The notes beneath the pieces were generated by a model. The model ran no database searches. It was not told where the DNA came from and was given only the letters and a program-made list of their open reading frames with translations. From a virus: a DNA stretch of 27,128 nucleotides. Below are positions 1 through 27,128 of the stretch, in pieces. Where the stretch lies: positions 1 through 27,128 of the IMG/VR virus record IMGVR_UViG_3300002140_000257; one strand, written 5' to 3'. The stretch's first letter is position 1; each line of letters begins with the position of its first letter. Made by a program: the position numbers and the translations under genes.

Positions 1-318
1 ATAAGAGCAACGGGTGATGTAATTGCTTACTCAGATATTAGAGTTAAAGAGAACATTAAAACACTAGATAATTCACTTGAAAAAGTTGTAAAGTTAAGAG
101 GTGTAGAGTTTAATAAGATTGGTGAAAATATAAAATCAATAGGTGTAATAGCCCAAGAAATAGAAACCATTCTACCTGAAGTTGTAAGGACAGATGACAG
201 AGGAATGAAATCTGTAGCATATGGTAACATCTCAGGACTTTTAATAGAAGCAATAAAAGATTTAAAAGTGGAAATAGATTTATTAAAACACAAAATAGAT
301 ATCTTAGAATCTAAATAA
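1..318 (+). CDS. Tail fibre / receptor-binding protein, C-terminal end (peptidase S74 chaperone domain), partial
   Basis: The reading frame is open from the first base and stops at 316-318, so only the last 105 codons are present. The visible part matches the S74 intramolecular chaperone domain found at the C-terminus of many phage fibres and endosialidases. It has SDIRVKENIKTL, then a KLRGVEF stretch, then IGVIAQEIETILPEVV, KSVAYGNISGLLIEAIKDLK and a final heptad-like helix. In this family the domain drives trimer folding of the fibre and usually cuts itself off at a Ser-Asp pair. The SD in AYSDIRVK fits that site. The fibre body lies upstream of the window. A DUF7936-like gene follows after 27 nt. 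Confidence 0.88.
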   Translation: MRATGDVIAYSDIRVKENIKTLDNSLEKVVKLRGVEFNKIGENIKSIGVIAQEIETILPEVVRTDDRGMKSVAYGNISGLLIEAIKDLKVEIDLLKHKIDILESK

Positions 319-345
319 TATTAAAAATATAAAAACAAATAAATT

Positions 346-684
346 ATGATTAATTATAACTGGGACTGCAAAACAGTAGATGCTTACCCACAATTTGAAG
401 GACACACAAATTTAGTATATAAAGTACACTGGATAGTCAAAGGCATATCAGATGAATTAAAACCAGATGGTGAGTATTATTCTTCTACTACTACTGGAAC
501 ACAAACATTAGATACTAAGAATATTACAGATTTTATCCCTTTTGAAAATTTAACAAACGAACAAGTAGTGGCTTGGACTAAGGGAGCTATGGGTAATTAT
601 CAAGTTAATTCTATTGAAGACAAAATAGAAAACCGTATTAATTCTTTAATTACACCTGCTAGTATTACTTTAATTATCACATAA
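346..684 (+). CDS. Small conserved phage protein (DUF7936-like), probably tail associated
   Basis: A 112-residue protein starting MINYNWDCKTVDAYP and continuing with the pattern LVYKVHWIVKG. This resembles a family of small proteins (DUF7936 as I recall) found beside tail-fibre genes in T4-like phages of aquatic bacteria. No catalytic motif, signal peptide or membrane segment is visible. The middle (TNEQVVAWTKGAMG) and the C-terminal stretch look like a compact globular fold. The start follows an A-rich leader (acaaataaattATG) with no Shine-Dalgarno sequence, as for most genes here. The position directly after a fibre gene suggests a virion or fibre-assembly role, but this is inferred from context only. 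The 126 nt after the stop hold no gene. Confidence 0.7.
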   Translation: MINYNWDCKTVDAYPQFEGHTNLVYKVHWIVKGISDELKPDGEYYSSTTTGTQTLDTKNITDFIPFENLTNEQVVAWTKGAMGNYQVNSIEDKIENRINSLITPASITLIIT

Positions 685-810
685 CCATATCTCCAGTTAA
701 TTAAGTATAATATTATGTAGTAATCTAAATAAAATATTCCTTAGAACTTTTAAATATAATTAGGCTACCCCCAAAATAGATATTATATTGAGGGAACAAA
801 ATAAAACTAA

Positions 811-2556
811 GTGATAGACAATTTAGCAAAATTGGCCATAAAAAATGGTGGTTCAATTTCCCCACTAATAATCCCAGGTGAATTAATTGATGGTACGGGT
901 TTATGTAATGTGTCTCTTTTTCAAGAAGAAAATGGAGACATTATAGCCAACATTAGACACGTCCATTATACCTTATATCATAGTGAATTCGACCAAAAAT
1001 TCAACTGTAAGTGGGGTTGCTTATCATATCTAAATCCTGAGGATGACATCCATCTTATTACAGGGAACTATTTATGTAAATTAAACCCTGATACTTTAGA
1101 AGTCGATACATACCAAAAGATAGATACCGCAAAAAATGATATAGTCCCTATTTGGGACTTCCATGGTTTAGAAGATGTAAGAGTTTTTAGATGGGAAAGT
1201 AAATTATACGTTTGTGGTGTACGAAGGGATGTAAAAGATAATGGAGAGGGAAGAATGGAACTTTGTGAGGTTGAATGGGGTAAAAACATATGTATAGAAC
1301 AAACCCGTGATAGAATCGAAGTAAATCCTCATACTTATTTAGAAAAAAATTGGATGCCTATCTTTGATATGCCTTACCATTTTGTAAAATGGGCAAATCC
1401 TTTAGAAATTGTTAAAGTAAACCCTAAAGATAAATCTACAGAATCTGTAAAAAAGGGAATACTTAATATAATTTCTTGCGAAACAGTTATATCAAAAGAC
1501 AAAAAAATAAAATTACCTTTAGGGTTAAGAGGAAGCTCCCCTGTAATATTATTTGGAGATGAAGGGGATAGAATGTGTATAACACACGAAACCGATTTCT
1601 TCCACCACCCAGGTATGAGAAAAGATGCTCATTATTATCATAGATTTTTAATTTGGGATAAAGATTGGAACGTAAAGAGTCTCTCAAAACCATTTAAATT
1701 TATGGGGGCTATGATTGAATTTTGTTGTGGTTTATTAGTTAAAGATGATAATCTTATTATTAGTTATGGCTACCAGGATAACGCAGCTTATGCTTTAAGG
1801 ATGCCTATTGAAACTTTAAACGAAATAGAATGGGAAGACTTTTCATCTAAAATCAAACCCCCTCAAACTGAAATTACCCCAAAAGTTACATGGCACGAAC
1901 CTCTAACGTATACTAAAGGAGATAAATTAAAAACCCATTTTGCTGGTTTAGAAAATATTGAAAAAAACTACTCCCAATGTTACCAAGATTTATTTGTTTT
2001 AACTTGTTTAAATGGGAAAAAGAATGGAACCTATTTGGAAATAGGAGCAGGAGACCCATTTTATGGTAACAATACTGCTCTACTTTCTGAATTAGGTTGG
2101 AGGGGTATTTCATTGGATATATTAGAAATAGCAAAAGAAAAATGGGCAGAGGAAAGACCAAATGATATCTTTTTACTCCAAAATGCCTTAACCACAGACT
2201 ATGCACAATTATGTAGAATTAACGGTTTATCACGTTATATAGATTATTTACAGTTGGACATCGACCCCTCTTATAATACTTTATTAGCATTAAAAAATAT
2301 ACCACTTGACGTATTAGAATTTGGAGTTATAACTTATGAACACGATTTTTATACCGACGAGGATGAAACTTGTCGTAAAGAATCAAGAGAAATACTACAA
2401 AATGCTGGATATGTTTTAATAGCGGCTAATATTTCCCCTGATAAAAATAGCCCTTATGAAGATTGGTATATTAATCCTAAATATGTTAAAGAAGGTATAA
2501 CCAAAGATATTGAAAATAAAATATTATTTGCAAAAGATTATATGATAAATGGATAA
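811..2556 (+). CDS. Fusion of a GH130-like beta-propeller domain and an FkbM-type methyltransferase
   Basis: A 581-residue protein. The start is GTG at 811; an in-frame TAA lies directly before it, so no earlier start is possible. Residues about 15-370 look like a five-bladed beta-propeller of the GH130/GH43 glycosidase-like type: HGLEDVRVFRWESKLYVCG near 118, NWMPIFDMPYHFVKW, LRGSSPVILF, and a late MIEFCCGLL...DDNLIISYGYQD block. Residues about 387-560 resemble FkbM-family SAM methyltransferases: YSQCYQDLFVL, GTYLEIGAGDPFYGNNT (SAM loop), LGWRGISLDI and LQLDIDPSYNTLLAL. Proteins of this kind sit in sugar-modification loci, so glycan modification of virion or host surface is plausible. The substrate is unknown. 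The gene overlaps the next by 8 nt, so the two are probably co-translated. Confidence 0.72.
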   Translation: MIDNLAKLAIKNGGSISPLIIPGELIDGTGLCNVSLFQEENGDIIANIRHVHYTLYHSEFDQKFNCKWGCLSYLNPEDDIHLITGNYLCKLNPDTLEVDTYQKIDTAKNDIVPIWDFHGLEDVRVFRWESKLYVCGVRRDVKDNGEGRMELCEVEWGKNICIEQTRDRIEVNPHTYLEKNWMPIFDMPYHFVKWANPLEIVKVNPKDKSTESVKKGILNIISCETVISKDKKIKLPLGLRGSSPVILFGDEGDRMCITHETDFFHHPGMRKDAHYYHRFLIWDKDWNVKSLSKPFKFMGAMIEFCCGLLVKDDNLIISYGYQDNAAYALRMPIETLNEIEWEDFSSKIKPPQTEITPKVTWHEPLTYTKGDKLKTHFAGLENIEKNYSQCYQDLFVLTCLNGKKNGTYLEIGAGDPFYGNNTALLSELGWRGISLDILEIAKEKWAEERPNDIFLLQNALTTDYAQLCRINGLSRYIDYLQLDIDPSYNTLLALKNIPLDVLEFGVITYEHDFYTDEDETCRKESREILQNAGYVLIAANISPDKNSPYEDWYINPKYVKEGITKDIENKILFAKDYMING

Positions 2557-3190
2557 ATTAAAAAAATATTTAAATGCTTATGTAAATGATCCTTTAGATC
2601 CTTATATTAATGCTCAATTAGGAGAAGAATATGAACTAATAGGTCAGGGTGCGGCGGCTCATTCCTATTTTTTAAGAGCCGCTGAATTATTACATGCTAA
2701 GGACCCCGAAATGACTTATTGCTGTCTTTTAAAAACATGGAAACAATTACATAAGACTACTAGAAGACTTGAATGGGAAAGAGGACAACTACAAACCGCT
2801 GTAGCTTATTTCCCTAATCGCCCCGAAGCATATTTACATTTAAGCATACACCATAGTAAAAAGGAAGAATGGAAAGATTCTTATATGTATGCTTGTTTAG
2901 GGCTTTTATATCAAAACAAACTCCCTTTACCTTATGATATTGGGTACCCTGGGGATTATATGCTACTTTTTCAAAAAGCCTTTACTAGCTGGTATATAGG
3001 TCAAAGAAAAGAATCACAAGAATTATGGACAAAGTTAGGGAATATGAAAAATATTTTACCTGAACATATGGAAATTATCCAACATAATATTAAAACCCTA
3101 GGAAAAGATACAGAAGTATTCCAAGAAATTAACTTTAAATTATCCTCGGGTAAAACCACCACCCCTAAAAAATATTCCATTATTAAATAG
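2549..3190 (+). CDS. TPR-like helical repeat protein, partner of the glycan-modification gene
   Basis: A 213-residue protein whose start overlaps the end of the propeller/methyltransferase gene. The sequence is a series of helix pairs with TPR spacing: DPYINAQLGEEYELIGQGAAAHSYFLRAAEL, then a YCCLLKTWKQL helix, then FPNRPEAYLHLSIHHSKKEEWKDSYMYACLGLL. The A/G-Y-F-A type positions of TPRs are visible but individual repeats are degenerate. TPR proteins often scaffold glycosyltransferase complexes. The 8-nt overlap suggests the two products act together, which is inference. No signal peptide or membrane segment is seen. The C-terminal 30 residues are Lys/Thr rich and probably disordered. Confidence 0.65.
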   Translation: MDKLKKYLNAYVNDPLDPYINAQLGEEYELIGQGAAAHSYFLRAAELLHAKDPEMTYCCLLKTWKQLHKTTRRLEWERGQLQTAVAYFPNRPEAYLHLSIHHSKKEEWKDSYMYACLGLLYQNKLPLPYDIGYPGDYMLLFQKAFTSWYIGQRKESQELWTKLGNMKNILPEHMEIIQHNIKTLGKDTEVFQEINFKLSSGKTTTPKKYSIIK

Positions 3191-3197
3191 TTTTGAC

Positions 3198-3207
3198 ATA
3201 TTTATAA
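3198..3207 (+). promoter_or_regulatory. Candidate late promoter (ATATTTATAA), upstream of the SegE-like gene
   Basis: Exact 10-mer ATATTTATAA, here continued as AAATA so that it also contains the T4 late-promoter core TATAAATA. It ends 19 nt before the start at 3227. The same 10-mer precedes six other genes in this window, always in an intergenic gap. Confidence 0.55.
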
Positions 3208-3226
3208 ATAACTTTAAAACAAAAAT

Positions 3227-3709
3227 ATGAATTGGATATATAAAGCCACCCCAATGGGAGATATTACTCAATTCCCAGAAAAAACATTCGGTTTCGTCTA
3301 TATGACAACACACAAACCAACTGGGAAATCTTATATTGGTAAAAAAGTATTATTTCACAATCAAAAGAAAAAATTAGGTAAAAAAGAACTAGTAGCCCTA
3401 ACCGGGGTAGTAGGTCGCCGCCCTTCATATAAATTAGTAGTTAAAGAATCAGACTGGAAAACCTATTATGGTTCCCAAATTGACATTAAAAAATTACTAG
3501 TTGAAGGTAAAAAAGATGAGTTTGAGCGTACCATTTTAAAATGTGTAGAAACTAAAAAACAACTTACCTATTTTGAAATTAAATACCAAATGTTATATCA
3601 AGTACTAGAAAAACCAGACGAATTCTTTAATGATAATATTTTAGGTAAATTCTTTACAAAAGACTTAAAAGACATTGAATTCATAGATTTCGTGGCTACC
3701 ACAATCTAA
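3227..3709 (+). CDS. segE-like: SegE-like GIY-YIG endonuclease
   Basis: A 160-residue protein whose N-terminal third carries a GIY-YIG nuclease core. GFVYMTTHKPTGKSYIGKK at residues 22-40 gives the first Tyr (Y25) and the YIG block (36-38). A WKTYYGSQ motif follows, and a C-terminal FEIKYQ helix with E117 as the likely metal-binding Glu. This layout matches the T4 SegE family of stand-alone homing-type endonucleases, which nick related phage DNA. Size is normal for the family. It sits directly upstream of the primase gene, and its last codons overlap a promoter candidate for primase (3691-3722). It may be a free-standing homing nuclease or a domesticated one; the sequence does not decide. Confidence 0.8.
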   Translation: MNWIYKATPMGDITQFPEKTFGFVYMTTHKPTGKSYIGKKVLFHNQKKKLGKKELVALTGVVGRRPSYKLVVKESDWKTYYGSQIDIKKLLVEGKKDEFERTILKCVETKKQLTYFEIKYQMLYQVLEKPDEFFNDNILGKFFTKDLKDIEFIDFVATTI

Positions 3710-3722
3710 TTACGTATATTAC
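3691..3722 (+). promoter_or_regulatory. Host-type promoter candidate for primase, with inverted repeat over the -33 box
   Basis: The -33 box is CGTGG at 3691-3695, a weak match to TTTGG but followed by the CTA seen at two other sites. The -7 box is TATATTAC at 3715-3722, preceded by ACG. The spacer is 20 nt, as in the five sister sites. An inverted repeat GATT-tc-GTGG-cta-CCAC-AATC spans 3686-3706. The -7 box ends only 5 nt before the primase ATG, so a transcript from here would be nearly leaderless. It is one of the two weakest of the six sites. Confidence 0.4.
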
Positions 3723-3727
3723 CAAAT

Positions 3728-4657
3728 ATGGTAAATCAGTTATTAGTTACATTAGTTAACTCAGTTTTAGGCTCAGGTAAGTCTACAGCGAGGAATAACT
3801 ATGCTTATCATTGCCCCTTATGTAACCACCATAAACCCAAATTAGAGGTTAACCTAACAGAAAACCGTGAAGGTAAAAATCCATGGCATTGTTGGGCTTG
3901 TGATGCTCGGGGTACTACTATATATAATTTATTTAAACAATTAGAAGTAGATGTTGATAAATTTAAAGAATTATCATCTTTAGTTAAAACATCTAGATCA
4001 ATCAAGGAAACACAAGTCGTGTCTACAGTTGTATTACCTAATGAATATATAGCGCTATATAACGTTGATAACAGCGATATAATGGCTAGACACGCACTCG
4101 CGTACCTAAAAAGAAGACATATAAGTAAATACGATATTATCAAGTATAACATAGGTTATTGTAAAGAAGGTTTATACAAAAATATGATTGTAATCCCTAC
4201 ATATGATGCAGATGGTAGGTTGAACTACTTTACGGCTCGTTCATTTGAAAAAGAACCATACGTTAAATACAGAAACCCACCATCAAGTAGAGACGTAATA
4301 CCCAATGAACATTTAATTAACTGGAATATACCAATAATTTTATGTGAGGGACCATTTGATGCTATTGCTATAAAAAGGAACGCAATCCCACTATTAGGAA
4401 AAAATATACAGAACAGCTTAATGAAAAAAATAGTTACATCTGTAGTAGATAAAATTTATATTGCATTAGATAGGGATGCAATTAAACAAGCTTTAAAATT
4501 CTGTGATAAATTGATGGCAGAAGGTAAAGAAGTCTATCTTGTGGATTTACAAGATAAGGACCCGAGTGAAATGGGTTTTGAAAATTTCACTAAATTAATA
4601 CAAACAACTGTACCATTAACCTACTATGATTTAATGGAACATAAACTATCACTATGA
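3728..4657 (+). CDS. DNA primase (T4 gp61 / DnaG type)
   Basis: A 309-residue primase that synthesises RNA primers for lagging-strand replication. The N-terminus has a CHC2-type zinc finger: C29-P-L-C32 with H34/H35, and W53-H-C55-W-A-C58. A Toprim domain follows, with the acidic motif ILCEGPFDAIA (E207, D211), a second acidic motif ALDRD (D248, D250) and a QDKDPSEMG element near 275-283. The length is close to T4 gp61. The start follows the stop of the SegE-like gene by 18 nt, and the stop overlaps the next gene by 4 nt (ATGA). A promoter candidate lies directly upstream. The GSGKST string at residues 15-20 looks like a P-loop but is not followed by any ATPase motif. Confidence 0.9.
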   Translation: MVNQLLVTLVNSVLGSGKSTARNNYAYHCPLCNHHKPKLEVNLTENREGKNPWHCWACDARGTTIYNLFKQLEVDVDKFKELSSLVKTSRSIKETQVVSTVVLPNEYIALYNVDNSDIMARHALAYLKRRHISKYDIIKYNIGYCKEGLYKNMIVIPTYDADGRLNYFTARSFEKEPYVKYRNPPSSRDVIPNEHLINWNIPIILCEGPFDAIAIKRNAIPLLGKNIQNSLMKKIVTSVVDKIYIALDRDAIKQALKFCDKLMAEGKEVYLVDLQDKDPSEMGFENFTKLIQTTVPLTYYDLMEHKLSL

Positions 4658-5433
4658 TAAAAAAATCATACAAAAGATTATTAGAAATCTCAAGCGACTA
4701 CCAACAAGTTACAATGCCTGATTCTAGGTATTATAGACGTAATGGTAGGTATTATCCTTCCGTAACCCATGTTTTAAGCTCTTACCCAAAAGGTAAATAT
4801 TTTGAAGACTGGCTTAAAAAGGTAGGATATAGTGCTGAATGGATTGTTAAGAAGGCTGCTGAAGAAGGTACATTAGTTCATGAAATGATTGAAGATTGGT
4901 TAAATGGGGAAGAAATTACATTTTTATATGATAATGGTAATCCTAAAATGCCATCACACGTTTGGCAAATGTTCCTTAGATTTGTTGATTTTTGGGAAAC
5001 CTACAACCCTACATTAATAGAAGCAGAAGTACATTTATTTTCAGATAAAATACAGGTAGCAGGAACGTGCGATTTGGTATGTGAATTAGAAATAGATGGA
5101 AAAATAGAACGTTGGATTATAGACTTTAAGACATCTAATCAATTACAAACAACCTATGACTTACAAGGAGCAATATATGCTCAGTGTTATGAAGAATGTT
5201 ATGGTAAAAAGATTGATCGTGTAGGAGTTTTATGGTTAAAATCTAAATCAAGAGGTGAAGATAAAACTGGAAAACGTTTAAAAGGTAAAAATTGGGAAGT
5301 ATATGAGTCATCTCGTACACAAGAACAAAACTTAGAAATATTCAAACACGTTAAGGCATTATTTGATATCGAAAATCCTAAACCAACCCCATACACATCT
5401 ACATTCCAGACAACATCTAAAAGGAAAGCATAA
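4654..5433 (+). CDS. RecB/Cas4-like PD-(D/E)XK exonuclease
   Basis: A 259-residue protein with the full motif set of the RecB-type PD-(D/E)XK nuclease family: G72-T-L-V-H76-E, an E123-A-E125 pair, G137-T-C-D140-L, I-D157-F-K159-T and the downstream Q171-GAIYAQCYE helix. The Asp140 / Asp157 / Lys159 set is the expected metal-binding and catalytic centre. The substrate should be DNA ends. It overlaps the primase gene by 4 nt (ATGA), which points to a role in replication or recombination, or in host DNA breakdown. No iron-sulfur cysteines typical of Cas4/AddB are seen. A strong hairpin follows the stop. Confidence 0.85.
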   Translation: MIKKSYKRLLEISSDYQQVTMPDSRYYRRNGRYYPSVTHVLSSYPKGKYFEDWLKKVGYSAEWIVKKAAEEGTLVHEMIEDWLNGEEITFLYDNGNPKMPSHVWQMFLRFVDFWETYNPTLIEAEVHLFSDKIQVAGTCDLVCELEIDGKIERWIIDFKTSNQLQTTYDLQGAIYAQCYEECYGKKIDRVGVLWLKSKSRGEDKTGKRLKGKNWEVYESSRTQEQNLEIFKHVKALFDIENPKPTPYTSTFQTTSKRKA

Positions 5434-5441
5434 ATTATTGA

Positions 5442-5480
5442 AGATACCCGCGAGCTAATTTGGCTACGCGGGCTATCTTT
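5442..5480 (+). terminator. Hairpin terminator after the exonuclease gene
   Basis: The left arm AGATACCCGCG (5442-5452) pairs with CGCGGGCTATCT (5467-5478) with one bulge. An inner AGC/GGCT pairing closes a short loop containing AATTTG. The right arm is followed by a short T run. This is the most GC-rich stretch nearby. The same bases carry the -33 box of the next promoter. Confidence 0.7.
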
Positions 5481-5490
5481 CGTATATTTA
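5459..5490 (+). promoter_or_regulatory. Host-type promoter candidate (TTTG - 20 nt - TATATTTA)
   Basis: TTTG at 5459-5462 (context ATTTGGCTA) and TATATTTA at 5483-5490 (context TTTCG before it), 20 nt apart. This is one base away from the Bacteroidota -7 consensus TAnnTTTG and matches -33 TTTG. It would serve the small gene at 5534 and the hydrolase run after it. Confidence 0.65.
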
Positions 5491-5524
5491 CGGGTTGTTA
5501 ATAATGACAACAATTAATTTAAAA

Positions 5525-5537
5525 ATAAAGGTTATGA
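5525..5537 (+). promoter_or_regulatory. Ribosome-binding context that decides the start at 5534
   Basis: The block ATAAAGGTTATG occurs here (5525-5536) and again, identically, before the next gene (5771-5782). The AAAGG core is a plausible weak Shine-Dalgarno site. This favours ATG 5534 over TTG 5495 or ATG 5504 in the same frame. Confidence 0.5.
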
Positions 5538-5770
5538 TGAGTCCAGAAAGTCTTTACATTGCAGAACAAGAATATTTTAGGTTTGAAGAGATTATGAATA
5601 CAAAAGAATACCTCACAAAAGAGGAATATGATTTTTGTTTTTCATATGATAAAGACATTAGAGAAGATATGTCTTATATAGGGGATTATTCAAAATTTGG
5701 TGATTATTTAAATCTAAGATTATATAGTGAACACGACCACGAAAAGAGAAGTAATGATTTAATGAATTAA
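5534..5770 (+). CDS. Small acidic protein of unknown function
   Basis: A 78-residue protein (MMSPESLYIAEQEYFRF...) if started at ATG 5534. The frame is open further up, to TTG 5495 and ATG 5504, but the leader repeat ATAAAGGTT directly before 5534 argues for that start. It also leaves room for a transcript from the promoter at 5459-5490. The protein is rich in Tyr, Glu and Asp and ends in a charged EHDHEKRSNDLMN tail. There is no recognised domain, signal peptide or membrane segment. It is probably co-transcribed with the hydrolase gene 9 nt downstream. I do not recognise the family. Confidence 0.55.
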   Translation: MMSPESLYIAEQEYFRFEEIMNTKEYLTKEEYDFCFSYDKDIREDMSYIGDYSKFGDYLNLRLYSEHDHEKRSNDLMN

Positions 5771-5779
5771 ATAAAGGTT

Positions 5780-6238
5780 ATGAAAAAAATATTATATCTT
5801 CACGGTTTAGAAAGTGAACAAGGGGGTACTAAAGTATCTTTCCTAGCAACAAAAGGGATGGTTTACGCTCCTGAAATGAATTACGATAAATTAGACTTAC
5901 ATGAATTTATCCATGACATATTTGGTATACCGGATTTAATTATAGGCTCTAGTATGGGTGGTTATATTGCGGATATTATTGGTTCAAGATTAGGGGTTGA
6001 TGTTTTATTATTTAATCCTGCTTTACATAGTAGAGAAATAGACCCAGATTATGAATATTACAACAACAAATATAAACGTACAATTATTTTAGGTACTGAA
6101 GATGATGTTATTGATCCTGAATTAACTAAAAAATTATGGTCTGTATATGATAATGTAACTACAATTGACGAAGTTAAGGATATGGGGCATAGAACGCCAC
6201 TTGATGTTTTTATCAATATGTATAATAAACATGCTTAA
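5780..6238 (+). CDS. YqiA-like alpha/beta hydrolase (esterase)
   Basis: A 152-residue small alpha/beta hydrolase of the YqiA/UPF0227 type. It opens with the ILYLHGLES oxyanion segment (residues 4-12). The nucleophile elbow is GSSMGG with Ser58. The acid is in TEDDVID (D108/D109) and the base is His137 in DMGHRTP. Spacing and size match the family, which comprises esterases with poorly known natural substrates. The ATAAAGG leader marks the start. The next gene starts 2 nt after the stop, so it belongs to the run 5780-11166. Its role in phage growth is not known; it lacks an N-terminal L-x-E tag, unlike its downstream neighbours. Confidence 0.8.
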   Translation: MKKILYLHGLESEQGGTKVSFLATKGMVYAPEMNYDKLDLHEFIHDIFGIPDLIIGSSMGGYIADIIGSRLGVDVLLFNPALHSREIDPDYEYYNNKYKRTIILGTEDDVIDPELTKKLWSVYDNVTTIDEVKDMGHRTPLDVFINMYNKHA

Positions 6239-6240
6239 TT

Positions 6241-6774
6241 ATGATCAAATTAATGGATCTCCTAAATGAATTAGATATACCTAAAAATAAATGGAAATCT
6301 ATATCATCAAGTGAACTTAAAGATGTAGAAAATGACATCCTAGACTTAGTTCAAAATGCCTATGGACCTATTGGTGGTCATCCTAACTACAAATCAGTTA
6401 GTGATTTAGCAGGTTCTGATTATGAAATTATCGATTTAGATGATGACCCTGAAATAGATGCTGTTACTATAACTAAATCCAGACTAGGTGGTGTTAAACA
6501 CGTAGGAATGGGACATGATGGTACAAGATCAGCTAAAGATTCATCTATAGACCATACAGTTAACCAACTTAAAAACACTGGTAACTACATCGAGGCATCA
6601 GGGGCTATGGAACATATTTTAAGAAAAAGAGGTGTAGTACAAGTTACAGATAAAGATACAATTATTAAGGCACTTAAGGGTAAAGAAATAAAAATGTATG
6701 ACGATGGTTCATATGATAGAGTTTTAGGCGGAAAAACACATAAAAAAACAATGTTCGGAAAACCAAGAGTATGA
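6241..6774 (+). CDS. Conserved phage protein of unknown function with candidate capsid-targeting tag
   Basis: A 177-residue protein starting MIKLMDLLNE|LD. The first ten residues form a short amphipathic helix ending in L-N-E, the shape of a T4 capsid-targeting peptide. The body has the features YGPIGGHPNYKS, DYEIIDLDDDPEIDAVTI, KHVGMGHDGT and a final YDRVLGGKTHKKTMFGKPRV. I recall similar proteins in aquatic T4-like phages. The beta-strand/glycine pattern could be a GNAT-type acyltransferase fold, but the acetyl-CoA loop is not clear, so I do not assign a function. The gene overlaps the kinase gene by 4 nt (ATGA). Confidence 0.65.
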   Translation: MIKLMDLLNELDIPKNKWKSISSSELKDVENDILDLVQNAYGPIGGHPNYKSVSDLAGSDYEIIDLDDDPEIDAVTITKSRLGGVKHVGMGHDGTRSAKDSSIDHTVNQLKNTGNYIEASGAMEHILRKRGVVQVTDKDTIIKALKGKEIKMYDDGSYDRVLGGKTHKKTMFGKPRV

Positions 6775-7568
6775 TAAGTTTAATACAATTATTAAAAGAA
6801 GCACAAGGTAATCCAAAAGCTATTATCTTAGCAGGAGCACCAGGAGCAGGTAAAGGGTACATTTTACGTGGTTTAGATCTAGGAGGTCTAAAAATAATGA
6901 ATGTAGATGATATTTACATTAACTTGCTTAAAAAAGCAAATGTATCATTAGATTTAAAAAATGCTACACCCGAAGAAAGAAGTCAACAGGCTATACAAAT
7001 GGCAGCTGCAAATAAAGAATTTAAAGGTAATTTACAAACTACTATTGAAGGTAAAGAATCATTTATATTAGATGGTACAGCTGCATCTTATAACACTACA
7101 GTTAAATTAAAAGACGAGTTAGAAGAAGCAGGATATAGTGTATTTATGCTTTATGTTTATACAGATTTAGAACGTTCATTATCTCAAAACCAATCCCGCT
7201 ATGAAAAATCTGGGGGTGAAGATAGAAGTTTATCACCTGCAATTGTAATGCGTACTTGGAAAGATGTGACTAATAATTTACCAAAATACGCTGATTTATT
7301 TGGATTTAATTTTGTAGCAGTTGCTAATACATTAGATGATAGAATGCAGGATATAGATAAGATTATAGATAAATATCTTAAACCATTTACACCTACAGGT
7401 ACTAAACCTAAAACACCTGCTCAACAAAAGAAATCAGATGAACAAAAGGCTCAAGATAAAGAAGAAATTCAAGCTATGTTAAGCGACGATTTTGTATATG
7501 ATGTAATTGAGTATACAATGTCAAAAGAAGAAGCACAAATGAGAATTAAACAATTTTTATCTAAATGA
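6771..7568 (+). CDS. P-loop kinase, zeta-toxin / AAA_33-like, with candidate capsid-targeting tag
   Basis: A 265-residue protein. It opens with MISLIQLLKE|AQ, a short helix ending in L-K-E like a prohead-targeting peptide. A canonical Walker A follows, GAPGAGKG at 22-29. Then come NVDDIYINLL (substrate-side Asp pair near 46-47), FILDGTAAS, VFMLYVYTDLERSLSQNQSR (lid region) and SLSPAIVMRTWKDV. This order fits zeta-toxin-like and polynucleotide-kinase-like P-loop kinases. The C-terminal 50 residues are Lys/Gln rich and probably a linker plus a small helical domain. Substrate is unknown. It overlaps both neighbours by 4 nt (ATGA), so translation is coupled. If the tag is real, the kinase would be packaged in the capsid. 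Confidence 0.75.
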   Translation: MISLIQLLKEAQGNPKAIILAGAPGAGKGYILRGLDLGGLKIMNVDDIYINLLKKANVSLDLKNATPEERSQQAIQMAAANKEFKGNLQTTIEGKESFILDGTAASYNTTVKLKDELEEAGYSVFMLYVYTDLERSLSQNQSRYEKSGGEDRSLSPAIVMRTWKDVTNNLPKYADLFGFNFVAVANTLDDRMQDIDKIIDKYLKPFTPTGTKPKTPAQQKKSDEQKAQDKEEIQAMLSDDFVYDVIEYTMSKEEAQMRIKQFLSK

Positions 7569-10500
7569 GTTTAGTTAACGAATTAATAAAAGGACTATTA
7601 CCTGAAAATGAACAAAGGGAAGTAGCTGTATATGGGGGTGGTTTTAAACCACCTACTAAAGGGCACTTTGAAGTAGTAAAAACTGCATTAAATAAAAACC
7701 CTAATATAGATAAATTTATTGTCTTAATTGGGGGTAAAGAGAGGGATGGTATAAGCCCTGACGAATCTTTATTAATTTGGGACATTTATAAAAAATATTT
7801 ACCTATTTCGGTTGAAATACAATTAAGTCCTAAACCACCAATTCAAGCAGTATATAACTACGCTAAAAATAACCCTGAGGAATTAGTACTATTTGTTATA
7901 GGTGCTAGAGAAGGTAATGAAGAAGATTTTAAAGATATTGCTTCTAGAACTACAACACTAGATAAATACCCTAATATGAGATTAGAAACTGTCATCACTA
8001 GAGGTGGGGTGTCAGGTACAGCAGCTAGAAATGCTTCTAAAATATCATTAGAAAAATTTAAACCGTTCGTCCCATCTGAATTATCAGATGAAGAAGTAGA
8101 AGAAGTATATAATATAGTATCAAATAAAGTTCAAGAAATATTAACTGAAAATGCTTCATATTCTCAAAATATAGACCTTAAAAGAGAAATAGCTAAATTA
8201 ACAAAACATATGATTGATAAAGGGATGAATATACAACCTTTACCTAAACTTGTGTTTAAAAATGGTGATAGTGAAAATGCTAAACAATTTCTTGGTAAAA
8301 CGGCATATTATGACCCAAATTCTATGTCTATTGTGTTATATACTGAAGGTAGACACCCAAAGGACATAGTACGTTCATTTTCACATGAAATGGTTCATCA
8401 CACTCAAAATCTAGAGGGTAGATTAGGTGAAATTACAACAACAAATACTCAAGAAGACGATAATTTAGATAAATTAGAACAAGAAGCTAATCTAAAAGGT
8501 ACAATGACATTCAGAAATTGGACTGATAGCTTAAATGAAAATTTAACTAAAAATTCAAACCAAATATACCATTGGACTTCATACTTAGCATGTAAAAAAA
8601 TAATTGAGTCTAATAAATTAAAAAGCAATAGAGCTAATCAATTTTTTGAGTATGATGAATCTAGAATTCTTTCTGATTATGAAAACGTAGTGTTTTTTAC
8701 AGAGGAGAATGAAAGATTTGCAGATGAAGAAAATTCAAATCAATGTATTTTAGTTGTAGATAAATCTAAACTATCTAAAGATTATAAAACTATACCCTAT
8801 GGTGGCCCATATGAAGAAATTATAGTTTATACTAATGATTCATTTATTCCAATTTTCCCCTATTTAAAGGGTGTTTTATTAATGAACACTCTCCAAAAAT
8901 CAGGTGTTAAAAACTTAGTACAATTTTTAGAATTAAAAAATATACCTTACGAAATAAATGATAATTTAGAAAAACAAGCAACAGCTAAAAAAGCTATGTT
9001 ACCTACTCTTAAAAAAGAATTAATTAATAAATTAAAATCAAAATACCCAAATGGGTTTATAGGGTATTTAAATTCACCTTTAACATCTAGACAAACTCCT
9101 GAATATTTTAAAGATAACCCCACATATAGTTTCCCTAATATTACAATAAACAAACCCGGAAAATATGGAGAAAAAAATAAATTTCAAATTCAATTCGAAA
9201 TTAAACCCCAAAACCTTGAAAAATATATAAATTGGTTTATGTATAGTCCTGATTCTATTGAAGATTTAATAAATATGGATAACTATGAAGGGGAAGAATT
9301 GTATTTGAAAGGGGATATACCTATAGACCCAACCACTTTACTAGAAGCTAACCTAAAAGGTACAATGACATTCAGAAATTGGACTGACAGTTTAAATGAA
9401 GCAATTGTAGGTGATAGAATTAAAGAAGCTAAAGAAGAAGTTACAGATTCCATGGTAGTTGTTTTATCAAGAAATGATAACCAAATTAATCTTTATAACC
9501 TTAAAACGAATGAGGCTTTAGGTAATATTAATACTTATGGAAATGAAGTAACTGGCGTAGCAGCTAAAAAAGGGTATGGTCCCTTAATGTATGAGTTAGG
9601 AATGGCTAATATTTACCCTAAGGGGTTACAATCGGATAGAAGGGGTAACACTGAAGCCCCAGCTGAAGCCGTTTGGAAAAAATATATAGCAGGTGCTTCC
9701 CCCAATATTAAAGTGGAAAAACTTACACCTAAAGATAGAGATTACAGAACTACATATGCTGGTGATGAGTATGATTCATCTTACATACCTGATTTCTACA
9801 ATTATAAATTTTATAACCCCAATACTACTACTTTAAAACAATTAATCCAAAAAGGAAATACTCTATCGGATGAATTAAGAAGAAAAATCATTTTGGATAA
9901 TGATGAACTATATAATGATTTGGTTAATGAAGCAATTGTAGGCGATAAAATCGAATGTGACAACTGTGATTGGAGTTGGGATATTGTAAGTGGTGGTAAT
10001 GATTTATTTGTGTGTCATAAATGTGGGCACGATAACACCCCAGTAGAAGAAAAGAAAAATAAAGACCCATTTGGTTTAAACGCGTATGCACGTGAATTAG
10101 CTATGGGGTTAGAAGAAAACGAAAAGGTTATGGATTATAAAATTTATTGTGATATGGACGGCGTGTTAGCCGACTTTGAAAGTGGATATGAAAAATTAAC
10201 TGGTATAGATTTACGAGGTGAATTTCAAAAAGGAGATGATTTTTGGGATCCGATTTCTAAAGCTGGAGTTGGATTTTGGGCAGGACTAAAATGGATGCCT
10301 GGGGGACAAGAATTATGGGCTTATCTTAAACCTTATGACCCTGTACTACTATCAGCCCCCTCACGTGAGGAATCTTCAAGAATAGGTAAAGCGGTATGGG
10401 TAAAACATAAAATACCAGGTACAAAATTAATATTACGTTATGCCAGTCAAAAACAAGAATTAGCAACCCCAGAATCAATATTAATAGACGATAGACAAGT

Positions 10501-10594
10501 TAACATAGATCAGTGGGAAGCTGCAGGGGGAATTGGTATATTACATACTAGTACAGCTAATACAATTCAACAGTTACAAAAATTAAGTTTATGA
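7565..10594 (+). CDS. Multi-domain cargo polyprotein: nucleotidyltransferase, metallopeptidase, ART-like module, GNAT-like module, zinc ribbon, HAD phosphatase
   Basis: A 1009-residue protein. Residues 1-195 form a nucleotidyltransferase with GGGFKPPTKGHF (24-35, HIGH-like T31/H34) and SGTAAR (150-155). Residues 196-325 form a gluzincin-like peptidase with HEMVH (274-278) and a likely third zinc ligand E307. Residues 326-593 have YHWTS (H336), FFT (379) and PYEEII (E417/E418), reminiscent of the H-(S/T)-E pattern of ADP-ribosyltransferase folds; this is a weak call. Residues 613-787 resemble a GNAT-like phage domain (VAAKKGYGPLMYELGM). A zinc ribbon has C798, C801, C817 and C820. Residues 858-1009 form a HAD 5'-nucleotidase-like domain (D863-M-D865-GVLADF). 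Modules meet at ILTE|N, SLNE|N, SLNE|A and LVNE|A, which resemble T4 prohead-protease sites. Direct repeats mark two of the insertions. It overlaps both neighbours by 4 nt. Confidence 0.8.
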   Translation: MSLVNELIKGLLPENEQREVAVYGGGFKPPTKGHFEVVKTALNKNPNIDKFIVLIGGKERDGISPDESLLIWDIYKKYLPISVEIQLSPKPPIQAVYNYAKNNPEELVLFVIGAREGNEEDFKDIASRTTTLDKYPNMRLETVITRGGVSGTAARNASKISLEKFKPFVPSELSDEEVEEVYNIVSNKVQEILTENASYSQNIDLKREIAKLTKHMIDKGMNIQPLPKLVFKNGDSENAKQFLGKTAYYDPNSMSIVLYTEGRHPKDIVRSFSHEMVHHTQNLEGRLGEITTTNTQEDDNLDKLEQEANLKGTMTFRNWTDSLNENLTKNSNQIYHWTSYLACKKIIESNKLKSNRANQFFEYDESRILSDYENVVFFTEENERFADEENSNQCILVVDKSKLSKDYKTIPYGGPYEEIIVYTNDSFIPIFPYLKGVLLMNTLQKSGVKNLVQFLELKNIPYEINDNLEKQATAKKAMLPTLKKELINKLKSKYPNGFIGYLNSPLTSRQTPEYFKDNPTYSFPNITINKPGKYGEKNKFQIQFEIKPQNLEKYINWFMYSPDSIEDLINMDNYEGEELYLKGDIPIDPTTLLEANLKGTMTFRNWTDSLNEAIVGDRIKEAKEEVTDSMVVVLSRNDNQINLYNLKTNEALGNINTYGNEVTGVAAKKGYGPLMYELGMANIYPKGLQSDRRGNTEAPAEAVWKKYIAGASPNIKVEKLTPKDRDYRTTYAGDEYDSSYIPDFYNYKFYNPNTTTLKQLIQKGNTLSDELRRKIILDNDELYNDLVNEAIVGDKIECDNCDWSWDIVSGGNDLFVCHKCGHDNTPVEEKKNKDPFGLNAYARELAMGLEENEKVMDYKIYCDMDGVLADFESGYEKLTGIDLRGEFQKGDDFWDPISKAGVGFWAGLKWMPGGQELWAYLKPYDPVLLSAPSREESSRIGKAVWVKHKIPGTKLILRYASQKQELATPESILIDDRQVNIDQWEAAGGIGILHTSTANTIQQLQKLSL
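8483..8539 (+). repeat. 57-bp direct repeat, copy 1 (encodes EANLKGTMTFRNWTDSLNE)
   Basis: It matches 9344-9400 at 54 of 57 positions; the three differences are all synonymous. It encodes the C-terminal end of the metallopeptidase domain, including its presumed third zinc ligand, and ends at an L-N-E site. Confidence 0.9.
9344..9400 (+). repeat. 57-bp direct repeat, copy 2
   Basis: Second copy of the 8483-8539 repeat, in the same frame (residues 594-612). The copies bracket the ART-like module of about 800 bp. Copy 2 no longer follows a peptidase domain, so it looks like the footprint of an insertion or unequal crossover. Confidence 0.9.
9395..9416 (+). repeat. 22-bp direct repeat NEAIVGD, copy 1
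   Basis: AATGAAGCAATTGTAGG followed by TGATA; it matches 9926-9947 with one mismatch and in the same frame. It starts at the end of 57-bp copy 2 and opens the GNAT-like module. Confidence 0.8.
9926..9947 (+). repeat. 22-bp direct repeat NEAIVGD, copy 2
   Basis: Second copy, closing the GNAT-like module (residue 788 on) and opening the zinc-ribbon/HAD part. The pair brackets about 510 bp. Confidence 0.8.
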
Positions 10595-11166
10595 GTCAAG
10601 ATAATGTTTTAAAAAAAGAGTTTGCACGAAAAGATGTAGAACGTCTTAGAAATTTAATGCAAGGTAAATATGGTGAAAAAACAACAATAGGTGTTGGTTA
10701 CTCTAAACCTGATGAGTTTCATAAAGAAGGTGATTTTTGGGAAAGTGATGGTCGTACTTGGACTATTAAGGATGGAATTAAACAAAATATTACAAAGTTA
10801 GATAAAGCGAAAAAGGCACATTTAATGCCTTTAATGTGTCCTAAGTGTAGCAAGGTAATGAAAAATAAAAATGATAAACCTTACTATAAAATCCATAAAA
10901 CTTGTTTTAAATGTGTTATTTTAAAAGAAGAAGATTTAAAGCGAGAAGGAAAATGGGAAGAATACCAACGTGAAATAAAAAACTCTGAAATTGATAATAA
11001 GATACTAGAATTTAGAGCATACGTAGCTGATAAATTACAAGAAACCAATGACGGTTTCATTTCAGAAGCCGGAGATAAAGAAACTTGGAAGGGTAAAGTC
11101 AATACAGAAAGAGTAGATGAAAACATCAAAGATGTTATAAAATACCTAGAATCATTAAAAAAATAA
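10591..11166 (+). CDS. Conserved T4-like phage protein with a zinc ribbon
   Basis: A 191-residue protein overlapping the polyprotein stop by 4 nt (ATGA). The N-terminal half carries VERLRNLMQGKYGEKT and EGDFWESDGRTWTIKDGIKQNITKLDKAKK, and then a four-Cys cluster CPKC ... CFKC that should bind zinc. The C-terminal half is helical and ends ISEAGDKETWKGKVN...VIKYLESLKK. I recall close relatives across T4-like phages of cyanobacteria and other aquatic hosts, none with a known role. An I-S-E|A string near residue 160 would fit a prohead-protease site. It ends the co-translated run that began at 5780. Confidence 0.75.
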   Translation: MSQDNVLKKEFARKDVERLRNLMQGKYGEKTTIGVGYSKPDEFHKEGDFWESDGRTWTIKDGIKQNITKLDKAKKAHLMPLMCPKCSKVMKNKNDKPYYKIHKTCFKCVILKEEDLKREGKWEEYQREIKNSEIDNKILEFRAYVADKLQETNDGFISEAGDKETWKGKVNTERVDENIKDVIKYLESLKK

Positions 11167-11172
11167 CTTTAT

Positions 11173-11182
11173 ATATTTATAA
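11173..11182 (+). promoter_or_regulatory. Candidate late promoter (ATATTTATAA)
   Basis: Exact 10-mer in the 34-nt gap between genes; it ends 18 nt before the start at 11201. Confidence 0.55.
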
Positions 11183-11200
11183 CATATATAATACCCAATT

Positions 11201-11563
11201 ATGAAAGATACTTTTGACATACACGCATGGAACCTTAAGAGATATTTAAACGAAGATATATTTGAGTTTAATTCTTTAGAACAAGATATAGAAAAGGAAA
11301 TGTCTAAACACGGCGGTAACCCATCTGTAAGTATAAACAAATATGCGGGTGGTAGAGAAGACAACGACCCATTAAAAGGTAAAGGGTTTGGCACCGTAAC
11401 ATATAGAACCCGAGGTGAGTTCGAAGATAGAGATTGGAAAGAACTTATTAATATAATTAACAATAAAGATGGATTTGAGGTTACTCAGGATTCTAATTAT
11501 TACGAGGTAGAACCTGGAGAAAAAATATTTTATCCTAGTATAAAATTTAATTTTAATCTCTAA
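11201..11563 (+). CDS. Small tagged protein of unknown function (candidate capsid cargo)
   Basis: A 120-residue protein starting MKDTFDIHAWNLKRYLNE|D. The NLKRYLNE segment parallels the LKKYLAE tag of four other proteins in the window. The body is charged, with SKHGGNPSVSINKYAGGRED, GTVTYRTRGEFEDRDWKELINII and a beta-rich end EVEPGEKIFYPSIKFNFNL. I see no known domain. The gene has its own candidate late promoter 18 nt upstream and is followed by another before the next tagged gene, so it may be a single-gene late unit. Function is not assigned. Confidence 0.65.
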   Translation: MKDTFDIHAWNLKRYLNEDIFEFNSLEQDIEKEMSKHGGNPSVSINKYAGGREDNDPLKGKGFGTVTYRTRGEFEDRDWKELINIINNKDGFEVTQDSNYYEVEPGEKIFYPSIKFNFNL

Positions 11564-11598
11564 TAACTAATAAAAATCAATTCTAAAAATAAAAATTA

Positions 11599-11608
11599 AT
11601 ATTTATAA
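11599..11608 (+). promoter_or_regulatory. Candidate late promoter (ATATTTATAA)
   Basis: Exact 10-mer, continued as ATA to give the T4-like core TATAAATA. It ends 15 nt before the start at 11624. Confidence 0.6.
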
Positions 11609-11623
11609 ATAAAATACAATATA

Positions 11624-12250
11624 ATGGACAACTTTAACTTTAAAAAATATCTAGCTGAAGGTAAAATTCACCAAGATTTAACTGAAAACTTAGGTCTAGA
11701 AGAAGCTAATATTGGTTTAGCCGATTTAGAAGAAACAGGCTACGAGGATGGAGAAAAATCAGTAGCTATGCATTTTAACCAGGATGTAATTGGTATTAAT
11801 AGTAGACCTGATTTCTTTGCATACAGAAAAGGATTCGTTCAAGCGGTAGTGGATAGTACCAAGTCATATGAAATAAATGAAGACATTGATGATGCTAAAG
11901 ACGATATAAAAGATACTTTATCTAAAATGAAAGTATCTGAGCTTAAAGCTAAAATCAAAGAACAAATATTAGCTGAATTGTCACTATCAGAAGCTGAAGA
12001 AGAAGTTGATGTTAATATTGACGTTGAAGACGAAGTTGATGTTGATGTTGAAGCTGACGATATTGAAATCGAAAAACCAGCAACAAAAGTAAAAGTTGAA
12101 GTAGGTTTATCCCCAGAAGAAGAATTAATTCAAGATTCTTTAAAAGCAGCAATGGATGCAGCTGATGCCATAGGAAACGATAAATTATCAGACCAAATAG
12201 GAAATACAATTACATTTTTTACTAGAGAATACGTAGTAGGAAATAGATAG
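11624..12250 (+). CDS. Acidic tagged virion-type protein (capsid-targeting tag [12 protein letters not shown])
   Basis: A 208-residue, strongly acidic protein. Residues 1-12 are the tag [13 protein letters not shown]. Residues 24-78 ([21 protein letters not shown]...[16 protein letters not shown]) form a module also present in the protein at 21565. Residues 104-123 ([20 protein letters not shown]) resemble the N-terminal tag of that same protein, here used internally. Residues 124-150 are an alternating acidic/Val tract ([16 protein letters not shown]). The C-terminus [20 protein letters not shown] resembles a helix common in T4-like phage virion proteins. Acidic, protease-site-bearing proteins of this type make the prohead core in T4. 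A core or internal-protein role is inferred. Confidence 0.72.
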
Positions 12251-12258
12251 TAATTAAT

Positions 12259-14352
12259 ATGATTAACGAGCGTAAACTTACGGAAAACGAACTAGAGCAA
12301 CGTCAAGTTGCTCTAAAGGGTTTACTTAAAAATAAAACTGCTTTAGTTAAAAAATACGGTAAAGATGCTGAAAAAGTAATGTACGGTATAGCTACTAAAC
12401 AAGCAAAAAACAAAGTTGAAGGTATGAATCAAGAAAAACTAAGAGAACTAATTAAATTAACCCTTGAAGGTGGTAATTCATCCCCTGAAGGTTCTACATT
12501 AGACTTTGATGCTAACAAATCCTATTCAGGTGGGGCCGATTATGGTTCTGAAGTATCAGCAAACACAGCAGAAGATAATACTGAAGTTGGTGAGTTAAAA
12601 GAAGATAAATTTGCTACCGCGGCAATGGAAGATGTATTCCAAAGTATTAAAAATCTTGCTCATACTACGGGTATGGGTGAACAGGAAGCAGCTGAAACAG
12701 CAATTGACGAAATTAGAATTGAATTTGGTGTTGATGCCTTTTACGAATCAATAAACGAAGATGATTGGATGCAAGCTGATGATGAATCAGATATGGCAAA
12801 CTCTCAATTACGTTCTATTCACTCTAACGCTTCAAAAATTGAAAATCTTATTGGAGATGGAGATCAATTAGATGCTTGGGTTCAAGCTAAACTAACCAAA
12901 GCTGAAGATTATTTAGATTCAGTAGCTGGTTATTTAGAAGGTGAACAGCGAGTAGGAAAAGTTGATGCCATTATTAATATTGAACCCGCAGGTGAAATTG
13001 AAGAATCATCTTCAGTTTCTAAAAGTAGAGCAGGAGCAGAATTAAAACAAAGACTTAAAGGTACTCGTTCAGATGGAATGGGTAAACATAATGCTATAGT
13101 TTATGGGTTAGATAGTGAGGGTAAAAGAGTTGAATTAAAAAGTTTAAATGATTTAAATAAATATTCAAAATTCGAACTTGATTCTTCAGTAGATAAAAAC
13201 CTAAAAGAAGTTAAAACTGACCAATACGGAAATCATATTGAACCTCAATTTAAAAAAGGAGACAAAGTTAAATATCTTGGAAGTCCAGGTGAAATAACGG
13301 GTATTAATAGAGAATCTTCTGGCAGCATTACTTATAATGTTGCATATGATAAAGGAACAGGACGTACTAAAGTAACTAACGTTGCTAACAAAGATAATGA
13401 AATTAAATTGGCCGAAAATTCAATTGGTGAGATAGATAATAGTGAATATGCTATGAAGTTTCGATCTAATAAGATGAAAGCATCTCAACCAAAACCATCT
13501 AGGAGTGGAATCGATTACGATGAAGCATTAAATTTAAGAGCTATAAAATCAGAATTAGAAGGCGAAATTGAGCAGTTATTCAGGGATATGGAGCAAGAGG
13601 CAGAACCAGAAGGTGGACCAATTGCTGATAGATATGGTAATGAATTAAATAAATTAGAAGATAAGTTAGAAAAAGTTAAAAAACAACTTCGTGATTACGA
13701 CATGAACGAATCAATAGATGAAGATAAATCATATGCAAGAGTATCTATGCCTAGATTTGTAAAAGATAAAAATCACCCAAACTTCCTAAATGTGTATATT
13801 GACTATGATTTAGGACCAGGTGGTTCATTAATTGCATTAGGTAAAGAAACAATGACAGGTCAAATCCGAAGAGAAAGTGCTGCCGAAGCTATGAAATTAG
13901 CGGGTGACGTAGCTAGAGATTTGGAAGCAAAATATAACCTTGAAGATATTGAAATATCAGATTTAGAAAATGGTAAAGTAAGAGTATTTGCGGTATCCGA
14001 TGATTTTATTAACATAGACCCCAATATGCTAGGTGAATCAGTTACTATAGATGAAAGAGTATCAAAATTAGTTAAAGAAAAATTAACTAAAAAATCATCA
14101 GTAAAAAAACACATTGAAGATTTTAAAGATTCTGATGCCCCACAATTTAAAGGTAAATCAAACGATAAAAAAATACAAATGGCTGTAGCGTCATTTTTAT
14201 CTAAACAAGGTAAATCAGTTAAAGAAAACATGGTTGCCGATAAAGATATAGAAAAGGAAATCAAAAAACTTGAAGATGAAAATCCTAAGGGGTTTGAAAA
14301 AGAAATCAAAAAATTAAAAGTAAGACAAGCATCTTTAAAACTATCTAAATAA
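12259..14352 (+). CDS. Large acidic virion / prohead-core type protein
   Basis: A 697-residue, Glu/Lys-rich protein. The N-terminus has KLTE|N at 6-9 and a second tag-like helix [14 protein letters not shown] (59-72). Residues 169-230 ([16 protein letters not shown]...[23 protein letters not shown]) match a motif widespread in structural proteins of T4-like phages. Residues about 331-385 look like a KOW/SH3-like barrel ([18 protein letters not shown]). A coiled coil lies near 425-480. Residues about 495-590 form a conserved alpha/beta segment. The C-terminus [21 protein letters not shown] is another recurring phage motif. Several internal I/L-x-E sites could be protease targets, though chance matches are expected in so acidic a protein. 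It starts 8 nt after the previous stop and its stop abuts the next start. Confidence 0.72.
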
Positions 14353-14792
14353 TGACTAAAGCCGAGTTAAGAGAAAAAATCCGTGGCCTAGCAATACAAG
14401 TAGTAGGTGAGAGATCTAAAGCAGACGATGCTGCCTTAGCTTATGATGAATTGACAAAATTCCCAGAATTAAAAGATATTATAGTTAGTTTATTAACCCA
14501 CGAATTCGATTCATTTTTAGAACGAATTGATTGGGTATCACCCAAACCATCAACATTTAGAATTGTATTATTAAATGGTGAATCATTTTTATTAACTTAT
14601 GGTACTAGAAGTTGGATTGCTCAAGTAGAAGGTAAAAAATACTACTTGTTAAATCTTGATGAAGAAGAGTATGCTTGTCAAGCTATTAGTCGTATATTAC
14701 AATATGGGGCAGTAAGTGGAGCAGAAGTAGAGGGTGGTGAAGAAACAGATGAAACTGAAGAAACAGATGTTAACGTAGACGTAGAAGTATAA
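14352..14792 (+). CDS. Conserved T4-like phage protein of unknown function
   Basis: A 146-residue protein. It begins [20 protein letters not shown], a helix like the SELKxxIK tag of two other proteins. It continues KFPELKDIIVSLLTHEFDSFLERIDWVSPKPSTFRIVL, then FLLTYGTRSWIAQVEGKKYYLLNLDEEEYACQAISRILQYG. I recall this arrangement in several aquatic T4-like phages, always uncharacterised. The last 25 residues are an acidic tail (TDETEETDVNVDVEV) resembling the Val/Asp tract in the protein at 11624. Its start overlaps the preceding stop by 1 nt and its stop overlaps the next start by 1 nt. A virion or assembly role is inferred from the neighbours. Confidence 0.7.
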   Translation: MTKAELREKIRGLAIQVVGERSKADDAALAYDELTKFPELKDIIVSLLTHEFDSFLERIDWVSPKPSTFRIVLLNGESFLLTYGTRSWIAQVEGKKYYLLNLDEEEYACQAISRILQYGAVSGAEVEGGEETDETEETDVNVDVEV

Positions 14793-16000
14793 TGGATATA
14801 TTCGATAAATTTTTTACAAAATTTGCTTATAAATTTGACAAAGGATATCCTGACATGAATAATGATCAGGATGTTTTGTTGTTGGAGTCGCTTATGGAAG
14901 ACTTAGTAGGAGAGGCATTTAGTGTTTTTCCTACAACAGAAGATGAAATTTCTAATCCTAAAACTAAAGAATTATTTAAAATTATAAAAGAATACCCAGG
15001 ATTAACTATTAATGATCCTCTTGTATTAGATCCAAACTCCCCTAATATAGCTAAAATTTCTCGTTCATTACAACGTGATGCTAAATTTATTGAATATTTA
15101 AATAATGAGTTAGACATAGAATTAGATGCTTTATTTGGTGGTAAGTGGAACGGTATCTCGATTAAATGGGGGGAGGGTTCAAGAGGAGGCAGAGGTGTAA
15201 ATTCAAAAGGTTTAGGATTTGAAGGTGAAATAGTAGCAGATTTAAATTTATTTAATGCTGAAGGTATTTCTGAATCAAATAAAGACCAATATAAGTATCC
15301 TGATTTGATTATTGAAATGTCTAAAGAATTAGGATTAAAACCTGGTAATTTTGAAGTGAAACCCGAGGGTGGTAAAAATCAATCTCGCCCACTTGATTTT
15401 GAGTCTGGTGGTCCTGTAGTAAAATTTTCTAATAATAGTGCGGCTGAAACCTTAACCGACATTACAATACTTAAAGATAAAACTAAACCATATTACTTAT
15501 CTGCTAAATTTGGAAACACCTTAACATTTTTCAATTCAGGAGTAACTAAATTTTTACCTGCAAGTGAAATTAAAGCAGGTAAAATTACAAATTCAGATGG
15601 TATAGCGTTATTAGATACATTTGGTATTGATAATGAAACATTTTGTAAAGTATTTAATGATTATCCTGACACCAACTTCTCAGAACTAAATAAGGATTCA
15701 GTTAATAATAATTATGATATTGCTAAAATTACAAATTTAGTAAAATCTGGCATAGGTGAAGGTTATTATATGGTTAAAGCGGGGGGGAAATCGTCTCAAT
15801 TTGAAGAGATAAATTCACAATATGCTGATACGGCATCCAATGTTTCCACTCCTACTGTTTATTATGGTGGTATAGGTGGCAATGGAAAACGAGTAGATGT
15901 TACATTTGAATCACCTACTTATAAATTTAAAATTAATATTAGAAATAAACAGGGAGGTTTGTACCCATCACATATAATGTGTGATTATACTAAAAAATAA
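14792..16000 (+). CDS. Conserved phage protein, possibly with a restriction-endonuclease-like fold
   Basis: A 402-residue protein. The N-terminal 90 residues are helical and acidic (LLLESLMEDLVGEAF). The central part contains GLGFEGEIVADLNLF, YPDLIIEMSKELGL, NQSRPLDFESGG, ETLTDITILKDKTKPYYLSAKFGNTLTFFNSGVTKF. The order Glu (FEGE), Asp (LTDIT) and Lys (LSAKFG) is compatible with a degenerate PD-(D/E)XK core, and similar blocks occur in T4-like phage proteins of unknown role. The remainder is beta-rich and ends GLYPSHIMCDYTKK. The nuclease idea is tentative. The gene is joined to both neighbours without gaps, so it belongs to the structural/cargo run. Confidence 0.62.
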   Translation: MDIFDKFFTKFAYKFDKGYPDMNNDQDVLLLESLMEDLVGEAFSVFPTTEDEISNPKTKELFKIIKEYPGLTINDPLVLDPNSPNIAKISRSLQRDAKFIEYLNNELDIELDALFGGKWNGISIKWGEGSRGGRGVNSKGLGFEGEIVADLNLFNAEGISESNKDQYKYPDLIIEMSKELGLKPGNFEVKPEGGKNQSRPLDFESGGPVVKFSNNSAAETLTDITILKDKTKPYYLSAKFGNTLTFFNSGVTKFLPASEIKAGKITNSDGIALLDTFGIDNETFCKVFNDYPDTNFSELNKDSVNNNYDIAKITNLVKSGIGEGYYMVKAGGKSSQFEEINSQYADTASNVSTPTVYYGGIGGNGKRVDVTFESPTYKFKINIRNKQGGLYPSHIMCDYTKK

Positions 16001-16003
16001 ATT

Positions 16004-17002
16004 ATGTGTAAATGCGGATGTAATACTTGCGGAACAAATGAGGGACCTTTATTAACAGAAGGTAAAGTTAAATCTTTACTATCTGAAGGTCTACAATATC
16101 ACATAGATAAAAAAATACCATTATTTGAAACTGTATATCGTATTGGTTCAAATAAACATTTATCTTTAATTAAAGAAGCTAGAAAAATGTATTCACGTAA
16201 TGTAATTAATTTATGTGAAGAAGATGAGCATTTAATTAAAACACATTTAGGTGAATTTGCTTTATATGAAGGAGAATCTGTACCTTTAGATTTACCTATG
16301 TTAGAGGAATCTAATATGCCTAGTCAAGAAGAAGTAAATAAATTCTTTTCGGATACACAACAGGAAATACATTACTTAAATAATAAACCAGTCAAAGATT
16401 GGGATGAATATGATATGTCTAACTGGAAATCTAAACTTAGAAAAAAAGAATTAGGTAGACCACAATTTGGAGAATCATTAAAGGAACAAATGGATATTTT
16501 TGATGACATAGCAAATGAAGAATTTGGTATGGATTACGACCAATTAGGCCCCGGTGAAAAAGAATGGGTACGTGATGAAATAGACAATATGTCTATGAAT
16601 GAAGTCCTACAAGAAAAACTTAAAGGTATTGATGGGAAGGCATGTTGGAAAGGATACAAATTAGCAGGTACTAAAAAGAAAGGTGGTAAAACTGTTGACA
16701 ACTGTGTTCCAATGGAAGAAGCAGAATTCAAAGGTAAAGATGTTCCATTAGGTAAACCAAAACGTGGTGGGCCTAAAGCATACTATGTTTACGTTAAAGA
16801 TGGAGATAAAGTTAAAAAAGTAACTTTTGGATCCGGTGGTTTAAGAGCTAAAATTAAAAACAAAGATGCACGTAATGCATTTGCAGCACGCCACAACTGT
16901 AAAGATAAAAAAGATAGAACAACCCCAGGATATTGGTCTTGTAATTTACCTAGATATGCTCAGGCATTAGGTTTAGGGGCTAACATGAATACTTTTTGGT
17001 AG
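16004..17002 (+). CDS. Virion-type protein with Cys-rich N-terminus and DUF5872-like C-terminus
   Basis: A 332-residue protein. The N-terminus has a tight Cys cluster (C2, C4, C6, C9) followed by GPLLTE|GK, a candidate protease site at 19/20. Residues 24-100 (LLSEGLQYHIDKKIPLFETVYRIGS ... LGEFALYEGESVPLDLPML) match a segment common in structural proteins of T4-like cyanophages. A KACWKGYK...TVDNCVP motif (C214) follows. Residues 246-332 (DVPLGKPKRGGPKAYYVYV ... FAARHNCKDK ... GYWSCNLPRYAQALGL) resemble the DUF5872-type C-terminal domain of phage virion proteins. All parts are known only by association with particles. The next gene starts 1 nt after the stop. Confidence 0.72.
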   Translation: MCKCGCNTCGTNEGPLLTEGKVKSLLSEGLQYHIDKKIPLFETVYRIGSNKHLSLIKEARKMYSRNVINLCEEDEHLIKTHLGEFALYEGESVPLDLPMLEESNMPSQEEVNKFFSDTQQEIHYLNNKPVKDWDEYDMSNWKSKLRKKELGRPQFGESLKEQMDIFDDIANEEFGMDYDQLGPGEKEWVRDEIDNMSMNEVLQEKLKGIDGKACWKGYKLAGTKKKGGKTVDNCVPMEEAEFKGKDVPLGKPKRGGPKAYYVYVKDGDKVKKVTFGSGGLRAKIKNKDARNAFAARHNCKDKKDRTTPGYWSCNLPRYAQALGLGANMNTFW

Positions 17003-17003
17003 G

Positions 17004-17252
17004 ATGGAGCCATACACTAATAAAGGTAATATAAGAACATTTTCTAAGGATTTAAACAAATTAGAACTTGTTTGGCATAAAGACGCCGAAGACAGACATA
17101 TAGAAATTCTCGATGGTAAAGGGTGGTCAATACAAATGGACGATCAATTACCCTTGGCTGTCAGTAAGGGAGATCGTATATTTATACATGAAGGTCAAGT
17201 ACACAGAGTATTAAAAGGTACAACAGATTTAAAAATAAAAATAAATGGATAA
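17004..17252 (+). CDS. Small cupin-like protein
   Basis: An 82-residue protein with the pattern of a single small beta-barrel: LVWHKDAEDRHIEIL, GWSIQMDDQLPLAVSKGDRIFIHEGQVHRVLKGTTDLKIKI. The G-D-x-I-x-I-x-x-G-x-x-H-R element is the second cupin motif, with H67 as likely metal ligand. Similar short proteins occur in T4-like phages near virion genes. No enzyme activity can be named. It overlaps the next gene by 8 nt. A host-type promoter candidate lies inside this gene at 17151-17184 and would feed the tagged genes downstream. Confidence 0.65.
   Translation: MEPYTNKGNIRTFSKDLNKLELVWHKDAEDRHIEILDGKGWSIQMDDQLPLAVSKGDRIFIHEGQVHRVLKGTTDLKIKING
17151..17184 (+). promoter_or_regulatory. Intragenic host-type promoter candidate with hairpin
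   Basis: CTTGGCTG places TTG-G at 17154-17157. TATATTTA lies at 17177-17184, preceded by TCG. Spacing from the box-ending G to the -7 box is 20 nt, as at the five intergenic sites. CCCTT (17151-17155) pairs with AAGGG (17166-17170) across the -33 box. It lies 60 nt before the tagged gene at 17245. It could be chance coding sequence. Confidence 0.4.
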
Positions 17253-17487
17253 TTTTAATTTAAAAAAATACTTAGCTGAAGGTAAACTTCACGAAGAATT
17301 CGAAGACGAAGATTACGATACTGGTGGGTACGTTGAAGCAATGCATCCTGATCTTTTTGATCATGTAAATGAAATTATTAGAATTTTCCAAGAATGGAAA
17401 AGTGGTCCAATGACCGAACCTGGAATGGAAGGATATGCTAAAGATGATTTAGTAGATTTTATAACTGGTAAAATAAGAAATGCATAA
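17245..17487 (+). CDS. Small tagged acidic protein (MDNFNLKKYLAE)
   Basis: An 80-residue protein. The first 13 residues are the tag MDNFNLKKYLAE|G, shared with the genes at 11624, 17487 and 18888. The rest is an acidic linker (EEFEDEDYD) and a short helical domain, HPDLFDHVNEIIRIFQEWKSGPM ... KDDLVDFITGKIRNA. No known family is recognised. It overlaps the cupin-like gene by 8 nt and the next tagged gene by 1 nt. After removal of the tag it would be a 68-residue internal protein, similar in size to small T4 internal proteins. That role is inferred. Confidence 0.7.
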   Translation: MDNFNLKKYLAEGKLHEEFEDEDYDTGGYVEAMHPDLFDHVNEIIRIFQEWKSGPMTEPGMEGYAKDDLVDFITGKIRNA

Positions 17488-18320
17488 TGGATAATTTTGA
17501 TTTAAAAAAATATTTAGCCGAAGGTAAATTATTAAAAGAAAACACTGAAAGAACAGTAGAAGGAGAAATAAGAGATTATTTTGATACTTTAATAAAAAAC
17601 CAACCTGAAGACGCACTTAATTTAATAATGGATCTTATCAGTAATGATGGGGGAAATTTTAAAGAGTGGATAGATGATATTCAAAGTGATATTGTAGATT
17701 CTTGGGGTGGTGATTATGATGGTCCTATCAGAGGGTATAGAGAAGATGATGAAGAGGATGAGTTGGATGAAAATTTAAATGAAGAAATTGAAGATGAAGG
17801 TCCTGAAGAAGATGCTTTCGATGCTGAATTCCAAAATGCTGCTAATCAATTAGCAGCTACTATAGGTAAAGAATTAAAAGATAAAAAAGCAGAAAATCCT
17901 GAAGCATTAAACGAAGCTATAGTAACATCTGTTATAGCTGGAGTTTTAACAGGTAATGCTGTTTTAGGATTTATTTCTAAAATGTCTGCTAAATTAATGA
18001 AAAAATTAAATTGGAAAAAAGGTGAAGACTTTGCTGAAAAAGTTCATAAATGGGCTCATGATAATGAAGTTGCCTTTCAAACTCCAATTAAACGTGTTTT
18101 AGCATTCTTTATTAAAGACCCAAAAACATTAGATATAACAGTTAAAGCTATTTATGCAATTATAGTAGGTAGTATGGCTGCGGGTTATGGGGCAAGTGCA
18201 GTAGAAAGCTTAGAAAAAGCAGATTGGTTTAACTCAGCATTATCATCTTTAAAAACCTTAGCTAAATCAGACGAAGCAATTGCTAATGCGTTCCCAGCTA
18301 TTAAGTCATTAATGACATAG
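17487..18320 (+). CDS. Tagged protein with acidic N-terminal half and hydrophobic C-terminal domain
   Basis: A 277-residue protein. Residues 1-12 are the tag MDNFDLKKYLAE|G. Residues 13-135 are strongly acidic, with runs such as EDDEEDELDENLNEEIEDEG. A second site, EALNE|A, lies at 141-143. Directly after it comes a hydrophobic segment (AIVTSVIAGVLTGNAVLGFI, 144-163). An amphipathic stretch with LMKKLNWKKGEDFAEKVHKWAH follows, and then a second hydrophobic segment (ITVKAIYAIIVGSMAAGYGAS, 217-237). The C-terminal half could insert in or bind membranes after cleavage, with the acidic half keeping it soluble before. I recall similar C-terminal domains in phage proteins of unknown role. The next 120 nt hold the hairpin/promoter block. 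Confidence 0.7.
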   Translation: MDNFDLKKYLAEGKLLKENTERTVEGEIRDYFDTLIKNQPEDALNLIMDLISNDGGNFKEWIDDIQSDIVDSWGGDYDGPIRGYREDDEEDELDENLNEEIEDEGPEEDAFDAEFQNAANQLAATIGKELKDKKAENPEALNEAIVTSVIAGVLTGNAVLGFISKMSAKLMKKLNWKKGEDFAEKVHKWAHDNEVAFQTPIKRVLAFFIKDPKTLDITVKAIYAIIVGSMAAGYGASAVESLEKADWFNSALSSLKTLAKSDEAIANAFPAIKSLMT

Positions 18321-18321
18321 T

Positions 18322-18356
18322 AAATAAAAATTTATAGACTGATTCATAGCCAGTCG
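18322..18356 (+). repeat. 35-bp direct repeat with hairpin, copy 1
   Basis: Identical over 35 nt to 19253-19287. It holds the stem GACTG (18337-18341) / CAGTC (18351-18355) with a 9-nt loop, preceded by AAATTTATAG. It follows the stop of the 17487 gene by 1 nt. Confidence 0.9.
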
Positions 18357-18378
18357 ATTTAAATAAAAAAAACATAAG

Positions 18379-18427
18379 CATCTGTGGCGCAATCATTTGG
18401 ATTTGGGTCTTTTTTTTCGTATATTTA
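18379..18427 (+). promoter_or_regulatory. Host-type promoter candidate, copy 1, with weak hairpin and T8 run
   Basis: TTTG at 18396-18399 and TATATTTA at 18420-18427, 20 nt apart. CAATC (18390-18394) and GATTTG (18400-18405) form a weak hairpin around the -33 box, followed by eight T (18410-18417). The leading CATCTGTGGCG (18379-18389) is conserved at 19306. The only reading frame it serves directly is the truncated FAD copy. Confidence 0.6.
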
Positions 18428-18442
18428 AACATAAAATAAAAC

Positions 18443-18589
18443 ATGGACAAGAAAATAGTAATAGTAGGAGCAGGTGTAGCAGGTATAAATGCTGCAACAA
18501 AATTAGTAGACAATAACTTTGACGGTAAAATTACTATTATAGATATGGGGAAAAACCCATATGAAAGAAAATATATAAAAATACAATAA
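18443..18589 (+). pseudogene. Truncated duplicate of the FAD dehydrogenase gene (first 44 codons)
   Basis: A 48-codon frame. Its first 44 codons align without gaps to the start of the FAD gene at 19378; 35 of 44 residues are identical. The homology ends after RKY (nucleotides about 18575), and four unrelated codons follow before TAA. It retains the canonical FAD-binding GAGVAG (G9, G11, G14), whereas the full-length gene reads GAGVAN. The promoter block upstream is duplicated too. Many differences are synonymous, so the copies have diverged for some time or come from different phages. It could be a remnant, or a short peptide that is still expressed. Confidence 0.85.
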
Positions 18590-18590
18590 T

Positions 18591-18824
18591 ATGTTTCCTA
18601 AAATAAAAGAAAATTTAGAAATTTCTGAAGGTTTTGATTTTGAAATTTCTCCTATAACTTATGATAAAGATTTTAATCCAACTAGAAAGATAACATTTGA
18701 TTGGTGTGTTGAAATCCCTCAAAATATGATAATGGAGTATGGAGAAGATAAAATAATTGAAACTTTTAGTGAAAAATTAAAACAAGATTTTAAGAATTTT
18801 ATTAAATCTTCTAAACAAATTTAA
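18591..18824 (+). CDS. Small protein of unknown function between the duplicated blocks
   Basis: A 77-residue protein starting 1 nt after the stop of the truncated FAD copy. It begins MFPKIKENLEISEGFDFEI. It continues with KITFDWCVEIPQNMIMEYGEDKIIETFSEKLKQDFKNFIKSS. It looks like a small alpha/beta domain with a charged C-terminal helix. There is no L-x-E tag near the N-terminus beyond LEISE|G at 9-13, which could be one. There is no known family. It would be transcribed from the copy 1 promoter together with the FAD fragment. Confidence 0.55.
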   Translation: MFPKIKENLEISEGFDFEISPITYDKDFNPTRKITFDWCVEIPQNMIMEYGEDKIIETFSEKLKQDFKNFIKSSKQI

Positions 18825-18852
18825 TTTTCTTAGACTTTTTCTTAGATCTATA

Positions 18853-18862
18853 ATATTTATAA
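18853..18862 (+). promoter_or_regulatory. Candidate late promoter (ATATTTATAA)
   Basis: Exact 10-mer in the 63-nt gap before the tagged gene at 18888; it ends 25 nt before the start. Confidence 0.55.
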
Positions 18863-18887
18863 TATATAACTAAAATAATAAAACCAA

Positions 18888-19253
18888 ATGGACAATTTCG
18901 ATTTAAAAAAATATTTAGCGGAAGGTAGGCTATTAAACGAAGAATTTAAAAGAATGCAAAAACTAGCAGGAATCCAGTTAAATGAAAATTTCTCCCCAAA
19001 TGAAATAGAATCCCTAGCATCCAGCTTGGATACAGGATTAAGATTTTCATCAGAAACCTCAAAGGGTAGATTTATTGATTTGGGTATTAGTTTTATTTTA
19101 TCTCCTGATGGAAACCAACTTATATTAAATATAACTCCAAGTACTGGATATGATGATCCCCAAGAATTTATAGATGATATTGAAAGTGAAATAGGATTTC
19201 CGGAGTATGATTTTAGTGTAAAGGGTAATAAAGTTTACATTACTAAAAAATAA
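18888..19253 (+). CDS. Small tagged protein (MDNFDLKKYLAE) of unknown function
   Basis: A 121-residue protein. It begins with the tag MDNFDLKKYLAE|G. A second segment follows, EEFKRMQKLAGIQLNE|N, which resembles the RMQKLAG motif seen near the N-termini of many T4-like phage proteins. Three (L)-x-E sites thus lie within the first 34 residues (LAE, LNE, LNE). The body (SLASSLDTGLRFSSETSKGRFIDLGISFIL, NITPSTGYDDPQEFIDDIESEIGFPEYDFSVKGNKVYITKK) looks like a small alpha/beta domain. It has its own candidate late promoter. The gene lies between the two copies of the promoter/hairpin block, so it may be a newly inserted cargo gene. Confidence 0.7.
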   Translation: MDNFDLKKYLAEGRLLNEEFKRMQKLAGIQLNENFSPNEIESLASSLDTGLRFSSETSKGRFIDLGISFILSPDGNQLILNITPSTGYDDPQEFIDDIESEIGFPEYDFSVKGNKVYITKK

Positions 19254-19287
19254 AATAAAAATTTATAGACTGATTCATAGCCAGTCG
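19253..19287 (+). repeat. 35-bp direct repeat with hairpin, copy 2
   Basis: Identical to 18322-18356, with stem GACTG (19268-19272) / CAGTC (19282-19286). Perfect conservation here contrasts with the diverged FAD-coding part downstream. Confidence 0.9.
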
Positions 19288-19310
19288 CGATTAAAAATAA
19301 ATTGACATCT

Positions 19311-19341
19311 GTGGCGTCTTCATTTGGAGACTCCACTTTTT
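19311..19341 (+). terminator. Hairpin terminator overlapping the FAD gene promoter
   Basis: GTGG-C-GTCT (19311-19319) pairs with AGAC-T-CCAC (19328-19336) with a single mismatch. The loop is TCATTTGG, and five T follow (19337-19341). The loop contains the -33 box of the next promoter. Confidence 0.75.
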
Positions 19342-19354
19342 GTTCGTATATTAT
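19323..19354 (+). promoter_or_regulatory. Host-type promoter candidate for the FAD gene
   Basis: TTTG at 19323-19326 and TATATTAT at 19347-19354, 20 nt apart, with TTCG before the -7 box. The start codon lies 23 nt downstream. Confidence 0.65.
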
Positions 19355-19377
19355 AACCTAGTAAAAAATTAAAACAC

Positions 19378-20691
19378 ATGAGTAAAAATGTAGTAATGGT
19401 TGGAGCCGGAGTAGCAAATGTAAACGCTGCTACTAAACTAATTGATAATGGATTTGATGGTAAAATTACCATAATTGATATGGGTAAAAACCCATACGAT
19501 AGAAAATATAGTGAAGTAATGGAAGGTTTCCTAGGAGCAGGAGGTTGGTCTGATGGTAAATTAACTTACCACACAGCAATTGGTGGTCAATTAACCAAAT
19601 ATTGTGGTGAAGAAAAAGCAATGGAATTATTTGACCAAGTTATAGCTAACTTCAAACGTTTCCACCCTAAACCAGAAGAAGTACAATGCTCAGATCCTCA
19701 AGCAGAACCTGATTTTATTAAACCTTATTTTGGTTTAAGATTATTTCCAGTATGGCACGTTGGTACAGATTATTTACATGAAATTGGTAAAAATTGGTAT
19801 GACTTTTTAGTAGATGGTGGTGTTGAATTTATTTGGGAAACTAAAGTAACATCTATTGACTTTGATAATAATGAATTATTTATTGGTGAGGAGGAATCTT
19901 TTGTAAATCCAAAAAATTGGCCTATTTCATATGATACACTTATCTTTGGGGTAGGTAAATCAGGTATTGATTTTGGTAAACAGTTAGCAGAACAATATGA
20001 TCTACCAACTGAACCTAAACCCGTACAAATAGGTGTTCGATTTGAAGCACCACAAAAACACTTCCAAAAATTAATTGATATTTCATATGATTTTAAATTA
20101 TATAGAAAATATGAAGATAAAGGTGTATCATTAAGATCATTCTGTACAAACAATAATGCTGCTTATGTTGCCGTTGAAGAAACATATGGAGATCATTCGT
20201 ACAATGGCCACGCTAAAAAAGATGAAGCATTTAGAAATAATATGACTAATTTTGGTATCTTAATGGAAGTACAAGGAATAGAAAAACCATTCGAGTGGTC
20301 TAGAAACGTAGTATCTAAATTACAGAAAAATGGAACCGGGTTATATTATAGTCCAACACGTAAACCATCTACAACATCAGAAGGAGAGGTTGTATCATCC
20401 CGCCAAATTAAAGATTTAGATTTAGTTAGGGAACTTTTTGAAGGTACTTATTCGTATATTGAGTCATTCATAGAAGATATGAAGAAAATATTCCCAACAT
20501 TAAAAAACGATTGGGGTATTTATGTACCTGAAGTAAAATATCTATCACCTGAGCCACTTGTTGATTATACTAATTTAGCCTTGACCAAGTATCCAAACGT
20601 ACATTTTGTTGGGGATGCACTTTCCGCTAGAGGTATAACAGTAAGTGGTGCACAAGGGACATATGTTGCTGAGTATATTTTGGCTAATTAA
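19378..20691 (+). CDS. FAD-dependent dehydrogenase-like protein (COG2509 type)
   Basis: A 437-residue flavoprotein-like protein. A Rossmann FAD-binding motif opens the protein (VVMVGAGVANVNAATKLI, 5-22) with an acidic strand end (IIDMGKNPYDR). The block FLGAGGWSDGKLTYHTAIGG, the central NAD(P)/FAD-type strand and the final FVGDALSARGITVSGAQGTYVAEYI are typical of the COG2509 family of FAD-dependent dehydrogenases. The third glycine of the GxGxxG motif is Asn (N14). The truncated copy upstream keeps Gly there. Substrate is unknown. It carries no capsid tag and has its own host-type promoter, so it is probably an early or middle gene acting in host metabolism. A second promoter overlaps its 3' end. 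Confidence 0.82.
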   Translation: MSKNVVMVGAGVANVNAATKLIDNGFDGKITIIDMGKNPYDRKYSEVMEGFLGAGGWSDGKLTYHTAIGGQLTKYCGEEKAMELFDQVIANFKRFHPKPEEVQCSDPQAEPDFIKPYFGLRLFPVWHVGTDYLHEIGKNWYDFLVDGGVEFIWETKVTSIDFDNNELFIGEEESFVNPKNWPISYDTLIFGVGKSGIDFGKQLAEQYDLPTEPKPVQIGVRFEAPQKHFQKLIDISYDFKLYRKYEDKGVSLRSFCTNNNAAYVAVEETYGDHSYNGHAKKDEAFRNNMTNFGILMEVQGIEKPFEWSRNVVSKLQKNGTGLYYSPTRKPSTTSEGEVVSSRQIKDLDLVRELFEGTYSYIESFIEDMKKIFPTLKNDWGIYVPEVKYLSPEPLVDYTNLALTKYPNVHFVGDALSARGITVSGAQGTYVAEYILAN

Positions 20692-20710
20692 AATATATTT
20701 CGTATATTTA
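20679..20710 (+). promoter_or_regulatory. Host-type promoter candidate overlapping the FAD gene stop
   Basis: TTTG at 20679-20682 (context TTTGGCTA) and TATATTTA at 20703-20710, 20 nt apart, with TTTCG between. An AT hairpin, TATATTTT (20674-20681) with AAAATATA (20690-20697), spans the -33 box. It ends 15 nt before the start at 20726. Confidence 0.6.
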
Positions 20711-20725
20711 ATATAAACAATAATT

Positions 20726-20983
20726 ATGGCAGATAAAAAAACACCCTTCCCTCAATCCAAAAAATTAAAAAAAGCAGATGGGACTATAGCATACATTTGG
20801 GATGGTAAACTACACAATTGGGCCGGACCCGCTTTGATACCCGAAGGTAATGAGAAAAAGAGAGAATACTATCTTTATGGCATTCCCTATACTGAAGAGG
20901 ACCATAAAGAAGCAATTAGACAACAAACCGGCTTACCTTGGTACAAACAACCAGCTCCAAAAGGAGCACAACATAGAAATTAA
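20726..20983 (+). CDS. Small conserved phage protein (GKLHNWAGPA type)
   Basis: An 85-residue protein with the repeat-like pattern DGKLHNWAGPALIPEGNEKKREYYLYGIPYTEEDHKEAI, followed by GLPWYKQPAPKG. The string G-K-L-H-x-x-x-G-P-A followed by a Y-Y-L-x-G-x-x-Y-T step is familiar from small phage proteins of this sort and resembles a single MORN-like turn. Its role is unknown. It lies between the FAD gene and the NadR-like kinase, 12 nt before the latter, probably in one transcript from the promoter at 20679-20710. There is no tag or membrane segment. Confidence 0.65.
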   Translation: MADKKTPFPQSKKLKKADGTIAYIWDGKLHNWAGPALIPEGNEKKREYYLYGIPYTEEDHKEAIRQQTGLPWYKQPAPKGAQHRN

Positions 20984-20995
20984 AATAAATAAGTT

Positions 20996-21526
20996 ATGAA
21001 AATAGGTTTATGTGGTACAATGAGTGTAGGTAAAACTACATTAGTTAATGCTTTGAAAGAATTGGATCAATTTAAGGGTTATAACTTCGCAACAGAACGT
21101 AGTCAACATTTAATGTCCTTAGGCATTCCTTTGAATACCGATTCAACATTAAAGGGTCAAACAGTATTTTTAGCTGAACGTTGTAGTGAATTAATGCATG
21201 AAAATATCATTACAGATAGAACTGTTATTGATGTAATGGCATTTACCCTTAATGCAAAATCCATCCCCTATCAAGATATTACTTCCTTTGAATTATATGC
21301 TGGTGAGTTTATTAGAGAATATGATTATATATTTTACATATCTCCTTATGGGTTAAAGATTGAAGATAACGGGGTAAGAGAAACAGATAAGAATTATAGA
21401 AATATGATTGATGTCACTATTGTATCCTTAATACAAAAATATGGTCATAAAGCAGGCAATCTAGAAATGATATCAGGATCTACAGAGGAACGCATTCAAC
21501 AAATTTTAACTATTACTGGTCTTTAA
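20996..21526 (+). CDS. P-loop nucleoside/nucleotide kinase-like protein (NadR/AAA_28 type)
   Basis: A 176-residue P-loop protein. Walker A is GTMSVGKTT (7-15). A FATERSQHLM segment follows, with an ERC stretch near 61-63 and the DRTVIDVMAF element (D74, R75, D79) typical of NadR-like and deoxynucleoside-kinase-like AAA_28 domains. After that come YDYIFYISPYGLKIEDNGVRETDKNYRN, the lid with its Arg pair, and a C-terminal Rossmann helix. The known reactions in this group include phosphorylation of nicotinamide riboside and nucleotides. The substrate here is not determined. The start follows an A-rich leader 12 nt after the previous gene. Confidence 0.78.
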   Translation: MKIGLCGTMSVGKTTLVNALKELDQFKGYNFATERSQHLMSLGIPLNTDSTLKGQTVFLAERCSELMHENIITDRTVIDVMAFTLNAKSIPYQDITSFELYAGEFIREYDYIFYISPYGLKIEDNGVRETDKNYRNMIDVTIVSLIQKYGHKAGNLEMISGSTEERIQQILTITGL

Positions 21527-21527
21527 C

Positions 21528-21537
21528 ATATTTATAA
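21528..21537 (+). promoter_or_regulatory. Candidate late promoter (ATATTTATAA)
   Basis: Exact 10-mer 1 nt after the kinase stop; it ends 27 nt before the start at 21565. Confidence 0.55.
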
Positions 21538-21564
21538 TAAAATCTAATAATAATAAACAATACA

Positions 21565-22152
21565 ATGAAAAGATCTGAATTAAAAGAGTTTATAAAAGGG
21601 GAAATATTTTCTTCCCTATCCGAAGCATCAATGGAAGATGTTAATAACCAAAAGGAATTAAACAAAGAACTTGAAAAAACCTCTAAATTAAGCAAAGAGA
21701 TGGGTCTAGAAGAAGCTAATATGGGTCTAGCCGATATTGAAGAAATGGGCTTTAAAGCTGGTGAAGAAGCATTTGAAAACATTAAGTCTAGATTCAAAAA
21801 TAAACCAGACCACCAAGCATATCGAAAAGGATTCTTTCAAGGGTATATAGATAATGCTGGTAATTATGGGTTAAATGAAGACGTTGATGATGAGGATGAT
21901 GGTGATGATGATGCAAAATCCGAGAAAGATGCAATTGCACAAGCTAATGCTGCCCGAGGTAAGCATAAAAAATTAGATATTGCGGTTAAGGCCTTAAAAG
22001 ACATCACTACTGAAATGAAGTCTTTAGCACGTGACTATAGTAAAGCAGATGGTGCCGAAAAAGAAAAAATTAAAGACCAACTAAAAATAAAAACACCTAA
22101 AAAGAAAGAATTAGAAGCATTAGTTGCTAAATTAGAAAAAAATGTCATCTAA
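21565..22152 (+). CDS. Tagged acidic virion-type protein, paralogous in part to the 11624 product
   Basis: A 195-residue protein. The N-terminus MKRSELKEFIKGEIFSSLSE|A is a second type of tag; the same pattern (SELKxxIKxxI...LSE|A) occurs inside the protein at 11624. Residues about 50-95 (MGLEEANMGLADIEEMGFKAGEE ... PDHQAYRKGFFQGYIDN) repeat the module of that protein. An acidic run follows (DVDDEDDGDDD). The C-terminal third is a Lys-rich coiled coil (KKLDIAVKALKDITTEMKSL ... KKELEALVAKLEKNVI). It has its own late-promoter candidate. It overlaps the next gene by 11 nt. A prohead-core or internal-protein role is inferred. Confidence 0.7.
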   Translation: MKRSELKEFIKGEIFSSLSEASMEDVNNQKELNKELEKTSKLSKEMGLEEANMGLADIEEMGFKAGEEAFENIKSRFKNKPDHQAYRKGFFQGYIDNAGNYGLNEDVDDEDDGDDDAKSEKDAIAQANAARGKHKKLDIAVKALKDITTEMKSLARDYSKADGAEKEKIKDQLKIKTPKKKELEALVAKLEKNVI

Positions 22153-22525
22153 AGAAAGGTTTATATATATAGCAATATTATTCTTTGGAGTATATTATTT
22201 GTTTAATATGTATTCTTCAAATGAGGAAAAATATACTATTGAACATAATAGTAAAATAAAAAAGTTAGAAACTAAGATAGATTCACTACACGGTATAAAT
22301 GAAAGTTTAACATTTAAAATTGATACTTTAAATACCAAAATAGTAGCCCTAGACCGAGAAATTAACCTACAGGATAATAAAATTATTATATTAAGACACC
22401 AAACAAATGAAAAAATTAATAATGTTGATCTTTATAAGTATGATGAGCTTGAACGTTTTTTCACAGAACGTTATAGACAGCACTTCGATACGATTAAACA
22501 AACCAACAGCTCGTCTAGTAATTAA
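22142..22525 (+). CDS. Membrane-anchored coiled-coil protein, candidate inner-membrane spanin (Rz-like)
   Basis: A 127-residue protein. The short N-terminus MSSKER is followed by one membrane segment, FIYIAILFFGVYYLFNMY (7-24). A long coiled coil comes next: IKKLETKIDSLHGINESLTFKIDTLNTKIVALDREINLQDNKIIIL. A hydrophilic tail ends it. This N-in/C-out topology with a periplasmic coiled coil is that of i-spanins. The following gene overlaps it by 119 nt in another frame, as spanin pairs often do. The overlapping partner lacks a lipobox, so the assignment is tentative. The gene overlaps the tagged gene upstream by 11 nt. Confidence 0.6.
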   Translation: MSSKERFIYIAILFFGVYYLFNMYSSNEEKYTIEHNSKIKKLETKIDSLHGINESLTFKIDTLNTKIVALDREINLQDNKIIILRHQTNEKINNVDLYKYDELERFFTERYRQHFDTIKQTNSSSSN

Positions 22526-22811
22526 GGATCTAATAACTGGAGATAGTTATAAAAAGGAATTATTCATAATATCAAATAAAGTTTCTTTATTAGAAAGTAA
22601 AATTGTTTTAAAAGATAGTATTGAAAATAGCCTTCTTTATAAAATTGGTAATCTTAATTTAATATTATTAAATAAAAGTTCCCAATTATCTCTTACTGAT
22701 GATTTAAATAAAAAATTAATATCTGACTTAATTAAACAAAAAAGAAAAACAAAATTAATAGGAGGAATCGGAATCATAGCTGTAATAGGAACCGCTATAC
22801 TAATTAAATAG
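22407..22811 (+). CDS. Secreted protein with C-terminal membrane segment, embedded start in the preceding gene
   Basis: A 134-residue protein read in a different frame from the gene it overlaps by 119 nt. A signal peptide is clear: MKKLIMLIFISMMSLNVFSQ, with likely cleavage after FSQ or FS, a form typical of Bacteroidota secreted proteins. No Cys follows, so it is not a classical lipoprotein. The middle is helical (ELFIISNKVSLLESKIVLKDSIENSLLYKIGNL). A C-terminal hydrophobic segment LIGGIGIIAVIGTAILI (117-133) would anchor it in the inner membrane. It could be the partner in a lysis (spanin-like) pair or part of another envelope function. It ends 4 nt before the terminase gene. Confidence 0.62.
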   Translation: MKKLIMLIFISMMSLNVFSQNVIDSTSIRLNKPTARLVIKDLITGDSYKKELFIISNKVSLLESKIVLKDSIENSLLYKIGNLNLILLNKSSQLSLTDDLNKKLISDLIKQKRKTKLIGGIGIIAVIGTAILIK

Positions 22812-22815
22812 TTAT

Positions 22816-24396
22816 ATGTCAGATTTAAGAATAGTAATACGTCAAGAATATCTCAAATGCGCTAAGGACCCTATACATTTTATGCGTAAATACTGTTATA
22901 TACAGCATCCACAACGTGGTCGCATACAATTTAACCTGTACCCATTTCAAGAAAAAGTTTTAACGTTATTCCAAAAAAACGATTATACTGCTATATTAAA
23001 ATCTAGGCAATTAGGTATATCAACCTTGGCCGCAGGTTATTCTTTATGGTTAATGACCTTTCATAAAGACCGAAATGTACTAGCATTAGCAACTACACAA
23101 GCAACAGCAAGAAACTTAGTAACAAAAGTCCAATTTATGTGGGAAAACTTACCCTCATGGCTTAAAGTAGATTCTGCTGAAAACAATAAATTATCATTAA
23201 GATTAGTTAATGGCTCAAAAATACAAGCAAAATCTTCTAATGCCGATGCAGCACGTTCAGAAGCAGTATCTTTACTAATCATTGATGAAGCAGCTTTTAT
23301 TGATAATATTGCGGAGACATGGGCATCAGCCCAACAAACACTAGCAACAGGAGGTGGAGCTATTGTATTATCTACACCTTATGGTACAGGTAATTGGTTT
23401 CACCAAACATGGGTTAAAGCAGAAAGTGGGGAAAACGATTTCTTACCTGTTAAATTACCTTGGTATGTTCACCCCGAAAGAGACCAAACATGGAGAGATG
23501 CTCAAGATGCTTTATTAGGTGACCCTAGATTAGCGGCACAGGAATGTGATTGTGATTTTAGTACCTCGGGTGATATAGTATTTTATAATGAATATTTAGA
23601 ATATTATGAAAAAACCCACATTAAGGACCCATTAGAACGTAGAGGAGCAGACCAAAATTTATGGGTCTGGGAATCAGCAGATTATAGCAGAGATTACATG
23701 GTGGTAGCGGATGTTGCCCGAGGTGATGGGAAAGATTTTTCTGGATTTCATGTAATTGATATTGAAAATAGTGTACAAGTAGCTGAATATAAAGGACAAA
23801 TTGGAACAAAAGAATTTGGACATTTATTAGTAGGTATAGCAGCTGAATATAATAATGCAATGTTAGTAATAGAAAATGCTAATATTGGTTGGGCAACTAT
23901 ACAAGTAGCTATTGATAGACAATATGCTAATCTTTACTATTCACAACGGAGTGGAGAAGCAACAGTTGATTCGTATTTTGATACATATCAAGACCACTCA
24001 AAAATGGTTGCGGGGTTTACAATGTCTTCTAAAACACGACCTATGGTAATAGGTAAATTCCAAGAATATATTAGTGATCGAAGTGTTACAATACATTCAA
24101 AGAGGTTAGTAGAGGAAATGAAAGTATTTATTTGGAAAAATGGTAGAGCAGAAGCACAAACTGGATATAACGATGATTTAGTTATGGCATTCGGTATAGC
24201 ATTGTATGTACGAGACACAGCACTTAAATTTAGACAAAGAGGTATAGATTTAACCAAACAAACACTAAATAATATATCAGTTAACAGAACACCTTATATG
24301 GGTGGTTATGGTACAGGAGTACCAAACCCATATGATAACCCATATTCAATGAAAACAGAACATGGTAAAGAGGATATTAGTTGGCTCTTTAAATAA
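22816..24396 (+). CDS. 17: Terminase large subunit (T4 gp17 type)
   Basis: A 526-residue packaging motor and nuclease. The ATPase domain has the deviant Walker A KSRQLGIST (62-70), Walker B LLIIDEAAF (153-161, catalytic E158) and the coupling motif STPYGTGNWF (186-195). The C-terminal RNase H-like nuclease has VVADVARGDGKDFSG with D299, VIENANIGW with E353, and GYNDDLVMAFG with D453/D454, matching the three acidic residues of T4 gp17. The canonical P-loop Lys is Ile69 in the T4 register, but K62 at the motif start can substitute, as in lambda-type terminases. No small terminase gene is seen upstream. Portal follows after 33 nt. The start follows the stop of the secreted-protein gene by 4 nt. 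Confidence 0.93.
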   Translation: MSDLRIVIRQEYLKCAKDPIHFMRKYCYIQHPQRGRIQFNLYPFQEKVLTLFQKNDYTAILKSRQLGISTLAAGYSLWLMTFHKDRNVLALATTQATARNLVTKVQFMWENLPSWLKVDSAENNKLSLRLVNGSKIQAKSSNADAARSEAVSLLIIDEAAFIDNIAETWASAQQTLATGGGAIVLSTPYGTGNWFHQTWVKAESGENDFLPVKLPWYVHPERDQTWRDAQDALLGDPRLAAQECDCDFSTSGDIVFYNEYLEYYEKTHIKDPLERRGADQNLWVWESADYSRDYMVVADVARGDGKDFSGFHVIDIENSVQVAEYKGQIGTKEFGHLLVGIAAEYNNAMLVIENANIGWATIQVAIDRQYANLYYSQRSGEATVDSYFDTYQDHSKMVAGFTMSSKTRPMVIGKFQEYISDRSVTIHSKRLVEEMKVFIWKNGRAEAQTGYNDDLVMAFGIALYVRDTALKFRQRGIDLTKQTLNNISVNRTPYMGGYGTGVPNPYDNPYSMKTEHGKEDISWLFK

Positions 24397-24405
24397 TATT
24401 TATAA
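24396..24405 (+). promoter_or_regulatory. Candidate late promoter (ATATTTATAA) for portal
   Basis: Exact 10-mer whose first base is the last base of the terminase stop codon; it ends 24 nt before the portal start. Confidence 0.6.
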
Positions 24406-24429
24406 CAATAATAGTAATTATATAATAAT

Positions 24430-26343
24430 ATGGCAGATAAAAGCGTATTTTCAAGGTTAAAAAGGTTATTCTCTACAGACGTAGTAATACGAAATGTAGG
24501 GGGGAGTCAAATAAAAACCATTGATTCAGGACATATTCAATCTAGTGGAGAATATGAAACTAATGCATTAGTAGATAGATTCAACAGAGTTTATTCTACA
24601 ATGCCTACATCATTATATGGTGCCCAATTTAACTTAAACTATCAATACTTAAGAACCACCTTATATTCAGAATATGATATAATGGACCAGGATGCAATTA
24701 TCGCTTCTGCTTTAGACATCATAGCGGATGAATCTACATTAAAAAATGATATGGGTGAGGTAGTTCAAATTAGAAGCTCAAATGAAGATATACAAAAGAT
24801 ATTATATAATTTATTTTATGATATTCTAAATATAGAGTTTAATGGTTGGATGTGGGTTAGACAAATGTGTAAGTATGGTGATTTTTTCTTAAAATTAGAG
24901 ATTGCTGAAAAATTTGGTGTTTACAATGTAATCCCTTACACAGCATACCATATTGAAAGAATAGAGGGTGCAAATCCTAAAAACCCGGCTGAAATAAAAT
25001 TCAAATGGAACCCTGAAGGTTTTTCTGGTGGTTCTTCAAGTGGTTACTATAATGTAGCAGGTGTTAATGGAGCAGATGATGATAGAAATGGTATTACATA
25101 TGACAACTATGAAATGGCTCACTTTAGAATGGTGGGTGATGTTAATTATTTACCTTATGGTAGATCGTATATAGAACCTGCTCGTAAATTATATAAACAA
25201 TATGCTTTAATGGAGGATGCGATGTTAATCCATAGGATAGCACGTGCTCCTGAAAAAAGAATATTTTACATAAATGTTGGTTCTATACCTCCAAATGAAG
25301 TAGAAGCGTTTATGCAAAAAACCATCAATAATATGAAGCGTACTCCTATGATGGATGAAAAAACCGGTGAGTATAACTTAAAGTATAATATGCAAAACAT
25401 GCTTGAAGATTTTTATGTACCAGTAAGAGGTAATGATTCTGCTACTAAAATTGACACTACACCAGGTTTAGCTTATGATGGTATTGCTGATGTAGAATAT
25501 TTAAGAGATAAATTATTTGCTGCCCTTAAAGTACCAAAAGCATTTATGGGGTATGAAGAAGGGGTAGAAGGTAAAGCAACTTTAGCCGCTCAAGATATTA
25601 GATTTGCACGTACTATTGATAGAATACAAAGAATATTACTATCAGAATTAAATAAAATTGCCTTAGTACACTTATACACTCAAGGTTATACAGATGAGAC
25701 ATTGACAAATTTTGAATTATCAATGACAACTCCATCGATCATTTACGATCAAGAAAGAATTGAGTTGTTAAAATCAAAATCTGAATTAGCAGGTATATTA
25801 TTAGAACAAGGCTTAGTACCCTCCGATTGGATTTACCATAATGTTTACCATTTTAGTGAAGATCAGTTTGATGAATACCGAGATATGGTTCGACAAGATT
25901 CAAAACGTAAATTTAGAAATGCTCAAATTGAAGCCGAAGGTAATGACCCAGTTGATACTGGTAAATCCTATGGTACACCTCACGATTTAGCTTCATTATA
26001 TGGTAAAGGAAGAATGTACTCCGACCCTGCAAATGTACCTGATGGGTATGGTGAGGATGATCCTAAATTAGGAAGACCTCAAAACTCCATTTCAAACCAC
26101 GGTAAACAAGATAGCAATTTCGGTAAAGACCCACTAGGGACTAAACGTATGAAGGATACAGATAAAAATGATTCAAGAGATAGTAGAACTGATACTAACA
26201 AATCCGGATTAAATTTAGAAGGTGCTAAAATTACTTATCTAAAAAATATAGATTCTTTTAAGAAAATGAGCGAAAAGAAATTAATCTTTGAGCAAGATAA
26301 AGATGATAGTACACTCCTTGATGAATCTCAACTAAAAGGTTAA
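24430..26343 (+). CDS. 20: Portal vertex protein (T4 gp20 type)
   Basis: A 637-residue portal, somewhat longer than T4 gp20 (524 residues). It forms the dodecameric ring at the head vertex through which DNA is packed. Diagnostic stretches are YSEYDIMDQDAIIASALDII near 79, GWMWVRQMCKYGDFFLKLEI, MAHFRMVGDVNYLPYGRSYIEPARK, the stem/crown segment YALMEDAMLIHRIARAPEKRIFYINVGSIPPNEVEAFM, DTTPGLAYDGIADVEYLRDKLFAALKVPKAFMGYEE and FARTIDRIQRILLSELNKIALVHL. The extra length is in a hydrophilic C-terminal tail of about 110 residues (GRPQNSISNHGKQDS ... TYLKNIDSFKKMSEKK). The gene lies directly after terminase, without the sheath and tube genes that separate them in T4. Confidence 0.93.
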   Translation: MADKSVFSRLKRLFSTDVVIRNVGGSQIKTIDSGHIQSSGEYETNALVDRFNRVYSTMPTSLYGAQFNLNYQYLRTTLYSEYDIMDQDAIIASALDIIADESTLKNDMGEVVQIRSSNEDIQKILYNLFYDILNIEFNGWMWVRQMCKYGDFFLKLEIAEKFGVYNVIPYTAYHIERIEGANPKNPAEIKFKWNPEGFSGGSSSGYYNVAGVNGADDDRNGITYDNYEMAHFRMVGDVNYLPYGRSYIEPARKLYKQYALMEDAMLIHRIARAPEKRIFYINVGSIPPNEVEAFMQKTINNMKRTPMMDEKTGEYNLKYNMQNMLEDFYVPVRGNDSATKIDTTPGLAYDGIADVEYLRDKLFAALKVPKAFMGYEEGVEGKATLAAQDIRFARTIDRIQRILLSELNKIALVHLYTQGYTDETLTNFELSMTTPSIIYDQERIELLKSKSELAGILLEQGLVPSDWIYHNVYHFSEDQFDEYRDMVRQDSKRKFRNAQIEAEGNDPVDTGKSYGTPHDLASLYGKGRMYSDPANVPDGYGEDDPKLGRPQNSISNHGKQDSNFGKDPLGTKRMKDTDKNDSRDSRTDTNKSGLNLEGAKITYLKNIDSFKKMSEKKLIFEQDKDDSTLLDESQLKG

Positions 26344-26352
26344 TATTTATAA
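26343..26352 (+). promoter_or_regulatory. Candidate late promoter (ATATTTATAA)
   Basis: Exact 10-mer continued as ATA, giving the T4-like core TATAAATA. Its first base is the last base of the portal stop; it ends 17 nt before the start at 26370. Confidence 0.6.
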
Positions 26353-26369
26353 ATAAATATATTTTTTTA

Positions 26370-27128
26370 ATGAAAATCAAACATTCTAAATATAAAAACA
26401 CTGGAGTTCTTTTTGAATTGCTAGTTAGACAGATCACAGCAGACACATTAAAAGGTGGAGATTCTCCGGCTATTGATATTTTAAAGAAATACTTTGTAAA
26501 AAGTGAATTGAGCCGTGAATATAGATTGTATGAATCAATCTTAAAATCTAAAAATTTAAGTGAATCTTATGCTAGCGTGTATATAGAAACCACTATATCA
26601 AATTCTAAACATTTAAATAGAAGTGTTTTAAAGAAACAAAAATATAACTTGATTAATGAAATAAAACAACATTATGACTTAGTTACTTTCTTTGGCTCCC
26701 AGATTAATGATTATAAAACTTTAGCATCTATTTATACTTTAATGGAGAGTACTAACACCTCCCACCCAGATAATGAACAGTTAATATATAATAAAATTAA
26801 TTTATTAGAACATTTAACAAATCAAAAATCAGAACTATCTAAACCTGAAGATGAAGTATTAAAAGAATTTGCTACTTACGATAAAGATTTAAGGTCATTA
26901 ACATATAGAATTTTACTAGAAAAGTTTAATGAAAAGTATGATGGCTTAAACCAAGAACAAAAACAAGTACTTAAAGAATACATCAACTCAGTAGATTCTG
27001 CCCCAGGATTGAGAGATTTTTATAATTCTAAAATAAATGAATTAAAAGATTTATTGATTGGTGAGTCTAAAAATGTTAAAGATAAAGCTACAAAAATAAA
27101 AATACAAGAAGTATCTAAAATGTTAACT
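26370..27128 (+). CDS. Conserved phage protein downstream of portal, 5' part only (head assembly candidate)
   Basis: The frame is open from ATG 26370 to the end of the window (253 codons), so the C-terminus is missing. It begins MKIKHSKYKNTGVLFELLVRQITADTL and continues as an almost wholly helical, charged protein with segments such as SREYRLYESILKSKNLSESYASVYIETTI, LINEIKQHYDLVTFFGSQINDYKTLASIYTLM and DEVLKEFATYDKDLRSLTYRILLEKFNEKY. I recall the MKIKHxKYKNTGxxFELLVRQI opening from proteins next to portal in other T4-like phages, without known function. In T4 the genes here encode prohead core proteins and the protease. An assembly role is therefore likely but unproven. Confidence 0.72.
   Translation, partial: MKIKHSKYKNTGVLFELLVRQITADTLKGGDSPAIDILKKYFVKSELSREYRLYESILKSKNLSESYASVYIETTISNSKHLNRSVLKKQKYNLINEIKQHYDLVTFFGSQINDYKTLASIYTLMESTNTSHPDNEQLIYNKINLLEHLTNQKSELSKPEDEVLKEFATYDKDLRSLTYRILLEKFNEKYDGLNQEQKQVLKEYINSVDSAPGLRDFYNSKINELKDLLIGESKNVKDKATKIKIQEVSKMLT

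Follow-up and report, generated by a model that had tools for sequence, protein, structure and literature searches.

A putative polyvalent cargo protein from a T4-like phage carries candidate prohead protease sites at its module borders

Polyvalent proteins are large multi-domain phage cargo proteins that are predicted to be injected together with the DNA and to be processed into units (Iyer et al. 2017, PMC5512222). Their separation into individual enzymes has been proposed to occur by self-cutting, with an embedded metallopeptidase or a C-terminal assemblin-like domain as the predicted processor. In T4, the prohead protease gp21 cuts after L/I-X-E and removes N-terminal propeptides from the internal proteins; the head-packaged cargo also includes the ADP-ribosyltransferase (ART) Alt (PMC9026906). 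Each of these T4 cargo proteins is made singly and trimmed at one end or at both, and a tandem chain giving rise to several enzymes has not been described. The ejection proteins of SPN3US are likewise packaged in the head and ejected, and are processed by the gp21-like gp245 after an E-ending motif (A-X-E); 13 of the 14 mapped sites remove N-terminal propeptides and one is C-terminal, with no release of several enzymes from one chain (PMC10052503).

Here we analyzed a 27,128-nucleotide stretch of viral DNA (hereafter the window), in which an uninterrupted reading frame runs from an ATG at 7565 to a stop codon at 10592-10594 and encodes 1009 residues. The protein and its relatives resemble polyvalent proteins (PMC5512222) in combining disparate modules in one chain (six here, four of them assigned, compared with two to fifteen in the described proteins), in their rapid shuffling, in a zincin-like metallopeptidase as the commonest companion, in the presence of ParB-like, RNase-like, GNAT- or ART-type and nucleotide-metabolism modules, in a portal/terminase context and in their predicted processing. 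They differ in that their borders match a separate S77 protease. With the T4 internal proteins and Alt (PMC9026906) they share L/I-X-E type sites, N-terminal peptides resembling short cargo propeptides, a T4-type capsid and portal and, judged from long relatives, a gp21-family protease; they would resemble the SPN3US proteins in being packaged in the head, ejected, and processed by a gp21-like protease after a short E-ending motif. Judged from sequence, it is rather likely that a T4-like phage carries this chain as polyvalent cargo and cuts it at its borders with the prohead protease. An initial sequence-only reading had held that no such phage system was described, which was overstated given the polyvalent proteins; head-protease sites at nearly every border are nevertheless undescribed in the literature examined, and we found no published description of the nucleotidyltransferase-first, HAD-last architecture. 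The features of the locus are listed in Table 1, in which, as in the text, a slash after a glutamate marks the predicted border.

Table 1. Positions of the chain, its modules and junction sites, and the surrounding genes in the window.
Feature	Position	Strand	Basis or remark
Island, most genes with an N-terminal [LIV]xE site	6241..22152	+	
Whole putative polyvalent chain, 1009 aa	7565..10594	+	open frame; 80 related loci
N-terminal amphipathic tag MSLVNELIKGLLPE	7565..7606	+	ends in LxE-type sites E6, E14
Module 1, predicted HIGH-superfamily (NadD/PPAT-like) nucleotidyltransferase, aa 18-185	7616..8119	+	PF01467 in relatives; Foldseek
Junction site LTE195/N	8141..8149	+	motif position; pLDDT <50 at 190-198
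Module 2 (MPT1), predicted HExxH zincin-like metallopeptidase, aa 196-321	8150..8527	+	
Junction site LNE325/N	8531..8539	+	model confidence drops just past site
Module 3, possible ADP-ribosyltransferase-like, aa 326-580	8540..9304	+	sub-threshold PF15633
Duplicated module 2 C-terminal tail (EANLKGTMTFRNWTDSLNE), sites E594 and E612/A	9335..9400	+	direct repeat
Module 4, "GNAT-like" (unproven), aa 613-786	9401..9922	+	56% homologue in L018/L019
Junction site VNE789/A	9923..9931	+	motif; repeat D3 with 9395-9420
Module 5, zinc ribbon (CDNC...CHKC), aa 790-826	9932..10042	+	two C..C pairs
Disordered linker with recurrent KDPFGLNAYARELAMGLEE segment; sites E829, E851/N	10043..10117	+	pLDDT <50 at 827-854
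Module 6, predicted HAD-family 5'(3')-deoxyribonucleotidase, aa 852-1009	10118..10591	+	phrog_2643 1.9e-24
Large terminase and portal genes, T4-like head module	22816..26343	+	portal by synteny/similarity to immuto gp74

Four of the modules named in the sequence-only reading held up on closer analysis: the nucleotidyltransferase, the HExxH peptidase, the zinc ribbon and the HAD phosphatase. Relatives of module 1 match PF01467 (best E value 2.9e-6), and its model, with pLDDT >90 across most of the module, matches NadD and PPAT structures in Foldseek searches (best E value 2.7e-5; TM ≤0.79 to the target). The HExxH residues of module 2 are H274-E275..H278, and these positions together with E305/E307 are near-invariant in MPT1; its matches to Peptidase_M91 and DUF6782 were both sub-threshold. 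The zinc ribbon occurs at varying positions in 28 of 54 chains, and the HAD module, for which three relatives gave a PF06941 match, exists elsewhere in the phage group as a tagged gene of its own. The remaining two assignments fared less well. For module 3, read as an H/T/EE-patterned module, we obtained no more than a sub-threshold match to Tox-ART-HYD1 (PF15633; E value 0.038-0.098), a separate model built from three sequences with a pLDDT of 46, and, on scanning, close relatives only in L005 and L014. Module 4, read as GNAT-like, was modelled at low confidence within the full chain and yielded no significant family match, no meaningful PDB match and, by scan, no relatives beyond the homologue in Table 1; neither module gave matches among phage records. 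Both the ADP-ribosyltransferase and the GNAT call are therefore unproven. A PDB match of module 4 to "Tako8" was discarded as a repeat-summed propeller artefact in which no single stretch was significant.

The single 1009-residue frame and its [L/I/V]-x-E sites had been read exactly: the sites end at residues 195, 325, 612 and 789 (EILTE195/N, SLNE325/N, SLNE612/A and LVNE789/A). A site directly preceding the HAD module, GLEE851/N, had been missed, and further linker sites lie at residues 6, 14, 191, 594, 621 and 829. In the full-chain model, confidence falls around the first junction and in the linker before the HAD module (Table 1). The motif [LIVMF]xE is also found within modules, at 180, 289, 348, 362, 380, 456 and 677; because it is short and occurs there too, folding or accessibility must share in the selection of sites. 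The segment TMTFRNWTDSLNE recurs ahead of two junctions and represents the C-terminal tail of module 2, the metallopeptidase; a 61-nt duplication (8479-8539 and 9340-9400, 93% identical) accounts for the second copy.

To place the chain in its family we compared 54 non-redundant relatives. These follow a common plan in which a HIGH-type nucleotidyltransferase comes first, shuffled cassettes of about 25 kinds follow, and the HAD phosphatase stands last or forms a separate tagged gene. Architectures change rapidly from chain to chain, and modules shared between chains are often only about 45-50% identical. At the junctions, 170 of 173 distinct inter-module linkers contain [LIVMF]xE, compared with 25% of module-internal windows and 51% of shuffled linkers. 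Control motifs were less frequent in the same linkers (reversed, 106/173; spacing variants, 60-96/173; [LIVMF]xD, 52/173). Among short linkers the motif occurs in 99 of 102, whereas 2000 shuffles averaged 39 and never exceeded 55. Linkers of related phages are not independent, for which a test with one linker per module pair is a partial remedy; it gave 42 of 44 against a shuffle mean of 17. The strict form [LIV][NT]E[NAGSEHV] is present in 51% of linkers as against 1-3%, the figure inside modules being 1%. At the sites, P3 favours L over I over V, P2 is mostly N, P1 is E and P1' is mostly G, N or E. Across some 70 related proteins, nearly all joints between enzymes carry the motif, more often than chance would give.

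Relatives fused through linkers without [L/I/V]-x-E had been named in advance as what would refute a polyprotein cut at such sites, a reading supported insofar as enzyme-like modules are separated by sites of the gp21 type; linkers lacking the motif numbered three of the 173 and none of the 31 in a second set, all of which carry [LIVMF]xE. One of the three (L010) is a boundary artefact with ILNE/IGDL two residues upstream, another (L038) reflects a natural E to K change (TLTK/G versus the homologous TLTE/G), and that in L063 is a real absence. Breakpoints in homology fall on the sites, at 2.4-2.7 times the random level. Ten different codon triplets encode LNE at the junctions, in proportions that are usual for the genes, indicating that the constraint acts on the protein and not on the DNA.

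The chain lies in an island rich in tagged genes, four of which carry the tag MDNF(D/N)(L/F)KKYLAEG, and the island leads to the terminase and portal genes, as is typical of polyvalent proteins; on one side the neighbours are of replication type (primase, exonuclease). The window ends upstream of the expected position of the protease gene. In Flavobacterium phage immuto, a gp21-family protease gene lies a few genes downstream of the syntenic terminase and portal genes, and among 15 long related records such a gene is present near the capsid gene in 11, and 10 encode a capsid protein of the T4 gp23 type. In this phage group, the site in the capsid propeptide that corresponds by alignment to the T4-type E65 reads V-x-E. 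Some cassettes also occur as standalone genes with a short N-terminal peptide ending in a border site, so that a standalone and an in-chain copy can be aligned at matching offset (MISLTKILTEILSE/GDPKVGTG versus LTE/ADPKKGTG). A standalone ParB-like gene begins MKLIQLILE/GITYRDPN, and many HAD genes likewise carry an N-terminal site.

These observations are consistent with a scheme in which several unrelated enzymes are synthesized as modules of a single chain and brought into the prohead core, where the phage's own gp21-family (S77) prohead protease would cut at the [L/I/V]-x-E borders. Splitting of the chain into individual enzymes would thus probably occur within the nascent head, releasing some six proteins of about 181, 130, 287, 177, 62 and 158 aa that may later be ejected into the host, probably a member of the Bacteroidota, along with the DNA. 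The same sites would delimit evolutionary cassettes, modules being gained, lost and reordered between phages. Import as a whole with one tag, as initially envisaged, fits the N-terminal tag (MSLVNELIKGLLPE, MNSLVKSLIQPLLE) of the window chain and most relatives, but not the roughly ten chains that start right at the catalytic core (e.g. MGKILAAYGGGFKPP in L020) and, if packaged, would need another means of entry. On balance we favour the idea that the head-maturation protease serves as a polyprotein protease, with an open-ended, recombining set of host-takeover enzymes loaded as one chain and diced inside the prohead, and in which cassettes would be freely swappable because every border bears one common cut signal. 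Multi-domain cargo and T4 propeptide cleavage are already known; the partitioning of a shuffling polyprotein by head-protease sites looks new.

It is unlikely that the chain acts as an intact multifunctional protein that is never cut, its LxE sites being relics of fused tagged genes or the ends of helical linkers. A plausible origin of the fusions is in single genes with tags, which would leave functionless border sites, and whole transfer is known for the N4 virion RNAP and for plasmid polyvalent proteins (PMC5512222). Unselected relics should, however, decay, whereas the sites persist in nearly all linkers across chains whose shared modules are as divergent as noted above, and the strict motif is nearly absent within modules. 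We regard self-processing, in which the embedded MPT1 would make the border cuts, either ahead of packaging or following injection, as quite unlikely. Such a role has been proposed for embedded domains of polyvalent proteins (PMC5512222), and MPT1 is present in 51 of the 54 chains; yet the border motif matches that of gp21 and also stands at the end of the N-terminal peptide in standalone genes that lack MPT1. Sites are kept, moreover, in L081, in which the nucleotidyltransferase runs into HAD with no MPT1 between them, and in L129, a HAD protein with only the MPT1 tail (SLNE/N).

A cytoplasmic multi-enzyme of infection, unrelated to the head, would suit the replication-type neighbours, and our search of the published literature found no virion proteomics of immuto phages or other relatives; the tagged island leading to terminase and portal, and cassettes that elsewhere bear N-termini resembling removable tags, make it very improbable. 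Hardly credible is conservation of the junction at the DNA level, as a hotspot at which cassettes recombine, in place of a protease site: the 61-nt repeat does span a junction of the window chain and breakpoints fall at the sites, but the varied codons of LNE, and the occurrence of L-T-E, V-N-E and I-K-E as well, are not what one DNA element alone would produce. The hotspot and protease-site ideas are mutually compatible.

Two readings of recurrent segments were rejected. The idea that MTFRNWTDSLNE at junctions serves as a start tag and brings a ribosome site along, marking fused genes with start codons, was dropped because the segment is the metallopeptidase C-terminal tail in nearly all relatives. 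The view that the recurrent KDPFGLNAYARELAxGLEE repeats the standalone MDNFDLKKYLAEG tag internally was not supported, its scores falling in the range of shuffled controls.

For the question of how polyvalent proteins are separated, this family points to the head protease in place of the embedded metallopeptidase. If correct, cleavage by the head protease would explain why the gain or exchange of unrelated cargo enzymes needs no new packaging signal, and the border motif could serve in automated searches to detect unknown phage effectors and set their limits. Exact cut sites are predicted for dozens of phages, among them the cultured phage immuto (NC_055915) with homologous sites such as KVMAE/GRYD and VVKE/GSSG in gp88, which makes the question directly testable. 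This closest isolate, whose cultured host strain is LMO8, carries gp88, with nucleotidyltransferase, MPT1 and MPT2 modules, beside the tagged HAD gene gp87, in a neighbourhood similar to that of the window and with a gp21-type protease; it differs in the separate HAD and in the extra N-terminal region of gp88, which is ~37% identical to the window chain. Immuto gp88 is annotated merely as NMN adenylyltransferase.

The window (27,128 bases; IMG/VR virus record) encodes a chain in which sites of the type cut by T4-like head proteases separate successive modules. The sites that the sequence-only reading had placed at Glu195, Glu325, Glu612 and Glu789 lie exactly at these positions of the frame; further [LIVMF]xE sites occur in linkers at residues 6, 14, 191, 594, 621, 829 and 851, and seven are module-internal. 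Four of the proposed modules were confirmed: a HIGH-type nucleotidyltransferase (PF01467 matches in relatives; NadD/PPAT folds in structure comparison), a HExxH metallopeptidase whose zinc-site residues are nearly invariant, a zinc ribbon and a terminal HAD 5'(3')-deoxyribonucleotidase. The ART-like and GNAT-like assignments were not confirmed: the sole family match of module 3, to HYD1-ART, was sub-threshold and its structure prediction gave no usable fold, and family and PDB searches yielded no assignment for the GNAT-like module. Low model confidence at residues 190-198 and 827-854 of the predicted chain structure is consistent with exposed borders.

Coordinates of the features discussed (in the window unless a related locus is named)
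Position	Feature	Remark
3227-3709	Gene with PHROG label 'NAD synthetase' (phrog_447)	
6241-22152	Island	N-terminal [LIV]xE site in most genes
7565-10594	Multi-module chain	1009 codons, stop-free
8479-8539	Direct repeat, first copy	61 nt; copies 93% identical
9340-9400	Direct repeat, second copy	Behind module 3
11624, 17245, 17487, 18888	Four small proteins	Common N-terminal tag MDNF(N/D)(L/F)KKYLAEG(K/R)
12259-14352	697-aa protein of the island	Similar to immuto gp79
16004-17002	Long protein	LKGIDGKACWKGYKL inside, just past VLQE
L018, 17970-18473	Tagged gene	LKGIDGKACWKGYKL directly behind YLAEGKLLSE tag
L085, 17176-17931	Separate gene (immuto gp80)	DUF5661 and RegB-like together; N-terminal IIKEALD-type segment

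Scanning viral contigs with the window protein gave 80 related loci, which were translated and clustered into 54 non-redundant chains, the window's own included; architectures were drawn from profile searches seeded by the modules. The nucleotidyltransferase comes first, and the HAD is terminal in one phage set and a separate adjoining gene in another. Between them, cassettes vary in order and number: three different metallopeptidases (one IrrE/M78-like), two ART-like, two GNAT-like, two ParB-like, a zinc ribbon, RegB-like, YunG-like, DUF6934, DUF5661 and others, several of these names reflecting weak matches or motif reading. In the nearest isolates, the Flavobacterium phages 'immuto', gp88 combines the nucleotidyltransferase with two metallopeptidases and gp87 is a tagged HAD. 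At locus L129 the chain is split into one frame with nucleotidyltransferase, zinc ribbon and metallopeptidase and another, further downstream, with a metallopeptidase tail and HAD. DUF5661 and RegB-like modules, cassettes inside polyvalent chains elsewhere among relatives, share a separate gene at locus L085.

With module borders taken from profile matches and not from the motif, [LIVMF]xE was present in 170 of 173 distinct inter-module linkers, which are not fully independent because many chains are related, compared with 25% of equal-length module-internal windows and 51% of shuffled linkers. The strict form [LIV][NT]E[NAGSEHV] occurred in 51% of linkers versus 1% and 3%, respectively. Linkers of at most 25 residues carried the motif in 99 of 102 cases (shuffle mean 39), and one linker per module pair in 42 of 44 (shuffle 17). 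Control patterns in the same 173 linkers gave 106 (reversed motif), 60-96 (altered spacings) and 52 (D version). Chains obtained later via the HAD module, together with immuto gp88, had the motif in 31 of 31 linkers. Relatives fused without a site, named beforehand as evidence against processing, came down to one of the three exceptions (the slash marks the predicted cut): locus L010 carries ILNE/IGDL just inside the profile edge, L038 (residues 318-331) reads TLTK/G where homologues read TLTE/G, a natural E to K loss, and L063 truly lacks the site.

By an independent approach, blast breakpoints between differently arranged relatives fall at border sites far above random. The junction L-N-E codons match general codon usage and therefore point to selection on the protein. 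The 61-nt repeat in the window covers the metallopeptidase tail together with its SLNE site; locus L005 has the same module 3 without the second copy, which makes it probable that recombination at the border brought in a cassette and left the repeat as a footprint.

In T4, gp21 cleaves after L/I-X-E; it trims head proteins, and internal proteins lose their capsid-targeting peptides to it (PMC9026906). A gene of this family (Peptidase_S77) was found in 11 of 15 long related records and a T4 gp23-type capsid protein near it in 10 of the 15; the window stops upstream of the protease's expected place, judged by immuto, and shows no such gene of its own. In alignment, the capsid proteins of the group have V-x-E where the 65-residue T4-type gp23 propeptide ends. 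Judging from these sequences, the chain is most likely taken into the prohead core and cut at its borders by the S77 protease, and the pieces would then be ejected together with the DNA for early takeover, through nucleotide and NAD-type chemistry, peptidases and possibly protein modification. Import by one tag, as originally proposed, is not the whole account, since about ten chains lack an N-terminal tag.

For polyvalent proteins, the embedded metallopeptidase has been proposed to do the cutting (PMC5512222). This is less likely here, because single genes that lack the domain have N-terminal peptides ending in the same site, and because the site is retained at L081, which has no such domain, and at L129, which has its tail only. 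That the chain remains whole, its border sites being relics, is a further, less likely reading. As to novelty, polyvalent proteins, T4-type targeting peptides and gp21-type cleavage of ejection proteins are already known, the mapped SPN3US sites removing propeptides (PMC10052503), which narrows the earlier claim that no such system is described; head-protease sites at nearly all borders of a shuffling multi-enzyme chain were not found described in the literature searched, whose partial coverage leaves priority uncertain.

Some in-chain modules are also encoded singly. Such genes begin with a short peptide that closes with the border motif, and the spacing between motif and module is as in the chain: MISLTKILTEILSE/GDPKVGTG in the single-gene form at L046 versus LTE/ADPKKGTG in the chain at L071. 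The ParB-like single gene at L077 begins MKLIQLILE/GITYRDPN, and 28 HAD N-termini are of this kind (for example, MIKLKELLEE/VESDKYTIYCD). Most window genes outside the island lack the N-terminal site. Tags resembling that of the four small window proteins were found across relatives, which suggests, from sequence, that the tag marks a set of head-targeted cargo genes. The occurrence of LKGIDGKACWKGYKL in two settings indicates that cassette exchange seems to reach other cargo genes, and the 697-aa protein may be another multi-cassette chain. The 'NAD synthetase' label looks doubtful because that gene also has homing endonuclease family matches and a GIY-YIG-like start.

Follow-up and report, generated by a model that had tools for sequence, protein, structure and literature searches.

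A previously uncatalogued RNA, predicted to fold into two hairpins with mutually pairing loops, is present in hundreds of uncultured aquatic phages. Two copies of this element, A and B, are located in the window, i.e. the entire 27,128-nucleotide stretch analysed here (IMG/VR virus record IMGVR_UViG_3300002140_000257), a T4-like phage sequence whose terminase shares 65% identity with its counterpart in Flavobacterium phage immuto; no closer cultured relative was found. We favour, with moderate confidence, the interpretation that the element is a cis-acting structured RNA which would serve as a kissing-hairpin antiterminator or attenuator in front of the operon of a flavoprotein gene (FAD gene), and that copy A in the window is a remnant of recombination. 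As a kind, the element would be a structured cis-RNA; what appears to be new are the repeatedly re-wired kissing loops overlapping a terminator-like hairpin and a promoter.

The first-pass annotation had described homologous promoter/hairpin blocks at positions 18322–18575 and 19253–19509. Local alignment of region 18300–18600 with 19230–19540 confirmed this homology with a score of 211, compared to a maximum of 35 obtained with 500 shuffles. Likewise, we found the described 35-nt identity (18322–18356 and 19253–19287), the CATCTGTGGCG sequence, the TTTG-N20-TATATT motif and the 44 FAD codons common to both copies, and the two genes separating them, ORF77 of unknown function and a tagged gene. 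While the duplication as such stood, the content of the block had to be redefined as a two-hairpin kissing RNA together with a terminator-like hairpin and a promoter, the repeated hairpin being the first half of this conserved RNA. A covariance model of the element gave exactly two matches in the window (E-values in Table 1), the next best reaching an E-value of 0.03. The stop codon of the truncated FAD frame ends one base before the ATG of ORF77.

Table 1. Predicted features of the duplicated region, numbered along the window.
Feature	Position	Strand	Remarks
Tagged gene, 277 aa	17487–18320	+	directly 5′ of copy A
Copy A, P1: GACTG - ATTCATAGC - CAGTC	18337–18355	+	loop 18342–18350; exact match; covariance model match 18335–18392, E 8e-17
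Copy A, P2: GC - ATCTGTGGC - GC	18378–18390	+	loop 18380–18388; weakened, 2 pairs; model alignment; kissing CATAG/CTGTG
Copy A, degenerate terminator-like hairpin and T-run	18386–18417	+	-5.8 kcal/mol, copy B -14.2 kcal/mol
Copy A, promoter-like TTTG-N20-TATATT	18396–18425	+	pattern scan
Truncated FAD gene start, 48 codons, 44 homologous	18443–18589	+	from ATG; reads MDKKIVIVGAGVAGINAATKLVDNNFDGKITIIDMGKNPYERKY-IKIQ*
ORF77, unknown	18591–18824	+	without relative among the loci fetched
Tagged cargo gene, 121 aa	18888–19253	+	MDNFDLKKYLAEG start
Copy B, P1: GACTG - ATTCATAGC - CAGTC	19268–19286	+	loop 19273–19281; exact match; covariance model match 19266–19319, E 2e-15
Copy B, P2: GAC - ATCTGTGGC - GTC	19304–19318	+	loop 19307–19315; model alignment; covaries in relatives
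Copy B, terminator-like hairpin GTGGCGTCTTC-ATTT-GGAGACTCCAC and T-run	19311–19341	+	overlaps P2
Copy B, promoter-like TTTG-N20-TATATT	19323–19352	+	TTTG overlaps terminator loop
Intact FAD gene, COG2509-like flavoprotein, 437 aa	19378–20691	+	phrog_12409 dehydrogenase; predicted structure matches 3NLC

The first hairpin, P1, is a covarying stem closed by the loop ATTCATAGC, and it is followed about 30 nt downstream by P2, a short and variable, likewise covarying stem with the loop A[G/T]CTGTGGC. More than 300 distinct viral sequences, exclusively from IMG/VR contigs, contain this element, and the 21-mer TAGACTGATTCATAGCCAGTC occurs without mismatch in at least 120 IMG/VR stretches. Loci selected by the FAD protein alone revealed the same hairpin with different stems and an unchanged loop, the P1 variants including GACAG/CTGTC, GTCAG/CTGAC, GGATAG/CTATCC and GAACAG/CTGTTC. 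Across 341 distinct viral sequences, the P1 stem occurs in 33 types and P2 in 37 combinations. Among 50 divergent representatives, every pair of P1 (five) and of P2 (three) shows two-sided changes, and 97.5% of the cells in the combined alignment are paired, compared to at most 51% in slid versions. As imperfect P1 pairs are G-U in 19 cases and A-C in just one, the structure is assigned to RNA of the FAD-gene sense strand. The identity of the hairpin in copies A and B had been ascribed to either selection or recent gene conversion; the covariation of P1 in relatives and the presence of the same 21-mer in at least 120 other contigs argue for selection and render gene conversion unnecessary. In approximately one sixth of the elements the linker contains an additional small hairpin, whose loop is often GNRA-like, and hairpin-like inserts between P1 and P2 (e.g. 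L052:396-485, L075:258-345) are apparently tolerated. The sequence AACATATA(G), located about 9 nt 5′ of P1 in most elements (18328–18336 in the window), is fairly conserved, with 80–90% at several positions.

The loops of P1 and P2 are complementary over five to six bases. In the main class, CAUAGC of loop 1 matches GCUGUG of loop 2, in the window copies CAUAG matches CUGUG, and within the first set of sequences the CATAGC/GCTGTG helix is invariant except for the last pair. A second element of locus L392 (G006), situated 5′ of a different gene, contains ATTCATTAC and AGTAGTGGC instead, with two positions altered on each side and complementarity preserved; including loci known earlier, a scan found this pair at ten loci, always in front of the FAD operon. 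Distant FAD genes, which had been collected regardless of the presence of an element, added the classes ATTCATTGC/AGTAGTGGC, ATTTATAGC/AGCTGTAGC, ATCTATAGC/AGTTGTAGC and ATTCACGGC/AGTTGTGGC. Loops re-wired in this way, such as CATTAC/GTAGTG and TATAGC/GCTGTA, stand 5′ of the same operon. In the combined alignment, for which variant rows were admitted with at least five kissing pairs, three of six pairs of the kissing helix show two-sided changes, and 95.8% of the kissing cells are paired as compared to 56% or less in slid versions. On the FAD tree, the kissing pairs have undergone a minimum of 6, 6 and 14 changes, provided that element and FAD gene share a common tree, from which the element's own tree may differ. 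As both loops were re-wired together in the variants, the loop-loop helix is supported by compensatory change and not just by conservation. Candidates with fewer than five kissing pairs were mostly one terminase coding stretch, besides scattered chance matches and a copy in L066 with P1 only. A search for arbitrary 9-nt kissing loops was swamped by chance matches (834 real, 743 control); our claims are therefore limited to motif-constrained classes.

The loops are nearly invariant beyond the needs of pairing: in every class loop 1 starts with ATT or ATC, and loop 2 begins with A and ends with GC or AC. Together with the strict linkage to one gene, this would fit a binding site for a phage protein, for example in flavoprotein autoregulation or for a phage antiterminator. 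We regard such a role as quite improbable, because several loop changes preserve the pairing, which is harder to reconcile with a protein reading the bases, and an RNA-binding domain was not recognised in the FAD model.

The genomic position of the element is highly constant. All 323 elements with enough 3′ sequence lie upstream of the same COG2509-like flavoprotein gene, 263 of them at a distance of up to 130 nt, and no complete element away from the FAD gene was found among those with enough downstream sequence. Near FAD-selected loci contain the element in 64 of 66 cases, the remaining two having a one-base insertion in loop 1 (L027) or reaching the contig end (L065). Among 66 distant FAD loci it was detected in 56 and not seen in ten within the sequence examined. 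Each of 13 large contigs (110–172 kb) harbours one exact loop copy, to which the covariance model added an orphan P1 (G001), a re-wired element (G006) and two weak matches. The element starts at a median of 9 nt past the stop codon of the upstream gene, which is variable, whereas the downstream FAD operon is constant. Orphan P1 hairpins lacking P2 were noticed just after other genes (L066:3083, L222:4599, L475:1075), those of L066 and L222 within arrays of tagged genes.

From loop 2 onward, 308 of 331 elements contain a terminator-like hairpin followed by a T-run, and in 292 of the 331 its 5′ arm covers the 3′ strand of P2. Of 257 distinct sequences, 203 have the P2 3′ strand inside the 5′ arm of the terminator; as swapped controls yielded a terminator-like hairpin in 39%, this overlap is supported, though not exclusive. 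The GGGAGCTGTGGCCCC clade (15 sequences) retains both hairpins without a recognisable terminator. The TTTG-N20-TATATT motif follows 3′ of the terminator-like hairpin, with TTTG often inside the terminator loop. Bacteroidetes promoters carry TTTG as their -33 element. The resemblance of the motif to such promoters, for which a -7 consensus TAnnTTTG was reported (PMC9723704), suggests a host-type promoter. Owing to the position of this promoter 3′ of the element, the FAD gene can probably be transcribed independently of the element, without passage of the polymerase through it.

RNA structure, loop kissing, strand, linkage to the FAD gene and terminator-like overlap are each borne out by sequence comparison, and a P2 3′ strand located within the terminator 5′ arm is what one would expect if the RNA were an attenuator. 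This layout points to an attenuator separating the FAD operon from the late cargo genes, whose switching function and signal we infer. While the polymerase transcribes the end of the late cargo operon, P1 and then P2 would fold, and their loops would kiss. The kissing complex would sequester RNA otherwise forming the 5′ arm of an intrinsic terminator and so act as an antiterminator, with transcription continuing into the FAD operon; if the loops did not kiss, the terminator would form. Candidate signals deciding between both outcomes are a metabolite, a protein or a ribosome halted on the stop codon located about 9 nt 5′ of the element. In addition, the FAD operon would have its own host-type promoter overlapping the terminator. 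Tentatively, one may go further and propose a new class of phage riboswitches or attenuators, in which the kissing RNA senses a metabolite or the infection state and controls read-through from cargo to FAD genes, with loop pairs being re-wired repeatedly.

Alternatively, the element might represent the 3′ end of the upstream late mRNA, with the kissing hairpins as a cap which together with the terminator stabilises the transcript, or as a source of a 3′-end small RNA. Its start shortly behind upstream stop codons, its terminator-like end and the persistence of orphan P1 hairpins at other gene ends agree with this idea. We nevertheless consider it unlikely, since the upstream genes vary and the FAD operon is constant, full elements were not found at other operon ends, and one clade is devoid of the terminator.

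Concerning the origin of the two copies, relatives carry a single element directly before the FAD gene. This simple state was found in L006, L156 and L149, and in L006 and L156 the element follows tagged genes. It agrees with the earlier proposal that the start of an FAD gene was left behind upon entry of other genes; the window would contain two elements because foreign genes recombined into this spot. The FAD fragment of copy A is closest to L149 (89%) and the intact FAD gene of copy B to L006 (98.5%), yet the coding parts of A and B share only 77% identity, with 15 synonymous and nine non-synonymous codon differences. This pattern is better explained by recombination between phage lineages than by an in-place duplication. 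The FAD fragment of copy A looks to be derived from a different phage lineage than copy B, and the mostly synonymous differences indicate that both were probably functional genes while they diverged in separate lineages. A tandem duplication within the phage lineage, with copy A decaying afterwards, appears rather improbable in view of these identities, even though the sister relationship of A and B was not rejected by the AU test on the tree of the 44-codon fragment (132 nt, p 0.53). Presumably, a cassette with ORF77, the tagged gene, element B and FAD B came in and became fused to codon 44 of an FAD gene from another lineage, which would have left copy A as a partly decayed remnant; we infer this order of recombination events.

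Complete or partial elements in tandem, separated by genes, occur in L066, L222, L338 and L392 as well as in the window, and these similar states indicate that the locus repeatedly takes in genes. They would also suit a block acting mainly as a recombination site, a conserved DNA for cargo swapping with its identity kept by exchange. This explanation is highly improbable, because the stems covary around unchanged loops and, on one strand, G-U outnumbers A-C, whereas a DNA homology site would favour identity and not paired change. Recombination at the element is better seen as a consequence than as a cause.

The structure of the FAD protein, which we take to belong to COG2509, was predicted with a pLDDT of 89.7. 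The predicted fold matches the FAD-dependent protein VP0956 of Vibrio (PDB code 3NLC) over most of the chain (382 of 437 residues, Z 31.6, rmsd 2.8 Å), followed by matches with a Z of 19.9; in comparison, 3NLC is longer (534 residues) and shares just 19% identity. Sequence comparison of the FAD protein with the PDB resulted in weak matches to ribonucleotide reductase (E 0.04), which were judged spurious. Distant relatives with 24% identity were found in Campylobacter phages, and a scan with one FAD query yielded three loci only. Insertion of a tagged-looking gene and a GIY-YIG endonuclease-like gene has divided the FAD gene of L477 (G001:150500-155500) and L392 into two reading frames.

Four genes of the window (starting at 11624, 17245, 17487 and 18888) share the tag MDNF-[DN]-[LF]-KKYLAEG and differ afterwards; starts of the MDNFDLKKYLAEG type were present on several unlike genes of the window and its relatives, which thus have a common N-terminal tag. 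Internal-protein genes of phage T4 similarly share an N-terminal capsid targeting sequence (PMC9026906). The tagged genes lie next to the RNA and do not belong to the element. Elsewhere in the window, a 1009-aa frame (7565–10594) resembling an adenylyltransferase at its start and a nucleotidase at its end contains two 93% identical DNA copies (8479–8539, 9340–9400) coding for ANLKGTMTFRNWTDSLNE between unlike segments. Two overlapping small frames (22142–22525 and 22407–22811) with membrane-like starts are located just 5′ of the terminase gene.

Rfam 15, including the guanidine-II model, gave no matches in the window or in ten element-bearing loci, and with E-values up to 10 only chance-like matches outside the element appeared. 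Comparison of the 97-nt element with 50,697 phage records yielded no genuine match, and the covariance model did not detect it in phages immuto and Mel-JY01 or in gut phage MT836377. When 84,980 species genomes of bacteria and archaea were scanned for the pattern, 36 matches were obtained, two of which had a 5-bp P1 and neither of these a P2 of at least 2 bp; the covariance model found none in 395 Bacteroidota genomes, a set containing no positive control. No description of the motif was found in the literature accessible without subscription.

Among known systems, the put RNAs of phage HK022 are cis-acting antiterminators of two hairpins which act on RNA polymerase at distant terminators. The element resembles them as a two-hairpin phage RNA but instead overlaps one terminator-like hairpin. 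The loops of the guanidine-II riboswitch are short ACGR sequences, whereas the phage element has 9-nt loops, a longer kissing helix, the terminator-like overlap and a flavoprotein operon. Tandem hairpins with interacting loops, documented here by compensatory changes, are an analogy of architecture only to guanidine-II (mini-ykkC), in which two small linker-joined hairpins were proposed to kiss through their loops (PMC7544219, PMC9094411). H-type pseudoknot riboswitches (SAM/SAH, preQ1-I) are also small pseudoknotted RNAs, some of them using an alternative terminator. In preQ1-I, a loop pairs with a single-stranded tail. The same pairing is described for SAM/SAH (PMC7367207); in contrast, the loop of the phage element pairs with that of a second hairpin.

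For readers of such genomes, these results explain a puzzling duplication, as selection on an RNA and not gene conversion would keep the copies identical. The re-wired kissing loops constitute a ready-made natural set of loop pairs for studies of RNA loop-loop recognition. A widespread structured RNA outside the Rfam release searched is tied, in a large group of uncultured phages, to a conserved uncharacterised flavoprotein, and the element may provide a handle on the timing and purpose of its production by these phages.
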